Of a DNA stretch of 64,000 bases, positions 1-64,000 are shown in pieces. Position numbers and translations under genes: made by a program. Position 1 is the first letter of the stretch, and each line of letters starts with the position of its first letter. This stretch comes from Kineococcus mangrovi. Lineage in GTDB: Bacteria; Actinomycetota; Actinomycetes; Actinomycetales; Kineococcaceae. Below the pieces are notes generated by a model. It saw nothing but the letters and a program-made list of their open reading frames with translations, was not told the DNA's origin and did no database searches. The stretch covers positions 372,001-436,000 of the forward strand of contig NZ_JBGGTQ010000003.1 in NCBI RefSeq assembly GCF_041320705.1, read 5' to 3'.

Positions 1-259
1 GCCCTAGCACGAGACCCAGCGCGAGCTCGTAGACGATCACCGAGATCGTCATGTTCAGCGCCTCGGCGCTGTGCCCGCGCACGAACCCGCTGCGGTCCTT
101 GAAGACCAGGAAGATGATCAGCGGGCCGAGGAACGGCAGGCTGATGAAGCTCGCCGCGATCGCGGACAGGTGCCCGAACATCCCCCACATCCGCTCGTCG
201 GACGGCGACATCGGCGCGGGGACGTGCGGCGGCTGCTGGGGGTACGGCGGTTGGCTCAC
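1..259 (-). CDS. DUF4870 small membrane protein, 3' end cut by window edge
   Basis: The first 86 codons are visible; the gene continues past the left edge. It starts at GTG with a GGGAGG Shine-Dalgarno about 14 nt upstream. A Pro/Gln-rich N-terminus ([11 protein letters not shown]) precedes [13 protein letters not shown], a hydrophobic segment [17 protein letters not shown], then [17 protein letters not shown] and a second hydrophobic stretch. This pattern matches the DUF4870 family of small integral membrane proteins of unknown function. The divergence from hrcA and the tight 22-nt gap to the gene upstream (DUF3097) suggest co-transcription with it. Function is not known. Confidence 0.8.
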
Positions 260-281
260 GGTCTCGATCCTCCCGGTTCGC

Positions 282-1169
282 TCAGCGGTCCGCCAGGTCG
301 GCGGTGACGAAGTCGACGAGTTCCTCCACCCGGCCCAGCAGCGCCGGCTCCAGGTCGGCGTAGGTGCGGACGGTGCCGAGGATGCGCTTCCACCCGTGCG
401 CGACGTCGGCCTGCGTCGCGTGCGGCCAGCCCAGCTCGGTGAGGATCCCGTGCTTCCAGTCCTGTCCCTTCGGGATCGTCGGCCACCGCGTCCAGCCCAG
501 CCGCTGCGGCCGGACGGACTGCCAGACGTCGATGAACGGGTGCCCCAGGACGAGGACGTGCGGGCTCGTGGCGACCTTCGCCACGAGGCGGGACTCCTTC
601 GAGCCCGGCACGAGGTGGTCGACGAGGACGCCGATGCGGCGGCCGGGGCGGGGCCCGAACTCCCGGATCGCGGCGTCGAGGTCGTCGACGCCGTCGAGCA
701 TCTCCACGACGACCCCCTCGACGCGCAGGTCGTCGCCCCAGACCTTCTCGACGAGCTCGGCGTCGTGCCGGCCCTCGACGAGGATGCGGGAGGCGCGAGC
801 GGTGCGGGCGGTGGCCCCGGTCACGGCGACGGAGCCGCTGGCGGTGCGGGTGGGCCGGGCCGGGCCGGCGGCGGTGGGCGCCACGAGGCGGACGGGCTGG
901 CCGTCGACCCAGAACCCGGGGCCGAGGGGGAACGTGCGGGTGCGGCCCCTGGCGTCCTCGAGGACGACGACGTGGACCCCGCCGCTCTTCTCGACCCGCA
1001 CCACGGCCCCGACCCAGCCGGTGTCGACGTCCTCGACGACGAGCCCGCGCACGGCCGGTTCGTCGCGGTGGACGGGCTTGGCGCGGGTGCGGGCGTGCGG
1101 GTCCGACGACAGCACGTCGGTGCCGTACCGGTCGTGGGCGCTGTCGCTGGCGCGGGGCGTGGGGCTCAC
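282..1169 (-). CDS. DUF3097 family protein
   Basis: A 295-residue protein beginning [20 protein letters not shown]. Family-typical segments include [19 protein letters not shown] near the N-terminus, [22 protein letters not shown] in the middle (toprim-like acidic patch), [13 protein letters not shown], and [17 protein letters not shown]3097 is an actinobacterial family of unknown biochemical function, commonly found beside hrcA as here. In-frame GTG codons at 1226, 1178 and 1169 are all possible starts. I chose 1169 because a TAGCGT -10 hexamer ends 7 nt before it, which fits the leaderless pattern in this window, and no Shine-Dalgarno precedes the others. Confidence 0.85.
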
Positions 1170-1176
1170 CCGCGGC

Positions 1177-1182
1177 ACGCTA
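1177..1182 (-). promoter_or_regulatory. -10 hexamer for DUF3097, leaderless start
   Basis: TAGCGT on the minus strand, 7 nt before GTG 1169. No good -35 is visible. It decides the start of the downstream gene; inference from sequence only. Confidence 0.35.
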
Positions 1183-1235
1183 ACGAGCGACCCGCGCCGG
1201 AGGGTGGAGGCGCGGCCGGGGCGCACGTCCTAGAC

Positions 1236-1262
1236 TTGGCACTCGCAGGTGATGAGTGCCAA
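1236..1262. promoter_or_regulatory. CIRCE operator (HrcA binding site)
   Basis: A perfect inverted repeat with arms TTGGCACTC and GAGTGCCAA around a 9-nt spacer. It matches the CIRCE consensus TTAGCACTC-N9-GAGTGCTAA with one compensated change per arm. It lies 21 nt upstream of the hrcA start, just after a TAGACT -10 hexamer at 1231-1236, so it would cover the transcription start and the 5' untranslated region. HrcA binding here would repress its own hrcA-dnaJ operon under non-stress conditions. Confidence 0.92.
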
Positions 1263-1283
1263 CAGCGAGACCGGGAGGGGTGG

Positions 1284-2324
1284 ATGAGCGACGACCGCAG
1301 GCTCGCAGTGCTGCGGGCCATCGTGGAGGACTACGTCTCCACGCACGAACCGGTGGGGTCCAAGGCGCTGGTCGAGCGCCACCAGCTCGGGGTGTCCCCG
1401 GCGACCATCCGCAACGACATGGCCGTGCTGGAGGACGAGGGGTACATCACCCAGCCGCACACCAGCGCCGGGCGCATCCCCACCGACCGGGGCTACCGCC
1501 TGTTCGTCGACCGCCTCGCCAACGTCAAGCCCATGACGCCGGCCGAGAAGCGCGCCATCGAGACGTTCCTGCACGGCGCCGACGACCTCGACGACGTCGT
1601 GGACCGGACCGTGCGGCTGCTGGCCCAGATCACGCGGCAGGCCGCGGTCGTGCAGTACCCCTCGCTGTCGCGGGCCAGCGTGCGCCACGTCGAGCTCGTG
1701 GGTGTCGGCGGGCGCAGCGCGCTGCTCGTGCTCATCACCGACTCCGGCCGGGTCGAGCAGCGCGTCCTGGACGTCCGCTCGGCCGTCGACGTCGAGACGC
1801 TCGGGGTCTCGCTCGCGGCGCTGCGCACGCGCGTGAACGCCTCGGTCGCGGGCAAGCGGCTGCGCGAGGCCCGCGAGGCGCTCACCGACCTCGTGCAGCA
1901 GACGCCGCCGGCCGACATCGCCATCGCCGCGGAGGTGGCCGCCGCCCTCGGCGACTGCCTCGCCGCCTCCCTGGAGGAGCGCGTCGTCATCGCCGGCACG
2001 TCGAACCTCGTCAGGTCCGGGTCCGACCTGTCGCTGTCGCTGGGCAGCGTCCTGGAGGCGCTGGAGGAGCACGTCGTGCTGCTGCGGCTCGTGCAGGAGC
2101 TGGCCGAGGAGGACCTCACCGAGCGCGGTGCCCTGAGCGTGCGGATCGGCGCGGAGAACCTCCACCTCGGCCTCGACGGCACGTCCGTCGTCACCACCGG
2201 CTACGGCGGCGAGACGGTCCTGGCCCGCCTCGGCGTCCTGGGTCCGACCCGCATGGACTACCCGACGACGATGGCCGCGGTGCGGGCGGTGTCACGCTAC
2301 GTCTCGCGGATCCTCGCCTCGTGA
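1284..2324 (+). CDS. hrcA: Heat-inducible transcription repressor HrcA
   Basis: A 346-residue HrcA of normal length. The N-terminal winged helix carries the family signature ([16 protein letters not shown], then [19 protein letters not shown] and [16 protein letters not shown]). The middle and C-terminal regions contain the GAF-like dimerisation core and the closing [15 protein letters not shown] motif. It binds CIRCE, and a perfect CIRCE sits in its own leader, so autoregulation is expected. Start ATG 1284 follows a GGGAGGGG Shine-Dalgarno; the open frame extends far upstream but has no coding similarity there. dnaJ follows after 84 nt, the usual actinobacterial hrcA-dnaJ2 arrangement. Confidence 0.97.
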
Positions 2325-2330
2325 GCGGCG

Positions 2331-2362
2331 GTGACCCGGTGGTGACCCGGTAGTGACCCGCC
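2331..2362 (+). repeat. 11-bp tandem repeat between hrcA and dnaJ
   Basis: Almost three head-to-tail copies of GTGACCCGGTR (2331-2341, 2342-2352, partial 2353-2362) lie in the 84-nt hrcA-dnaJ gap. The 11-bp period is close to one DNA helical turn. Role unknown. Confidence 0.7.
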
Positions 2363-2408
2363 CCCCGACCCGCACCCGGAAGAGAACCGACAGGAGAACC
2401 CCGACCTC

Positions 2409-3530
2409 GTGAGCGACTACTACGACGTCCTGGGCGTCTCCCGCGACGCCTCCACGGAGGACATCAAACGCGCGTACCGCAAGCTCGCGCGCAAGCTGCA
2501 CCCCGACGTCAACCCCGACGCGGGGGAGCAGTTCAAGGAGGTCTCGCAGGCCTACGAGACGCTGTCCAGCCCCGACAAGCGCTCGGCCTACGACCGGGGC
2601 GGCGCCGCGCCCGGCGGCGCGGCGGGCGGCTTCGGGGCCGGGTTCGGCTTCTCCGACATCATGGACGCGTTCTTCGGCCAGGGCGGCGGGGGCGGCCGCG
2701 GTCCCGGCCCGGCCAGCCGCACCCAGCGCGGCCAGGACGCCCTCATCCGCGTCGACGTCGACCTCGCCGAGGCGGCCTTCGGCGGCGAGCGCGCCATCCA
2801 GGTCGACACCGCGGTCCTGTGCCCGACGTGCAAGGGGTCCTGCTGCCAGCCCGGGACCAGCCCGGCCACCTGCGACATCTGCCACGGGCAGGGCTCGGTC
2901 CAGCGCGTCGTCCGCTCCCTGCTGGGGCAGGTCATGACCCAGCAGCCGTGCCCGACGTGCCGCGGGTTCGGCACCGTGCTGCCCTCGCCGTGCCTGGAGT
3001 GCTCGGGGGAGGGCCGCGTGCGCGCGCGCCGCCCCCTGACCATCCGCGTCCCCGCGGGCGTCGACACTGGCACCCGCATCCAGCTGGCCTCCCAGGGCGA
3101 GGTCGGCACGGCCGGTGGCCCGCCCGGGGACCTCTACGTCGAGATCCACGAGCGCCCGCACCCGGTGTTCTCCCGCTCCGGGGACGACCTGCTCTGCACG
3201 CTGCAGGTGCCGATGACCGCGGCCGCGCTCGGCGCGAGCATCCCGCTGGAGACCCTCGACGGCGACGAGCAGGTCGACGTGCGCCCCGGCGCCCAGGCCG
3301 GTGAGGTCGTGACCCTGAAGCAGAAGGGGGCCGAGCACCTGCGCGCGCAGGGCCGCGGCGACCTGCTCATCACCCTCGAGGTCCTCACCCCCCGCGACCT
3401 CGACGAGGAGCAGGAGGAGCTGCTGCGCCGCCTCGCCGAGCTGCGCGGGGAGGTCCGGCCGGCCGGGAAGCTGTCCGAGACGCACCAGGGCGTCTTCTCC
3501 AAGCTGCGCGACCGCTTCTCCGGCCGCTGA
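2409..3530 (+). CDS. dnaJ: Chaperone DnaJ (DnaJ2, type I)
   Basis: A 373-residue co-chaperone that stimulates the DnaK ATPase. The J domain at residues 3-65 contains the HPD tripeptide at 31-33. A Gly/Phe-rich linker follows ([22 protein letters not shown]). Four CxxCxGxx zinc repeats are present: [24 protein letters not shown] and CLECSGEG; the first has Cys in place of the last Gly. The substrate-binding C-terminal domain follows. Start GTG 2409 has AGGAG 12 nt upstream. It is downstream of hrcA, so it is expected to be heat-inducible through CIRCE. Actinobacteria usually carry a second dnaJ with dnaK-grpE elsewhere. Confidence 0.96.
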
Positions 3531-3548
3531 CCCCGGCTCCGGACGCGA

Positions 3549-3578
3549 CCGGCGGGTCCCCCCGGGGGAACCCGCCGG
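3549..3578. terminator. Hairpin between convergent dnaJ and GerMN gene
   Basis: A 9-bp GC stem (CCGGCGGGT with ACCCGCCGG) lies 18 nt after the dnaJ stop and 8 nt before the stop of the converging gene. There is no U-tract, as is common in high-GC actinobacteria. It probably serves both directions. Confidence 0.6.
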
Positions 3579-3585
3579 ACCCCGC

Positions 3586-4707
3586 TCAGGGGACGGTGAC
3601 CGTCTTGGTGTCCCCGGTCACCGGGCCGGCCTCGCCACCGGACTCGTCCGGGGCGTAGACGGCGACCACGTAGGTGCCCGCGGGCACCTGCGCCGTGAAG
3701 CTGAACTCGCCGAACGTCCCGTTCGCCCCCGCCTGCACGGCGTCCCGGGCGACCTCGGTGCCGGCCGTGTTCGTGAGCGTGTACAGCAGCGTGCCCTCGA
3801 AGGCGGTGCCGACACCCTCGACCGTCACCGAACCGCGGGCCGGGGTGACCGACGTGATCCACGCCGGGGCCTGCACGTCGGCCTGCGGGGCGCGCGAGAC
3901 CGTCTCGGCGACGCTGGTCCCGAACAGGTCCGGACGGACCCGCCCGTCGACGCGGACCTCGACCGGGTCGTTCGCACCCGCGGCCGCGGTGACGGTGTAG
4001 ACGAGCTGCTGCACGGCGAGCTCGCCGCCGCCGGGCCCGGCGCCGCCGCCGACGGCCGCGGCCGACAGGTCCACGACGAGGCGGCCGTCGCCGGACGTCA
4101 CGGTCGCGTCCGGGTCCGCCGACCACGGGCTGGAGTAGTCCGGGTCCGACGGCTCGCCGGCCAGCATGGCGCGCAGCGCGTTCGTCGGGTCGTTCCCGCC
4201 GGTCCCGGCCTCCACGTACTCGCGGAACAACCTCGCCGGCTGCCCGCCCACCCAGTAGACGGGGACGGTCGCGGCGCCGGAGGGCAGCGACCCGGCGGCC
4301 GCACCGGTCCCCGCGCTGGTCCCCGCGCCGGAGGAGGTGGCGGGGGCGTCCGTCGTCGTCGACGGGGCGGCGCCGGTGGCCGCGGACGTCGAGGGGGCCG
4401 CGGAGGACGACTCGGGCGCGGCGGACGTGCTCGCGGCGACCGTGCTGACGTCGTCGTCGGCGCGCAGGGTGACGGCGTAGGCGCCCCCGCCCACGACGAC
4501 GACGGCGGCGACCCCGGCGACGGCGGCCCAGGCGCGGGAACGGCGACGGGTGGTTCGGCTGGTCATGCGGATCTCCTCGAGACGGTCGGTGGGGCGTGCC
4601 GCGGCCGCGCGGGCGGCCAGGGCGTCGCGCAGCTGCCGCGCGGTGGGGCTCAGGTCGTCGTCACCGTCGGGGTCGGGCAGGGGACCCGACGGGGTCACCT
4701 CGTTCAC
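3586..4707 (-). CDS. Membrane-anchored GerMN and Gmad2 domain protein, probable sigma-factor partner
   Basis: A 373-residue protein. A 65-residue cytoplasmic N-terminus (with SPTARQLRDALAAR) is followed by one transmembrane helix (AWAAVAGVAAVVVVGGGAYAV), a Ser/Thr/Ala-rich linker, a GerMN-like domain (VPVYWVGGQPARLFREY) and a C-terminal Gmad2 immunoglobulin-like domain (SVTPARGSVTVEGVG to the end). Start GTG 4707 overlaps the sigma-factor stop as GTGA, so translation is coupled. The topology, with a short cytosolic tail and one helix directly after an ECF-type sigma gene, is that of an anti-sigma or sensor protein. The cytosolic tail has no HxxxCxxC zinc motif. Role is inferred from position. 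Confidence 0.8.
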   Translation of the reverse strand: MNEVTPSGPLPDPDGDDDLSPTARQLRDALAARAAAARPTDRLEEIRMTSRTTRRRSRAWAAVAGVAAVVVVGGGAYAVTLRADDDVSTVAASTSAAPESSSAAPSTSAATGAAPSTTTDAPATSSGAGTSAGTGAAAGSLPSGAATVPVYWVGGQPARLFREYVEAGTGGNDPTNALRAMLAGEPSDPDYSSPWSADPDATVTSGDGRLVVDLSAAAVGGGAGPGGGELAVQQLVYTVTAAAGANDPVEVRVDGRVRPDLFGTSVAETVSRAPQADVQAPAWITSVTPARGSVTVEGVGTAFEGTLLYTLTNTAGTEVARDAVQAGANGTFGEFSFTAQVPAGTYVVAVYAPDESGGEAGPVTGDTKTVTVP

Positions 4708-5246
4708 TGCTGGTCCTCCCCGCTCATCACCTCGCGCAGCGCGGACAGCCCGCGGTGCGCGTGCGTCTTCACGGCGCCCCGGCTGATGCCGAGGACGTCG
4801 GCGATGTCCTGCTCGGACATCTCGCCCTGGTACCGCAGCACCAGGACCTCCCGCTGCCGGACCGGCAGTCCGTCGAGGGCCGCCAGCACCGAGCGGTGCT
4901 CCCAGGCGCGCACGGCGTGCTCCTCCGGACCCTCCGGCGCGGGGTCGGGCAGGGGGCGGCGCCGGTCGGCCACGACGCGGTGCTTGAGCACGTCCCGGGC
5001 CCCGTTGACGACGCTCGTGCGCAGGTAGGCGACCGCGGACCCCTTGTCCGCCAGCCGGTCCCAGCGCCGGTGCAGGGTGACGAAGGCGTCGGCGACGACC
5101 TCCTCGGCGCTCGCGGACTCGCCCATGAGCGAGGTCGCGAGCGCCACGAAGCGCCGCCAGTGCGCCGCGTACAGCGCCCCGACGGCCTCGTCGGCCGACC
5201 ACGAGCGCGGGTCGTCAGCGACCACCGCGCGCTCCCTCATCACCAT
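4704..5246 (-). CDS. SigE-family ECF-type RNA polymerase sigma factor
   Basis: A 180-residue sigma-70 family member. Region 2 (VGALYAAHWRRFVALATSLMG to the YLRTSVVNGARDVL segment) and region 4 (LDGLPVRQREVLVLRYQGE, then SEQDIADVLGISRGAVKTHAHRG) are both present. It resembles the Streptomyces-type SigE/SigM-like small sigma factors. The frame opens at 5267, but an ECF-like promoter lies over that part, so I placed the start at ATG 5246 (5240 also possible). The partner gene overlaps its stop by 4 nt. A probable self-recognised promoter lies directly upstream. Confidence 0.88.
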   Translation of the reverse strand: MVMRERAVVADDPRSWSADEAVGALYAAHWRRFVALATSLMGESASAEEVVADAFVTLHRRWDRLADKGSAVAYLRTSVVNGARDVLKHRVVADRRRPLPDPAPEGPEEHAVRAWEHRSVLAALDGLPVRQREVLVLRYQGEMSEQDIADVLGISRGAVKTHAHRGLSALREVMSGEDQQ

Positions 5247-5255
5247 CACACCGTG

Positions 5256-5283
5256 TAGACGAGTCACGCAGGGTCACGGTTGA
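5256..5283 (-). promoter_or_regulatory. ECF-type promoter upstream of the sigma gene
   Basis: On the minus strand, TCAACC (5283-5278), a 16-nt spacer and CGTCTA (5261-5256) match the AAC / CGTC style of ECF promoters. The -10 ends 9 nt before ATG 5246. This suggests autoregulation and a nearly leaderless mRNA. Inference from pattern only. Confidence 0.45.
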
Positions 5284-5413
5284 CATCCAACCGGAAGATC
5301 TTCGCCGCACCGCGCAGGCTCGGGGTCCGAACCGTCGGCCCCTCGCTCTCGATCGTCGGGAGCCAGGGGCCGACGACCCGGGCCCGGGGGCCGCGCGAGT
5401 AGCGTTCGGGGGC

Positions 5414-5779
5414 ATGGCCGAGGTCTCCCGCGTGCAGCGCGCCCCCGACGACCTGTTCCTCAAGATCGTGGCCGGGGAGGTCCCCGCGACGATCGTGCAC
5501 TCCGACGACCTCGTCGTCGCCTTCGAGGACGTGAACCCGCAGGCGCCGGTCCACGTCCTGGTCGTCCCGCGCGAGCGGTACGAGAACGTCGCCGAGCTCG
5601 CGGCGGCCTCGCCGCAGGCCCTCGCGCGGCTCGTCGAGGTGGCCCAGCGCATCGCCGACGAGCGCTGCGGCGGGGAGCACCGCCTCGTCTTCAACACGGG
5701 CACCGCGGTGGGCCAGTCGGTCTTCCACGTGCACGGCCACGTGCTCGGCGGCCGGGACTTCACCTGGCCGCCCGGCTGA
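5414..5779 (+). CDS. HIT family (HINT-type) nucleotide hydrolase
   Basis: A 121-residue histidine-triad protein with the motif HVHGHVL at residues 105-111 (catalytic His at 107), preceded by the typical NTGTAVGQSVF. The N-terminal segment LFLKIVAGEVPATIVHSDD and the AFEDVNPQAPVHVLVVPR segment match HINT proteins, which hydrolyse adenosine phosphoramidates and acyl-adenylates. Full length. Start ATG 5414 lies 8 nt after a TAGCGT hexamer with no Shine-Dalgarno, suggesting a leaderless transcript. It runs toward the NAGGN genes with a 22-nt gap, but no functional link is known. Confidence 0.93.
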   Translation: MAEVSRVQRAPDDLFLKIVAGEVPATIVHSDDLVVAFEDVNPQAPVHVLVVPRERYENVAELAAASPQALARLVEVAQRIADERCGGEHRLVFNTGTAVGQSVFHVHGHVLGGRDFTWPPG

Positions 5780-5801
5780 TCACAGGGTTGGATGGGGCGC
5801 C

Positions 5802-7586
5802 ATGTGCGGTCTGTGCGGTGAGGTCAGGTTCGACGGGAAGGCGGCCGACGTCGCGGCGGTGCAGCGGATGTCGCAGACGCTGGCGCCCCGCGGACCGGAC
5901 GGGGAGGGCGTGTGGTCCCAGGGCCGGGTGGCCTTCGGGCACCGCCGGCTGTCGATCATCGACCTGTCGGCGTGCGGCGCCCAGCCCATGCAGGACCCCG
6001 AGCTGGGGCTGACGGCCGTCTTCAACGGCTGCATCTACAACTACCCGCAGCTGCGCGAGGAGCTCACCGGGTACGGCTACCGGTTCGTGTCCACGTCCGA
6101 CACCGAGGTCATCGTCAAGGGCTACCACCGCTGGGGCGCCGACGTCGTGGACCACCTCGTCGGCATGTTCGCCGTCGTCGTCCACGAGCGGGACACCGGC
6201 CGCGTGGTGCTGATGCGCGACCGCCTCGGCATCAAGCCGCTGTACCTGGCCGAGACGCCGGGCCGGCTGCGGTTCGCCTCGAGCCTGCCCGCGCTGCTGG
6301 CGGCCGGCGACGTGGACACCACCATCGACCCCGTCGCGCTGCACCACTACCTCACCTGGCACGCCGTCGTCCCGGCCCCGCACACCGTGCTGGCCGGCGT
6401 GCGCAAGCTGCCGCCGGCGACGGTCCGCGTCGTCGAACCCGACGGGACCTCCCGCGAGCACCGGTACTGGTCCCCCGAGCACGTGCGGCGCGAGCAGTTC
6501 GCGGGGTTCTCCGAGCGGGACTGGGAGGACGCCGTCCTGGAGTCGTTGCGGACCGCCGTGCGCCGGCGCACCGTCGCCGACGTCCCCGTCGGGGTGCTGC
6601 TCTCGGGCGGCCTGGACTCCAGCCTCATCACCGCGCTGCTCGCCGAGCAGGGCCAGCAGGACCTCGCGACGTACTCCATCGGGTTCGAGTCCGTCGGCGG
6701 CCGCGAGGGCGACGAGTTCGCCTACTCCGACGTCATCGCCGAGCGGTTCGGGACGAACCACCACCGCATCCGCGTCACCGGCGACGAACTCGTCGGGGCC
6801 CTCTCGCACGCGGTCGGGGCGATGGCCGAACCCATGGTCAGCCACGACGTCGTCGCCTTCGACCTGCTCTCCCAGCAGGTCTCGCAGACCATCAAGGTCG
6901 TGCAGTCGGGGCAGGGCGCCGACGAGGTGTTCGGCGGGTACCACTGGTACCCGCCGCTGACCGGGCTCAGCCCCGCCGAGGGCGTCGATGCCTACGCGCG
7001 GGCGTTCTTCGACCGCGACCACGCGCAGGTGGCGCAGGTGCTGAACCCGCAGTGGACGACGGCGGGCGACGTGTCCCGTGAGTTCGTCGAGCGCCACTTC
7101 ACCCGGGCCGGGGCCGACACCGCCGTGGACGCGGCGCTGCGGCTGGACACCGAGGTGATGCTCGTCGACGACCCGGTCAAGCGCGTCGACAACACGACGA
7201 TGGCGTGGGGGCTGGAGGCGCGCGTCCCGTTCCTGGACCACGAGCTCGTCGAGCTCGCCGCCGCGATCCCGCCGGAGCTGCAGCTCGCCAACGGCGGCAA
7301 GGGGATCCTCAAGCAGGTCGGGTACCGCGTCATCCCGCGCGAGGTCATCGACCGCCCCAAGGGGTACTTCCCCGTCCCGGCCATCACCCACCTCGAGGGC
7401 AAGGTGCTCGGCCTCGTCCGCGACGCGCTGTCCAGCCAGGCCGCGCGCGACCGCGCCCTGTTCCGCCCCGAGTACGTCCAGGGGTTGCTGGGCGACCCCA
7501 ACGGTGAGCTCACCCCGTTGCGCGGGAACAAGCTGTGGCAACTGGGCCTGCTCGAGATGTGGTTGCAGCAGCACGGCATCGGCTGA
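5802..7586 (+). CDS. asnO: N-acetylglutaminylglutamine amidotransferase
   Basis: A 594-residue asparagine-synthetase B type enzyme. Cys2 (MCGLCGEVRF) is the glutaminase nucleophile. The class II amidotransferase domain covers about residues 2-200, and the ATP-pyrophosphatase domain carries LLSGGLDSSLI near residue 270. In the NAGGN pathway it amidates the C-terminal Gln of N-acetylglutaminylglutamine to give the osmoprotectant NAGGN. The assignment over plain AsnB rests on the immediate downstream ngg gene, 16 nt away, and on the M42 peptidase that usually completes this trio, here 6.6 kb downstream. Osmotic induction is expected from studies in other bacteria. Confidence 0.9.
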   Translation: MCGLCGEVRFDGKAADVAAVQRMSQTLAPRGPDGEGVWSQGRVAFGHRRLSIIDLSACGAQPMQDPELGLTAVFNGCIYNYPQLREELTGYGYRFVSTSDTEVIVKGYHRWGADVVDHLVGMFAVVVHERDTGRVVLMRDRLGIKPLYLAETPGRLRFASSLPALLAAGDVDTTIDPVALHHYLTWHAVVPAPHTVLAGVRKLPPATVRVVEPDGTSREHRYWSPEHVRREQFAGFSERDWEDAVLESLRTAVRRRTVADVPVGVLLSGGLDSSLITALLAEQGQQDLATYSIGFESVGGREGDEFAYSDVIAERFGTNHHRIRVTGDELVGALSHAVGAMAEPMVSHDVVAFDLLSQQVSQTIKVVQSGQGADEVFGGYHWYPPLTGLSPAEGVDAYARAFFDRDHAQVAQVLNPQWTTAGDVSREFVERHFTRAGADTAVDAALRLDTEVMLVDDPVKRVDNTTMAWGLEARVPFLDHELVELAAAIPPELQLANGGKGILKQVGYRVIPREVIDRPKGYFPVPAITHLEGKVLGLVRDALSSQAARDRALFRPEYVQGLLGDPNGELTPLRGNKLWQLGLLEMWLQQHGIG

Positions 7587-7602
7587 CGCGGGGAGGACGC
7601 AC

Positions 7603-9396
7603 GTGTCGAACACCAAGCGCCGCACCACCGTCGCGGGCCTACGCCAACGCGGCCTGGACGTCCCGACCATCTCCGGGCGCACCTGGCAGCGGCCCCCGCA
7701 GTGGTTCACCGAGGACATGACGCGCGACGTCGTCCTCGACATGGGCTGGGGCCGGCTCGTCCTGGGGCAGACGTTCACCGACCAGCGGGCCGTCGTCGAC
7801 GCCCTGCGGGCCGAGGAGACCGGCGAGCGCGACATCGCGATGTACGTGCGCGAGCCGCAGGTGCTCGTCGGCCTGGCCCCGCACGAGCTGTTCCTGGACC
7901 CCTCGATCACGTTCCGGCTGCCGTTGCCGCGCTACCGCGCACCGCGGGACCGCAACCCCGACGTGTTCGTCCGCATGGTCCGCCGGCGTGCCGAGCTCGA
8001 CGAGGTGAACCGCATCTACGCCGCGTGCGGGATGGTCACCTCCGACGTCGACGTGATGTGGGCCAACCACCGGACGCGGACCTTCACCTACCTCGTCGCC
8101 GAGGACACCCGCACGGGGGAGGTCGTCGGCACGGTCACGGGGGTCGACCACGTCCTGGCCTTCGGGGACCCCGACCAGGGCGCCAGCCTGTGGTGCCTGG
8201 CGGCGGACCCGCAGACCGCTCCGCGCGGCACGGGGGAGGCGCTCGTCCGGGTGCTGGCCGAACGCTACGTCGCGCGGGGCCGGGCGATCCTGGACCTGTC
8301 GGTCATGCACGACAACACCGGGGCCATCACGCTGTACCGGCGGCTGGGTTTCCGGCCCGCGGCCCCCGTCGTCGTCAAGCGCAAGAACCCCATCAACCGG
8401 CCGCTGTTCTCCCCCCAGCCCGAAGGGCTCGGCGACCTCAACCCCTACGCCCGGATCATCGCCGACGAGGCCCTGCGCCGCGGGGTGCGGGTGGAGGTCA
8501 CCGACGCGCCGTCCGGCGAGGTGCGGCTGACGTACGCGGGCCGGTCGCTGCTGACCCGCGAATCCCTCTCCGAACTCACGAGCGCCGTCGCGATGTCGCG
8601 CTGCGACGACAAGCGCGTCACGCGCCGGCTCCTCGCCGGCCACGGGGTCCGCGTCCCCCGGGCGGTCGAACTGGACCAGGACCCGTTGCAGGACGGCGAG
8701 GGACTGGCGGAGTGCGAACGCCTCGTGGCCGAGACCGGACCCGTCGTGGTGAAACCCGCCCGCGGGGAGCAGGGCAAGGGCATCACCGTCGGGGTGCGCG
8801 GGGGGACCGATCTGCGCGAGGCCGTCGCGGCGGCGGCGGCGCACTGCCCCGACGTCCTCGTGGAGGAACTCGTCACCGGCCAGGACCTGCGGGTCGTCGT
8901 CATCGACCACGAGGTCGTCGCCGCCGCCGTGCGCCGGCCCGCCGCCGTCATCGGCACCGGCCACGACGACATCCGCGCGCTGATCACCGCCCAGAGCCGG
9001 CGGCGGCAGGCCGCGACCGGTGGCGAGTCCAGCATCCCGCTCGACGCCACCACCGAGAACGTCGTGGCCGACGCCGGGTACGCGATGGACGACGTCCTGC
9101 CGCGCGGGCGGCGCCTGGAGGTGCGCCGGACGGCGAACCTGCACACCGGCGGCACCATCGACGACGTCACCGACGACCTGCACCCCGACCTCGTCGACGC
9201 GGCCGTCGCGGCGAGCCGGGCCATCGGCATCCCCGTCACGGGCCTGGACTTCCTCGTCCCCGACGTCTCCGGACCCGAGCACGTCGTCATCGAGGCCAAC
9301 GAACGGCCGGGGCTGGCGAACCACTCGCCCCGGCCTACGGCGCAACGGTTCCTGGACCTGCTGTTCCCCGAGACGCGCCGGGCCGGGAACGGGTGA
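7603..9396 (+). CDS. ngg: N-acetylglutaminylglutamine synthetase (GNAT plus ATP-grasp)
   Basis: A 597-residue two-domain enzyme. An N-terminal GNAT acetyltransferase region (about 125-280, with LWCLAADPQTAPRGTGEALV and HDNTGAITLYRRLGF) is fused to a C-terminal ATP-grasp ligase (about 300-590, with PVVVKPARGEQGKGITVGV and VIEANERPGLANHS). Together they acetylate Gln and ligate two Gln residues to make N-acetylglutaminylglutamine, the substrate of AsnO. Start GTG 7603 has a GGGAGGA Shine-Dalgarno; the open frame extends upstream into asnO but without similarity. The pair asnO-ngg forms an operon. The expected third gene does not follow directly; an accessory island begins after this stop codon. 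Confidence 0.93.
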   Translation: MSNTKRRTTVAGLRQRGLDVPTISGRTWQRPPQWFTEDMTRDVVLDMGWGRLVLGQTFTDQRAVVDALRAEETGERDIAMYVREPQVLVGLAPHELFLDPSITFRLPLPRYRAPRDRNPDVFVRMVRRRAELDEVNRIYAACGMVTSDVDVMWANHRTRTFTYLVAEDTRTGEVVGTVTGVDHVLAFGDPDQGASLWCLAADPQTAPRGTGEALVRVLAERYVARGRAILDLSVMHDNTGAITLYRRLGFRPAAPVVVKRKNPINRPLFSPQPEGLGDLNPYARIIADEALRRGVRVEVTDAPSGEVRLTYAGRSLLTRESLSELTSAVAMSRCDDKRVTRRLLAGHGVRVPRAVELDQDPLQDGEGLAECERLVAETGPVVVKPARGEQGKGITVGVRGGTDLREAVAAAAAHCPDVLVEELVTGQDLRVVVIDHEVVAAAVRRPAAVIGTGHDDIRALITAQSRRRQAATGGESSIPLDATTENVVADAGYAMDDVLPRGRRLEVRRTANLHTGGTIDDVTDDLHPDLVDAAVAASRAIGIPVTGLDFLVPDVSGPEHVVIEANERPGLANHSPRPTAQRFLDLLFPETRRAGNG

Positions 9397-9498
9397 CGGG
9401 GAGGGTCGGCCGTCCGGGCCGTCCGGGAACACGGGCTGGCGGTGCCGACCCCGCTGCGTCGACGTCGGACGTGCGCGCGACCGCCCACCCACGGGAGG

Positions 9499-9594
9499 TC
9501 AGCGCGCGGACCAGCCTGCGCCGGAGGCGGTGGTCTGCCCGGTGACCCACTCCACGCCGTCGCTGGGCAGCCACCCGACCGGTCGCGCGGTGAC
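9499..9594 (-). pseudogene. C-terminal remnant of a short-chain dehydrogenase (SDR)
   Basis: On the minus strand a 31-codon frame ending in TGA reads RPVGWLPSDGVEWVTGQTTA and then SGAGWSAR. This matches the closing WLASD...YVTGQ...DGGW segment of classical SDR enzymes. No SDR catalytic YxxxK or Rossmann part is found upstream. A neighbouring frame to about 9690 (EQLRAAVIAAS) may be a frameshifted extension. The rest of 9397-9813 holds nothing I recognise. It looks like an eroded gene end left at the island edge. Confidence 0.5.
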
Positions 9595-9813
9595 GCCGCG
9601 ATGACGGCGGCGCGCAGTTGCTCGTCGGCGTCACCGGTGTCGTGGAGGTCGAGGCGGTCCACGGTGATCGAGCACGTGCGGCAGACGGGGCAGCCTCCTG
9701 CGCCAGGACCAGGGGACTGAAAACACCCCTACGTGTGGTCGACGACGAGACCGCGTCGTCAACGCCCACGACGCGGGGTGACCGTGCGTTGCGTGAACCG
9801 GGATCGGCGTCTG

Positions 9814-10032
9814 TCACCCGGCGTCCCACTCAGGACGCCAGAGGCGCCAGGAGTTCAGGTAGAAGACCGCTTGGACGGTGAAGATGACCCCGAGGACGTA
9901 CGACCACCACCCGGCATCACTGGGTAGAGCCACCAGGAGCCACGTCACGATGGCCAGAACGGCCCACACGATTCCAAGACCGATGGACTGCTTCTTGGTC
10001 CGAGTCGCTTTCCACCGCGGTGCCTTGGCCAT
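9814..10032 (-). CDS. Small two-helix membrane protein
   Basis: A 72-residue protein. A basic start (MAKAPRWKATRTKKQ) is followed by two hydrophobic segments, GIVWAVLAIVTWLLVALP and WSYVLGVIFTVQAVFYL, joined by a short SDAGW loop, then a Trp-rich tail. Lower GC than its surroundings and a continuous sensible composition support a real gene. A CAGAGT hexamer ends 6 nt before ATG, fitting leaderless expression. Family not recognised; function unknown. It sits at the ngg end of the island, beyond the HepT gene. Confidence 0.7.
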   Translation of the reverse strand: MAKAPRWKATRTKKQSIGLGIVWAVLAIVTWLLVALPSDAGWWSYVLGVIFTVQAVFYLNSWRLWRPEWDAG

Positions 10033-10148
10033 CTACCCACTCTGAACGAGCAGACCTCAGCCCGCTGTTCCGCCGGGGACAGGGGTCTGGTGACAGCGCG
10101 GCCGCCGGCGACAGCTCTCGCACCGAGAGATGAGCACCTGTTCCGGTG

Positions 10149-10481
10149 TCAGTCGCCGAGGCCCTCGAGGAGCCGTTCGACAGCTCGCCGCAGCTCGGGC
10201 AGGTCCTGGGTGACGGTGGCGGCGACGATGGCGTGGGTGGTGTCGAAGCAGCGGTGGGCGAGGTGATCCCGCATGCGGGCGATCTGCGACCACGGAAGGT
10301 CCGGCTCACCGGTCAGCACGTCGTCCGGGACGGCTTTGACTGCCTCGCCGATCTCGATCAAGCGCACTCGGACGGCGTCGAAGACGAGACCGTCGGACAG
10401 GTCACCGCGGCGGGTGTGAGCGTCGATGGCCTCCAGCGCCGCCTGCACGTCCAGCAGTCGCTGGCGGGCGTGCCGGCTCAC
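10149..10481 (-). CDS. hepT: HepT-like DUF86 HEPN toxin
   Basis: A 110-residue DUF86/HEPN-type protein. The Rx4H ribonuclease motif appears as RMRDHLAHRCF (family usually RNxxxHxY; here Asp replaces Asn and Cys replaces Tyr), followed by the family ending TQDLPELRRAVERLLE. In characterised MntA-HepT pairs HepT is an RNase toxin that the antitoxin inactivates by adding AMP to a tyrosine near this motif. Here that Tyr position is Cys, so the modification site, activity or mechanism may differ. Start GTG 10481 lies 40 nt after the antitoxin gene; co-transcription is likely. Confidence 0.85.
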   Translation of the reverse strand: MSRHARQRLLDVQAALEAIDAHTRRGDLSDGLVFDAVRVRLIEIGEAVKAVPDDVLTGEPDLPWSQIARMRDHLAHRCFDTTHAIVAATVTQDLPELRRAVERLLEGLGD

Positions 10482-10521
10482 GTGAACACCACGGCCCTGC
10501 CCGTCGTCGCTGTCGTCTCGC

Positions 10522-11046
10522 TCACAGTGACACCAGGTCCGCTTCCACGTTCGCCCGCACGTCGGGCTTGAGCCCGTCCTCAGGGACCAGGTCGACCGGT
10601 GCGTGGAGGAGGTGCTCCAGGTCCTGTCGTAGACGTCCCAGGGCGAACAGCCCTGTCCCGGCCGGTAGGTCCACGAGCAGGTCGACGTCGGAGCCGGGGC
10701 GTTCGGTCCCGCGGGCGGTGCTGCCGAAGACGCGGACGTGGTGCACGCCGTGAGTGGCCGCGATCGTCTTGACCTTGCGCCGGTGCCGGCGCAGGCGCTG
10801 TCCCAGAGGGCCGGAGAGCGGGGCGGTGGGTGGGGAGTCGGCGGTGATCAATGAGGCGTCGAGCAGGTGGCCGCTGGCGCGCAGCAGGTGCAACAACGTC
10901 GGCAGGGAGGGCTGACGCTGCCCGGACTCGTAGGCGCTGATCACGCTCTGGGTCACTCCTGCGCGCTGGCCCAGCTGGGCTTGTGTCAGTCCGGCGCGTC
11001 GACGCGCGTCCTTCAGCAACATCCCGGCGGACTCGATGACGGGCAC
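10522..11046 (-). CDS. XRE helix-turn-helix fused to MNT nucleotidyltransferase antitoxin
   Basis: A 174-residue fusion. The N-terminal Cro/CI-type HTH (about 8-65, LLKDARRRAGLTQAQLGQRA then VTQSVISAYESGQRQPS) is joined to a minimal nucleotidyltransferase (about 95-174) with the signature VFGSTARG followed by SDVDLLVDL. MNT proteins act as antitoxins to HepT, and the fused HTH would let the antitoxin repress its own operon. A near-consensus TATGAT -10 hexamer ends 6 nt before GTG 11046, implying a leaderless mRNA. HepT follows downstream. Confidence 0.9.
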   Translation of the reverse strand: MPVIESAGMLLKDARRRAGLTQAQLGQRAGVTQSVISAYESGQRQPSLPTLLHLLRASGHLLDASLITADSPPTAPLSGPLGQRLRRHRRKVKTIAATHGVHHVRVFGSTARGTERPGSDVDLLVDLPAGTGLFALGRLRQDLEHLLHAPVDLVPEDGLKPDVRANVEADLVSL

Positions 11047-11052
11047 GTCATC

Positions 11053-11058
11053 ATCATA
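11053..11058 (-). promoter_or_regulatory. TATGAT -10 hexamer for the HTH-MNT/HepT operon
   Basis: A minus-strand TATGAT, 6 nt before GTG 11046. A perfect 10-bp palindrome TCGTCGACGA lies at 11078-11087, close to where the -35 would be, and could be the HTH operator. No clear -35 hexamer. Confidence 0.5.
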
Positions 11059-11187
11059 GCGAATCGTCGATGCCAGGTCGTCGACGAGAGCGCGTGGGAA
11101 TCGCCGTGCGGGGTCGTCGCTGGCCCCCCGAGGCCGCCTACCACGCGGGATGACCGTGACCTCGCGTGGAGTGCCCGGTGGGGGCCT

Positions 11188-12324
11188 TCAGCGAGAAGGC
11201 CACGATCCTTCCGCCAGTCGTCGAACCTCGAGCAGCACGACGGCTGGGTCGACGTGACCACGGGCCAACGCGTCGACCGCGCCCATGACCGCCTGAGCCG
11301 CATCCTGTTCGCCGGCTTGGAGGACCGCGTCGATCGCGGTGGCCTCCGGTGCCAGCGGCTCGTGGACGTACTCCTCACCAGCGGCCAGGTAGCGGCCGGT
11401 GTAGACGATCTCGACCTCGCTCTGGCTTTCTGGAGCCGGGAACAGGCGGTTCCAGACCTGGTCGAAGTCGGCCCACTCCTGAGGTAGCGGTTCACCGCGC
11501 AAGGCGGAGTCCAGGGCCTGCTCGATCCAGTCCAGGGTGGTGATGCCGGCCACGTCGCAGGCTCGGCGGGCCGCCCACACCGCGACCGCACGTTGCTGCG
11601 CGCCGTTCAAGGCGGCCAGCGCGTCGACCACGTCACGGTCGAGGTGGGCCAGCTGGCCGGTGCGCCCGCCGACGGCGCGCAGCTGGGCGGTGGGAGCCCG
11701 CCCACCCCACTCCTCGACCTCTTGAGCCGCTTCCCGCTGCGTCTGGGCGGCCAGCTCCTGCTGTTCCTGCTCGGCGCGCTGCGCAGCCCGTTCCTGCGGT
11801 GTGGGTGGCGGCTGGGTCGTGGCGGCTTCGCGGTGCCAGTAGGCGGCGCTCTGACTGCCCAGGCGGATCACCGCATCCGGGGTCGAGGGCGCCGGCCACA
11901 GCTGCAGCAGGTACTGGTCCAGGGTCGGCTCGCCGTCCATGCGGGTGCGGTCGTGGGCCTGGTCCATGCCGTTGGCGCACCAACGGACGCGGTAGGTGTC
12001 GGGGAGGATGCCGATCTCGTGCCACCAGTCGAAGGCGCTGAGCCAGTACGAGCCGGTGGTGGCGGTGAAGGGGACCTCCACGACGTCCTCCCACTGCACA
12101 GGAACAGGCGGCTGAGCGGGGTGCAGTTCAAGGCGCAGGGCAACCGGACCGGTGTGCAGTCCGGTGACCATGTGCAGTTGGCCCGGGAAGGTCGCGCCGC
12201 ACAGTCCGTTCGCCTGTCCACCGCGGGAACTGGTGTGGTCCAGTTCGACTTCGGCGTCGTCGGGTTGCAGGTTGATGAAGCCGTAGTGGACGGGGACCTG
12301 GTCGTCGAACAGCACCGTGACCAC
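11188..12324 (-). CDS. Unknown protein of an uncharacterised actinobacterial family
   Basis: A 378-residue protein not recognised from any named family. The N-terminal half looks like a beta-rich domain (VLFDDQVPVHYGFINLQPDD, LHMVTGLHTGPVALRLELH, VQWEDVVEVPF, then YRVRWCANGMDQAHD). A Gln/Glu/Ala-rich charged segment (about 205-235) follows. The C-terminal half is helical (DVVDALAALNGAQQRAVAVW then AARRACDVAGITTLDWIEQA). Start GTG 12324 is preceded by AAAGGG, a weak Shine-Dalgarno; the frame opens at 12390. It stands alone between two toxin-antitoxin loci. An immunity or defence role is a guess from company only. Confidence 0.6.
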   Translation of the reverse strand: MVTVLFDDQVPVHYGFINLQPDDAEVELDHTSSRGGQANGLCGATFPGQLHMVTGLHTGPVALRLELHPAQPPVPVQWEDVVEVPFTATTGSYWLSAFDWWHEIGILPDTYRVRWCANGMDQAHDRTRMDGEPTLDQYLLQLWPAPSTPDAVIRLGSQSAAYWHREAATTQPPPTPQERAAQRAEQEQQELAAQTQREAAQEVEEWGGRAPTAQLRAVGGRTGQLAHLDRDVVDALAALNGAQQRAVAVWAARRACDVAGITTLDWIEQALDSALRGEPLPQEWADFDQVWNRLFPAPESQSEVEIVYTGRYLAAGEEYVHEPLAPEATAIDAVLQAGEQDAAQAVMGAVDALARGHVDPAVVLLEVRRLAEGSWPSR

Positions 12325-12436
12325 GGAAGAGCACCCTTTCGCCGGGCCCTGGCCGCTGCAGGGCGGCTCCACTGTGCCCGGCGGGAGCATCGGCGGCGGC
12401 CGTGTCCGGGTGGTTCACCCGGTTGCCGGCCCGAAG

Positions 12437-12452
12437 GTGACGTCGACGTCAC
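12437..12452. promoter_or_regulatory. Perfect 16-bp palindrome upstream of the unknown island gene
   Basis: GTGACGTCGACGTCAC is its own reverse complement. It lies about 110 nt upstream of the 378-aa gene start and 120 nt downstream of the vapC 3' end. The rest of 12325-12572 holds nothing recognisable. It could be an operator. Confidence 0.35.
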
Positions 12453-12572
12453 GTCCTGGTGGCTGGCCTGCCCGCGCCCAGATCCGGTCGACCCACGCGT
12501 ACGCAGCAGCCGGCCATCAACGTGTGCGCGACGTCGCCGACGTCCCGTTCAGCGGCGGCTTCAGCGCCGTGA

Positions 12573-12965
12573 TCAGCGCAGGACCTCCACCGCGCAGGTG
12601 AGGCCCGGTGCACGGGACAGGCGAGCGTCGGCGGTCACCAGGACGACGCCCAGCGCCTCTGCCAGTGCGACGTAGGCGGCGTCGTAGCTGGTGGTGGTGT
12701 GGCGCAGCTGCCAGCAGCGGTAGAGCAACGGCCGGTGACCGGCGCGTCGCAGGGGCAGGTCGACGAGGTCGTTCAGCGCCAGGTCGGCGCGACGTTCCGG
12801 TAGACGACCTCCGTTCGCGGCGCGGCGAAGGACCGAGGCCACCTCGAGGTCGATGACCTCCGGGGCGGTGAGGACTTCTCCGCGGAGCCGGTCCCGGGCC
12901 TGGTCTCCGTCGGGTCCGTCGTCGGCCAGGGCTGGGGCGAGGACGCTGGCGTCAACGACGATCAC
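12573..12965 (-). CDS. vapC: VapC-family PIN domain toxin
   Basis: A 130-residue PIN domain RNase. The acidic quartet is visible: D5 (MIVVDASVLAPAL), Glu in VIDLEVASVL near residue 41, Asp in SYDAAYVALAEAL near 94, and Asp in LVTADARLSRAPG near 112. VapC toxins cleave RNA, often tRNA, and are held inactive by VapB. Its start overlaps the vapB end by 14 nt, so expression is coupled. Full length with intact catalytic residues, hence probably active when not bound. Confidence 0.92.
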   Translation of the reverse strand: MIVVDASVLAPALADDGPDGDQARDRLRGEVLTAPEVIDLEVASVLRRAANGGRLPERRADLALNDLVDLPLRRAGHRPLLYRCWQLRHTTTSYDAAYVALAEALGVVLVTADARLSRAPGLTCAVEVLR

Positions 12966-13182
12966 GGTCCTCGTGCACCGCCTTCACCGCGTCGCGGAAG
13001 GACAGGCTGCCGCCGGTTCGGCCGCCGGCGCGGTCGAGCACCTCGTCGAGGGAAGGGCTGCTGGCGTCCTGGATGAGCTTGGCCAGGAGGTACTCCTGGA
13101 GGGACTGGTGGGCCAGGGCCGCGCGGCGGCGCAGGACGGTGTGCGTCTCGTCGGGGACGTCCTCGATCTGCACGCTGGGCAT
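12952..13182 (-). CDS. vapB: VapB/FitA-type antitoxin
   Basis: A 76-residue antitoxin beginning MPSVQIEDVPDETHTVLRRR, a ribbon-helix-helix DNA-binding domain of the FitA type (RAALAHQSLQEYLLAKLIQDA). The C-terminal tail (SLSFRDAVKAVHEDRDRR) would occupy the VapC groove. The open frame extends to 13266, but ATG 13182 is favoured by the RHH start and a CAGAAT hexamer 6 nt upstream. It probably represses its own operon through the inverted repeat in the promoter. Confidence 0.9.
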   Translation of the reverse strand: MPSVQIEDVPDETHTVLRRRAALAHQSLQEYLLAKLIQDASSPSLDEVLDRAGGRTGGSLSFRDAVKAVHEDRDRR

Positions 13183-13188
13183 GGCGCC

Positions 13189-13217
13189 ATTCTGGCGCTG
13201 CCGGCGCCACCGGACAA
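13189..13217 (-). promoter_or_regulatory. vapBC promoter with inverted-repeat operator in the spacer
   Basis: On the minus strand TTGTCC (13217-13212), a 17-nt spacer and CAGAAT (13194-13189) form a promoter whose -10 ends 6 nt before the vapB ATG. The spacer carries the inverted repeat TGGCGC-N5-GCGCCA (13193-13209), a good candidate VapB operator. Confidence 0.55.
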
Positions 13218-13293
13218 TGACGTGGTCACCGACAAGGCCGTGACGTCGCCGGTCGCTGACGATCACGCGCCACGCGGGGTGACCTCGCGGTCG

Positions 13294-13650
13294 TCAGTTG
13301 TCGAAGCGGTCTCGAAGGTTGCCGTTGACGAGCTGATCGATGCGGTACCGCAGCTGACGGACCTCGCCAGCGTTGGCCAGGGGGTCCTGCAACAGCAGCG
13401 TCCAGGTGAGTCGACCCCCTCGAGGGTCGCTGGACAGCTCGAAGTGGATGCGCGCAGTGGGTAACCGGGGCCACAACGATGACCAGGTGAGTGAGGTGGG
13501 TTCCTCGGCTGCGATGACACGCGGTTGCTGCTCGTCAGGGTGCAGGAGCAGCCAGGAACGGTTCGGGTCCTGGTCGGGGCGGATCAGCGCCTCGAAGAGG
13601 ACGTGGGGTGGTGGAGCGTGCAGCGCGCTTCGTCCGGCGGCTCTCATCAC
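13294..13650 (-). CDS. SRPBCC-like protein of unknown ligand
   Basis: A 118-residue protein with START/Bet v1-like features: RSALHAPPPHVLFEALIRP at the N-terminus, PRVIAAEEPTSLTWSSLWPR, RIHFELSSDP and GGRLTWTLLLQDPLANAGEV, then the terminal helix RQLRYRIDQLVNGNLRDRFD. Such folds bind hydrophobic ligands; nothing indicates a substrate here. GTG 13650 (or ATG 13647) follows a TAATCT hexamer by 7 nt, which supports a leaderless start. It is shorter than usual SRPBCC proteins (about 140). It is upstream of vapBC on the same strand, with a 111-nt gap. Confidence 0.65.
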   Translation of the reverse strand: MMRAAGRSALHAPPPHVLFEALIRPDQDPNRSWLLLHPDEQQPRVIAAEEPTSLTWSSLWPRLPTARIHFELSSDPRGGRLTWTLLLQDPLANAGEVRQLRYRIDQLVNGNLRDRFDN

Positions 13651-13759
13651 CAGCCTGAGATTACGAGGCCGTCAGTGGAAGCACCCCGATTTTTCGCCGC
13701 CATGTCGACGGGTCGTCTGAAGCGATGGCCAGCGGGATGACCGGATGGTTGGTGGCGTT

Positions 13760-13784
13760 GACCCGCCCCTGCCAGGGGCGGGTC
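13760..13784. terminator. 11-bp perfect hairpin in a gene-free stretch
   Basis: GACCCGCCCCT and AGGGGCGGGTC pair around a GCC loop. It lies upstream of the SRPBCC-like gene and might end transcription from either side. The rest of 13651-14208 shows no gene I can recognise; several long frames are GC-rich shadows. Confidence 0.4.
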
Positions 13785-14208
13785 GCGGACATCAACTGGG
13801 CAGCGTTCGGGCCTGCTGCGTGATCAGGTGACGACTGCGTCACGCGGGCGGAGCGACCGTCGGAGGTCATGACGGTCTCGAACTCGATCGGGGCCGACCG
13901 GCCCGAACCGCTCTGCCGGCGACGACGCCGCAGATCAGACCCCGCCAGAGAGGGGAGGTCGCGAGGACGACGAGGGCGGTGCAGTCGGGGACGACCCCAC
14001 CGGGTGATCGCGGGGTGGGACGTGCCGCCCCGGCCGCGCCCCGTCGTCCCCTCGCCGCGCGGGCGGCCGAGCCGCAGCAGCTGCTCGACACCCTCCTCGC
14101 GCTCGCGGACGGTCGGGGTCGTCACCCCGGTGGGCGCCGGTGGCCCCTCGGCCCGTCCACGAGGTCCACCGGGACGTCCTCGCCGGAGTCCTGAGAGCAT
14201 CACCCGTG

Positions 14209-15411
14209 ATGAGCAGCCAGACCCGCACCAGCGCCCCCAGCCTCGCGACCGTCGACGCCCCGATCGACGTCGAGTACCTCACGAGCACCCTCATGGAGAT
14301 GCTCCGGATCCCCAGCCCCTCCGGGCGCACCGACGCCGTCATGCAGGCCGTCGGCGACCACGTCGCCGCCCTCGGGATCCCGTTCGACCTGACCCGCCGG
14401 GGCATCCTGCGCGCGACCCTGCGCGGGCGCACGGACAAGGTGCGCCGGGCGGTCGTCGTGCACGCCGACACCATCGGGCTCATGGTCAAGCGGGTGAAGG
14501 CGTCCGGCCGGCTCGAGGTCGTGCCCGTCGGCAGCCACAGCGCCCGCTTCTCCGAGGGGGCGCACGTGACGATCTTCACCGACGACCACGACCGCGTGTA
14601 CACGGGCACGGTGCTGCCGCTGAAGAGCAGCGGGCACACCTTCGGCGACGAGATCGACACCCAGGGCGTCGGGTGGCCGCAGGTCGAGATCCGCATCGAC
14701 GAACCCGTCGACTCCGCCGAGGACGTGCGCGCGCTCGGCGTCGAGGTCGGCGACTACGTGGCCCTGGACGCGGCCCCGCAGCTGACCCGCCGCGGCTACG
14801 TCAAGTCCCGCCACCTCGACGACAAGGCCGGCCTCGCCGCGTGCCTGGCGGCGCTCAAGGCGCTGCGGGACGCGGACCTGCCGCTCGCCGTCAGCGCCCA
14901 GTTCCTCGTCACGATCGGGGAGGAGGTCGGGTTCGGCGCCACCCACGGCCTCGCCGGTGACGTGGCCGAACTCGTCGCCGTGGACAACGCGGTCGTGGCC
15001 GAGGGGCAGAACTCCCGCGAGGAGATGGTCAGCGTCGCCATGCTCGACATGACCGGACCCTTCGACTACCACCTGTCCCGCCGCCTGCAGGGCCTGGCCC
15101 GCGAGCACGACATCCCCGCCGTCCGGGACGTCTACCGGCACTACCGCTCCGACGCCGCCCCCGCCCTGGAGGCCGGGATCGAGGCCCGGCACGCCCTGCT
15201 CGGGTTCGGGCTGGACTCCAGCCACGGCCACGAGCGCGCCCACGTCGACGGGCTCGTCGCCCTCGCGCGACTGCTCGTCGTGTACCTCCAGAGCGGGCTG
15301 ACCTTCGACGACTGGGACCAGTCCGACTCCGGTTCCCTGGCCGACTTCCCCAGCCTCAGCGTGCAGCCGGCCGACCCCGAACCCCTCGACCGGACCGTCG
15401 TCGCGGACTGA
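14209..15411 (+). CDS. M42-family peptidase of the NAGGN osmoprotectant system
   Basis: A 400-residue metallo-aminopeptidase-like protein. Metal-ligand segments are VVVHADTIGLMVKRV, the bridging Asp in KSRHLDDKAGLAACLAALK, the catalytic Glu pair in TIGEEVGFGATHG, VAVDNAVVAEGQ and GLDSSHGHERAHVDG near the C-terminus. It matches the M42 hydrolase found as the third gene in NAGGN loci and probably turns over NAGGN or its precursor peptide. It is normally adjacent to ngg but here is separated by 4.8 kb. Start ATG 14209 (GTG 14206 adjacent). It now needs its own promoter or distant read-through. Confidence 0.9.
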   Translation: MSSQTRTSAPSLATVDAPIDVEYLTSTLMEMLRIPSPSGRTDAVMQAVGDHVAALGIPFDLTRRGILRATLRGRTDKVRRAVVVHADTIGLMVKRVKASGRLEVVPVGSHSARFSEGAHVTIFTDDHDRVYTGTVLPLKSSGHTFGDEIDTQGVGWPQVEIRIDEPVDSAEDVRALGVEVGDYVALDAAPQLTRRGYVKSRHLDDKAGLAACLAALKALRDADLPLAVSAQFLVTIGEEVGFGATHGLAGDVAELVAVDNAVVAEGQNSREEMVSVAMLDMTGPFDYHLSRRLQGLAREHDIPAVRDVYRHYRSDAAPALEAGIEARHALLGFGLDSSHGHERAHVDGLVALARLLVVYLQSGLTFDDWDQSDSGSLADFPSLSVQPADPEPLDRTVVAD

Positions 15412-15414
15412 CCG

Positions 15415-15451
15415 GGCGCCCGGTCCCGCCGCGGCGGGGAGTCCGGGCGCC
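15415..15451 (+). terminator. Strong hairpin after the M42 peptidase
   Basis: A 9-bp outer stem (GGCGCCCGG with CCGGGCGCC) plus an inner TCCCGCC / GGCGGGGA stem begins 4 nt after the stop codon. No U-tract. Confidence 0.6.
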
Positions 15452-15607
15452 GCCTGCCGGTGGTGGAGGTCACCGGCCCGCACCGCGTCACCGGGCCGGC
15501 CGGGGAGTGCGTCGCGGAACCGGCGGGACGTGTCGAGCACGCCCGGGGGCGGTTCCGGACGCCGGCGCGGAGGGATAGCTTGGGCGCCCCCGGGCGAAGG
15601 AGCTCCC

Positions 15608-16633
15608 ATGCACGTCCCCACGAAGCTGCTCGACGACCCCGCCGACGCCGTCACCGACGCGCTGCGCGGGCTGGCCGCGGTCCACCCCGAGCTGACCGTC
15701 GACCTCGAGCACCACGTCGTCTCCCGCAACCACGACCACCACGGGGACCACCGGCCCGGCAAGGTCGGCCTCGTCTCCGGCGGCGGGTCCGGGCACGAAC
15801 CCCTGCACGCCGGGTTCGTCGGTCTCGGCATGCTCGACGCGGCCGCCTGCGGGGCGGTGTTCACCTCACCCGTGCCCGACCAGGTGCTGGCCGCGACGAC
15901 GGCCGCCTCCAGCGGCGGCGGGGTGGTGCACGTCGTGAAGAACTACACCGGCGACGTCCTGAACTTCCAGATGGCCGCCGAGCTCGCCGACGACGAGGAC
16001 ATCGCCGTCGAGACCGTCCTCGTCGACGACGACGTCGCCGTCACCGACAGCCTCTACACCGCCGGCCGCCGCGGCACCGGCGGGACGCTGTTCGTCGAGA
16101 AGGTCCTCGGCGCCGCCGCCGAGCAGGGCATGGCGCTGGCCGACGTCGCCGCTCTCGGCCGGGACGTCGTGGCCCGCAGCCGCAGCTTCGGGGTGGCGCT
16201 GAGCCCCTGCACGACACCGGGGTCGGACCGTCCCGGTTTCGACCTCGAACCCGGGGAGATGGAGCTGGGCATCGGCATCCACGGCGAACCCGGCCGCCGG
16301 CGCGTGCCCGTCCCGGCCACCGGGGTGGCCCGGGAGGTGGCGCGGGTCTCCGTCGCCGCCATCGCCGACGACGTGCCGCTGGACGGCGAGGAGCTGCTGC
16401 TGCTCGTCAACGGGATGGGCGGCACCCCGCTGCTGGAGCTGCAGGTGCTCGCCGGTGACGTCGTCACCGAGCTCACCGGGCGCGGGGCGCGCATCGCGCG
16501 GGCCCTGGTCGGCAACCACGTCACGAGTCTGGAGATGGCGGGCGCCATGGTGAGCGTGTGCCGCGCGACCCCGCAGCTGCTGCAGCTGTGGGACGCCCCC
16601 GTCCGCACCCCGGCGTTGCGGTGGGGCGCGTGA
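15608..16633 (+). CDS. dhaK: Dihydroxyacetone kinase subunit DhaK
   Basis: A 341-residue substrate-binding subunit of PTS-dependent dihydroxyacetone kinase. Visible motifs are [34 protein letters not shown] and [10 protein letters not shown], where His225 would bind dihydroxyacetone covalently. Start ATG 15608 has GAAGGAG 8 nt upstream. A GATAGCTT hexamer region about 30 nt upstream may be its -10. The downstream dhaL start overlaps its stop by 4 nt, so dhaKLM is a tightly coupled operon. Confidence 0.95.
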
Positions 16634-17253
16634 GCGCCGCGCTCACCGCCGCCGGGGTGCGGGACTGGCTGCAGCGCTTCGCGACCGCCGTCGACGAGCA
16701 CGCCGGCGAGCTGACCGACCTCGACCGCCCCATCGGGGACTCCGACCACGGGGTGAACCTGCAGCGCGGGACGCACGCCGTCCTCGCCGCGCTCGACGCC
16801 GCCGACCCCGCCACCCCGGGGGCAGCGCTCGTCAAGGCGGGGTCCACCCTCGTCAGCACCGTGGGCGGCGCCAGCGGGCCCCTGTTCGGGACGCTGCTGC
16901 GCCGGACCGGCAAGGCCCTGGGGGACGCCGACCCCGTCGACGCGGCGGCGCTCGCGGCCGGGCTGCGGGCGGGTCTGGACGCCGTCACGGCCCTCGGCGG
17001 GGCGCAGGTGGGCGAGGCGACCCTCGTCGACGCGCTGGCCCCGGCCGTCGAGGCGCTGGAGGCCGGTGGTTCCGCGCAGGAGGCCGCCGGGGCCGCCGAG
17101 CGCGGGGCCGCCTCCACCGACGACCTCGTGGCCCGCAAGGGCCGCGCGAGCTACCTCGGCGAGCGGGGGATCGGGCACCGCGACCCCGGGGCCGTCTCGA
17201 TCGCGCTGCTCTTCGCGGCGCTCGCCGGGTCGACCGCGGAGGACGGCTCGTGA
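16630..17253 (+). CDS. dhaL: Dihydroxyacetone kinase subunit DhaL
   Basis: A 207-residue ADP-binding subunit. The Mg-ADP binding Asp cluster appears as [18 protein letters not shown], and the nucleotide loop as [14 protein letters not shown]. It accepts phosphate from DhaM and passes it to dihydroxyacetone held by DhaK. Start GTG 16630 overlaps the dhaK stop as GTGA. The C-terminal [21 protein letters not shown] segment is typical. Normal length. Confidence 0.95.
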
Positions 17254-17639
17254 GCGTGCGCGTCGTGCTCCTGTCGCACAGCGCCGACGTGGCCCGCGGC
17301 GTCGCCGACCTCGCCGGGCAGATGGCCCCCTCGGCGACCGTCGTCCCCGTGGGCGGGACGGCGGACGGCCGCCTCGGGACCGACGCCGACGCCCTCGAAG
17401 CGGCCGTGACGGCCGGGCTGGACGCGGGTGCGGAGGTCGCCGTGCTCGTCGACCTCGGCAGCGCCGTCCTCACGGCCCGGACCGTGCTCGCCGACCTGCC
17501 CGACCAGGCGCCCGTCGCGCTCGTCGACGCCCCGTTCGTCGAGGGGGCCGTCGCCGCCGTCGTGACGGCCTCGACGGGCGCCGCGCTCGCCGAGGTGGTC
17601 GCGCAGGCCGAGCTCGCGCGGGACCTGCGCAAGGGCTGA
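17250..17639 (+). CDS. dhaM: Phosphotransferase DhaM, EIIA-man domain only
   Basis: A 129-residue PTS IIA-mannose-type phosphocarrier. His10 in VVLLSHS is the phosphorylation site, and the [14 protein letters not shown] segment is characteristic. It receives phosphate from HPr and rephosphorylates ADP on DhaL. It lacks the HPr-like and EI-like extensions found in the E. coli protein, which is usual in Gram-positives. Start GTG 17250 overlaps dhaL by 4 nt. It depends on general PTS proteins encoded elsewhere. Confidence 0.93.
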
Positions 17640-17645
17640 GCCTGG

Positions 17646-17651
17646 CAGGAT
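17646..17651 (+). promoter_or_regulatory. -10 hexamer for pabAB, leaderless
   Basis: CAGGAT ending 6 nt before GTG 17658, with no Shine-Dalgarno. Pattern shared with many genes here. Confidence 0.4.
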
Positions 17652-17657
17652 CCCCCC

Positions 17658-19622
17658 GTGCGCTGGCTCGTCGTGGACAACCACGACTCCTACACCCACA
17701 ACCTGGTGCAGCTGCTGGCCGTGGCCTCGGGCACCGAACCGGTCGTCGTCAGCGACGACGACGTGGCACCGGGGGAGCTGGACCTGGGGGGTTTCGCCGG
17801 GGTGGTGGTCTCCCCGGGACCGGGCCACCCGGCCGTCCCGCGGGACTTCGCGCTGTCCGCCGACGTCCTGGCCCGGGCGCAGGTGCCCGTCCTCGGGGTG
17901 TGCCTGGGGATGCAGGGGATCGCGCTGGCGGCCGGGGCCGTCGTCGACGCCGCACCGCAGCCGCGGCACGGGTTCGTCGAGCACGTCCGGCACACGGGCG
18001 GGTCCGTCCTGGCCGGGCTGCCGCAGGGTTTCGACGCCACCCGGTACCACTCGTTCCGCGTCGCCGAACCCCTGCCGGACGTCCTGGAACCCCTCGCCTG
18101 GGGCCAGGACGGCGTGCTCATGGCGCTGCGGCACCGGGAACGCCCGCAGGTCGGGGTGCAGTTCCACCCCGAGTCGGTCGCCAGCGCGTGCGGCCCGCGG
18201 ATCGTGGAGAACTTCGTGCGCTGGTGCCGCCGGTGGGGCCACCCCCGCCGGTACCGGCTGCACGCCCGCCGGCGGCCGGGGCTCGTCGACGCCGAGGCTG
18301 TGCTGGCGCGGCTGCTGGCCGGGGACGACGCGTTCTGGCTGGACTCGGCGACCCGCGGCGCCGGCTCGGGCCGGTTCTCCTTCCTCGGGCCGCTCACCGG
18401 ACCCGCGGAGACGTCCCTCGCGGCGCTGTCCGAGCGGCTGGGCGAGGTCGGTGTCGACGGTGCGCAGGATGTGCCGTTCGAGTTCGCGGGCGGGTACGTC
18501 GGGTGGGCCGGGTACGAGGCCAAGGACGAGTGCGGTCTCCCCGTCGCCCGTGACGGGTCCCGCGACGCCGGGACGCCCGCGGCCCGCTGGGTGTTCGTCG
18601 ACCGGTTCCTGGCCCTGGACCACGACGAGGACGCCACCTGGGTGTGCGCGCTGGCCGAGGAGGGTTCCCCGACGCCCGGGTGGCTGGAGGGGACGGCCGA
18701 CGCCCTCGACGCCCTCGAACCTCTGCCCGACCCCGCCCCGGCCCCCGACCTGCCCGTCGTCCTCGACACGGCGCCGGGGCGCTACCGGGACGACGTCGTG
18801 GCCGCGCAGGAGCAGCTGCGGGCCGGGGAGAGCTACGAGGTCTGCCTCACGACGCAGGCCCGGGTCCCCGTGGACCCGTCCCCGGACGCGGGGGTGGCGG
18901 CCTACCGGCGGTTGCGCCGGGCGAACCCCGCCCCCTACGCCGCGTACCTGCGCTCCGGTGGCGTGGAGGTCGTCGGCAGTTCCCCCGAACGCTTCCTGCG
19001 CGTCGGCGGGGACGGGCAGGTGGAGACGAGGCCCGTCAAGGGGACGGCGCCGGTGGACACCGACCCCGCGGCGCTGCGCGCGGACCCGAAGACCCGCGCC
19101 GAGAACCTCATGGTCGTCGACCTGCTGCGCAACGACCTCGGCCGGGTCTGCTCGCCCGGTTCGGTCACCGTCCCGCACCTCATGGCGACCGAGACCCTCG
19201 CCACCGTGCACCAGCTCGTGACGACCGTCCGCGGCCGGCTGCGCCCCGACGTCTCCGCCGTCGAGTGCCTGCGCGCCTGCTTCCCGCCGGGGTCGATGAC
19301 GGGGGCGCCGAAGCTGCGGACCACCGAGATCGTCGACGCCCTCGAACAGCGCCCGCGGGGGATCTACTCCGGGACCCTCGGCTGGTTCTCCCTCACCGGC
19401 GCCGCCGACCTCGCCGTCGTCATCCGCACCGCGGTGCGCGTGGGGCGGGAGTGGCGGGTCGGGGCCGGCGGTGCCGTGGTGCTGGACTCCGACCCCGACG
19501 CCGAGGTCGCGGAGGTGCTGCTGAAGCTGCGGGCCCCCCTCGCGGCGCTCACGACGCGACGGGTCCCGGGCACACCTCCCGGCGTCCCGCGCCGGGACGT
19601 CAGTCCGCCACGTCGAGCGTGA
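17658..19622 (+). CDS. pabAB: Fused aminodeoxychorismate synthase PabA-PabB
   Basis: A 654-residue fusion. The N-terminal glutamine amidotransferase has the nucleophile in VLGVCLGMQGIAL and the His-Glu pair in VGVQFHPESV. The chorismate-binding PabB domain has EVVGSSPERFLR, TRPVKGTAPVD, ENLMVVDLLRNDLGR and PPGSMTGAPKLRT. It makes 4-amino-4-deoxychorismate for folate synthesis, which pabC on the facing strand converts to p-aminobenzoate. The PVKG motif (rather than PIAG) supports PabB over TrpE. The last 23 nt overlap the converging reductase gene. The C-terminal tail after about residue 630 is low complexity. Confidence 0.94.
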   Translation: MRWLVVDNHDSYTHNLVQLLAVASGTEPVVVSDDDVAPGELDLGGFAGVVVSPGPGHPAVPRDFALSADVLARAQVPVLGVCLGMQGIALAAGAVVDAAPQPRHGFVEHVRHTGGSVLAGLPQGFDATRYHSFRVAEPLPDVLEPLAWGQDGVLMALRHRERPQVGVQFHPESVASACGPRIVENFVRWCRRWGHPRRYRLHARRRPGLVDAEAVLARLLAGDDAFWLDSATRGAGSGRFSFLGPLTGPAETSLAALSERLGEVGVDGAQDVPFEFAGGYVGWAGYEAKDECGLPVARDGSRDAGTPAARWVFVDRFLALDHDEDATWVCALAEEGSPTPGWLEGTADALDALEPLPDPAPAPDLPVVLDTAPGRYRDDVVAAQEQLRAGESYEVCLTTQARVPVDPSPDAGVAAYRRLRRANPAPYAAYLRSGGVEVVGSSPERFLRVGGDGQVETRPVKGTAPVDTDPAALRADPKTRAENLMVVDLLRNDLGRVCSPGSVTVPHLMATETLATVHQLVTTVRGRLRPDVSAVECLRACFPPGSMTGAPKLRTTEIVDALEQRPRGIYSGTLGWFSLTGAADLAVVIRTAVRVGREWRVGAGGAVVLDSDPDAEVAEVLLKLRAPLAALTTRRVPGTPPGVPRRDVSPPRRA

Positions 19623-20820
19623 ACCCCCTGCGGCGCAGACGGTCCACGAGGGGGGTGCCGATGCCCGTGGCGGGCGTCAGGACCCCCGCCCGCGCGGGCA
19701 GGCGGTCGCCGTCCAGGGCGAGCGCCAGGGCGCTCTCGCCGAGCATGACCGCGGTCGCGGCGTACCCGGGATCGCCCTGGGCGGCCACGGTGACGGTGGC
19801 GCGCCGTCCGGACTCCGTGCGCGCGTCCAGGCGCAGCCGGAAGCGCCCCGTGCGGCGGGTGCGCTCGCTGGGACCTGCACCGGGGGAGGGCAGCACGCGG
19901 TCGAGCAGCGGGCGCAGGGGCTGGACGGCCAGCAGACCCGTGAGCCCGGCCAGCACCCCCGTGACCGCGCTCGCCCGCAGCGCCGCGGTGCGCCCGGAGA
20001 ACGCCACGACCTCCGCGTACCGCAGCCGCGGCCCGTAGGCGTGGTCCAGCAGGGCGTTGCTGCGCCGCACCACCCGGGTGTTGTACGAGGCCATGACGAA
20101 AGGCGCCACCCAGTCGCCGGCCCCCTCGCGCCGGTGCGGGCGGAACGTGTCCGGCTGGGCGCCCAGGTCGGGTTCGCCGTCCCGGTCCGGGCTCAGGGCG
20201 TACGGGTCGGCCACCAGGGCCCGCGCCCGCCGGTCCCGGCGCGCGGTGTCCAGCTGCAGGCGCAGGGAGTCGACCGTGCCGCCGCTGAACCCGCCGCGCA
20301 CGGACAGCACCTCCAGCGTGGCGCTCACCAGCGGGTCGTCGTCGCGCCGGCGAGCCCACTCGTGCGCGAGCAGCACGGCCAGGTCCGAGGGCACCGAGTC
20401 GAAGCCGCACGAGTGCACGATCCGCGCCCCGCCGGCCCGGGCCTCCTCCTCGACGGTGTCGATGCTGCGGCGCACGAACAGGACCTCACCGGTCAGGTCG
20501 GCGTAGTGGGTGCCGGCGCGGGCGCACGCCCGCACCAGCGGCAGGCCGTGGCGCAGGTAGGGGCCGACGGTCGAGACCACCACGCGCGCCGACTCCGCGA
20601 GCGCGCGCAGCGACCCGTCGTCGGAGGCGTCGGCGACCACGAGCGGCCACCCCGCGGCGGCGGGGCCCAGGTCGCGGGCCACGGCCGCCAGGCGCTCGCG
20701 GGAGCGGCCGGCCAGGGCGATCCGCGTCCCGGCCGGCGCGTGCGCGGCGAGGTGGGCCGCGGTGAGCCGGCCGACGAAGCCGGAGGCGCCGAACAGCACG
20801 ATGTCCACGTCGCGAGCCAC
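19600..20820 (-). CDS. Saccharopine dehydrogenase-like NAD(P)-binding reductase
   Basis: A 406-residue protein with an N-terminal Rossmann motif (VLFGASGFVGRLTAAHLAA), VVVSTVGPYLRHG and YADLTGEVLFVR, then HSCGFDSVPSDLAVLLAHEW. This is the saccharopine dehydrogenase / trans-acting enoyl reductase family, which in actinobacteria includes lipid and phthiocerol-pathway reductases as well as many unassigned proteins. Substrate unknown. Start GTG 20820 sits 6 nt after a TAGCGT hexamer. It converges on pabAB, overlapping 23 nt, with pabC 70 nt upstream; no functional link is evident. Confidence 0.85.
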   Translation of the reverse strand: MARDVDIVLFGASGFVGRLTAAHLAAHAPAGTRIALAGRSRERLAAVARDLGPAAAGWPLVVADASDDGSLRALAESARVVVSTVGPYLRHGLPLVRACARAGTHYADLTGEVLFVRRSIDTVEEEARAGGARIVHSCGFDSVPSDLAVLLAHEWARRRDDDPLVSATLEVLSVRGGFSGGTVDSLRLQLDTARRDRRARALVADPYALSPDRDGEPDLGAQPDTFRPHRREGAGDWVAPFVMASYNTRVVRRSNALLDHAYGPRLRYAEVVAFSGRTAALRASAVTGVLAGLTGLLAVQPLRPLLDRVLPSPGAGPSERTRRTGRFRLRLDARTESGRRATVTVAAQGDPGYAATAVMLGESALALALDGDRLPARAGVLTPATGIGTPLVDRLRRRGFTLDVAD

Positions 20821-20826
20821 GACCGC

Positions 20827-20832
20827 ACGCTA
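20827..20832 (-). promoter_or_regulatory. -10 hexamer for the saccharopine dehydrogenase-like gene
   Basis: Minus-strand TAGCGT, 6 nt before GTG 20820; no Shine-Dalgarno. Suggests an independent leaderless transcript. Confidence 0.4.
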
Positions 20833-20890
20833 GCCCGTCGGTCCCGGCGACCGGTGCGGTCCCGGCGATCGGGTCCGGGGACCGCCGGGC

Positions 20891-21700
20891 TCAGAGCCCC
20901 ACGGCGGTGCGCTGCAGCCTCCCGGTGAGGGTCGCGTCGACGGGCAGGGGCGCGCCGTCGAGCGAACGGACGGGGGCGGCTCCGCGCAGGCTCGACAGCA
21001 ACCACGCCCCGTCGGCGCGCAGCAGGTCGGCGGGACGGCAGGACGCCTCGCGCGCGGCGAGCTCCACGGCGAGGGCCGCCAGGGTCGTGCCCGGCAGGAC
21101 GGCGCGGCCCGCCTGCGGCGGGGTCCACCAGCGCCCCCGCGCGCACCACAGCAGGTTCGCCGTGGGGGCCTCCAGCACCTCACCGGCGCCGTCGAGGAAC
21201 AGGGCGTCGTCGGCGCCGCGGCGACGCGCCTCGCGCAGCGCGGCGGAGTTCACGGCGTACGAGGACGTCTTGGCGGCCCTCAGCAGCCACGGCGCGTCCG
21301 GGACCGTGCTCGCGCCGCGCGCCAGCGTCACGACGTGGACGCCGTCCCGGCCGCGCCGGACGCCCGCCGGCAGCGGGCGCAGGGTCGCGGTGCACACCCC
21401 GGCCGACGCCGCCAGCCGCAGCACGGCCTCCGCGCCGGCGGGGACGTCGTCGGTGATCCCCACCACCAGGTCCGCCCACGCGGCGCGGTCCAGCCGGTGG
21501 CCGAGCACCGCGGCCGACCGCTCGAAGCGGTCCAGGTGCTCGGGCAGCCGGACGACGCGCGGCGGTGTCCCGCCGTGGACGAGGAGGGTCTCGAAGACCC
21601 CGTCCCCGCGCAGCCCCGGGTCGTCGGCGGGCACCACCGGGGCGTCCCAGGGGACCTCGCCGGTCCCGAGGACCGCCGTCCGGGGTCGTGGAGCGCTCAC
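20891..21700 (-). CDS. pabC: Aminodeoxychorismate lyase (class IV aminotransferase fold)
   Basis: A 269-residue PLP enzyme. The PLP lysine is in LRAAKTSSYAVNSAAL, and the class IV signature EVLEAPTANLLWC is present, as is GLRGDGVFETLLV at the N-terminus. It releases p-aminobenzoate and pyruvate from aminodeoxychorismate. Assignment over branched-chain aminotransferase rests on length, sequence style and the neighbouring pabAB. GTG 21700 was chosen to avoid overlap with xseB; GTG 21736 is possible and would overlap it by 20 nt. Downstream of xseAB on the same strand. Confidence 0.85.
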   Translation of the reverse strand: MSAPRPRTAVLGTGEVPWDAPVVPADDPGLRGDGVFETLLVHGGTPPRVVRLPEHLDRFERSAAVLGHRLDRAAWADLVVGITDDVPAGAEAVLRLAASAGVCTATLRPLPAGVRRGRDGVHVVTLARGASTVPDAPWLLRAAKTSSYAVNSAALREARRRGADDALFLDGAGEVLEAPTANLLWCARGRWWTPPQAGRAVLPGTTLAALAVELAAREASCRPADLLRADGAWLLSSLRGAAPVRSLDGAPLPVDATLTGRLQRTAVGL

Positions 21701-21716
21701 CCCGCGGTGCTGCGGG

Positions 21717-21944
21717 TCACTCGTCGTCGGTCCCACCGGCGGCGTCCAGGCGCTCGCGGGCGCCGTCGAGCCACACCTGGCAGCGGTCGGCCAGGGCCTC
21801 CCCGCGCTCCCACAGCGCCAGCGCCTCCTCCAGGCCGGTGCCGCCGGTCTCCAGGCGGCGCACGACGTCCACCAGCTCGTCGCGGGCCTGCTCGTAGCTC
21901 AGCTCGCCGGGGTCGGGCAGGGTCTGGGTGGTCTCCTCGGGCAC
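21717..21944 (-). CDS. xseB: Exodeoxyribonuclease VII small subunit
   Basis: A 75-residue protein with the compact XseB helical pattern ([20 protein letters not shown] then [20 protein letters not shown]). It forms the multi-subunit small component that assembles with XseA to degrade single-stranded DNA. It lies 34 nt downstream of xseA. A TAGCCT hexamer ends 6 nt before GTG 21944, so it may also have its own leaderless start. Confidence 0.94.
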
Positions 21945-21978
21945 CCCGGGAGGCTACCCAGCCGCCGGGCCCGGCCGG

Positions 21979-23238
21979 TCACCCCGCGGTGGCCGCGACC
22001 TCCCCGTCGGCCAGCCGCAGCCGCAGCGCGGTGCCGGCCGGGGCGTCCGCCGGCTCGCGCACGAGGGGCCCGTCCGCGCGCTGCACGACGGCGTACCCCC
22101 GCAGCAGCGTCGAGCGCGGGGACAGCGCGCGCACGCTCGTGCGCAGGTGCTCCACGTCGACGGCCGCCCGGTCCAGGCGGGCCGCCAGGGCCCGGCGCGC
22201 CCGCTCCCGCAGCCCGTCGACCTCCGCGGCGCGCGTGTCGACCAGGACGTGGGGAGCGGCGAGCACCGGCCGGCTGCGCAGGGCGGCCAGCGCGTGCTCC
22301 TCGCGCCCGACCCGGCCCGCGACCGCGCGCCGTGCCCGCGCCCGCAGCTGACGCACCCCGGCCAGCTCCTCGACCACGTCCGGGACCACGAGGCGGGCCG
22401 CGTCCGTCGGCGTCGAGGCGCGCACGTCGGCGACGAGGTCGACGAGCGGGTTGTCCACCTCGTGCCCGATGGCCGAGACCACGGGGGTGCGGGCGGCGGC
22501 CACAGCGCGCACGAGGGTCTCGTTGCTGAAGGGCAGCAGGTCCTCGACACCGCCGCCGCCGCGGGCCAGGACGACGACCTCCACGGCGGGGTCGGCGTCG
22601 AGCTCGGCGAGCGCGGCCACGACCTCGGGGACGGCGTTCGGGCCCTGGACGGCCACCTCGCGCACCTCGAAGCGGACGGCGGGCCAGCGCAGGCGGGCGT
22701 TCTCCACGACGTCGCGCTCGGCGGCCGAGGCCCGCCCGCAGACCAGGCCGACGGTGCGGGGCAGGAACGGCAGCGGCCGCTTGCGGTCGGCGTCGAACAG
22801 GCCCTCGCTGCGCAGCACGCGCTTGAGGTGCTCCAGGCGGGCCAGGAGCTCACCGACCCCGACGGGTCGCACGTCGTCGGCGGCCAGGCTCAGCGAACCG
22901 CGCTTGGCGAAGAACTCCGGCCGGGCGTGCACGACGACGCGGGTGCCGTGGGTCACGCCCTCCGGCAGGGCCTCGCGCAGCCGGCCCAGCGCGCGGCGCG
23001 CGATCGTCACCGGCAGGGACATGTCGGTGTCGGCGTCGCGCAGCGTCACGAAGACCACGGAGGAGCCGGGCCGGTCGGTGACCTGCACGACCTGCCCCTC
23101 GACCCACGTCCACGGCATCTTCGCGATGTAGGCGTCCATCTTGGCGGCGAGCAGCCGCACGGGCCACGGGTTCTCGGCGGTCGTCTCCCCGGCGGTGGTG
23201 GGACGGCGCGGGGGCGGGTCGGCGGGCGCGGCGGGCAC
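21979..23238 (-). CDS. xseA: Exodeoxyribonuclease VII large subunit
   Basis: A 419-residue protein. An N-terminal OB-fold ([15 protein letters not shown] then [18 protein letters not shown]) precedes the catalytic domain with [40 protein letters not shown] and the core [20 protein letters not shown], then DAARLVVP. The coiled helical region and the closing [11 protein letters not shown] segment are normal. Start GTG 23238 follows GGGAGAGGA. The frame extends to 24849, but that part is a shadow of ispH. Divergent from ispH. Confidence 0.95.
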
Positions 23239-23294
23239 GTGGGCATCCTCTCCCGGCCTGCTCCCGCGGTGGGGCCGGGGCGGGTGCGCCGACC

Positions 23295-23300
23295 TACCAT
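23295..23300 (+). promoter_or_regulatory. -10 hexamer that decides the ispH start
   Basis: TACCAT overlaps the ATG at 23299, so that ATG would not be transcribed. The hexamer ends 7 nt before GTG 23308, which is then the likely leaderless start. Confidence 0.45.
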
Positions 23301-23307
23301 GGGTGCT

Positions 23308-24402
23308 GTGAGCCAGACCGCCGAGACCGCAGCCGCCACGACCGCAGTCCTCGACGGGGCCGACGACTGCGGCGACACCTCGCTGCTGGCCCGCCCCGCC
23401 GAGCGCGGGTCCTGGGACGGCGGCAAGCGCGTCCTGCTCGCCGCCCCGCGCGGCTACTGCGCCGGGGTGGACCGCGCCGTCGTGGCCGTCGAGAAGGCCC
23501 TGGACCTCTACGGCGCCCCCGTCTACGTGCGCAAGGAGATCGTGCACAACAAGCACGTCGTCCGGACGCTGACCGAGCGCGGGGCCGTCTTCGTCGAGGA
23601 GACCGACGCCGTGCCCGAGGGGGCCCACCTCGTCTTCTCCGCGCACGGGGTCAGCCCCGCGGTGCGCGAGGCCGCCACGGCCCGCTCGCTGCAGACCATC
23701 GACGCCACCTGCCCGCTGGTGACCAAGGTCCACAAGGAGGCCGTCCGCTTCGCCTCCCAGGACGCCCGCATCCTGCTCATCGGCCACACCGGTCACGAGG
23801 AGGTCGAGGGCACGGCCGGGGAGGCCCCCGAGCACATCACCGTCGTGGACAGCCCCGAGGTCGCCGACACGATCGAGGTCGAGGACACCGGCAACCTCGT
23901 CTGGCTGTCCCAGACGACGCTCAGCGTCGACGAGACGATGGAGACCGTGCGCCGCCTGCGCGCCCGGTTCCCGCACCTGCAGGACCCGCCCAGCGACGAC
24001 ATCTGCTACGCCACGTCCAACCGGCAGGTCGCGGTGAAGAAGATCGCCCCCGAGGCCGACCTCGTCATCGTCGTGGGCAGCGCGAACTCCTCGAACTCCG
24101 TGCGGCTGGCCGAGGTCGCCCTCGACGCCGGGGCCCGCGCCGCGCACCGCGTCGACAACGCCGGCGAGGTCGACGACGCCTGGTTCGAGGGCGTCACGAC
24201 CGTCGGGCTCACCTCCGGCGCGTCCGTGCCCGAGGTGCTCGTGCAGGAGGTGCTGGCCCTGCTCGCCGACCGCGGCTACGGCGCGGTCGAGGAGGTCACC
24301 ACGGCCATGGAGGACCTGCAGTTCGCCTTGCCGACCGACCTGCGCCGCGACCTCAAGGCCGCCGCCGGTGGTCGCCGGTCGCTGCCCGTCACCCCCGTCT
24401 GA
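23308..24402 (+). CDS. ispH: 4-hydroxy-3-methylbut-2-enyl diphosphate reductase
   Basis: A 364-residue iron-sulfur enzyme of the final MEP-pathway step, making IPP and DMAPP. Three cluster cysteines are visible: [29 protein letters not shown] and [10 protein letters not shown]. Active-site segments include [29 protein letters not shown] and SSNSVRL. Start GTG 23308 is preferred to ATG 23299 because of the overlapping -10 hexamer. The end overlaps the converging rmuC gene by 14 nt. The short N-terminal extension before residue 35 is normal in actinobacteria. Confidence 0.95.
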
Positions 24403-25570
24403 CCCCCTCGCCGGTGCGCTGCCCGGCGTCGTCCCCGGGGACCGCGTCGAGCAGCTCCGGCGCGGTGAGGGGCCGCACGGCGTCCTCCAGCGGCACCGGC
24501 TGCGCCAGCTCCTCGTCGGCCAGGTCGAGGTCGCGGATGCGCCGGGCCGAGACGAGCACCCGCCGCTCCAGCGTGCCCACGAACCGGTTGTAGTCCTCCA
24601 CCGCCCGGTGCAGCGTCCGCCCGAGCGAGGCCGTGTGCCCCCCGAGCGTGCCGAGCCGCTCGTACAGCTCCCGCCCCACCTCGAACAGCTCCCGCGCGTT
24701 GCCGGCGACCGCGTCCTGCTGCCAGGTGAGGGCCACCGTGCGCAGCAGGGCCAGCAACGTCGTGGGCGTGGCCAGGACCACGCGGCGCGACATCGCGTGC
24801 TCCAGCAGCGCCGGGTCCGCCTGGCACGCCGCGGCCAGGAACGCCTCACCCGGCACGAAGCAGACGACCACGTCGGGGGAGTCCTCCACCGCGCTCGGGT
24901 ACTCCTTGGCGGCCAGGGCGTCCACGTGCCCGCGGACCGCGCGGGCGTGGGCCGCCAGCTCGCGGCGGCGCTCGCCGTCGTCGGTGGTCTCGCCGGCGCG
25001 CAGGAACGCCGCGAGCGGGGCCTTGGCGTCGACGACGACGTGCTTGCCGCCGGGGAGGTTGACGACGAGGTCCGGGCGTACCCGGCCGCCGCTGCGGGTC
25101 GTCAGCGTCGCCTGCTCGGTGAAGTCGACCCGGTCGAGCATCCCGGCGTGCTCGACGACGCGGCGCAGCTGCACCTCCCCCCACGACCCGCGCGAGCTGG
25201 AGGCGCGCAGCGCACCGGCCAGGGAGGCCGTCTGGTCGCGCAGCGCCTCGGTCCCGGCGGAGACCGCGCGCAGCTGCTCGCTCAGCCGGGCGTACTGCTG
25301 CACCCGGTCCCGCTCCAGCGCCGCGACCTGCGCCTCGACCCGTTCGAGCGTCGCCGCGACGGGCGTCACGGTGGCCGTGAGGGCGTGGCCCGTCGCGACG
25401 CGCTCCTCCAGCTCGGCGACGCGGGCGCTCAGCAGGTCGCGCTCTGTGCGCAGCGCGGCCTGCTCGGGGGCGGCCCGGGCGCGCAGCAGCCACCGCAGCA
25501 GCAGGGCCCCCGTGACGACGCCCACGAGCAGGCCGAGGAGCAGACCGAGCAGGAGAGCGGGGACGTCCAT
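24389..25570 (-). CDS. rmuC: DNA recombination protein RmuC
   Basis: A 393-residue protein. One N-terminal transmembrane helix ([20 protein letters not shown]) is followed by a coiled-coil stretch (about 35-120) and the RmuC nuclease-like domain (about 150-340) with [39 protein letters not shown] and [16 protein letters not shown], then [16 protein letters not shown]. RmuC limits inversions at short repeats; the fold is related to restriction endonucleases. The frame continues upstream to 26581 only as a shadow of ychF. Start ATG 25570 follows a weak CACAGT hexamer by 7 nt. Confidence 0.93.
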
Positions 25571-25645
25571 GCCGGGGACTGTGCCACCCGTCTCGGACAG
25601 GCCCCGGGCGAGGCCTCGGGCACGGGGACGGGGGCCCCGGGCGGG

Positions 25646-25651
25646 TAGGAT
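25646..25651 (+). promoter_or_regulatory. -10 hexamer for ychF
   Basis: TAGGAT ending 9 nt before GTG 25661, with no Shine-Dalgarno; transcript leaderless or with a leader of a few nucleotides. Confidence 0.4.
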
Positions 25652-25660
25652 GCCGTTCCC

Positions 25661-26746
25661 GTGGCTCTCACCATCGGCATCGTCGGACTGCCCAACGTCG
25701 GCAAGTCCACGCTCTTCAACGCACTGACCGAGAACGACGCGCTCGCGGCGAACTACCCCTTCGCCACGATCGAGCCGAACGTCGGGGTCGTGGCGCTGCC
25801 CGACCCCCGGCTGGACCGGCTCGCGCAGCTCTTCGGCAGCGAGAAGACCGTCCCGGCCACCGTGTCCTTCGTCGACATCGCCGGCATCGTCAAGGGCGCC
25901 AGCGAGGGGGAGGGGCTGGGCAACAAGTTCCTGGCCAACATCCGCGAGGCCGACGCGATCTGCCAGGTGACGCGCGCCTTCGCCGACCCCGACGTCGTGC
26001 ACGTCGCGGGGGCCGTCGACCCCTCCGACGACATCGAGACGGTGCACACCGAGCTGGTGCTGGCCGACCTGCAGACCCTCGAGCGCGCGGTGCCGCGCCT
26101 GGAGAAGGAGGTCAAGGGCAAGAAGGCCGACCCGGCCGTGCTGCGGGCCGCCGTCGCCGCGCAGGCCGTCCTGGACTCGGGCCGGCCGCTGTCGGCCGCC
26201 ACCGCCGCCGACGACGTCGACGTGGCCCTGCTCAAGGAGCTCGGGCTGCTGACGACCAAGCCGTTCCTCTACGTCTTCAACGTCGACGAGACCGTCCTGG
26301 GTGACGAGACCCGCAAGCAGGAGCTGCGCGCGCTCGTGGCCCCCGCCGAGGCCGTCTTCCTCGACGCCAAGCTGGAGTCGGAGCTGGCCGAGCTGTCGGC
26401 CGAGGAGGCCGCCGAGCTGCTGGAGTCGGTCGGGCAGACCGAGTCGGGGCTGGACCAGCTCGCGCGCGTCGGCTTCGACACGCTGGGCCTGCAGACGTAC
26501 CTCACGGCCGGGCCCAAGGAGTCGCGCGCCTGGACGATCCACCGGGGCTGGACCGCCCCGCAGGCCGCCGGGGTCATCCACACCGACTTCCAGCGGGGGT
26601 TCATCAAGGCCGAGGTCGTCTCCTTCGAGGACCTCCTCACCGCGGGCTCGATGGCCGAGGCCAAGGCCGCGGGCCGGGTGCGCATCGAGGGCAAGGACTA
26701 CGTCATGGCCGACGGGGACGTCGTGGAGTTCCGGTTCAACGTCTGA
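25661..26746 (+). CDS. ychF: Redox-regulated ATPase YchF
   Basis: A 361-residue Obg-family P-loop protein. Walker A is GLPNVGKST at residues 9-17, followed by ANYPFATIEPNVGVV and FVDIAGIVKGASEGEGLGN. The NKxD position is FNVDE, as expected for the ATP-preferring YchF group. A TGS domain closes the protein (RGFIKAEVVSFEDLL, then RVRIEGKDYVMADGDVVEFR). It binds ribosomes and is linked to oxidative stress responses. Start GTG 25661. Confidence 0.97.
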   Translation: MALTIGIVGLPNVGKSTLFNALTENDALAANYPFATIEPNVGVVALPDPRLDRLAQLFGSEKTVPATVSFVDIAGIVKGASEGEGLGNKFLANIREADAICQVTRAFADPDVVHVAGAVDPSDDIETVHTELVLADLQTLERAVPRLEKEVKGKKADPAVLRAAVAAQAVLDSGRPLSAATAADDVDVALLKELGLLTTKPFLYVFNVDETVLGDETRKQELRALVAPAEAVFLDAKLESELAELSAEEAAELLESVGQTESGLDQLARVGFDTLGLQTYLTAGPKESRAWTIHRGWTAPQAAGVIHTDFQRGFIKAEVVSFEDLLTAGSMAEAKAAGRVRIEGKDYVMADGDVVEFRFNV

Positions 26747-27278
26747 AACGGTCCGGGACTGCCCGTCCGTGTCCGATCTGAAACGTCACGGAAACACGAC
26801 GGACGCGCGCCGGAAACGATTGTGTCTCGATGTGCCCGCAAACCCCGGGAATCGTTGGGGTGAACGGGTGGAGTGGGTCATGCTCGCGGTGCGGTGAGGT
26901 CGACGGGGATCTCACCGCTCTCACGTTCCCGGGGCGGTGCCGGCGGGTCGAGGGCCGGCCGCCGTCCACGGGTGGCCAGACCGACACCACATCGTTACCT
27001 GGGGGCTCGACGGGCGGGATCACGACGGTGACCTGCGACGACGTGTCATGCTGTGAAGACTCTGAGTCACTGGGAGTGTCTTCCGCGTCGCGGCGCGGGG
27101 GACACTGGACGATGGTGGGCGTCCTCGACGTCCGCCGCCGTTCACGGGCGTCCGGAAATGCGTTGACCGGGTGTTAACGTGCTGCCCGACCTGTAGAGGT
27201 GGACATCCTGCTCGTCAGGAGTCGCCGCAGATGGGCAACCTGCCCACCCCAGTTCCGCTTGCGAGGAGGAGTTCCACC
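26747..27278. other. 532-nt gene-free leader region upstream of the peptide transporter
   Basis: No gene is recognised. It has four GAAAC-containing motifs close together (26745, 26780, 26791, 26813), an imperfect inverted repeat with GAAGAC / GTCTTC arms at 27055-27083, and a TTGACC hexamer at 27163-27168 without a well-spaced -10. It is less GC-rich than the rest and probably holds the promoter and regulatory sites for the ABC transporter operon. Confidence 0.5.
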
Positions 27279-28994
27279 TTGAGCAGCTTCGAGAAGGACG
27301 AGCGCGCGGCCGTCGAGCGCATCGGCATCGTCACCGGGGGCCTGCAGTCCCCGTTCAGCCGGCGCAACGGCCTCAAGGGCGTCCTGGGCATCGCCGCCCT
27401 GACGACGCTCGCGGCCTGCGGCGGCGGTGACGACGGTGGCAGCGGCTCGGGCGAGGGCGGCTCCGGCGACTCCGGTGGCGACGTCGTCGTCAACGGCACC
27501 GAACCGCAGAACCCGCTGGTCCCGACGAACACCAACGAGGTCGGCGGCGGCCGGTTGCTCGACTCCCTGTGGGCCGGTCTCGTCTACTACAAGGCCGACG
27601 GCAGCCCCGAGATGGACGTCGCGGAGTCCATCGAGTCGACCGACGCGCAGAACTACACCATCAAGATCAAGTCGGACCAGACGTTCTCCGACGGCACGCC
27701 GGTCACCGCGAAGTCCTTCGTCGACGCGTGGAACTACGGGGCCCTGGGCACCAACGCCCAGCTCTCCAGCTACTTCTTCGAGCCGATCGAGGGCTACGAG
27801 GCCGTCCAGGCCGAGCCGCCGACCGCCCAGACCATGTCCGGGCTGGCCGTCGTCGACGACACCACCTTCACGGTCAAGCTCGTGCAGCCGGAGTCCGACT
27901 TCCGCCTGCGCCTGGGGTACTCGGCCTTCTACCCGCTGCCCGAGTCCGCCTACTCCGACATCGCGGCCTACGGCGAGAACCCGATCGGCAACGGCCCCTA
28001 CAAGCTCAGGGAGCAGGGCGCCTGGCAGCACAACGTCCGGATCGACTTCGTCCCCAACGAGACGTACGGCGGTCCGCGCGAGGCGCAGAACGACTCCCTG
28101 GCGTTCATCTTCTACGAGACCTACGACGCGGCGTACTCGGCCCTGCAGGGCGGCGACCTCGACGTGCTGGACAACATCCCCAGCTCGGCGCTGCTGACGT
28201 ACCGCGACGACCTCGGTGACCGGGCCGTCAACCAGCCCGCCGCCATCTTCCAGTCCTTCTGCATCCCCGAGGGGCTGGCGGGCTTCGGTGGCGAGGAGGG
28301 CAAGCTGCGCCGGCAGGCCCTCAGCTACGCGTTCGACCGCGCCGCCGTCTGCAAGGCGATCTTCAACGACACCCGCACCCCGGCCAAGGACTTCACCTCC
28401 CCGGTCATCGCGGGCTACTCCGAGACCATCCCGGGCAACGAGGTCCTGAGCTACGACGAGGCCCAGGCCAAGCAGCTGTGGGACCAGGCCAACGCCATCG
28501 CGCCGTGGAACGGCAGCACGTTCACCATCGCCTACAACACCGACGGTGACCACCAGGCGTGGGTCGACGCCGTGACCGCGAGCATCCGCCAGGTGCTGGG
28601 CATCCAGGCCGAGGGCCGGCCGTACCCGACCTTCTCCCAGATCCGCACCGAGATCACGAACCGGACGATCGAGGGCGCGTTCCGCACCGGCTGGCAGGCC
28701 GACTACCCGGCGCTGTACAACTTCCTGGCCCCGCTGTACGCCACGGGCGCCGGGTCGAACGACGGGGACTACTCGAACCCGCAGTTCGATGCCCTCCTGC
28801 AGCAGGCGGCGGGCACCACCGACGAGGACCAGTCCAACGCGATCCTGCAGCAGGCGCAGACGATCCTCTTCTCCGACCTCCCCGTCCTCCCGCTGTGGTA
28901 CGCCAACGCCAGCGGTGGCTTCGGCGAGCAGGCCAACGACGTCGAGTTCGGCTGGAACAGCGTTCCGCTGTACTACCAGATCACCAAGTCCTGA
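27279..28994 (+). CDS. Peptide ABC transporter substrate-binding lipoprotein (family 5)
   Basis: A 571-residue extracytoplasmic solute-binding protein. The signal peptide ends in the lipobox LAAC (ALTTLAACGGG), then a Gly/Ser-rich linker. Family 5 features are VAESIESTDAQNYTIKIKSD, TFSDGTPVTAKSFVDAWNYG and GNGPYKL. Start TTG 27279 follows GGAGGAG at ideal spacing. A 28-residue upstream extension would lack any signal. The preference for oligopeptides over nickel or sugars is inferred from sequence style. Permeases and fused ATPase follow. Confidence 0.93.
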   Translation: MSSFEKDERAAVERIGIVTGGLQSPFSRRNGLKGVLGIAALTTLAACGGGDDGGSGSGEGGSGDSGGDVVVNGTEPQNPLVPTNTNEVGGGRLLDSLWAGLVYYKADGSPEMDVAESIESTDAQNYTIKIKSDQTFSDGTPVTAKSFVDAWNYGALGTNAQLSSYFFEPIEGYEAVQAEPPTAQTMSGLAVVDDTTFTVKLVQPESDFRLRLGYSAFYPLPESAYSDIAAYGENPIGNGPYKLREQGAWQHNVRIDFVPNETYGGPREAQNDSLAFIFYETYDAAYSALQGGDLDVLDNIPSSALLTYRDDLGDRAVNQPAAIFQSFCIPEGLAGFGGEEGKLRRQALSYAFDRAAVCKAIFNDTRTPAKDFTSPVIAGYSETIPGNEVLSYDEAQAKQLWDQANAIAPWNGSTFTIAYNTDGDHQAWVDAVTASIRQVLGIQAEGRPYPTFSQIRTEITNRTIEGAFRTGWQADYPALYNFLAPLYATGAGSNDGDYSNPQFDALLQQAAGTTDEDQSNAILQQAQTILFSDLPVLPLWYANASGGFGEQANDVEFGWNSVPLYYQITKS

Positions 28995-29004
28995 CGTCGG
29001 GTCC

Positions 29005-29037
29005 GGGGGTGGGTCGTGCCAGGCGCGACCCACCCCC
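29005..29037 (+). terminator. Intra-operon hairpin after the binding-protein gene
   Basis: A perfect 12-bp stem (GGGGGTGGGTCG with CGACCCACCCCC) begins 10 nt after the stop. Such hairpins after binding-protein genes commonly stabilise the upstream mRNA and reduce read-through, giving more binding protein than permease. Confidence 0.6.
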
Positions 29038-29145
29038 GTTCGCGCGTCGGGATCCCGGTGCGCGACCCTGCTCACCGTGTTCCGCCGTGTTCGTCCCTGT
29101 TGACCGGGGCGGCCAGGGAAGGCCGTTCCCCCGAGGAGGCTCGTG

Positions 29146-30072
29146 ATGGGTTGGTACATCGGGCGCCGTCTGCTGCAGATGGTTCCCGTCTTCTTCGGAG
29201 CCACGCTCCTCATCTACGCCCTGGTGTTCCTGCTCCCCGGGGACCCGATCCTGGCGCTGTTCGGGGACAAGCCGGTCAGCGAGACGGCGCGCGCGACGCT
29301 CACGGCGCAGTACAACCTCGACAAGCCGTTCATCGTGCAGTACCTGCTCTTCCTCAAGGGCATCTTCACCCTCGACTTCGGGCAGTCCTTCTCGGGCCAG
29401 CCCGTCATCGACCAGATCACCCGCGCGTTCCCGGTCACCATCAAGCTCGCGGTCGTGGCCCTGGTCATCGAAGCCGTCTTCGGCATCGTCTTCGGGTTCA
29501 TCGCCGGGCTGCGCCGCGGCGGGATCTTCGACTCGACGGTGCTGTTCCTCTCGCTCATCGTCATCGGCATCCCGGTCTTCGTCCTGGGTTTCCTCGGGCA
29601 GTACTTCATCGGCGTGAAGTGGGGCATCGTCCGCTCCACCGTCGGCGGTGACCCGGCCCTCGTGGACCTGCTCCTGCCGGGGGCGGTGCTGGGGGCCCTG
29701 TCGTTCGCCTACGTCCTGCGGCTGACGAGGAACTCCGTCGCCGAGGGCCTGTCGGCCGACCACGTCCGGACGGCGACGGCCAAGGGGCTGTCGCGGCCGC
29801 GGGTCATGACCGTGCACGTGCTGCGCAACTCCCTCATCCCCGTCGTCACGTTCCTGGGCACCGACCTCGGGGCCCTCATGGGCGGGGCCGTCGTCACCGA
29901 GGGCATCTTCAACGTGCCCGGGGTGGGGAACCTGCTGTACCAGTCCGTCATCCGGCAGGAGGGGCCGACCGTGGTGTCGGTGGTGACGATCCTGGTGCTC
30001 GTCTACCTCGTCGCCAACCTCGTCGTCGACCTCCTGTACGCCGTCCTGGACCCGAGGATCCGCTATGTCTGA
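29146..30072 (+). CDS. Peptide ABC transporter permease (DppB/OppB type)
   Basis: A 308-residue membrane protein with about six transmembrane helices: RRLLQMVPVFFGATLLIYAL first, then segments near 100-130, 140-165, 180-205, 235-260 and 275-300. The permease EAA-type loop is SADHVRTATAKGLSRPRV. The N-terminal LPGDPILALFGDKPVSE and the phrase FNVPGVGNLLYQSVIRQE are typical of DppB/OppB. ATG 29146 follows GAGGAGG by 6 nt; an adjacent in-frame GTG at 29143 is also possible. The end overlaps the next permease by 8 nt. Confidence 0.94.
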   Translation: MGWYIGRRLLQMVPVFFGATLLIYALVFLLPGDPILALFGDKPVSETARATLTAQYNLDKPFIVQYLLFLKGIFTLDFGQSFSGQPVIDQITRAFPVTIKLAVVALVIEAVFGIVFGFIAGLRRGGIFDSTVLFLSLIVIGIPVFVLGFLGQYFIGVKWGIVRSTVGGDPALVDLLLPGAVLGALSFAYVLRLTRNSVAEGLSADHVRTATAKGLSRPRVMTVHVLRNSLIPVVTFLGTDLGALMGGAVVTEGIFNVPGVGNLLYQSVIRQEGPTVVSVVTILVLVYLVANLVVDLLYAVLDPRIRYV

Positions 30073-31039
30073 GCCCACCACCTCCGGCCGCGCCCCCGGT
30101 GCCGCCGTGCGTCCCGGTCAGGAGCGCTTCGTCGCACCGCTGGAGGAGACCCCGCTGGCGGACGTCGACGCCGTCGACGAGTCCGCACCCGCCGGGGGGT
30201 TGTTCACCGACGCCTGGAAGCAGCTGCGCCGGCGGCCGATCTTCATCGTCGCCAGCCTCATCATCCTCCTGCTGGTCGTCGTCTCGCTGTTCCCGTCGTT
30301 GTTCACCTCGACGAACCCGCGGTTCGTGGACCTGTCCATCGCGCTGCAGGGCCCCTCGGCCGAGCACCCCCTCGGGGTCACCCGCGGCGGCACCGACGTG
30401 TACGCCCGGCTCATCTACGGCGCCCGCGCGTCGGTGAGCGTCGGCATCATCACGACGATCATGGTCGTCCTCGTCGGCGGGATCGTCGGCGCGCTGGCCG
30501 GCTTCTACGGGGGCTGGCTCGACGCGCTCCTGTCCCGCGTGGCCGACATCTTCTTCGCCCTGCCGCTCATCCTGGGTGCCATCGTCCTGCTGCAGACCAT
30601 CAGGGGCCGCAACGTCTGGACCGTGGCCCTCACCCTGGCCCTGTTCGGCTGGCCGCAGATCGCCCGCATCATGCGCGGGGCCGTGCTGCAGGTCCGCAGC
30701 AACGAGTACGTGACCGCCGCCAAGGCCCTGGGTCTGTCGCGGATGGCCACCCTGGTCCGGCACGTCGTGCCGAACGCCCTAGGGCCCGTCATCGTCGTCG
30801 CGACCATCTCGCTGGGGACGTTCATCGCCGCCGAGGCGACCCTGTCCTTCCTGAGCCTGGGGCTGCCGCCGAGCATCGTGTCGTGGGGCGGGGACATCTC
30901 CAACGCGCGCGCCACCCTGCGCACCAACCCGATGGTGCTGCTCTGGCCCTCGATCGGCCTGTCGATCACGGTCCTGTCCTTCCTCATGCTCGGTGACGCC
31001 CTGCGCGACGCCCTCGACCCGAAGGGCCGCACCCGATGA
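30065..31039 (+). CDS. Peptide ABC transporter permease (DppC/OppC type)
   Basis: A 324-residue membrane protein. A 60-residue cytoplasmic N-terminus leads to the first helix (IFIVASLIILLLVVVSLFPS), then LGVTRGGTDVYARLIYGARA, four to five further helices, and the EAA loop NEYVTAAKALGLSRMATL. The phrase FIAAEATLSFLSLGLPPSI then SWGGDISNARA is diagnostic of the DppC/OppC family. It heterodimerises with the upstream permease. Overlaps: 8 nt with the gene before, ATGA with the ATPase gene after. Confidence 0.95.
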   Translation: MSEPTTSGRAPGAAVRPGQERFVAPLEETPLADVDAVDESAPAGGLFTDAWKQLRRRPIFIVASLIILLLVVVSLFPSLFTSTNPRFVDLSIALQGPSAEHPLGVTRGGTDVYARLIYGARASVSVGIITTIMVVLVGGIVGALAGFYGGWLDALLSRVADIFFALPLILGAIVLLQTIRGRNVWTVALTLALFGWPQIARIMRGAVLQVRSNEYVTAAKALGLSRMATLVRHVVPNALGPVIVVATISLGTFIAAEATLSFLSLGLPPSIVSWGGDISNARATLRTNPMVLLWPSIGLSITVLSFLMLGDALRDALDPKGRTR

Positions 31040-32772
31040 GCCCGCAGAACAGCCCGTCCTCGCCGGTCGACCGCAGCAAGCCGGTCCTGGAGGTGCGCGA
31101 CCTGCAGGTCGACTTCACCTCCGGCGGCCGGGCCGTCCACGCGGTGCGCGGGGCGAACTTCACCGTCTACCCCGGGCAGACCGTCGCCATCGTCGGGGAG
31201 TCCGGGTCGGGCAAGTCGACGTCGGCGATGGCCGTCATCGGGCTGCTGCCGGGATCCGGCAAGGTCGTCGGCGGGCAGATCGTGTTCGACGGCAAGGACA
31301 TCGCCCACGCCTCGCGCAGCGAGTACGTCGCGCTGCGCGGCCAGCACATCGGGCTCGTCCCGCAGGACCCGATGTCGAACCTGAACCCGGTCTGGAACAT
31401 CGGGTTCCAGGTCAAGGAGGCCATCGAGGCCAACGGGATCGCCAAGGGCGCCGCGGCGAAGAAGCGCGCGATCGAGGTCCTCGGCGAGGCCGGCCTCGGC
31501 GACGCGGCCCGCCGCTACCGGCAGTTCCCGCACGAGTTCTCCGGCGGCATGCGCCAGCGCGCGCTCATCGGCATCGGCCTGGCCTCCCGGCCGCGCCTGC
31601 TCATCGCCGACGAGCCGACCTCCGCGCTCGACGTCACCGTGCAGCGCGGGATCCTGGACCACCTCGACTCCCTCACCGCCGACCTGGGCACCGCGGTGCT
31701 CCTCATCACCCACGACCTCGGCCTGGCCGCGGAGCGGGCCGAGCACCTCGTCGTCATGTACAAGGGCCAGGTCGTCGAGTCCGGGCCGGCGCTGGAGATC
31801 CTCCAGGACCCCCAGCACCCCTACACCCGGCGGCTGGTGGCCGCGGCCCCCTCGCTGGCCTCCCGGCGCATGCAGTCCAGCCACCGCGCCCAGGTCACCG
31901 AGCAGGCGCAGGCCCACGCGCAGCAGGCCGGCGCCCCCGCCGACGCAGCCGCGCCCGAGGGCGCCGCCGGGCAGCCCGAGGACGTCATCGAGGTCCGGCA
32001 CCTGACGAAGGAGTTCGTCCTGCGCGGGTCCGGCGTGCGCGGCGAGAAGCTGCTCGCCGTGGACGACGTCAGCTTCTCCGTCCGGCGCGGCACGACGCTC
32101 GCCGTCGTGGGGGAGTCCGGGTCCGGCAAGTCGACCGTGGCGCAGATGGTCCTGAACCTGCTGCCCGCCACGTCCGGCGAGGTCCTCTTCGACGGGGTCG
32201 ACATCACCACCCTCGACGGGAGGGAGCAGTTCGCCTTCCGCCGCCGCGTGCAGCCCATCTTCCAGAACCCCTACGGGTCGCTGGACCCGAGCTGGAGCAT
32301 CTTCCGCTCGATCGAGGAACCGCTGCGCGTGCACGACGTCGGGGACGCCAAGAGCCGCGAGGCGCGGGTGCGCGACCTCCTCGACAAGGTCGCCCTCCCG
32401 CAGAGCTCCCTGCGCCGGTACCCCAACGAGCTGTCCGGCGGTCAGCGCCAGCGCGTGGCCATCGCCCGCGCGCTCGCGCTGCAGCCGGAGGTCGTCGTCT
32501 GCGACGAGGCGGTCTCCGCCCTGGACGTGCTGGTGCAGGGGCAGATCCTGACGCTGCTCAACGACCTGCAGGCCGAGATGGGGTTGACCTACCTGTTCAT
32601 CACGCACGACCTGGCCGTCGTGCGCGAGATCGCCGACGACGTCGTCGTCATGCAGAAGGGGCGGCTCGTCGAGCACGCCGACGTCGACCAGGTGTTCGCC
32701 TCCCCGGAGCAGGAGTACACCAGGGCTCTGCTGGACGCGATCCCCGGGGGCAGCCTCCAGCTGGGGGCCTGA
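31036..32772 (+). CDS. Fused double ATPase of the peptide ABC transporter (DppD-DppF type)
   Basis: A 578-residue protein with two complete nucleotide-binding domains. Each has Walker A GESGSGKST (about residue 55 and 358), a Q-loop (LVPQDPMSN and IFQNPYGSL), a C signature (FSGGMRQRA and LSGGQRQRV), Walker B (LLIADEPTSALDV and VVVCDEAVSALDV) and a switch His (ITHDL twice). A Gln/Ala-rich linker at about 285-315 joins them. The second Walker B has DEAVSALD rather than DEPTSALD, a common variant. One gene therefore supplies both ATPases; a terminator follows. Confidence 0.96.
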   Translation: MSPQNSPSSPVDRSKPVLEVRDLQVDFTSGGRAVHAVRGANFTVYPGQTVAIVGESGSGKSTSAMAVIGLLPGSGKVVGGQIVFDGKDIAHASRSEYVALRGQHIGLVPQDPMSNLNPVWNIGFQVKEAIEANGIAKGAAAKKRAIEVLGEAGLGDAARRYRQFPHEFSGGMRQRALIGIGLASRPRLLIADEPTSALDVTVQRGILDHLDSLTADLGTAVLLITHDLGLAAERAEHLVVMYKGQVVESGPALEILQDPQHPYTRRLVAAAPSLASRRMQSSHRAQVTEQAQAHAQQAGAPADAAAPEGAAGQPEDVIEVRHLTKEFVLRGSGVRGEKLLAVDDVSFSVRRGTTLAVVGESGSGKSTVAQMVLNLLPATSGEVLFDGVDITTLDGREQFAFRRRVQPIFQNPYGSLDPSWSIFRSIEEPLRVHDVGDAKSREARVRDLLDKVALPQSSLRRYPNELSGGQRQRVAIARALALQPEVVVCDEAVSALDVLVQGQILTLLNDLQAEMGLTYLFITHDLAVVREIADDVVVMQKGRLVEHADVDQVFASPEQEYTRALLDAIPGGSLQLGA

Positions 32773-32788
32773 GCGACCCGGACGACCT

Positions 32789-32830
32789 CCGCGGACGGCT
32801 CCCGGTGACCACCCCGGGACCCGTCCGCGG
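32789..32830 (+). terminator. Hairpin ending the peptide transporter operon
   Basis: A 10-bp outer stem (CCGCGGACGG with CCGTCCGCGG) encloses a second stem (TCCCGG with CCGGGA), 17 nt after the stop. Confidence 0.65.
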
Positions 32831-32868
32831 GTCTGGGCCGCAGCGCCTGCGGGGTCTACCGTGGGTGG

Positions 32869-33027
32869 ATGCACTACATCGCCGTGGTCCTGGTCGCCGT
32901 CGTCGTCGGCATCGCCGTCGTCTACTGGCGCACGAGCCCGCGCCACCGGGTGGCGGCGGTCGCCCGCGGGGACCACGGGGACCGCGCCCGCCGCGCCCGG
33001 GAGGCGGCCCGTCGCCACGACGTGTGA
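32869..33027 (+). CDS. Small single-helix membrane protein, 52 aa
   Basis: A short frame starting at ATG encodes MHYIAVVLVAVVVGIAVVYW followed by a basic Arg/Ala/His tail. It is one N-terminal transmembrane helix with a positively charged cytosolic tail. A TACCGT hexamer at 32857-32862 ends exactly 6 nt before the ATG, the same leaderless arrangement seen at many genes here, which is the main support for it being real. Family unknown. It lies between the transporter terminator and the DUF3105 gene. Confidence 0.6.
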   Translation: MHYIAVVLVAVVVGIAVVYWRTSPRHRVAAVARGDHGDRARRAREAARRHDV

Positions 33028-33130
33028 CCCTCCTCACCCTCGGTCAGCGGCCGCGGGGTGAACCAACCCGTCGTCCGCGCCGTTGGACACGACGACGCCA
33101 GCAGGCGCCACGACGGGAAGGACCAGCACG

Positions 33131-33790
33131 TTGAGCGAGACGCCCCCCACGGCCTCCACGGCGCCCGGGCACCCCGAGGGCCGCGGGACGGGCCGCGCCG
33201 ACCGCGCGGCCCGCGTCGCGGCCATGCAGCGGGCCGAGAAGGCCCGGGCCCGCCGTCGGCGGGCCGTCCTCGTCGCGGTCCCCACGGTGGTCGTCCTCGC
33301 CGTGGCCGGCGTCGTGACGGCCGTCTTCGTCACCCGGCCCGCGCCCCCCTCGCTCGAGGCGGTCGCCACCTTCGACTACCAGGGCGGGCAGCACGTCTCC
33401 ACCCCCGTCGACTACGCGGAGAACCCGCCCGTCGGTGGCGAGCACGCCCCCGTCTGGCTGAACTGCGGGGTCTACGACGCGCCGGTGCCGAACGAGAACG
33501 CCGTGCACAGCATGGAGCACGGGGCGGTCTGGATCACCTACCGGCCCGACCTGCCCGCCGAGCAGGTCGAGGAGCTGGAGGCCACCGTCGCCGGGGAGAC
33601 GTACACGGTGCTGTCCCCGTACGAGGGGCTGCCCTCGCCGGTCGTGCTGTCGGCCTGGAACCACCAGCTGGCGGTGGACTCGGCCGACGACCCGCGCGTC
33701 GAGGCGTTCCTGGCCAGGTACGTGCAGGGTGCGCAGACCCCCGAACCGGGGGCCCTGTGCTCCAACGGGGTCGGGACCCCGACCGGCTGA
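33131..33790 (+). CDS. DUF3105 membrane-anchored protein
   Basis: A 219-residue protein. A cytosolic Arg-rich N-terminus (about 1-45) is followed by one transmembrane helix (VLVAVPTVVVLAVAGVVTAVF) and an extracellular DUF3105 domain with GGQHVSTPVDYAENPPVGGE, NCGVYDAPV, HSMEHGAVWITYRPDL and VLSAWNHQLAVDSADDPRV. The conserved His and Cys residues could bind a metal, but function is unknown. TTG 33131 follows GGAAGGA; a frame-extending TTG lies at 33083. It overlaps the next gene by 1 nt (TGATG), a pairing with DUF305 often seen in actinobacteria. Confidence 0.88.
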   Translation: MSETPPTASTAPGHPEGRGTGRADRAARVAAMQRAEKARARRRRAVLVAVPTVVVLAVAGVVTAVFVTRPAPPSLEAVATFDYQGGQHVSTPVDYAENPPVGGEHAPVWLNCGVYDAPVPNENAVHSMEHGAVWITYRPDLPAEQVEELEATVAGETYTVLSPYEGLPSPVVLSAWNHQLAVDSADDPRVEAFLARYVQGAQTPEPGALCSNGVGTPTG

Positions 33791-34446
33791 TGCCCGCCCG
33801 CACCCCCCGGGCCCGTGCTCCCCGACGGGTCCTGCTCCTGGCGGCGGGTCTCCTGGCGGCCGCCGTCGTCGGTCTCCTGGCCGGCCGGGCCCTGCCCACG
33901 ACCCCGGGGGCCAACTCCGTCGACGTGGGCTTCGCCCGCGACATGACCACCCACCACGCGCAGGCCGTCTCGATGGCGTACACGGCCCTGCAGCGAGCCC
34001 CCTCCGACGAGGTCCGCCAGCTCGCCGTGGACATCGCCTCCACCCAGGGCAACCAGACGGGGCGCATGGAGCAGCTCCTGCTGTCCTGGGACCAGCCGCT
34101 GTCCTCGGCCGGGCGGCCCGTCATGGCGTGGATGGCCGGCACCGACCTGCACGAGCGGCACGAGAGCGCGCTGGCGCAGGGACGCACCATGCCGGGCATG
34201 GCGACCGCCGCCGAGATGGCGCGGCTGAACTCCGAGAGCGGCGAGCAGTTCGAGGTCGACTTCCTGCAGCTCATGCTGCGCCACCACGCCGGCGGTCTCG
34301 ACATGGCCCGGTACGGCGCCGAGCACGCCACCACCGAGCAGGTGCGCGACCTGGCCGACGCCATCGCGCGCAGCCAGCAGGCCGAGGCGCAGCTCCTGAC
34401 GTCCCACCTGTCCGAGCGCGGGGCCGCCCCGCTGCCCGCACCGTGA
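33790..34446 (+). CDS. DUF305 domain secreted or anchored protein
   Basis: A 218-residue protein with an N-terminal signal or anchor (RRVLLLAAGLLAAAVVGLLA) and two DUF305 halves, each with paired His: MTTHHAQAVSMA and MLRHHAGGLDMARYG. Met-rich segments (GRTMPGMATAAEM) are present. DUF305 is a ferritin-like fold often associated with copper handling; metal binding here is inferred from His and Met content. The start overlaps the DUF3105 stop, so the two are translationally coupled. Confidence 0.9.
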   Translation: MPARTPRARAPRRVLLLAAGLLAAAVVGLLAGRALPTTPGANSVDVGFARDMTTHHAQAVSMAYTALQRAPSDEVRQLAVDIASTQGNQTGRMEQLLLSWDQPLSSAGRPVMAWMAGTDLHERHESALAQGRTMPGMATAAEMARLNSESGEQFEVDFLQLMLRHHAGGLDMARYGAEHATTEQVRDLADAIARSQQAEAQLLTSHLSERGAAPLPAP

Positions 34447-34456
34447 GGGAGCGCCC

Positions 34457-34888
34457 GTGACGCTCGTCGTGGGGGCCGCGCTCGTCGACGACCTCACCGC
34501 CCCCCGCCGGCTGCTGGCCGGGCGGCGCAGCGCACCACCGGCGCTGGCGGGCCGGTGGGAGCTGCCGGGGGGCAAGGTCGAGGCCGGCGAGACGCCGCAC
34601 GAGGCGCTGCACCGGGAGCTGCGCGAGGAGCTGGGGGTCGCCGTGCGGCTGGGGGCGGAGGTCGCGCACCCCGGCGGGGCGTGGCCGCTCACGCCGACGC
34701 TGCGGATGCGGGTGTGGTGGGGGGTGGTCGTCGAGGGGGAGCCCGCCCCGTTGCAGGACCACGACGAGCTGCGCTGGCTGGTACGCGGCTCCTGGGGCGC
34801 CGTCGACTGGCTGCCGGGGGACGTGCCGCTCGTGGCGGAGCTGGAGCGGTCGGCCCGCACCACGACGTCGGCCCCCCGCTCGAGGTGA
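34457..34888 (+). CDS. NUDIX hydrolase, MutT-like
   Basis: A 143-residue NUDIX protein with an intact box GGKVEAGETPHEALHRELRE then ELGV (about 38-61) and a preceding LAGRWELPG. It probably hydrolyses 8-oxo-dGTP or a related nucleotide in a MutT-like way; the substrate cannot be read from sequence. Start GTG 34457 is 10 nt after the DUF305 stop with a GAGGGAG near it. A strong hairpin spans its stop codon. Confidence 0.88.
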   Translation: MTLVVGAALVDDLTAPRRLLAGRRSAPPALAGRWELPGGKVEAGETPHEALHRELREELGVAVRLGAEVAHPGGAWPLTPTLRMRVWWGVVVEGEPAPLQDHDELRWLVRGSWGAVDWLPGDVPLVAELERSARTTTSAPRSR

Positions 34889-34899
34889 GCGGGGGGCCG
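34869..34899. terminator. 13-bp hairpin spanning the NUDIX stop codon
   Basis: CGGCCCCCCGCTC and GAGCGGGGGGCCG pair perfectly around a 5-nt loop, across the NUDIX TGA at 34886-34888 and 17 nt before the end of the converging BCCT gene. Probable bidirectional terminator. Confidence 0.7.
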
Positions 34900-34915
34900 A
34901 GCGGGGCGGGTCGGG

Positions 34916-36520
34916 TCAGTTCTGGTGCGCCCGGTCCGCCGGTGCCGGGGTGCGGCGGGTGCGCGCGGAGGCCGGGTCGGCGCGCAGGTCCTTCACCAGC
35001 GCCACGCACAGGGCGATCATCACGAACATGAACGGGAACGCGACGATGATCGCGACGTTCTTCAACGCCGCGATGCCGCCGCCGGTGGCTCCGCCGACCC
35101 ACAGCAGGATGCCCGCCGTCGCGCCGGTCAGGATCGCCCAGGCGACCGTGACGCCCTTGTTGGGCTCGTCGGCCCCGCGGGAGCTGAGCGAGGCCATGAC
35201 GATCGAGGCGGAGTCGGCGCTGGTGACGAAGTAGATGACGATGGCCACCATCACGAGCACCGAGCTGATCGAGGACAGCGGCAGCGTGTCCAGCAGCGTG
35301 AAGAACTGGCTCTCCTGGGCCAGCTGGCTCAGGTCGGTCCCGTTGCGCTCGGTGGTCAGCGCGGTGCCGCCCAGGACCGAGAACCACACCAGGGCGACGA
35401 CGCTGGGGGCGGCCACCACGCCGAGGACGAACTCACGCACGGTGCGACCGCGCGAGATGCGGGCCAGGAAGGTGCCGACGAAGGGCGCCCAGGACATCCA
35501 CCAGGCCCAGTAGAAGATCGTCCAGCCCGACAGCCACTCCTGGCCGCCGTACGCGCCGGTGCGGAAGGAGATGCGCGGCAGCGCGGACAGGTAGTTGCCG
35601 GCCGTGGCGGGGGCCAGGTCGAGGATGAAGACCGTCGGGCCCACGACGAACAGGAAGAACATCAGGGCCACGGTGAGCAGCAGGTTCGTGTTCGAGAGCC
35701 ACTTGATGCCCTTCTCGATGCCCGAGAAGGCCGAGAGCACGAAGCAGACCGTGAGGACCGCGACGATCGCCACCTGGGCCTCGCGGCCGATGGCCACGCC
35801 GAAGACCTGGTCCAGCCCACCGTTGATCTGCGCGGCCCCCAGGCCGAGCGAGGTCGCCGTGCCGAAGAGGGTCGCGAAGATCGCGAGGACGTCGATGATC
35901 TTCGCCGGGCCCTGACGGCCCTTGAGCAGGGGGGCGAAGGGGGCCGAGAAGCCGCCGGTGCGGCCCTTGCGGTACCACGCGTAGGCCAGCGCCAGACCGA
36001 CCACGGCGTAGATGGCCCACGGGTGCAGCGCCCAGTGGAACATCGAGTACGTCATGGCCGCGCGCTCGGCGTCGTCCGTGCCGGGGGCGATGCCCACCTC
36101 GGGAGGCGTGAGGAAGTGGGTGATGGGCTCGCTGACCCCGTAGAAGAGCAGGCCGATCCCCATGCCGGCGGAGAACATCATCGCGAACCACGAGACGGTG
36201 GAGAACTCCGGCGTCTCGTCGTCGCGGCCCAGGCGGATCTTGCCGTGCCGGGACAGCATGAGCCAGAAGGAGAAGCCCACGAAGGCCGTCGCCGACAGCA
36301 CGAAGGCCCACCCGAAGTTGCCGGTCAGCCAGCCCAGCACGTTGCCGGAGACGTCCGAGAAGCCGTTCGGGAAGGCCAGGGCCAGCGCGAGGAAGACGAT
36401 GACCGCGGCGGCGCTGACACCGAAGACGACCTTGTCGACGGGAAAGCGGGTGGGGCCGTCCGAGGGTTGCTCGGGGACTGTCGCTGACGTGTCGTTCCGG
36501 TGCTCAGGAGGTGCGGACAT
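34916..36520 (-). CDS. BCCT family osmolyte transporter (betaine/carnitine/choline)
   Basis: A 534-residue sodium- or proton-coupled transporter with about 12 helices. The first is [20 protein letters not shown]. The BCCT signature [20 protein letters not shown] with ARISRGRT is intact, as are [19 protein letters not shown] and the Ser/Gly-rich [10 protein letters not shown] segment. Short termini suggest no long osmosensing tail of the BetP kind. Substrate is probably glycine betaine or a similar compatible solute. Start ATG 36520; the frame extends much further upstream only as a shadow of typA. It diverges from typA. Confidence 0.93.
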
Positions 36521-36772
36521 GAGGGGGAGGGTCGCACGAACATCCTGCCCGCGGCTAGCCGAGAAGGACCAACGTGCTGCGCCCGGAGAGCGTTCCCGCA
36601 GGTCAGAGGGTCGTTCGACGGTCAAGGACCGCTCGCCCGTCCAGCGGGTCGCGGGGCGCGGATAGACTGGGTCGTCAACCCTCCCGACCCGGCCGCGCAC
36701 GTCCCCGCGCAGCGGGGTGGAGCACGTCGCGCACGCCGACGACCCGACCACGAGAAGCGGATCGAGAACCTG

Positions 36773-38665
36773 ATGCCCCTGAGCACCCGCGAGGACCTGC
36801 GCAACGTCGCGATCGTCGCCCACGTCGACCACGGCAAGACCACCCTCGTCGACGCGATGCTCTGGCAGTCCGGCGCCTTCCGCGCCAACGCCGACGTCGC
36901 CGACCGGGTCATGGACTCCGGTGACCTCGAGCGCGAGAAGGGCATCACCATCCTCGCCAAGAACACCTCGGTCCGGTACTCCGGCCCCGGTGCTCCCGAG
37001 GGCGGCATGACCATCAACATCATCGACACCCCCGGGCACGCCGACTTCGGCGGTGAGGTCGAGCGCGGCCTGTCCATGGTCGACGGCGTCGTCCTGCTCG
37101 TCGACGCCTCCGAGGGCCCCCTCCCGCAGACGCGCTTCGTGCTGCGCAAGGCCCTCGCCGCGCACATGCCCGTCGTCATCGTCGTCAACAAGGTCGACCG
37201 TCCCGACGCGCGCATCGCCGCCGTCGTGGAGGAGAGCTACGACCTGCTGCTCGACCTCGCCGCCGACGCCGAGGGCATCGACGCCGACGCGCTGCTCGAG
37301 GTCCCCGTCGTCTACGCCTCCGCCAAGAACGGGCGCGCCTCGCTCAACCAGCCCGAGGACGGCGGTCTGCCGGACTCCGAGGACCTCGTCCCGCTGTTCC
37401 AGACCATCCTGGACACCATCCCGGCGCCCACGTACGACCCCGAGACGCCCCTGCAGGCGCACGTCACCAACCTCGACGCGTCCCCCTTCCTCGGCCGCCT
37501 CGCGCTGCTGCGCGTCTTCTCCGGCGAGCTCGTCAAGGGCCAGACCGTCGCGTGGTGCAAGCACGACGGCAGCGTCCAGCGCGTCCGCATCACCGAGCTG
37601 CTCGTCACCGAGGCCGTCACCCGCGTGCCCGGCGAGAAGGCCGGCCCGGGCGACATCGTCGCGGTCGCCGGCATCGAGGACATCACCATCGGCGAGACCC
37701 TCGCCGACCCCGAGGACCCGCGGCCGCTGCCGCTCATCACCGTCGACGAGCCCGCCATCTCCATGGTCATCGGGACCAACACCTCCCCGATGGCCGGCCG
37801 GGTCAAGGGCGCCAAGGTCACCGCGCGCCTGGTCAAGGACCGCCTGGAGTCCGAGCTCGTCGGCAACGTGTCCATCCGCGTCGTGCCCACCGCCCGCCCG
37901 GACGCGTGGGAGGTCCAGGGGCGCGGTGAGCTCGCGCTGGCCATCCTCGTCGAGCAGATGCGCCGCGAGGGCTACGAGCTGACCGTCGGCAAGCCGCAGG
38001 TCGTCACCCGCAAGGACGAGAACGGCAAGCTGCTCGAACCGTTCGAGAACCTCACGATCGACTCCCCCGAGGAGTACCTGGGGGCGATCACCCAGCTCCT
38101 GGCCGCGCGCAAGGGCCGCATGGAGACGATGACCAACCACGGCACCGGCTGGGTGCGCATGGAGTTCTACGTCCCCTCCCGCGGGCTCATCGGCTTCCGG
38201 ACGGAGTTCCTCACCGAGACCCGCGGCACCGGCATCGCCCACGCCCTCTTCGCGCAGTACGACCACTGGGCCGGTGAGATCCGCACCCGCGCCTCCGGCT
38301 CCCTCGTGGCCGACCGCTCCGGCGCGGCGACCGGCTTCGCCATCGCCAACATCCAGGAGCGCGGTTCGCTGTTCATCGAGCCGACCACCGAGGTGTACGA
38401 GGGCATGATCGTCGGGGAGAACTCCCGCGCCGACGACATGGACGTCAACATCACCAAGGAGAAGAAGCTCACCAACATGCGCTCCTCCACCGGTGACGAG
38501 CTCGAGCGGCTCGTGCCGGCGCGCAAGCTGTCCCTGGAGCAGGCCCTGGAGTTCTGCCGCGAGGACGAGTGCGTCGAGGTGACGCCGGAGGCCGTGCGGA
38601 TCCGCAAGGTCGAGCTGGACCAGACGCAGCGCGCCCGCGCGGCGTCGAAGGCGAAGAAGGGCTGA
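36773..38665 (+). CDS. typA: Ribosome-binding GTPase TypA/BipA
   Basis: A 630-residue translational GTPase. G1 is [10 protein letters not shown]2 EREKGITI, G3 [15 protein letters not shown]4 NKVDRPDAR and G5 near YASAKNG. EF-G-like domains II, III and V and the BipA-specific C-terminal domain ([20 protein letters not shown]) follow. It acts in ribosome assembly and stress or cold adaptation. Start ATG 36773. A TAGACT hexamer at 36663-36668 would give a leader of about 100 nt. Followed by a strong terminator. Confidence 0.96.
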
Positions 38666-38690
38666 AGCTCCCCGCCGCCGCAGCGCTGCG

Positions 38691-38718
38691 CCCGGCCCGG
38701 GGGTGTCCCCGGGTCGGG
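38691..38718 (+). terminator. Terminator hairpin after typA
   Basis: A 12-bp stem (CCCGGCCCGGGG with CCCCGGGTCGGG, one G-T wobble) and a 4-nt loop, extended by flanking CGCCGCCGCA / TGCGGCGGGC arms. Confidence 0.7.
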
Positions 38719-38831
38719 TGCGGCGGGCGCCGGGGCGGTCACCTCTGCGTCACCCTCGGCGGGTGCGCGGGCACGGCCCGCCCGGGGAGGGGGAGGGCGC
38801 GGGTGTGATCGCGGGCGGGGGGCGCGCGGGC

Positions 38832-38837
38832 CAGGAT
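38832..38837 (+). promoter_or_regulatory. -10 hexamer for mshB, leaderless
   Basis: CAGGAT ending 6 nt before ATG 38844; no Shine-Dalgarno. Confidence 0.4.
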
Positions 38838-38843
38838 GGGGCC

Positions 38844-39911
38844 ATGACGACCAACCCTCCCGAACGGCCCGACGAGACCGGCGCGGCGGTGGCGGGGCGG
38901 GACCCCCTGGAGATCGCGGCCGACGTCGTCGAGGACGCGCTGGGCGAGCTCGACCCCGAGGCGCTCGCGGCGATGGACAACCTGGACCAACCGCGCAGGA
39001 TCCTGTTCGTCCACGCCCACCCCGACGACGAGACCATCGGCACCGGCGCCACGATGGCCCGGTACGCCGAGGCGGGGGCGACCGTCACGCTGCTCACCGC
39101 CACCCGCGGGGAGCTGGGGGAGGTCATCCCCGCCGACCTCGCCGACCTCGACCCCGACGCCCTCGGCGAGCACCGCACGCTGGAGCTCGCGACGGCCATG
39201 GAGGCGCTCGGCGTCACCGACCACCGCTTCCTGACGCGTCCCGACGGGTCGGGCTACCGGGACTCGGGGATGGTGTGGCTCGCGCCGGGGCAGGCCGCCT
39301 CCACGACCACGGACGGCGGGGACGTCGACCCGCGCGCGCTCACGGCGGCCGACCCCGAGGAGGTCGCCGCGCAGATCGCCGCCGTCGTGCGCGAGGTGCG
39401 CCCGCAGGTCGTCGTCACTTACGAACCCGGCGGCGGGTACGGGCACCCCGACCACGTCCGGGTCCACGAGGCCACCGCGCGCGCCCTGGTGCTCGCCGCC
39501 GGTGACCAGCAGGACGAGGCGGTCCCGTGGCAGGTGGCCAAGGTCTACGAGATCGTCCAGCCGGAGTCGGCCGTCCGGGTGGCGCTGCGCTCCCTGGCCC
39601 GGACCGGTGCCGCGGGGGCCGGGGACCCCGAGGGGACGCTGCCGAGCGTCGTCGTGCCCGACGGGGAGGTCACCACGACGGTCGACGGGACGGGTCAGCT
39701 GCCCGCCAAGCTCGCCGCCCTGCGGGCCCACGCCACCCAGGTCGAGCTCGACCTCGACGCCGAGGTGCCCGTCATGCGCCTGTCCAACGGTGTGCCGCAA
39801 CCGGTCTGGCCCGCCGAGCACTTCCGCCTGCGGCACGGGGTGGCCTCGGGCCCGTTCGACCCCGAGGGCCGGGAGACCGACCTCTTCGCCGGCGTGGCAC
39901 CCGCCGGGTAG
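38844..39911 (+). CDS. mshB: MshB-like GlcNAc-inositol deacetylase (PIG-L/LmbE family)
   Basis: A 355-residue zinc deacetylase. The AHPDDETIGTG motif supplies zinc ligands and the catalytic Asp, and YGHPDHVRVHE supplies the third ligand. ATRGELGEVI, RDSGMVWLAPG and VVTYEPGGGYG follow MshB order. MshB removes the acetyl group from GlcNAc-inositol in mycothiol synthesis. The N-terminal 50 residues before the first motif are an extension not found in typical MshB, so a related PIG-L paralogue is possible. Leaderless start at ATG 38844. Confidence 0.82.
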   Translation: MTTNPPERPDETGAAVAGRDPLEIAADVVEDALGELDPEALAAMDNLDQPRRILFVHAHPDDETIGTGATMARYAEAGATVTLLTATRGELGEVIPADLADLDPDALGEHRTLELATAMEALGVTDHRFLTRPDGSGYRDSGMVWLAPGQAASTTTDGGDVDPRALTAADPEEVAAQIAAVVREVRPQVVVTYEPGGGYGHPDHVRVHEATARALVLAAGDQQDEAVPWQVAKVYEIVQPESAVRVALRSLARTGAAGAGDPEGTLPSVVVPDGEVTTTVDGTGQLPAKLAALRAHATQVELDLDAEVPVMRLSNGVPQPVWPAEHFRLRHGVASGPFDPEGRETDLFAGVAPAG

Positions 39912-40078
39912 CGCACGCGCACGCCCGGGCCGGGTGATCGACCCGACACGCTCCGTTGCTCCGGGCGGGTGAACGCGATCGTCCGAACGCGTCACGGTGG
40001 GTGGTCGGGTGTGAGCGGGCGGGGTTGGCTGGGCCCACGTCCGGAACCCGCCGGGCGGGACCCGAGGAGGAGCGGCCC

Positions 40079-42061
<1,983 letters not shown>

Positions 42062-42068
42062 GGCTCGT

Positions 42069-42103
42069 CGCGACCGGGACGCAGGAGGGGAGTCCCGGTC
42101 GCG
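42069..42103 (+). terminator. Perfect 12-bp terminator hairpin after the FtsH-like gene
   Basis: CGCGACCGGGAC and GTCCCGGTCGCG pair around an 11-nt loop, 8 nt after the stop. Confidence 0.7.
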
Positions 42104-42112
42104 GCGCAGGAC

Positions 42113-42164
42113 CTCGCGACGGCACCGGAGCCGGGGGCCGGCTCCGGGGGGCGGCCGTCGCGAG
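42113..42164. repeat. Nested inverted repeat, second hairpin of three
   Basis: An outer 10-bp stem (CTCGCGACGG with CCGTCGCGAG) encloses an inner 10-bp stem (CCGGAGCCGG with CCGGCTCCGG) around GGG. Confidence 0.7.
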
Positions 42165-42171
42165 CGGGGCG

Positions 42172-42212
42172 CGGGAGCGGGGCACCCCGGGGGGCCGGGT
42201 GCACCGCTCCCG
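42172..42212. repeat. Third hairpin upstream of the riboswitch
   Basis: CGGGAGCGG pairs with CCGCTCCCG, with partial pairing continuing inward. It ends about 60 nt before the riboswitch aptamer. Confidence 0.6.
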
Positions 42213-42269
42213 TTCGGCCGTGCGCTGGACGGGGCACCGCCTTGAACCCGAGCGCGCGGTCTGCTTTGC

Positions 42270-42386
42270 TGCTGCCAGGTCATGAGCGCCAGCGCGAAGC
42301 CCCGGCTCGCTGGCCGGCAACCCTCCTCGTCGTGGGGTGCCCCGGGTGACGACCTGACCCTGGTGCTCCGGCCCGGGTAAGGACGA
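42270..42386 (+). ncRNA. SAM-sensing riboswitch (SAM-I/SAM-IV clan)
   Basis: P1 is CAGGTC (42276-42281) with GACCTG (42351-42356). P2 is GCCAGCG (42288-42294) with CGCTGGC (42308-42314). The conserved core CCGGCAACCCTCC is followed by GGGGTGCCCCGGGTGA. The P2 loop CCCGG can pair with CCGGG near 42341-42346 as the expected pseudoknot. The core layout matches actinobacterial SAM-IV or SAM-I/IV-variant RNAs rather than classical S-box. The 3' limit is approximate. It precedes a sulfur-type flavin monooxygenase, so SAM excess should lower its expression; the GAGGAGA ribosome site lies about 55 nt after the aptamer. Confidence 0.88.
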
Positions 42387-42453
42387 ACGGTCCTCGCACC
42401 GGCCGGTCCTCCCGCCCGGACGCCGCCGCGTCCGCGACCGAGGAGACCTCGCA

Positions 42454-43731
42454 GTGACCAGTGACACGCTGACCGCCCCCACCCCCTCCACCGCCCCGTC
42501 CGCCGCCGAGCGCTTCGCCCCGCTCTTCGCCCGCTGCGCCGAGGGTGTCGTCGCCCGCGAGCAGGACCACGAGCTGCCCCGCGCGCAGGTGCGCGAGCTG
42601 CTCGAGGCCGGGTTCGGCCGGCTGCGCCTGCCCGTGGCCGAGGGCGGGGAGGGCCTGGACCTCGTCGAGTTCGCCGACCTCCTGGTCGACCTCGCGGCCG
42701 CGGACTCGGCGCTGCCGCAGGTGTTCCGCGGGCACATCGCCTGGGTGGAGCAGGTGCTGACCCTGCCGCCGGGGGAGCACCGCTCCCGCTGGGTCGAGCG
42801 CATCGTCGCCGGTGAGCTCGTCGGCAACGCCTGGAGCGAGGTCGGGGACGGTGTCACCGGTGAGCAGCAGACCGTCGTCACCACGCGGGACGGACGCACC
42901 AGCGTCAGCGGCCGCAAGTACTACACGACCGGCACGATCTTCGCGGACTGGACCGACGCCACCGCCCGTCGTGCGCTCCCGGACGGGGGCTTCGAGGTCG
43001 TCACCGCGCTCGTCCCGGTCCACGGGGCCGGCGCCAGCGTGTCCGACGACTGGGACGGTTTTGGCCAGCGGCTGACGGGCACCGGCACGCTCGTCCTCGA
43101 CGACGTGGAGGTCGACCCCGCCGACGTCGCCCCCTTCACCGACCGGTTCCGCTACCAGACGGCGCTGTACCAGCTCGTGCTGCTCGCCGTGCAGGCCGGC
43201 ATCGCCGCGGCCGTCGAGCGCGACACGGGCGCGCAGGTGCGCGCCCGCACGCGCAGCTACACGCACGGCCTGACCCCGCTGGTGCGCGACGACGCGCAGG
43301 TGCTGTCGGTCGTCGGGGAGATCTCCTCCACCGCCTTCACCGCGCGCGCCCTCGTGCGGGCCGCGGCGCAGGCCGTCCAGGCCGCCGCGGACACCGCGCA
43401 CCTGCCCGGCACGGACGCCGACCGCGAGGCCAACGTGCTGGCCGAGATCCGGACGGCCCAGGCCCAGGTCGTGCTCTCGGAGTCCGTGCCGCGGGCGGCG
43501 ACCCTGCTGTTCAACACGCTCGGCGCCTCCGGCACCTCGCGGGGCCGGGACCTGGACCGGCACTGGCGCAACGCGCGCACGGTCGCCTCGCACAACCCGG
43601 TGATCTACAAGCAGCGGATCGTGGGGGACTTCTCGGTCAACGGGACCGAGCCGCCCTTCGTCTGGGACATCGGCACCCACGCCTCGGTCGACCCGGCCGC
43701 GGTGCGGGCCCAGGAGGCGCCCGGCCGGTAG
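42454..43731 (+). CDS. Acyl-CoA dehydrogenase-fold flavin monooxygenase (DszC/SfnB-like), SAM-riboswitch controlled
   Basis: A 425-residue protein of the acyl-CoA dehydrogenase fold. The N-terminal helical domain covers about 15-130, the beta domain includes SGRKYYTTGTIFADWTDATA and GFGQRLTGTGTLVLDDVEV, and the C-terminal helices end in GRDLDRHWRNARTVASHNP. The catalytic Glu of true acyl-CoA dehydrogenases is not evident, and the HNPVIYKQR tail is typical of DszC/SfnB-type FMNH2-dependent monooxygenases that release sulfur from organosulfur compounds. The SAM riboswitch upstream supports a sulfur-scavenging role. Start GTG 42454 has AGGAGA. No flavin reductase gene adjoins it. Confidence 0.85.
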   Translation: MTSDTLTAPTPSTAPSAAERFAPLFARCAEGVVAREQDHELPRAQVRELLEAGFGRLRLPVAEGGEGLDLVEFADLLVDLAAADSALPQVFRGHIAWVEQVLTLPPGEHRSRWVERIVAGELVGNAWSEVGDGVTGEQQTVVTTRDGRTSVSGRKYYTTGTIFADWTDATARRALPDGGFEVVTALVPVHGAGASVSDDWDGFGQRLTGTGTLVLDDVEVDPADVAPFTDRFRYQTALYQLVLLAVQAGIAAAVERDTGAQVRARTRSYTHGLTPLVRDDAQVLSVVGEISSTAFTARALVRAAAQAVQAAADTAHLPGTDADREANVLAEIRTAQAQVVLSESVPRAATLLFNTLGASGTSRGRDLDRHWRNARTVASHNPVIYKQRIVGDFSVNGTEPPFVWDIGTHASVDPAAVRAQEAPGR

Positions 43732-43741
43732 CCCGCGGCGC

Positions 43742-44758
43742 TCAGCGCGGCGGCGCGACCCGGTAGTGGTACGCGTGGTGGACGGTGAACCCGACGCCCG
43801 CGTACAGCGCCCGCGCGGCCGCGTTGTCGCCCTGCACCTGCAGGTACGTCGACGCGGCGCCGCGCGAGCGGGCCCAGTCCGCGACCTCGGCCAGCACCCG
43901 CCGGGCGAGGCCGCGGCGCCGGTGCGAGGGCAGCGTCTCCACGGCCGTCACGCCGGCCCAGCCGGGGGACAGGGACCCGCGCGCGATCGCCACCGTCGTC
44001 CCGCCGTCCACCTGGTCGTCCACCACCCGGACGAACACCTGCTCGTCGGCCGAGACGAGGACCCGGCGACCGGCCGGCGGCACGGTGGGCAGCCCCTGGT
44101 AGTGGTACCGCGCCAGCCACGCGTCGTCCGGCTCGGCGGCCGTCTCGACGCGCAGGCCGCCGGGCAGCGGGACCTCCGCGGCGCCGGGCAGGTCGTCGGT
44201 CGCGGCGGTCAGCACGACCGTCGGCGTCCGGACGGTCCACCCGGTGGCGGCCAGCAGGTCGACGAGCGCGGTGCCCTCGCCCAGCCCGCCGTCGGGGTGG
44301 GCGACGGCGAGCAGCGGCTGCAGCCCGCGGGTGGTGTGGAAGTCCACCACGGCGGCGACCGCCTCGCGCAGCGGGACCCCCGGGTCGCCCAGGGCCAGGG
44401 CGGAGTTCGCCCGGCCGGTGAACCCCTCGCTCGCGCGCAGCCGCCAGCCGCCGAGGTCGACGCGCTCCAGCGGCCGCCAGTGCTCGGCCATGACGCGTTC
44501 GAGGTCGTCGGTGCCGATCGCGGTGTGCGGCGGGCCCTTGCGGGCCGGGGGCGGCGGGACGGGCTTGGCGGCCAGGACGTCCGCGCGGGCCACGACGACC
44601 TCCCCGCGGCGCGTGGCGATGCGCAGCGACCGCTCGTCGGCGGCCAGCAGGTCCCCGAGGGCGTCGGTGGCCGACCCGTCGGGCAGCCGGTGGCGCACGA
44701 CGACGCGCCCGCCGACGGTCAGCGGGCGGACGAGCGCTTCGGGCGTGGGGTCGGTCAC
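43742..44758 (-). CDS. GNAT family N-acetyltransferase
   Basis: A 338-residue protein. An N-terminal region with a small beta domain (about 10-75, RVVVRHRLPDG and ATRRGEVVVARADVLAAKPV) and a middle degenerate GNAT-like half lead to the C-terminal GNAT domain with the acetyl-CoA loop LPSHRRRGLARRVLAEVADW and QVQGDNAAARALYAGVGF. Substrate unknown. Start GTG 44758 follows GGGAGA. It diverges from fdxA with a 99-nt shared upstream region. Confidence 0.85.
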   Translation of the reverse strand: MTDPTPEALVRPLTVGGRVVVRHRLPDGSATDALGDLLAADERSLRIATRRGEVVVARADVLAAKPVPPPPARKGPPHTAIGTDDLERVMAEHWRPLERVDLGGWRLRASEGFTGRANSALALGDPGVPLREAVAAVVDFHTTRGLQPLLAVAHPDGGLGEGTALVDLLAATGWTVRTPTVVLTAATDDLPGAAEVPLPGGLRVETAAEPDDAWLARYHYQGLPTVPPAGRRVLVSADEQVFVRVVDDQVDGGTTVAIARGSLSPGWAGVTAVETLPSHRRRGLARRVLAEVADWARSRGAASTYLQVQGDNAAARALYAGVGFTVHHAYHYRVAPPR

Positions 44759-44857
44759 TGCTCTCCCGGGGGTGGTGCGTGTGCGGTGTGCCGCAGGCGT
44801 CGGCGATACTACGGAGGGCGTCCCGGCCGCCCGCCCGCCGGAGGAGGAGGACATCCC

Positions 44858-45184
44858 GTGACCTACGTCATCGCGCAACCCTGCGTCGACGTCAAGGACA
44901 AGGCCTGCATCGAAGAGTGCCCCGTGGACTGCATCTACGAGGGTGAGCGGTCGCTGTACATCCACCCGGACGAGTGCGTCGACTGCGGTGCCTGTGAGCC
45001 GGTCTGCCCCGTGGAGGCCATCTACTACGAGGACGACGTCCCGGAGCAGTGGTCGGCCTTCACGGCGGCCAACGTCGAGTTCTTCGACACCGTCGGCTCA
45101 CCCGGCGGCGCGGCGAAGATGGGTGTCATCGCCGGCGACCACGCGGTCGTCACCGCGCTGCCCCCGCAGGCCGAGGGGCACTGA
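44858..45184 (+). CDS. fdxA: 7Fe ferredoxin FdxA
   Basis: A 108-residue [3Fe-4S][4Fe-4S] ferredoxin. Cluster cysteines are C9, C17, C21, C25, C40, C43, C46 and C50, in the order found in mycobacterial FdxA/FdxC (CIEECPVDCIYEG, CVDCGACEPVCP). It transfers electrons; partners are unknown. Start GTG 44858 follows GGAGGAGGAGG. A GATACT hexamer at 44805-44810 may be its -10. dapC starts 1 nt after its stop, an order conserved in actinobacteria. Confidence 0.96.
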   Translation: MTYVIAQPCVDVKDKACIEECPVDCIYEGERSLYIHPDECVDCGACEPVCPVEAIYYEDDVPEQWSAFTAANVEFFDTVGSPGGAAKMGVIAGDHAVVTALPPQAEGH

Positions 45185-45185
45185 C

Positions 45186-46379
45186 GTGAGCGCGCCGACC
45201 CACCACGAGCCGGCGTCCGGGGCCCGCGGCCGGGTCGGCGCGTCAGCCGGGGTGTCACTGCCGGACTTCCCCTGGGACTCCCTCGCGGCCGCCAAGGACC
45301 GCGCCCGGTCCCACCCCGGCGGGATCGTCGACCTCTCCGTCGGCACGCCCGTCGACCCGACACCGGCCGTCGTGGCCGACGCGCTGCGCTCGGCGGCCGA
45401 CGCGCCGGGCTACCCCCAGACGCACGGCACGGCGCCGCTGCGCGAAGCCGTCGCCGCCTGGTTCGCCCGGCGCCGCGGCGTCCCCGGGCTGGACCCCGAC
45501 GGGGTCCTGCCGACCGTCGGCTCCAAGGAGCTGGTGGCCTGGCTGCCGTTCCTGCTGGGGCTGGGCGGGGACGACGTCGTCGCCCACCCCGCGGTGGCCT
45601 ACCCGACGTACGACGTCGGTGCCCGGCTCGCCCGGGCGACCCCGCTGGGCGCCGACACCGTCGAGGAGCTGCAGGCCGCCTGGGACGGCGGCGCGCGGAT
45701 CCGGCTGCTGTGGCTGAACTCCCCGTCCAACCCGACCGGCGCCGTGCGCACCGTCGCCGAGCTCACGGCCCTCGTGGCGTGGGCGCGGGCGCACGACGTC
45801 GTCGTGGCCTCCGACGAGTGCTACGCCGAGCTGGGCTGGGCCCCGGCCCACGACACGACGGTCGGTGGCCTCGTCCCCTCCGTCCTGGACCCGCGCGTGT
45901 GCGGGGGCGACCACACCGGCCTGCTCGTGGCGTACTCCACGTCCAAGCAGTCCAACCTCGCCGGGTACCGGGCCGCGTTCCTGGCCGGGGACCCGGCGCT
46001 CGTGGCCGAGGTCCTGCAGGTGCGCAAGCACGCCGGGATGATCGTCCCCTGGCCCGTCCAGGTGGCGCTGCAGGCCGCCGTGAGCGACGACGCGCACGTC
46101 GCCGCGCAGCGCGAGGTCTACCGGGCCCGGCGCGAGGTGCTGCGGGAGGCGTTGCGGGGCGCGGGGTTCCGCGTCGACGCCAGCGAGGCCGGCCTGTACC
46201 TGTGGAGCACCCGGGGCGAGCCGGCGCGCACGACCGTGGACCTGCTGGCCGACCGCGGGGTCCTCGTGGCCCCCGGTGACTTCTACGGTCCGCCCGGGGA
46301 GCAGCACGTCCGCGTCGCGCTCACGGCGAGCGACGAGCGGGTGGCCCGCGCGGGGGAGCGGCTGGCCGACCTCGCGTGA
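45186..46379 (+). CDS. dapC: Succinyldiaminopimelate transaminase DapC
   Basis: A 397-residue class I/II PLP aminotransferase. The PLP Lys is in YSTSKQSNLAGYRAAF. VASDECYAELGW carries the PLP-ring Asp and Tyr, LWLNSPSNPTGAV carries the Asn, and HVRVALTASDERV the carboxylate Arg. It converts N-succinyl-2-amino-6-ketopimelate to succinyl-diaminopimelate for lysine and peptidoglycan. Assignment is supported by the upstream fdxA and by dapD and dapE within 5 kb. Start GTG 45186; the first 25 residues are likely disordered. Confidence 0.93.
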   Translation: MSAPTHHEPASGARGRVGASAGVSLPDFPWDSLAAAKDRARSHPGGIVDLSVGTPVDPTPAVVADALRSAADAPGYPQTHGTAPLREAVAAWFARRRGVPGLDPDGVLPTVGSKELVAWLPFLLGLGGDDVVAHPAVAYPTYDVGARLARATPLGADTVEELQAAWDGGARIRLLWLNSPSNPTGAVRTVAELTALVAWARAHDVVVASDECYAELGWAPAHDTTVGGLVPSVLDPRVCGGDHTGLLVAYSTSKQSNLAGYRAAFLAGDPALVAEVLQVRKHAGMIVPWPVQVALQAAVSDDAHVAAQREVYRARREVLREALRGAGFRVDASEAGLYLWSTRGEPARTTVDLLADRGVLVAPGDFYGPPGEQHVRVALTASDERVARAGERLADLA

Positions 46380-46427
46380 GGGTCCACCCGTGCAGGACCT
46401 GTGTCGCGAGCGTTCGACGGGGGCGGG

Positions 46428-46433
46428 TACGGT
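46428..46433 (+). promoter_or_regulatory. -10 hexamer for gltA, leaderless
   Basis: TACGGT ending 6 nt before ATG 46440; no Shine-Dalgarno. Confidence 0.4.
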
Positions 46434-46439
46434 CGCGAC

Positions 46440-47726
<1,287 letters not shown>

Positions 47727-47733
47727 CCCCCGC

Positions 47734-47749
47734 CCGGCGGCTGCGCCGG
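47734..47749. terminator. Short hairpin between convergent gltA and the lysozyme-like gene
   Basis: CCGGCG and CGCCGG pair around GCTG in the 24-nt gap. Confidence 0.5.
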
Positions 47750-47750
47750 C

Positions 47751-48689
47751 TCAGACGCCCAGCCGGACCTGGACCCCGCCCCGGGGCAACCCGGTGGCGG
47801 TCGCCGTCCAGCCGCGGCCGGACTCGTCCCGGCTCCACCGCGAACCCTGCACGCTGACCTCCGTGACGTCGTAGACCGAGGCGCTGGCCACCGCCCACCC
47901 GGCGACGGCCCAGGCGAGGCGCTCGGCCTCGGCGTCGGTGCCGGTCAGGGTGAACTCCAGCGCCCGGCCGCGCGTCCCCGCGACGACCTGCGGCGTCGTG
48001 GTCGTCACCTGCGTCGCGGCGGCGTCGGCGAAGCGCTGCGCGACGGGGGACGGCTGCACGTCGTCGCCGGACTCCTGCGAGACCGGCGCGGGCCGCAGGT
48101 GGCACGTGAAACCCCCCGGGGTGTACCCCGTCAGGGTCGAGGCGACGAGCCGCGCCTCCGGTTCGTGGTCGCCGTAGGCCAGCGGGAACCCGCTGCGCTG
48201 CACGCGCTGCGCGGCGTCGGTGACCGGCAGGTCCCGGTACCCCTCGACGTCCACCAGCGCGTCGTAGAACGCGTTGGTCGCGTGCACCGGGTCCCGCACC
48301 TGCTCCGGGGACCCCCAGCCCTGCGAGGGCCGCTGCTGGAACAGGCCCAGGGAGTCGCGGTCGCCGTGGTCGAGGTTGCGCATCCCGGACTCCTGCACGA
48401 TCGTCGCGATCCCGATCGTCGCCGCCCGCGCCGGCAGGCCGCGGCGGACGGCGATGCCGACGACGGTCGCGGCGTTGGCCGCCTGCTCGGGCGACATCGA
48501 CGTCGACTCCCCGTCCACGCTCGCGCGGCAGCGCTCGACGACCACGGGTGCCCCCGGGTCGCGGGTGAGCCAGACGACCCCGCCGGCGACGACGACCCCC
48601 ACCGCGACGAGCGCCGTCACCAGCCGCAGGCGGCGGGTCCGGCGGACGCCGGGCGGGGTGCGCCGGGACGGGGGTGCGGTCCGGGCCAC
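47751..48689 (-). CDS. Secreted or anchored lysozyme-like protein
   Basis: A 312-residue protein. An Arg-rich N-terminus and one helix (VTALVAVGVVVAGGVVWLT) are followed by a domain with AATIGIATIVQESGMRNLDH and SLGLFQQRPSQGWGSPEQV. That segment recalls lytic transglycosylase cores (ES with GLFQ), widespread in actinobacteria without assigned function. A C-terminal beta-rich portion (about 225-312) may be a separate domain. Catalytic Glu would be in QESGM. It starts 1 nt after the dapD stop, so it is probably co-transcribed with dapD. Confidence 0.78.
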   Translation of the reverse strand: MARTAPPSRRTPPGVRRTRRLRLVTALVAVGVVVAGGVVWLTRDPGAPVVVERCRASVDGESTSMSPEQAANAATVVGIAVRRGLPARAATIGIATIVQESGMRNLDHGDRDSLGLFQQRPSQGWGSPEQVRDPVHATNAFYDALVDVEGYRDLPVTDAAQRVQRSGFPLAYGDHEPEARLVASTLTGYTPGGFTCHLRPAPVSQESGDDVQPSPVAQRFADAAATQVTTTTPQVVAGTRGRALEFTLTGTDAEAERLAWAVAGWAVASASVYDVTEVSVQGSRWSRDESGRGWTATATGLPRGGVQVRLGV

Positions 48690-48690
48690 C

Positions 48691-49689
48691 TCAGTTGGCG
48701 TGCAGCGCGGGGTTCAGCTCCACCCGGACGCCCTTGCGCGGCAGCGCCTCGACCTGGCCGGTCTGGGAGTTGCGGCGGAACAGCAACCCGTCCGAGCCCG
48801 AGAGCGTGCGGGCCGAGACCGTCTGCCGGACCGTGCCGTCCTCGCCCAGCAGGCTGACCTTCGTCCCGGCCGTGACGTACGTCCCGGCCTCCACGACGCA
48901 GTCGTCGCCCAGGCTGATGCCCGTGCCGGAGTTCGCGCCGAGCAGCGTCCGCTGCCCGATGCTCACGACCTGCTTGCCGCCCCCGGACAGCGTCCCCATG
49001 ATCGAGGCGCCGCCGCCGACGTCGGAGCCGTCGCCGACGACGACGCCCGCGGAGACGCGGCCCTCGACCATCGAGGTGCCCAGGGTGCCGGCGTTGAAGT
49101 TCACGAAGCCCTCGTGCATGACGGTCGTCCCGGCCGCCAGGTGCGCACCCAGGCGGACGCGGTCGGCGTCGGCGATGCGGACCCCGGCGGGCGTCACGTA
49201 GTCGGTCATGCGCGGGAACTTGTCGACCCCGAAGACGGTGACCGGCCCGGCGTTCGCCCTCAGCGCCAACCGGACCCGTTCGAAGTCGGCCACGGCGCAC
49301 GGGCCGTGGTTGGTCCACACGACGTTGGTCAGGACGCCGAAGATCCCGTCGAGGTTCGCGCCGTGCGGTGCGACGAGGCGGTGCGAGAGCAGGTGCAGGC
49401 GCAGGTAGGCGTCGGCGGTGTCCGCCGGCGCCGCGTCGAGGTCGACGTCGACCGTCAGCACCCGCTGGCGGGTGCGGCGGTGGATGTCGTCGGACTCCAG
49501 CGAGGCCAGCTCGGCCGGCACGCCGTAGGAGCTCGTCGTCGGTGCGGGGCCGAGGGCGGGGAAGGGGAACCAGACGTCGAGCACCGTGCCGTCCTCGGCG
49601 TACGTGGCCAGGCCGTGGCCCCACGCGCGCCGCTGCCCAGCGGCCTGCGCGGAGGTCGGGTCGGGGGACGGGGTGCTCTGCTCGCTCAC
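48691..49689 (-). CDS. dapD: Tetrahydrodipicolinate N-succinyltransferase, actinobacterial type
   Basis: A 332-residue acyltransferase. The C-terminal part is a left-handed beta-helix with hexapeptide repeats ([38 protein letters not shown] and [20 protein letters not shown]). The N-terminal domain ([20 protein letters not shown]) is that of the long actinobacterial DapD. It uses succinyl-CoA in the lysine/diaminopimelate pathway. GTG 49689 lies 7 nt after a TAGGGT hexamer. The frame opens at 50094, but that is a dapE shadow. Divergent from dapE through a symmetric promoter. Confidence 0.94.
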
Positions 49690-49696
49690 GCGCCCG

Positions 49697-49725
49697 ACCC
49701 TACAAGCGGGGCCCCTGGCTAGGGT
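49697..49725. promoter_or_regulatory. Symmetric divergent promoter of dapD and dapE
   Basis: Two TAGGGT hexamers face outward: minus strand at 49702-49697 for dapD and plus strand at 49720-49725 for dapE, 17 nt apart. Each ends 7 nt before its GTG start, so both mRNAs would be leaderless. The -35 position of each promoter coincides exactly with the -10 of the other. Confidence 0.55.
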
Positions 49726-49732
49726 GAGGCGC

Positions 49733-50887
49733 GTGAGCGTCCCCACCTCCACGCCCCCCTCGGCCGGACCCGGCACCGACCCGACCGACCTGACCGACCC
49801 GGGCCTCGACGTCGTCGAGCTGGTCCGGCGGATCTGCGACACCCCCTCGGTCAGCGGTGACGAACGCGCCCTGGCCGACGCCGTCGAGGCCGCGCTCACC
49901 GCCCTGGCCGGGTTCGAGGTCACGCGCGACGGTGACGCCGTCGTGGCCCGCACGACGCTGGGCCGCCCCGAGCGCGTCCTGCTGGCCGGCCACCTCGACA
50001 CCGTTCCGCTCACCGACCCCCCGAACCTGCCGGTGCGCCGCGAGCAGCACCCCGTCGACGGGGACGTCCTCGTCGGGCGCGGCACGTGCGACATGAAGGG
50101 CGGGGTGGGGGTGCAGCTGGCCCTGGCCCGCCGCGCGGCCGCCGCGGGGGAGGACCTCGCCCGCGACGTGACGTTCGTCTTCTACGACCACGAGGAGGTC
50201 GAGGCCGCCCGCAACGGGCTGGGCCGGCTGGCCCGGAACCACCCCGGCCTGCTCGCCGCGGACTTCGCCGTCCTGCTGGAACCGTCCTCGGCCGTCGTCG
50301 AGGGCGGCTGCAACGGCACGCTGCGCGCCGAGGTCACGACGACCGGCACGGCGGCGCACTCGGCCCGACCCTGGCGCGGGCACAACGCGATCCACGACGC
50401 GGCGCCGGTCCTGGCGCGCCTGGCCGCCTACGCGCCGCGCGAGGTCGACGTCGAGGGCCTGGTGTTCCGCGAGGCCCTCAACGCCGTCCTCGTCAGCGGC
50501 GGCGTCGCGGGCAACGTCATCCCCGACCGCTGCACCGTCACCGTGAACTACCGGTTCGCGCCGTCGCTGGACGCCGCCGGCGCGCAGGCGCACGTGCGGG
50601 AGGTCTTCGACGGGTTCGCCGTCGAGGTCACCGACGTCGCCGAGGGGGCCCGGCCGGGCCTGCACCTGCCGGCCGCCGCCGACTTCGTCGCTCGCACCGG
50701 CACCACCCCGCTGCCCAAGTACGGCTGGACGGACGTCGCGCGCTTCTCCGCGCTCGGCGTACCGGCCGTGAACTACGGCCCCGGTGACAACGCCACCGCC
50801 CACGCCGACGACGAGCGCTGCCGCACGGCCGAGGTCGAGCAGTGCCTGGAGGTCCTCACCGGCTGGCTGCTGGACGGCGCCCGGTGA
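49733..50887 (+). CDS. dapE: Succinyl-diaminopimelate desuccinylase
   Basis: A 384-residue M20 metallopeptidase. Metal ligands lie in [61 protein letters not shown] and the C-terminal [20 protein letters not shown]; the dimerisation domain has [18 protein letters not shown]. It releases LL-diaminopimelate and succinate. Start GTG 49733 is leaderless by position. The gene begins a five-gene string with 4-nt overlaps. Confidence 0.95.
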
Positions 50888-51522
50888 GCACGATCTGCCT
50901 GTACGGCAGCGCCTCCGGCGGGATCGACCCCGTGCACGTGGAACTGGCCGCGACCGTGGGCCGCCGCATCGGCGAACGCGGTCACGACCTCGTCTACGGC
51001 GGTGGCGGGACGTCGGTCATGGGGGCCGCCGAGGCCGCCGCCCGGGCCGCGGGCGCGCGCACCACCGGCGTCATGCCCCAGGCCCTGCTGGACCTGGAAC
51101 TGCCCCCCGAGGGCCTGGGGGAACTCGTCGTCACGGGCGACATGCGCGAGCGCAAGGCGCAGATGGACGCCCGCGCCGACGCCTTCGTCGTCCTGCCCGG
51201 CGGGCTGGGCACCCTGGAGGAGCTGTTCGAGATCTGGGTCGCCCGGACCATCGGCCTGCACACGAAACCGCTGGCCGTCCTCGACCGCGCGGGCCACTAC
51301 GCCGGGCTGCGGACGTGGCTGGACCAGCTCGTCGACTCCGGGTTCGCCCGCCCCCTCGTCTTCGACTGCATCTGCTGGACCGACGACCCCGAGGAGGCGC
51401 TGGACCACCTCGAACGCGCTCCGCGGGAACGGATCTCGCTGCCGAGCTCGGAGATCGTGGGCTCGTTCGCCGACTTCCCCACCGACGGGCCGGCCGGAGC
51501 GGGCGGGGGAGCGGGGAGGTGA
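50884..51522 (+). CDS. LOG family protein (nucleoside monophosphate phosphoribohydrolase)
   Basis: A 212-residue TIGR00730-type protein. The LOG motif PGGLGTLEELFEIW is intact, as is VYGGGGTSVMGAAE at the nucleotide loop and MRERKAQMDARADAFVVL. LOG enzymes cleave the N-glycosidic bond of nucleotide monophosphates, including cytokinin precursors; mycobacterial Rv1205 is a known member. Start GTG 50884 overlaps the dapE stop (GTGA). The neighbour order dapE-LOG is frequent in actinobacteria. Confidence 0.93.
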   Translation: MSTICLYGSASGGIDPVHVELAATVGRRIGERGHDLVYGGGGTSVMGAAEAAARAAGARTTGVMPQALLDLELPPEGLGELVVTGDMRERKAQMDARADAFVVLPGGLGTLEELFEIWVARTIGLHTKPLAVLDRAGHYAGLRTWLDQLVDSGFARPLVFDCICWTDDPEEALDHLERAPRERISLPSSEIVGSFADFPTDGPAGAGGGAGR

Positions 51523-51797
51523 CCCTGCTGCTGCTCGTCCTCGTGCTGGCGGCGATCGGGGCCGTCGTCGCCGTCGTCACGGGGCGCATCGGCGGTGCGA
51601 TGGGGCCGGCCACCTCCACCCGCCCGTACCGGGGGCTGCCTGAGGGGCCCGTGAGCGCCGGGGACGTCGACGCGGTCCGGTTCTCCCTGGGGCTGCGCGG
51701 GTACCGGATGGACGAGGTGGACGCGGTGCTGGACCGGTTGCGCGAGGAGATCCGCGAACGGGACGAGGAGCTGGCGGCGTGGCGGGAGGAGGAGTGA
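51519..51797 (+). CDS. DivIVA-domain small membrane protein
   Basis: A 92-residue protein with one N-terminal helix (LLLLVLVLAAIGAVVAVVTG), a short linker, and a short DivIVA-type motif (VRFSLGLRGYRMDEVDAVLD) followed by a charged coiled coil to the C-terminus. Such proteins may sense membrane curvature or interact with polar growth machinery; not shown here. It overlaps both neighbours by 4 nt. Confidence 0.85.
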   Translation: MTLLLLVLVLAAIGAVVAVVTGRIGGAMGPATSTRPYRGLPEGPVSAGDVDAVRFSLGLRGYRMDEVDAVLDRLREEIRERDEELAAWREEE

Positions 51798-52315
51798 GCC
51801 GCGCTCGCTCCCGGGTCCGGCACGGGGGGCACCTGGTGGAGTTCACGGCGTCCGCCCTCGTCACCGGCCGCGTCCGGCACGTGTTCGACGTCCTCACCGA
51901 CTGGCCGCGGCAGACGGCCTGGGTGCCGGCGACCGTCGTCGCCCGCGCCGAGGGCAGCCCCGTCGCGGCCGTGGGGGAGCGCTTCGCCGGGACGACGACG
52001 TTCGGCCCGTTCACGCTCGTCGACGCCATGGAGGTCCTCGAGCGCGTCCCGCCGGACGGGACCGAGGGGCCGGGGGCGGTCGGCCGCGTCCGCGTGGTCA
52101 AGACCGGTGACGTCCTCGGCGGCGACGTCGACATCGTGGTCGCCCCCGCCGGCGGCGGCCGCGTCCGGGTGGACTGGACCGAGCGCGTCCTGGTCCGCCC
52201 CCGCTGGCTGGCCCGGCTCGCCGCCCTCGGCGGACCGCTGCCCGGGGTCGTCGGCGAGCTCGCCTTCGAGGCGGTGCTGCGGACCGCCTCGGACGACCTG
52301 CGCGGACCGTCGTGA
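51794..52315 (+). CDS. SRPBCC family protein (polyketide cyclase-like)
   Basis: A 173-residue protein. The domain begins LVEFTASALVTGRVRHVFDV and continues with LTDWPRQTAWVPATVVARAE, then GGDVDIVVAPAGGGRVRVDW and WTERVLVRPRWLARLAALGG. It fits the START/Bet v1 fold with a hydrophobic ligand cavity; ligand unknown. It overlaps the DivIVA-like gene and the next glycosyltransferase gene by 4 nt each. Alternative start at 51779 would overlap more. Confidence 0.82.
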   Translation: MSRARSRVRHGGHLVEFTASALVTGRVRHVFDVLTDWPRQTAWVPATVVARAEGSPVAAVGERFAGTTTFGPFTLVDAMEVLERVPPDGTEGPGAVGRVRVVKTGDVLGGDVDIVVAPAGGGRVRVDWTERVLVRPRWLARLAALGGPLPGVVGELAFEAVLRTASDDLRGPS

Positions 52316-53553
52316 CGGCGCTCGAGGCCGCCGGCGGCACCCGGCTGCCCGTGCGCCACCGGCTCCTGCTGCGGTGGCTGCGGCTGCCCGTGGCGTGCCG
52401 CGTCCTCGCCGTCTACGTCGCGGCGCGGCTGTTCTCCGCCGCGGTCCTGGCCGAGGTGGCCCGCTTCCAGCCGGCCAGCACGTGGACCCCGGCGGACCCC
52501 GGCTACGGCGACATGCTCGGGCTCTGGGACGCGACCTGGTACGAGCGGATCGCGACCGAGGGATACCCCGACGCGGTCCCGCTGGGCTCGAGCGGCGACC
52601 CGCAGCAGTCGGCGCTCGCGTTCTACCCCGTCGCGCCCCTGCTGGCGCGCCTGCTCACGACCACGGGCCTGTCGTTCGGTGCCGCCGGGGCCCTCGTCTC
52701 GCTCGTCGCGGGCGCCGCGGCGGCCGTCGGGATCGAGGCGCTGCTGCGCCGCACGCTGCGCCGGCGCGTGAGCGCCACCGCGGCCCGTCGCGGCGCCTGG
52801 GCCGCGGCCGTCCTGTTCTGCCTCGCCCCGCCCTCGCTCGTCTACCAGGTGCCGTACACCGAGGGGCCGGCGCTGGCCCTGCTCGTGGGCTTCCTGCTGT
52901 GCCTGCAGCGCGGCCGGTACCTGCCCGCCGCGCTGCTGGCGCTGCTGCTCGGGCTCACGCGGCCCGTCGCCGTGCCGCTGTCCGTCGTCGTCGCGGTGCA
53001 CCTGGGGCTGCGGGCGTGGGCCGGTCACCGCGCGGGGACGGTCCTCGGGGGCCGGGAGGCCGTGCGCGGCCTGGGGCTGCTCGCGGCCTCCGGGGCGGCG
53101 GGCCTGCTGTGGCCGTTCACGGCCTGGCAGCTCACGGGCCGGCCGGACGCCTACACCGCGACGATGGGCGCCTGGCGAGCCGGCGGCGACGTGGTGCCGC
53201 TGGAGCCGTGGTGGGGGATCTCGCAGTACGTCCTGGGGCCCCTCGGCCCGCTCGTGCTCGTGGCCGCCGTCGTCGCGTACGCGGCCTGGCTCCTCTCGCC
53301 CCGCACCCGCGCGCTCGGACCGGAGCTGCGCACCTGGTGCCTGGCCTACGTCGGGTACCTGCTCCTCGTCCTGGACCCGTTCACCAGCCTGTTCCGCTAC
53401 CTCGTCCTCCTCTTCCCGCTCGGGGCGCTCGTCGCGCTGCGCCCCGGGCGTCGCGTCCCGCTGACCGGTTGGGTCGTGTGCTGCCTGGCGCTGCAGGTGG
53501 TCTGGACGGCGTGGTTGTGGCGTTTCTCACCCCCGGCGGACTGGCCGCCGTGA
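52312..53553 (+). CDS. Mannosyltransferase PIG-V family membrane protein
   Basis: A 413-residue integral membrane protein with about 8-10 helices. The first luminal loop has the LWDATWYERIATEGY motif, analogous to the WDxxWY element of PIG-V-type GPI mannosyltransferases, and later QSALAFYPVAPLLARLL. Hydrophobic helices include LLVGFLLCLQ, LGLLAASGAAGLLWPFTAW and LLLVLDPFTSLFRYLVLLFP. It probably transfers a polyprenyl-phosphate-linked sugar outside the membrane; acceptor unknown. Last gene of the overlapping string from dapE. Confidence 0.85.
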   Translation: MTALEAAGGTRLPVRHRLLLRWLRLPVACRVLAVYVAARLFSAAVLAEVARFQPASTWTPADPGYGDMLGLWDATWYERIATEGYPDAVPLGSSGDPQQSALAFYPVAPLLARLLTTTGLSFGAAGALVSLVAGAAAAVGIEALLRRTLRRRVSATAARRGAWAAAVLFCLAPPSLVYQVPYTEGPALALLVGFLLCLQRGRYLPAALLALLLGLTRPVAVPLSVVVAVHLGLRAWAGHRAGTVLGGREAVRGLGLLAASGAAGLLWPFTAWQLTGRPDAYTATMGAWRAGGDVVPLEPWWGISQYVLGPLGPLVLVAAVVAYAAWLLSPRTRALGPELRTWCLAYVGYLLLVLDPFTSLFRYLVLLFPLGALVALRPGRRVPLTGWVVCCLALQVVWTAWLWRFSPPADWPP

Positions 53554-53721
53554 CCCGCGGGCGCCTCCGCCCGTGACCTGCCGGTGATCGTCCGGCGAGC
53601 CCCTGCGCCCGCCGCGGGGGTGCGGTGGGGGATGATGTACCCCAACACGCTGTCCAAGACGTTGCCCGCGGCACCCGGCCGCGGGTGGCGCGCGCACGCG
53701 ACGACGAGAGGGAGCACGCCG

Positions 53722-53889
53722 ATGGCGGCCATGAAGCCGAGGACCGGGGACGGTCCGCTGGAGGTCACCAAGGAAGGACGTGGCATCGTCCTGCGGATGC
53801 CGCTGGAGGGCGGTGGCCGGCTCGTGGTGGAGATGACGCCCGACGAGGCCAAGGCCCTCGGGGAGGCCATCACCTCGGTCGTGGGCTGA
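53722..53889 (+). CDS. DUF3117 small protein
   Basis: A 55-residue protein, MAAMKPRTGDGPLEVTKEGR followed by GIVLRMPLEGGGRLVVEMTP and DEAKALGEAI. This is the highly conserved actinobacterial DUF3117 family, whose function is unknown. The open frame extends upstream, but the family starts at this ATG, which has GAGAGGGAG 8 nt before it. A strong terminator follows directly, so it is probably expressed alone. Confidence 0.93.
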   Translation: MAAMKPRTGDGPLEVTKEGRGIVLRMPLEGGGRLVVEMTPDEAKALGEAITSVVG

Positions 53890-53898
53890 GGGACGGCA

Positions 53899-53932
53899 CG
53901 GGGCGGGTACCTGCTGAGGGGTACCCGCCCCG
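53899..53932 (+). terminator. 13-bp perfect terminator hairpin after DUF3117
   Basis: CGGGGCGGGTACC pairs with GGTACCCGCCCCG around an 8-nt loop, 9 nt after the stop. Confidence 0.75.
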
Positions 53933-53996
53933 ACACGTCTGCGCACCACCCCCGCCGCCCGCGTCAGCGCCCACCAGCGAGAGTCAGGACCGCCCC

Positions 53997-55571
53997 GTGA
54001 ACACCGCCGAAGACCTCCGGACCGTGACCGCCGCCGCCCCCGAGCTGCGCCGCTGGACCGCTCCCACCGTCGAGGTGCGCCGCGGCGGTGTCGTGGGCGC
54101 CGACCTGGCGGGCTTCGACGTCCTGGCCGTCCCGGTCGCGGCCGGTGAGGGCGCCGACGCCCCGCTCCAGCCGCGCCCCGGGGCCGCCGACGCCGCCGTC
54201 CGCTACGGGATCGACCTGGCCGCCGCCTGCGCCGCCGAGGGGTTCACGGGCCGCGCGGCCCAGACGACCCGCCTGCCCGTCCCCGCCCCCGCGGGCAGCC
54301 CGCGCCGGCTCCTCGTCGTCGGCGTCGGCGACTCCTCCCCGACGGCGCTGCGCCGCAGCGGGGCCGCCCTGGCCCGCGCCGTCGCCGGCGCGCCGGGGGA
54401 CGTCGCCACCACGCTCGCCGACGGGGTCGGCAGCGCGGGCACCCGCGCCCTCGTCGAGGGGTTCCTCCTGGCCTCCCACACCCCGCCGGTGAGCGGGCGG
54501 CGCGCCGCCCAGGCGCCCGCCCCGCGCCGCCTGCTGCTGCTCGGCGCCGTCGACGCGGCCGACGTCCGGCACGCCGAGGTGAGCGCCGGGGCGACGGTCC
54601 TGACGCGCGACCTCGCCGCCACGCCGTCCAACCTCAAGGACCCCCGGTGGATGACCGCCCAGGTGCGGGAGGTCGCGGCCGGGCTGCGCCTGAAGGTCGA
54701 CGTGCGCGAGGGGGACCGGCTGCGCCGCGAGGGGTTCGGCGGGCTGCTGGCCGTCGGCGCGGGCTCGGCTTCCCCGCCCGCGCTCGTCCAGGTCGGCTGG
54801 ACCCCGCGCGCCCGCCCCGACGCCCCGCACGTCGTCCTCGTGGGCAAGGGCATCACGTACGACACGGGCGGGCTGGGCGTCAAACCGCGCGAGGGCATGG
54901 TCGCCATGAAGACCGACATGGCCGGGTCGGCGGTGGTGCTGGCCGTCGTCGCGGCGGCCGCCCGGCTCAAGCTGCCCGTCAAGGTGACGGGGCTGCTCGC
55001 CCTGGCGGAGAACGCCTTCGGCGCCGCCTCCTACCGCCCCGGGGACGTGATCACCCACTACGGCGGGCGCACGACGGAGGTCAACAACACCGACGCCGAG
55101 GGCCGGGTCGTGCTCGGTGACGCCCTCGCCTACGCCGACGCCGTGCTGCGCCCCGACGTCCTGGTCGACGTCGCGACCCTCACGGGCGCGGCGACGCTGG
55201 GGCTCGGCAAGCGCCACGCCGCCCTGTACTCGCCCGACGCCGGCCTCGTCGCCCAGCTCGAGGCGGCGGCCGCCGCCTCCGGCGAGCGGGTCTGGCACAT
55301 GCCCCTGGTGGAGGACTACGCCGCGGCCCTCGAGTCCGACGTCGCCGACGCCCGCCAGGTGACGACGACGCCGGGGCACGGGGGCGGGTCCATCGTGGCC
55401 GCGCTGTTCCTGCGGCCGTTCACCGGCGGCCGGCGCTGGGCGCACCTGGACATCGCCGGGACGGGCCGGGCCGACGGCCCCGAGCACGAGGTCGGCAAGG
55501 GCGCCACCGGCTACGGTGCGCGCCTGCTGCTGGAGTGGCTCGAGACCTCGGTCGCCGCGCGGGGGCGGTGA
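53997..55571 (+). CDS. pepA: Leucyl aminopeptidase (M17)
   Basis: A 524-residue manganese/zinc aminopeptidase. An N-terminal macro-like domain is followed by the catalytic domain with the metal and catalytic Lys segment GKGITYDTGGLGVKPREGMV, AMKTDMAGSAVVLAVV, and the signature NNTDAEGRVVLGDALAYAD. It trims N-terminal residues from peptides in the cytosol. Start GTG 53997 is preceded by weak purines only. It converges on an O-methyltransferase, 29 nt away. Confidence 0.95.
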   Translation: MNTAEDLRTVTAAAPELRRWTAPTVEVRRGGVVGADLAGFDVLAVPVAAGEGADAPLQPRPGAADAAVRYGIDLAAACAAEGFTGRAAQTTRLPVPAPAGSPRRLLVVGVGDSSPTALRRSGAALARAVAGAPGDVATTLADGVGSAGTRALVEGFLLASHTPPVSGRRAAQAPAPRRLLLLGAVDAADVRHAEVSAGATVLTRDLAATPSNLKDPRWMTAQVREVAAGLRLKVDVREGDRLRREGFGGLLAVGAGSASPPALVQVGWTPRARPDAPHVVLVGKGITYDTGGLGVKPREGMVAMKTDMAGSAVVLAVVAAAARLKLPVKVTGLLALAENAFGAASYRPGDVITHYGGRTTEVNNTDAEGRVVLGDALAYADAVLRPDVLVDVATLTGAATLGLGKRHAALYSPDAGLVAQLEAAAAASGERVWHMPLVEDYAAALESDVADARQVTTTPGHGGGSIVAALFLRPFTGGRRWAHLDIAGTGRADGPEHEVGKGATGYGARLLLEWLETSVAARGR

Positions 55572-55600
55572 GCCGGCGGTGGGAGCGCCCCGGGGGTGGG

Positions 55601-56257
55601 TCAGCCGTTCTTGACGGCCAGCAGGAGCCCGTCGCCGGAGGGGACGAGCGTGGGGAACCAGTTGCCGTCCTCCAGCACGACACGGGCCACCTCGCGGTGG
55701 GCGGCCGTGGAGGCGTCGCGCGCCGCCGGGTCCAGGACGCGGCCGCGCCACAGGGCGTCGTCCACGACGAGCAGCCCGCCGGTCCGCAGCAGCCGGTGGG
55801 CCTGCTCGAGGTAGGCGGCGTTCTCGCGCTCGTCGCCGTCGAGCAGGACGAGGTCGTAGGCGGCGTCGGTGAGGCGGGGCAGGACCTCCAGGGCCCGGCC
55901 GTTGATGAAGCGGGCGCGGTTGCTGCGGATGCCGTCCTCGGCGACGGCCTCGCGGGCGGCGCGCTGGGCCTCCCCGTCGGGGTCGATCGTCGTCACGACG
56001 CCGTCCTCGCCGGCGCCGCGCAGCAGGCTCAGCAGCGAGACGCCGGTGCCGGTGCCGACCTCGACGACCGTGCGGGCGCGGGCGGCCGCCGCGAGCACCG
56101 TGAGGGTGGCGGCGACGCCGGGGGAGACGGGGTCGACGCCGAGGTCCGCGGCCCGGGCCCTGGCCCGCTGCAGCACCTCGTCCTCGGGGACGAACTGCTC
56201 GGCGTAGGCCCAGCTGGCGGGCTGCTTGCTGGACGGGCGAGACGAGGGCGTCGGCAC
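55601..56257 (-). CDS. O-methyltransferase (class I SAM-dependent, COMT/Rv1220c-like)
   Basis: A 218-residue protein. Motif I is [20 protein letters not shown], then [20 protein letters not shown], and the metal-binding [20 protein letters not shown] and [17 protein letters not shown]. It matches the metal-dependent catechol-type family that in mycobacteria (Rv1220c) lies beside sigE. Substrate unknown. GTG 56257 lies 6 nt after TACAGT; the frame opens at 56500, but that is outside the transcript. Divergent from sigE. Confidence 0.9.
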
Positions 56258-56263
56258 GTGCGC

Positions 56264-56269
56264 ACTGTA
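56264..56269 (-). promoter_or_regulatory. -10 hexamer for the O-methyltransferase, leaderless
   Basis: Minus-strand TACAGT, 6 nt before GTG 56257; decides the start. Confidence 0.45.
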
Positions 56270-56396
56270 GAGCACCCGCTCCGTCGACCCGGTGTGCTCG
56301 GGCGGTGGCTCGGCGTGATGACGGGTGGCGGTGGTGCACCGGGCCCGGGTGGGAGCCGTGCGGGGCACCCGTCCGGCGGGTCCGCGGGCGGAGCCG

Positions 56397-56422
56397 GGAA
56401 CCGCGCAGGTCAGACCTCCGTT
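56397..56422 (+). promoter_or_regulatory. SigH/SigR-type ECF promoter upstream of sigE
   Basis: GGAAC (56397-56401), 18 nt, then GTT (56420-56422) matches the GGAAT/C-N18-GTT consensus of oxidative-stress ECF sigma factors in actinobacteria. It lies about 130 nt upstream of the sigE GTG. Pattern match only. Confidence 0.45.
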
Positions 56423-56550
56423 GGACCCTCCGACGCCGACCGGATGGACCTGCCGGCGGTGACTGGCCGAGACGATGGGAGTGGGAGAGCATGGGAGCAC
56501 TGGCGGTGCCGTTCGCGGCCCCCTTCCCCGCCCGTTCCAGGAGGAACCCC

Positions 56551-57210
56551 GTGAGCGACGACACCGGTGCCACCACCGGTCGCCCGGTGCCGGTCACGCC
56601 GGCGCTGCCGCACGTCGAGGACCCCGCGACGCTGTCCCCGGCCGTCGCCGCCTCGACCTGGGTCCCCCCCACGTGGGAGGAGGTCGTCCGCGACCACTCC
56701 ACGCGTGTCTACCGCCTCGCCTACCGCCTGACGGGCAACCGGCACGACGCCGAGGACCTCACCCAGGAGGTCTTCGTGCGCGTCTTCCGCTCCCTGTCGA
56801 GCTACCAGCCCGGCACCTTCGAGGGCTGGCTGCACCGCATCACCACGAACCTCTTCCTGGACCAGGTGCGGCGCAAGCAGCGGATCCGCTTCGACGCCCT
56901 GGCCGAGGACGCCGGCGAGAAGCTGGCCAGCACCGACGTCGGGCCCGAGCGCGCCTACGAGCACCGCAACCTCGACGACGACGTGCAGCGCGCCCTCGAC
57001 GCCCTGCCGCCGGACTTCCGCGCCGTCGTCGTCCTGTGCGACATCGAGGGCCTGTCGTACGAGGAGATCGCGGCCACCCTGGGCGTCAAGCTCGGGACGG
57101 TCCGCTCCCGCATCCACCGCGGCCGGGCCCAGCTGCGCGCCGCCCTCGCCCACCGCGCGCCCCGCTCCGGCGCGACCCCGCAACTGGTCTGCGGCGAGGA
57201 CCGGCCGTGA
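56551..57210 (+). CDS. sigE: ECF RNA polymerase sigma factor SigE
   Basis: A 219-residue group 4 sigma factor closely resembling mycobacterial SigE. Region 2 has [20 protein letters not shown] and [20 protein letters not shown]; region 4 has [20 protein letters not shown] and [14 protein letters not shown]. It directs the envelope-stress regulon. GTG 56551 follows AGGAGGA; ATG 56491 would add 20 residues and mycobacterial sigE does use several starts. The anti-sigma gene overlaps its stop as GTGA. Confidence 0.95.
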
Positions 57211-57823
57211 GCGGACCGCACCTCGGCGCGCGGGTGACCGCGCTCGCCGACGGGCGGTTGGCGACCGATGCCGAGGCCCGCGCCCACGAGCACGTGCAGA
57301 CGTGCGGTGAGTGCTCCGAGGCCCTGGAGGCCGAGCGCCTCGTCCGGGCCCGGTTGCGCGCGCTGGCCGAACCGGAACCGTCCGACGACCTCGTCGTCCG
57401 GTTGCTGCAGATCGGTGGTCCCTGCGGCCCGCTGCCCCCGCGGGACGCGCCCATCGCCAACCCGGCCCGCCCCGTCGTCGGCACCGCCCCGCCCTCGCGC
57501 ACCGACCCCGTGCGCTCGCGCTCGACCCGCGGACCGGCCGGGCGGGCCGGCCGCCGCGCGCGCCGGCGCCCGGTGGCGGTGGCGCTCGCGGGGACGCTGT
57601 CCCTGCTCGGCGCCGGGGTCGCCGGGGTGCTCGTCCTCGGCGGTCTGCCCGGGGGCGGCCAGGCACCGGTCGCCGAGCTGCGCACGACGCCGTCCAGCGC
57701 CCCGGCCGCCTCGACCACCGGCTCTCCCGGTCCGGTCCCCGCCCTGCCGCAGACGGCCACCGTCAGCCGGGTCCAGCCCACCGGTCCGGCGACGCCGACC
57801 GCGAGCCCCACCTCGACCGCTCC

Positions 57824-57827
<4 letters not shown>
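57207..57827 (+). CDS. rseA: Anti-sigma factor RseA (zinc-binding, membrane)
   Basis: A 206-residue protein. The N-terminal cytosolic domain has the ZAS motif HVQTCGEC (HxxxCxxC) near residues 29-36, which binds zinc and holds SigE. A transmembrane helix ([20 protein letters not shown]) at about 133-155 is followed by a Pro/Ser/Thr-rich extracellular tail. Position between sigE and htrA matches mycobacterial RseA. It overlaps both neighbours by 4 nt. Confidence 0.92.
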
Positions 57828-59200
<1,373 letters not shown>

Positions 59201-59209
59201 GATCGCCCC

Positions 59210-59599
59210 GTGTTCGGCATCAACGGGGGCGAGTTCCTCGTCCTCCTCGTCGTGGCGCTGGTGGTCCTCGGTCCCGAGCGGCTGCCGCACTACGCCGAGC
59301 AACTGGCAGGTCTGGTCAAGTCCGCCCGTCGCTTCGCCAAGGGGGCTCAGGCCCAGATGCGCGAGGAGCTCGGTCCCGAGTTCGACGACATCGACTGGCA
59401 GAAGCTGGACCCGCGGCAGTACGACCCGCGGCGCATCGTGCGCGAGGCGCTGACCGAGGCGTGGAACGACGACGACGACGCGACCCCGGCCAGGAAGTCC
59501 ACGTCCGCGGGGGCGACGGGCGGTGGGGTCGACCTCGGCAAGAAGTCCGCCGAGCCGGCCAAGGCCGCCCCGGCGCCCTACGACGAGGACGCCACCTGA
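59210..59599 (+). CDS. tatB: Sec-independent protein translocase TatB
   Basis: A 129-residue protein. An N-terminal helix (FGINGGEFLVLLVVALVVLG) with the PERLP turn is followed by an amphipathic helix (LAGLVKSARRFAKGAQAQMR) and a charged Asp/Ala/Lys tail. It is TatB rather than TatA from the PERLP motif and length. GTG 59210 lies 6 nt after TAGGAT (59198-59203), which overlaps the htrA stop, so a local leaderless transcript is possible besides read-through. Fourth gene of the sigE block. Confidence 0.93.
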   Translation: MFGINGGEFLVLLVVALVVLGPERLPHYAEQLAGLVKSARRFAKGAQAQMREELGPEFDDIDWQKLDPRQYDPRRIVREALTEAWNDDDDATPARKSTSAGATGGGVDLGKKSAEPAKAAPAPYDEDAT

Positions 59600-59620
59600 C
59601 GCCTCGCCGGGGCCTGCGGG

Positions 59621-60775
59621 TCAGGCGACGCTGACGCCCAGCCGGCGACCCGCGAGGCCGCGGGGTCGCTGCGCCAGCGTCCGCGCGAGGTCGCGCAGGA
59701 CGACCGCGGCCGGGGAGTCCGGGTTGGAGAGCACGACCGGTGTGCCCGCGTCGCCGCCCTCGCGCAGCACCACGTCCATCGGCACCTGCGCCAGCAGCGG
59801 CACCGACGTCCCGAGGCGCTCGGTCAGCGACGTCGCGACGGCCTGACCGCCGCCGGAGCCGAAGACCTCCAGCCGCTGCCCGTCGGGCAGCTCGAGCCAG
59901 CTCATGTTCTCCACGACGCCCACGACGCGCTGCTCGGTCTGGGTGGCGACCGACCCGGCGCGCTCGGCGACCTCGGCGGCGGCGACCTGCGGGGTCGTCA
60001 CGACCAGCACCTCGGCCCGGGGGAGCAGCTGCCCGACGCTGATGGCGATGTCGCCGGTGCCGGGGGGCAGGTCGAGCAGGAGGACGTCGAGGTCCCCCCA
60101 GAAGACCTCGGAGGCGAACTGCTGCAGCGCGCGGTGCAGCATCGGCCCACGCCAGGCGACGGGCTGGTTGCCGGGCACGAACATCCCGATGGAGATGACC
60201 CGCACGCCGTGGGCGACGGGCGGGATGATCATGTCCCCGACCTTGGTCGGCGTCCCCTGGACGTCGAGCAGGCGGGGGACCGAGAAGCCGTGCACGTCGG
60301 CGTCGAGCAGGCCGACGCGCAACCCGTCGGCGGCCATGGCGGCCGCGAGGTTCGCCGTGACGCTCGACTTGCCGACACCGCCCTTGCCGGAGGCCACCGC
60401 GTAGACGCGCGTGAGGTTGCCCGGGTCGTTGAAGGGGATCGTCGGTGCGGCGCCCGTGGTGCCGCGGACCTTGGCGGTGAGCTCGCGCCGCTGCTCGGGG
60501 GTCATCTCGCCGAGGTGGACGCGGACGGCGTGCACGCCCGGCACCGTGCGGGTGGCCGCGGTGACCTCGCGCGTCAGCGTGTCGCGCATGGGGCAGCCGG
60601 CCGTCGTCAGCAGGACGCGGACGTCGACGTGACCGGTGGCGTCGACGTCGACGCCGTCGACCATGCCGAGGTCGGTGATGGGGCGGTGCAGTTCGGGGTC
60701 GTCGACGGAGCGCAGGGCCCGCAGGACCTCCTCGCGCACGCTCTCGGGACCGGGAGAGGGCGGGGTGGCGGACAT
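59621..60775 (-). CDS. mrp: Mrp/ApbC family iron-sulfur cluster carrier ATPase
   Basis: A 384-residue protein. An N-terminal MIP18/DUF59 domain (RSVDDPELHRPITDLGMVDG, with Cys in TAGCPMRD) is joined to the P-loop domain with deviant Walker A GKGGVGKSS, LLDADVHGFSVPRLL and LLLDLPPGTGDIAISVGQ. The paired CxxC of some ApbC proteins is not obvious. It moves Fe-S clusters to apoproteins. ATG 60775 follows TACGCT by 6 nt. It converges on tatB. Confidence 0.93.
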   Translation of the reverse strand: MSATPPSPGPESVREEVLRALRSVDDPELHRPITDLGMVDGVDVDATGHVDVRVLLTTAGCPMRDTLTREVTAATRTVPGVHAVRVHLGEMTPEQRRELTAKVRGTTGAAPTIPFNDPGNLTRVYAVASGKGGVGKSSVTANLAAAMAADGLRVGLLDADVHGFSVPRLLDVQGTPTKVGDMIIPPVAHGVRVISIGMFVPGNQPVAWRGPMLHRALQQFASEVFWGDLDVLLLDLPPGTGDIAISVGQLLPRAEVLVVTTPQVAAAEVAERAGSVATQTEQRVVGVVENMSWLELPDGQRLEVFGSGGGQAVATSLTERLGTSVPLLAQVPMDVVLREGGDAGTPVVLSNPDSPAAVVLRDLARTLAQRPRGLAGRRLGVSVA

Positions 60776-60781
60776 GGGACC

Positions 60782-60787
60782 AGCGTA
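60782..60787 (-). promoter_or_regulatory. -10 hexamer for mrp, leaderless
   Basis: Minus-strand TACGCT, 6 nt before ATG 60775; no Shine-Dalgarno. Confidence 0.4.
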
Positions 60788-60797
60788 CGGGGGGTTC

Positions 60798-60845
60798 TTG
60801 ACCTGGCTCCGGGGCGGTGACAGGGTGGTTGGGAAAGCGCTTGCC
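60798..60845 (+). promoter_or_regulatory. Promoter with LacI-type operator for the oxidoreductase gene
   Basis: TTGACC (60798-60803), 17-nt spacer, CAGGGT (60821-60826), then the palindrome GGAAAGC-GCTTGCC (60832-60845, one mismatch) over the expected transcription start. The palindrome, with central CG, is typical of LacI/GalR sugar repressor sites in actinobacteria. Repression relieved by a sugar is inferred. Repressor gene not in the window. Confidence 0.6.
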
Positions 60846-60884
60846 TACTCGTGGGCGCGTTCCCGTCGTCGAGGAGGACGTCCC

Positions 60885-62246
60885 GTGCCCAGCCCCCGTC
60901 GCTACGCCCTCGTGGGGGCCGGCTCCCGCGCCACCATGTACGTGGACGCGCTCGCCGGCCCGCACGCCGGCGACGGCGAGCTCGTCGCCCTGGCCGACAC
61001 CAACCCCGGCCGGGCCGGTGTGCACGCCCGCCGGTACGCCGCCGCGGGCCGTCCGGCCCCCGAGGTCCTCGAGCCCGCGCAGCTCGCCGACGCCGTCCGC
61101 CGCCTCGGCGTCGACCGCGTGGTCGTCACCACCCCCGACCACACCCACGCCGACCTCGTCGTCACCGCCCTGGACGCCGGGGCCGACGCCGTCGTCGAGA
61201 AGCCGCTGACGACGACGCGGGACGGCCTGCGCCGCATCGCCGAGGCGGTCGAGCGGACGGGCCGCGACGTGCTGGTGACGTTCAACTACCGCTACGCGCC
61301 GCGGAACACCGCGCTGCGCCGGGTGATCGCCGACGGCGAGATCGGCACCGTGACCTCCGTCCACTTCGAGTGGGTCCTCGACACCGCCCACGGGGCCGAC
61401 TACTTCCGCCGCTGGCACCGGCAGAAGGAGAACTCCGGCGGCCTGCTCGTCCACAAGAGCTCGCACCACTTCGACCTCGTCAACTGGTGGACCCAGGGGG
61501 TGCCCGAACGCGTCTTCGCCAGCGGGGGCCTGCGGTTCTACGGCGCCGCCAACGCCGCCGCGCGCGGTCTGGGGGCCCGCCCCGAGCGCGGGACGTCGGA
61601 GGCCGGGCGCGCCGACGCCTTCTCCCTGGACCTCGCCGCGGACCCCAAGCTGCGCGAGCTGTACCTGGAGAACGAGCAGCACGACGGGTACCTGCGAGAC
61701 CGGGACGTCTTCGACGAGGGCATCACCATCGAGGACAACCTCGCCCTCGTCGTCGACTCCGCCGTGCCGGGCGGGACGGCGACGCTGTCCTACGCCCTCA
61801 ACGCGCACTCCCCGTGGGAGGGCTACGTCGTCTCCGTCAACGGCACCCGCGGCCGCGCGGAGCTGACCGTCGTCGAGCGCGGGGAGGTGCCGCTGGCCGA
61901 GGGGCGCCGGCAGGTCGACCCGAGCATGCACCCCGAGGACGTCGCGGAGGGGGCGGGCGTCCGCCCGGTCCGCGAGCGCCTCCTCCTCCAGCGGCACTTC
62001 GAGGCCGCCCACGAGGTCGAGATCCCCGCCGGGGAGGGCGGACACGGCGGTGGGGACGCCCTGCTGCTGCGCGACGTCTTCGCCGGCCCCGTCCCCGACC
62101 CGTTGCACCGCACGGCGTCCTGGCGCGACGGGATCCGCTCGGTCGTCGTCGGGGTCGCCGCCAACCGCTCGCTGGAGACGGGGCAGGCGGTCCGCGTCGA
62201 CGACCTCGACCTCGGTCTCGCCGCCGCGGCGCTCGTCCGGCCCTGA
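60885..62246 (+). CDS. Gfo/Idh/MocA family oxidoreductase
   Basis: A 453-residue NAD(P)-dependent sugar dehydrogenase-like protein. The Rossmann start is YALVGAGSRATMYVDAL. Other family segments are VVVTTPDHTHADLVVTALDA, VVEKPLTTT and the catalytic-lobe VTFNYRYAPRNTALR, with SSHHFDLVNWWT. The substrate-binding lobe has FDEGITIEDNLALVVDS. Substrate is probably a sugar or inositol derivative; unassigned. GTG 60885 follows GAGGAGG. A LacI-type operator upstream implies carbohydrate-responsive control. Confidence 0.92.
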   Translation: MPSPRRYALVGAGSRATMYVDALAGPHAGDGELVALADTNPGRAGVHARRYAAAGRPAPEVLEPAQLADAVRRLGVDRVVVTTPDHTHADLVVTALDAGADAVVEKPLTTTRDGLRRIAEAVERTGRDVLVTFNYRYAPRNTALRRVIADGEIGTVTSVHFEWVLDTAHGADYFRRWHRQKENSGGLLVHKSSHHFDLVNWWTQGVPERVFASGGLRFYGAANAAARGLGARPERGTSEAGRADAFSLDLAADPKLRELYLENEQHDGYLRDRDVFDEGITIEDNLALVVDSAVPGGTATLSYALNAHSPWEGYVVSVNGTRGRAELTVVERGEVPLAEGRRQVDPSMHPEDVAEGAGVRPVRERLLLQRHFEAAHEVEIPAGEGGHGGGDALLLRDVFAGPVPDPLHRTASWRDGIRSVVVGVAANRSLETGQAVRVDDLDLGLAAAALVRP

Positions 62247-62287
62247 CCCCTCCCCGCGCGGGCGCCCCGCAGGACGAGGGGTGCCGG

Positions 62288-64000
62288 TCAGCCCGCGGTG
62301 ACGCGGATGACCTCCTCGAAGGTCGTCTCCCCGCGCATGGCCTTGGCCAGCGCGGACTGCCGCAGCGTCTTCATGCCGATGCGCTCGGCCTCGGCCAGCA
62401 GCGCCGACTCCGTGGCGTCGTGCATGAGGACCTTGCGCATGCTCGGCGTGACGTCCAGCACCTCGTAGACCGCGGTCCGGCCCCGGTAGCCCGTCCCGCC
62501 GCACTCGGGGCAGCCGGTGCCCTTCAGCGGCGTCGCGTCGAGGATGTCCTCGATCGTCAGGTCCAGCAGCGCCAGGGTGTTCTCGTCGGGGATGTACCCG
62601 TCGGCGCACGAGTCGCACGGCCTGCGGACCAGGCGCTGGGCGATCGCCGCCGTCAGGGAGCTCGCGACGAGGAACGGGGCGGCGCCCATGTCCACCAGGC
62701 GCGTCAGCGCGCCGACGGCCGAGTTCGTGTGCAGGGTCGTCAGCACGAGGTGGCCGGTCATCGACGCCTTGAGCGCCAGCTCGGCGGTCTCGGTGTCGCG
62801 GACCTCACCGATGAGGACGATGTCGGGGTCCTGGCGCAGGACCGAGCGCAGGCCGGCCGAGAACGTCATCCCCACCTTGGCGTGCACCTGGACCTGCGTG
62901 ATGCCGGGCAGCTGGACCTCGACCGGGTCCTCCAGCGTGATGATGTTCTTCTCCGGCGACATCGTCGCGTGGATGGCGGCGTAGAGGGTGTTCGTCTTGC
63001 CCGACCCGGTGGGGCCGGTGATGAGGACGAGCCCCTGCGGCACGCCGAGGGCCTTCTCGAAGATGTCGAGCTGCTCGGGCTCGAACCCCAGGGACGGCAG
63101 CGACGGGACGTCGTCGCCGCGCGTCAGGAGGCGGATGACGATCTTCTCGCCGTGCAGCGCCGGCAGCGTCGAGACGCGGCAGTCGATCGCCGAGCCGTCC
63201 ACCACGACGCGGGTGCGGCCGTCCTGGGGGATGCGTCGCTCCGAGATGTCCAGCCCGGAGATGATCTTGATGCGGCTGATGACGCTGGGCGCGACCCGCT
63301 TGGGCGCGCTCATGACGTCGCGCAGCAGGCCGTCGACGCGGAAGCGCACGCGCAACTGGTCGCGCTGGGACTCCAGGTGGATGTCCGAGCAGCGCAGGCG
63401 CACGGCGTCGGACAGGATCCGGTTGACGAGCTTGACGATGGGGGCGTCGTCGTCGACCGAGCCGTTGAGCGCGGCCAGCGGGTCCTCGTCCTCGTCGTCG
63501 GTGGCGTCCTCGACCATCCGCGAGACCTGCGAGGTGTCCTCGGTGAGCGACCACGCGCGCGCCAGGTGGTCGCGGATCTGGGAGTCCATCGCGACGACGA
63601 CGTGCAGCTCGGGGGTGCGCGTGTAGAGCTTCACGTCGTCCAGGGCCAGGACGTTCGTGGGGTCGGCGGCCGCCACGAGCAGGTACTCCGGGGTCCTGTC
63701 CAGCACCAGGACACGGCAGCGCTCGGCGACGGCGCGCGGCAGGACGCGCACCACGTCCGGGGCCAGGGTGATGCGCGAGAGGTCGACGTGCTCCAGGCTC
63801 AGCAGCTCGGCGAGGCACTGCGCGAGCTCGGCCTCGGAGACCATCCCGAGCTCGACGAGGATCTGCCCGAGGCGCCGGCGCGGGCCCTCGACGGTGCGCT
63901 GCTCGGCGAGGGCGACCTCGAGGTCCTCGGGGACCAGCAGACCCTTCTCGACGAGGACGTCACCGAGGCGCTTGCGGACCTGGCTGCCGCCCTGGTCGCC
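62288..64000 (-). CDS. pilB: GspE/PilB-type secretion or pilus ATPase, 5' end cut by window edge
   Basis: At least 570 residues; the frame remains open to the right edge, so the N-terminus is missing. The visible start has MshEN repeats (KRLGDVLVEKGLLVPEDLEV and LGQILVELGMVSEAELAQCL). The ATPase core has Walker A GPTGSGKTN, an Asp box IITLEDPVEVQLPG, Walker B VLIGEVRDTETAELAL and a His box TTLHTNSAVGALTRL. A tetracysteine zinc motif is present (CDSC and CPEC). It powers type IV pilus or type II secretion assembly. The Met at 63844 is internal, not the start. Confidence 0.93.
   Translation of the reverse strand, partial: GDQGGSQVRKRLGDVLVEKGLLVPEDLEVALAEQRTVEGPRRRLGQILVELGMVSEAELAQCLAELLSLEHVDLSRITLAPDVVRVLPRAVAERCRVLVLDRTPEYLLVAAADPTNVLALDDVKLYTRTPELHVVVAMDSQIRDHLARAWSLTEDTSQVSRMVEDATDDEDEDPLAALNGSVDDDAPIVKLVNRILSDAVRLRCSDIHLESQRDQLRVRFRVDGLLRDVMSAPKRVAPSVISRIKIISGLDISERRIPQDGRTRVVVDGSAIDCRVSTLPALHGEKIVIRLLTRGDDVPSLPSLGFEPEQLDIFEKALGVPQGLVLITGPTGSGKTNTLYAAIHATMSPEKNIITLEDPVEVQLPGITQVQVHAKVGMTFSAGLRSVLRQDPDIVLIGEVRDTETAELALKASMTGHLVLTTLHTNSAVGALTRLVDMGAAPFLVASSLTAAIAQRLVRRPCDSCADGYIPDENTLALLDLTIEDILDATPLKGTGCPECGGTGYRGRTAVYEVLDVTPSMRKVLMHDATESALLAEAERIGMKTLRQSALAKAMRGETTFEEVIRVTAG

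Follow-up and report, generated by a model that had tools for sequence, protein, structure and literature searches.

The window, i.e. the whole 64,000-nt stretch of Kineococcus mangrovi DNA analysed here, carries asnO, ngg and the gene of an M42 peptidase (Table 1). NAGGN is a salt-protective dipeptide, and the M42 peptidase gene is usually linked to the genes for its synthesis. Curated NCBIfam cut-offs were used as the yardstick for the three enzyme families and were passed by all three products, in agreement with the initial annotation, which had recognised the complete set. asnO adjoins ngg. From the ngg stop codon to the M42 gene there are about 4.8 kb, occupied in part by minus-strand accessory genes with the spacing and strands previously described, so that the trio is not contiguous in the window. 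The corresponding trio of P. aeruginosa (PA3459-PA3461) forms a single predicted operon, according to PMC8070244. The window resembles it in having all three families in the same order and on the same strand, and departs from it in that the M42 gene is displaced by 4.8 kb, behind genes of the opposite strand.

Table 1. Positions in the window of the asnO, ngg and M42 genes and of the features lying between ngg and M42.
Feature	Position	Strand	Basis
asnO, N-acetylglutaminylglutamine amidotransferase	5802-7586	+	TIGR03104, 980.8 bits (cut-off 570.1)
ngg, N-acetylglutaminylglutamine synthetase	7603-9396	+	TIGR03103, 790 bits (cut-off 569)
Decayed C-terminal end of SDR gene, left island edge	9499-9690	-	Matched at DNA level by SDR genes at other places in other Kineococcus genomes
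Small membrane protein, 72 aa	9814-10032	-	ORF; Pfam matches weak, below cut-off
HepT-like toxin, RX4HXY acceptor Tyr replaced by Cys	10149-10481	-	PF01934, 58 bits; motif
HTH-MNT antitoxin, GSX10DXD present	10522-11046	-	PF01909 and HTH_31/HTH_3; motif
378-aa protein, no assigned family	11188-12324	-	Patchy in the order
PIN-domain protein, VapC/FitB-like predicted toxin	12573-12965	-	PF01850, 45.2 bits (cut-off 23.6)
RHH antitoxin, FitA-like	12952-13266	-	PF22513, 28.3 bits (cut-off 27)
118-aa ORF	13294-13650	-	SRPBCC resemblance not confirmed
Decayed 3' end of IS3-family transposase gene, right island edge	13796-13964	-	DNA matches
Gene X 5'-end remnant	~14010-14195	-	Alignment and shuffle scores
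M42 peptidase of NAGGN set	14209-15411	+	TIGR03106, 489.4 bits (cut-off 397.75)

For Actinobacteria, the earlier statement that the three genes are normally contiguous goes too far. Among 80 named ngg loci (the best 80 of 506) the M42 gene was in view at 22, and at 13 of these it lay within 500 bp of ngg. In Actinobacteria the peptidase is thus only loosely coupled to NAGGN synthesis, its gene often being far off or not found, and this bears on its predicted role in turnover.

The description of the intervening genes as foreign accessory genes was upheld. The seven island proteins all gave no match of at least 40 bits in 13 other regions of the locus, drawn from 12 genomes, and the third-position GC content of five island genes is 0.84-0.88, against 0.95-0.98 for asnO, ngg and M42. 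The SDR remnant reported at the left edge is real, its score being reached by none of 200 shuffles; an assignment of that remnant to IS3 or gene X debris was dropped when a true SDR end was found there. The transposase end and the gene X remnant at the right-hand side are additions to the earlier gene list. The 378-aa protein has no family match in Pfam, NCBIfam, PADLOC or PHROG, and its gene is present in 23 of 248 genomes of the order (its own included); it occurs at unrelated places in other genomes. The 118-aa ORF had been called SRPBCC-like, a resemblance for which scans of the same four profile collections gave no match. Single-sequence structure models of the two proteins were not of sufficient quality to be used in searching for folds (pLDDT 39.6 for the 378-aa protein and 56.4 for the 118-aa ORF).

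Two gene pairs in the island have the appearance of toxin-antitoxin modules. The HepT-like and MNT genes stand side by side and belong to a cassette of about 950 bp which occurs, with the pairing kept, at other places in five congeners. As in type VII HepT/MNT systems, the two domains are adjacent and the GSX10DXD motif is present in the MNT protein. Unlike those systems, the MNT domain of the window is fused to an N-terminal HTH, and the HepT, which keeps the R and H of RX4HXY, has Cys (codon 10248-10250) in place of the acceptor Tyr. The motif follows PMC11586414; its Tyr is the AMP acceptor. Twenty loci were scanned, seven of them without a readable motif, and Tyr was found in all 12 of the other readable HepTs. 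The RHH and PIN genes overlap on the same strand and make up a putative pair of the VapBC/FitAB kind, from which no departure was seen. The proposal that two addiction modules now stabilise the locus is unsupported, and the HepT of the window is devoid of its acceptor Tyr.

The IS3 remnant is the decayed 3' end of a transposase gene only, about 120-170 nt long, and is 83% identical over 120 nt to a copy in the close relative G006; its IS3 label rests on two plasmid records, in which it overlaps annotated IS3 transposases. There is no full IS3 element at the ngg-M42 junction. None of ten scanned proteins of the locus matched an integrase profile, a search for repeats framing the junction in the window was negative, and the only tRNA genes in the window are at 28740 and 59827. 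An integrative element recognisable by an integrase gene, a tRNA site or such repeats was accordingly rejected. A phage origin was also rejected, since nothing in the phage collection matched at the DNA level and the five island proteins scanned gave no PHROG match. The same applies to a plasmid origin of the whole island: seven plasmid records matched, the widest covering 10% of the query. No RNA family reached its gathering score between 5000 and 20000, and no consensus sigma-70 promoters or intrinsic terminators were found in 9300-14300, a result of little weight at such GC content.

The junction was compared among 12 Kineococcaceae genomes, that of the window being a draft of 23 contigs. 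In all eight Kineococcus genomes with both genes on one contig, the window included, ngg and M42 are separated by 1.25-6.3 kb (1253 bp in G002), and in all eight there is at least one minus-strand gene in the gap; the filler genes vary. Only 192 bp lie between the two genes in K. xinjiangensis, and only 57 and 50 bp in two further families. In the nearest relatives the filler consists of a Nei/Fpg-type gene (nei, plus strand) and a gene for a protein of about 305 aa on the minus strand, designated X. nei is present in six congeners and as a stub of 29 codons in a seventh. No orthologue of this nei was found in a search of the whole genome of the window, the best match being 41%. X is at the same place in four close relatives and in G001, and in the window an alignment reveals that about 185 bp of its 5' end survive beside M42. 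This remnant scores 31-37 against the X of five congeners, a value reached by none of 200 shuffles in each case. The window groups with G006 (100/99 for ngg, 90/96 for asnO); the junction of G006 carries both nei and X, and the X match there spans 178 of 304 residues. The fork joining the clade of the window with G001/G007 and G003 has a support of 82. The junctions of G002 and G010 contain neither nei nor X, which speaks against a firm dating of the entry of either gene.

The relatives are already spaced with other fillers, and the uncoupling of M42 from ngg therefore predates the island. The ngg-M42 junction is very probably a hot spot of gene turnover in Kineococcus. From the absence of nei and the remnant of X beside M42 we conclude that the island very probably took the place of nei and of X, apart from the surviving 185 bp or so of the latter. 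The history of the island would thus be ordinary gene turnover at such a site. Like genomic hot spots with species-specific cargo, the junction has conserved flanks (asnO-ngg and M42) and differing fillers in eight congeners; unlike known hot spots, it is small, and the copy in the window is without tRNA, integrase or framing repeats. What resembles a fresh disruption, an opposite-strand toxin-antitoxin island within an osmoprotectant cluster, is very probably the most recent content of a gap that existed before it.

The events may have taken the following order. Once K. xinjiangensis had branched off, the space between ngg and M42 would have taken up genes, some of them on the minus strand. 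The ancestral line of the window would then have carried nei and X, in their present orientations, at the junction, and in the window's own lineage a foreign accessory assembly, extending from the SDR end to the IS3 end, would have displaced nei and most of X, possibly with the participation of an IS3 element. With minus-strand genes between ngg and M42, the peptidase would no longer be a simple co-transcript of asnO-ngg. M42 presumably has its own promoter, whose location within or next to the X remnant may explain why this remnant was kept.

The initial annotation had attributed the separation of synthesis from turnover to the island itself, as an insertion into a contiguous ngg-M42 junction, and had proposed a comparison with relatives in which an uninterrupted junction would favour insertion and a shared spacing would speak against it. 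The contiguous junctions in K. xinjiangensis and other families, and the 13 close pairs among the 22 loci mentioned above, are in its favour. No uninterrupted junction was found in a congener, however, and the X remnant beside M42 contradicts entry at a contiguous site; this course of events is very improbable. The relatives do share the spacing, although with different fillers. A functional tie between the island genes and NAGGN, for example toxin-antitoxin pairs or a 378-aa protein answering osmotic stress, is suggested by position only, whereas both the 378-aa gene and the HTH-MNT/HepT cassette are at unrelated places in other genomes and the fillers differ in other species, making such a tie very improbable. 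That the island is the older filler, lost by the relatives in exchange for nei and X, is scarcely credible: the fillers of G002 and G010 do indicate that content changes easily, but part of X is still present in the window at the place where four close relatives and G001 have the gene, and the 13 other regions showed no remnant of an island gene at 40 bits.

A literature search for Kineococcus together with N-acetylglutaminylglutamine found nothing, nor did one for N-acetylglutaminylglutamine together with ATP-grasp; in PMC4694148, found by a further search, the two terms belong to separate genes in a table of a regulon. A cluster absent from the window itself stands at the junction of G001 and G007, where a GCS2 carboxylate-amine ligase is fused to a circularly permuted ATP-grasp domain and accompanied by an S9 peptidase. 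The junction of G001 also has a second TIGR03104 amidotransferase, and M42 has been lost from that genome. In 13 of 21 genomes of the order the ligase is beside a TIGR03104-like gene, and 10 of the 13 have no ngg over the cut-off; in the other eight the ligase is directly beside the S9 gene, and all eight have ngg. We tentatively suggest that entire peptide-amide modules might be exchanged at the Kineococcus junction, with an Ngg-independent amidated-dipeptide pathway able to borrow the amidotransferase of the trio and an S9 peptidase able to replace M42. The ligase cluster of the two relatives is in this respect a lead toward a second pathway of that kind.

All three genes of the NAGGN osmoprotectant set (asnO, ngg and the M42 peptidase gene, here called the trio) exceed NCBIfam cut-offs in the window, which belongs to a 4.36 Mb Kineococcus genome in draft form (23 contigs). 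The initial annotation had described intact trio genes with accessory genes lying between ngg and M42, and this observation is confirmed. The spacer is approximately 4.8 kb, its genes lie on the minus strand (the island), and the 378-aa protein among them gave no family match. Third-position GC is 0.84-0.88 in five island genes versus 0.95-0.98 in asnO, ngg and M42, a difference compatible with a foreign origin. DhaK/DhaL/DhaM-like genes follow M42 at 15530-17639, and likewise in G005, G006 and G008, while in G007 and G010 a pabB-like gene comes directly after M42 (G numbers denote comparison genomes); the Dha and pabB names are our own, with no profile search behind them.

Features of the ngg-M42 junction and its surroundings. 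Coordinates are those of the window unless a fetched locus (L) is named.
Feature	Coordinates	Strand	Remark
asnO	5802-7586	+	above curated cut-off of NCBIfam trio model
ngg	7603-9396	+	above curated cut-off of NCBIfam trio model
Decayed SDR C-terminal end	9499-9690	minus	just inside left edge of island
Small membrane protein; HepT-like; HTH-MNT; 378-aa protein; RHH/PIN pair; 118-aa ORF		minus	island genes
Decayed IS3-family transposase end	13796-13964	minus	near right edge of island
X 5'-end remnant	14010-14195		adjoining M42; local alignment to X of five congeners
M42 peptidase	14209-15411	+	above curated cut-off of NCBIfam trio model
Homologues of window gene 19600-20820	L118:4952-6151, L123:6537-7748		ngg-M42 gap of G004, G010; ~74% identical

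Among ten congener genomes, nine carry ngg and eight carry M42; M42 was not found in the G001 genome, where ngg is present, and neither gene was found in G009. The junction was compared in nine congeners, in K. xinjiangensis (G011; same family, different genus in the taxonomy used) and in two genomes of other families (G018 and G028). Eight Kineococcus genomes, the window's included, have ngg and M42 on a single contig, the G003 locus being broken across two. Measured between the stop codon of ngg and the first residue of M42 that aligns, their spacers are 4809 bp (window), 1253 (G002), 3142 (G004), 1888 (G005), 1776 (G006), 6313 (G007), 1883 (G008) and 1465 (G010), and all eight contain at least one minus-strand gene. 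Short spacers were observed in K. xinjiangensis (192 bp), G018 (57 bp) and G028 (50 bp).

Two genes recur at the junction: nei, a Nei/Fpg-type glycosylase gene on the plus strand (G003 to G008, with a stub of 29 codons in G001), and X, a minus-strand gene of about 305 aa whose only matches are weak, coiled-coil-type ones (G001, G005, G006, G007 and G008; the G006 match spans 178 of 304 residues). X lies beside M42 or, in G001 and G007, ahead of a further cluster. Other fillers are an OYE-like reductase gene (G002), an M1-peptidase-like gene (G003) and an alpha/beta hydrolase gene (G004). Homologues of window gene 19600-20820 in the gaps of G004 and G010 likewise point to shuffling of genes in this neighbourhood. 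In the 13 other fetched regions, no match of at least 40 bits was obtained for any of the seven island proteins.

G006, which groups with the window in the ngg (100/99) and asnO (90/96) trees, has both nei and X at its junction. No nei orthologue was found in the window's whole draft genome, the best match being 41% identical, and a remnant of X adjoins M42. The remnant scored 31.4-37.0 against X of the five congeners (shuffled means 12.7-15.2), a score reached by none of 200 shuffles in any of the five comparisons; three control stretches of the island scored 10.4-17.8. Its place beside M42 implies that X is older than the island at this junction and, coupled with the missing nei, that the island now stands where nei and most of X had been. 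On these alignments the island appears to have replaced those genes, not to have inserted into a contiguous trio. Neither nei nor X lies at the junction in G002 and G010, and one fork in the joint tree has a support of 82. The proposal that foreign genes entered between ngg and M42 was right; that they split the trio was wrong, as all eight Kineococcus junctions with both genes on one contig are spaced and the X remnant predates the island.

The SDR remnant noted initially was also borne out. It scored 79.4 against a G010 stretch (shuffled mean 12.3) and, more weakly, 21.4 against a G011 stretch (shuffled mean 13.2), with no shuffle of 200 reaching either score; full-length relatives occur elsewhere in other Kineococcus genomes. 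Over 120 nt the IS3 remnant is 83% identical to a G006 copy, and its matches on a Mycolicibacterium plasmid and a Nocardioides plasmid overlap genes annotated as IS3 transposases. No integrase match, framing repeats or nearby tRNA was found around the island. We infer that an IS element was involved in the exchange.

The genes of the island appear to be unrelated passengers. Of the order's 248 genomes, 23 contain a match to the 378-aa protein (a count that takes in the window's genome), and five loci of its relatives contained no other island gene except for a weak PIN match in one. Close relatives of HTH-MNT/HepT occur in five other Kineococcus (MNT 83-93% identical). When about 5-6 kb of flank per side was compared (L220-L224; less in G010, at a contig end), same-strand DNA matches were limited to the pair, approximately 950 bp (window 10149-11075) starting about 26 bp ahead of the start codon, and the sole opposite-strand match was 181 bp between the flanks of G001 and G006. 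The pair therefore behaves as a small, ~950-bp cassette whose position differs among six Kineococcus genomes, that of the window being one.

No support was found for stabilisation of the locus by two addiction modules. The MNT motif GSX10DXD is present, and the window's HepT keeps the R and H of RX4HXY, with Cys in place of Tyr (codon 10248-10250). Of 20 loci scanned for the motif it was readable in 12 besides the window, all with Tyr, and seven gave none. PMC11586414 describes that tyrosine as the residue accepting the nucleotide that MNT transfers. The Cys could reflect altered neutralisation, an impaired toxin or a miscalled base. In G005 (L203) and G008 (L202) extra sequence interrupts the HepT match, with the MNT gene whole.

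To call the trio "normally contiguous", as had been assumed, would be an overstatement for Actinobacteria. In the best 80 of 506 ngg loci, all named, M42 was in view at 22, ie within 500 bp at 13, at 500-1200 bp at two and farther at seven; it was not in view at 58, of which 36 had at least 9 kb downstream covered. Whole-genome searches placed TIGR03106 over cut-off in two of seven chosen genomes, Quadrisphaera granulorum (junction 93 bp) and Geodermatophilus obscurus DSM 43161 (different contig from ngg); of the genomes searched, five were Geodermatophilaceae, one of them with a hit. A passage of PMC8070244 describes 17 genomes, mainly Mycobacterium, with an asnO-ngg cluster that contains no peptidase gene. 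Contiguity of ngg and M42 is common, not the rule. Geodermatophilaceae loci L039-L097 show asnO-ngg with M42 not in view; downstream ORFs there resemble, by eye, CrcB-type and trehalose-6-phosphate synthase genes.

The junctions of G001 and G007 also carry, at L114:7435-13716 and L121:8366-12839, a GCS2/circularly-permuted-ATP-grasp fusion, which is not in the window, and an S9 peptidase; in G001 another TIGR03104 amidotransferase (936.2 bits) lies between the two. At E <= 1e-150 the fusion is present in 21 of the order's 248 genomes; what follows it within a 1.5 kb flank is a TIGR03104-like gene in 13 of them and an S9 gene in eight (loci including L179-L199). An ngg over cut-off was present in all eight S9-type genomes and not found in 10 of the 13 TIGR03104-type genomes; G093 has a partial sub-threshold match and G191 is 76% complete (Fisher's p 0.001, with six of the eight S9-type genomes from one genus and the genomes thus not independent). 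This distribution points to a possible second amidated-dipeptide pathway, independent of Ngg and able to borrow the trio's amidotransferase. For TIGR03104-like genes beside the fusion, NAGG amidotransferase, the name of the equivalog, may be misleading.
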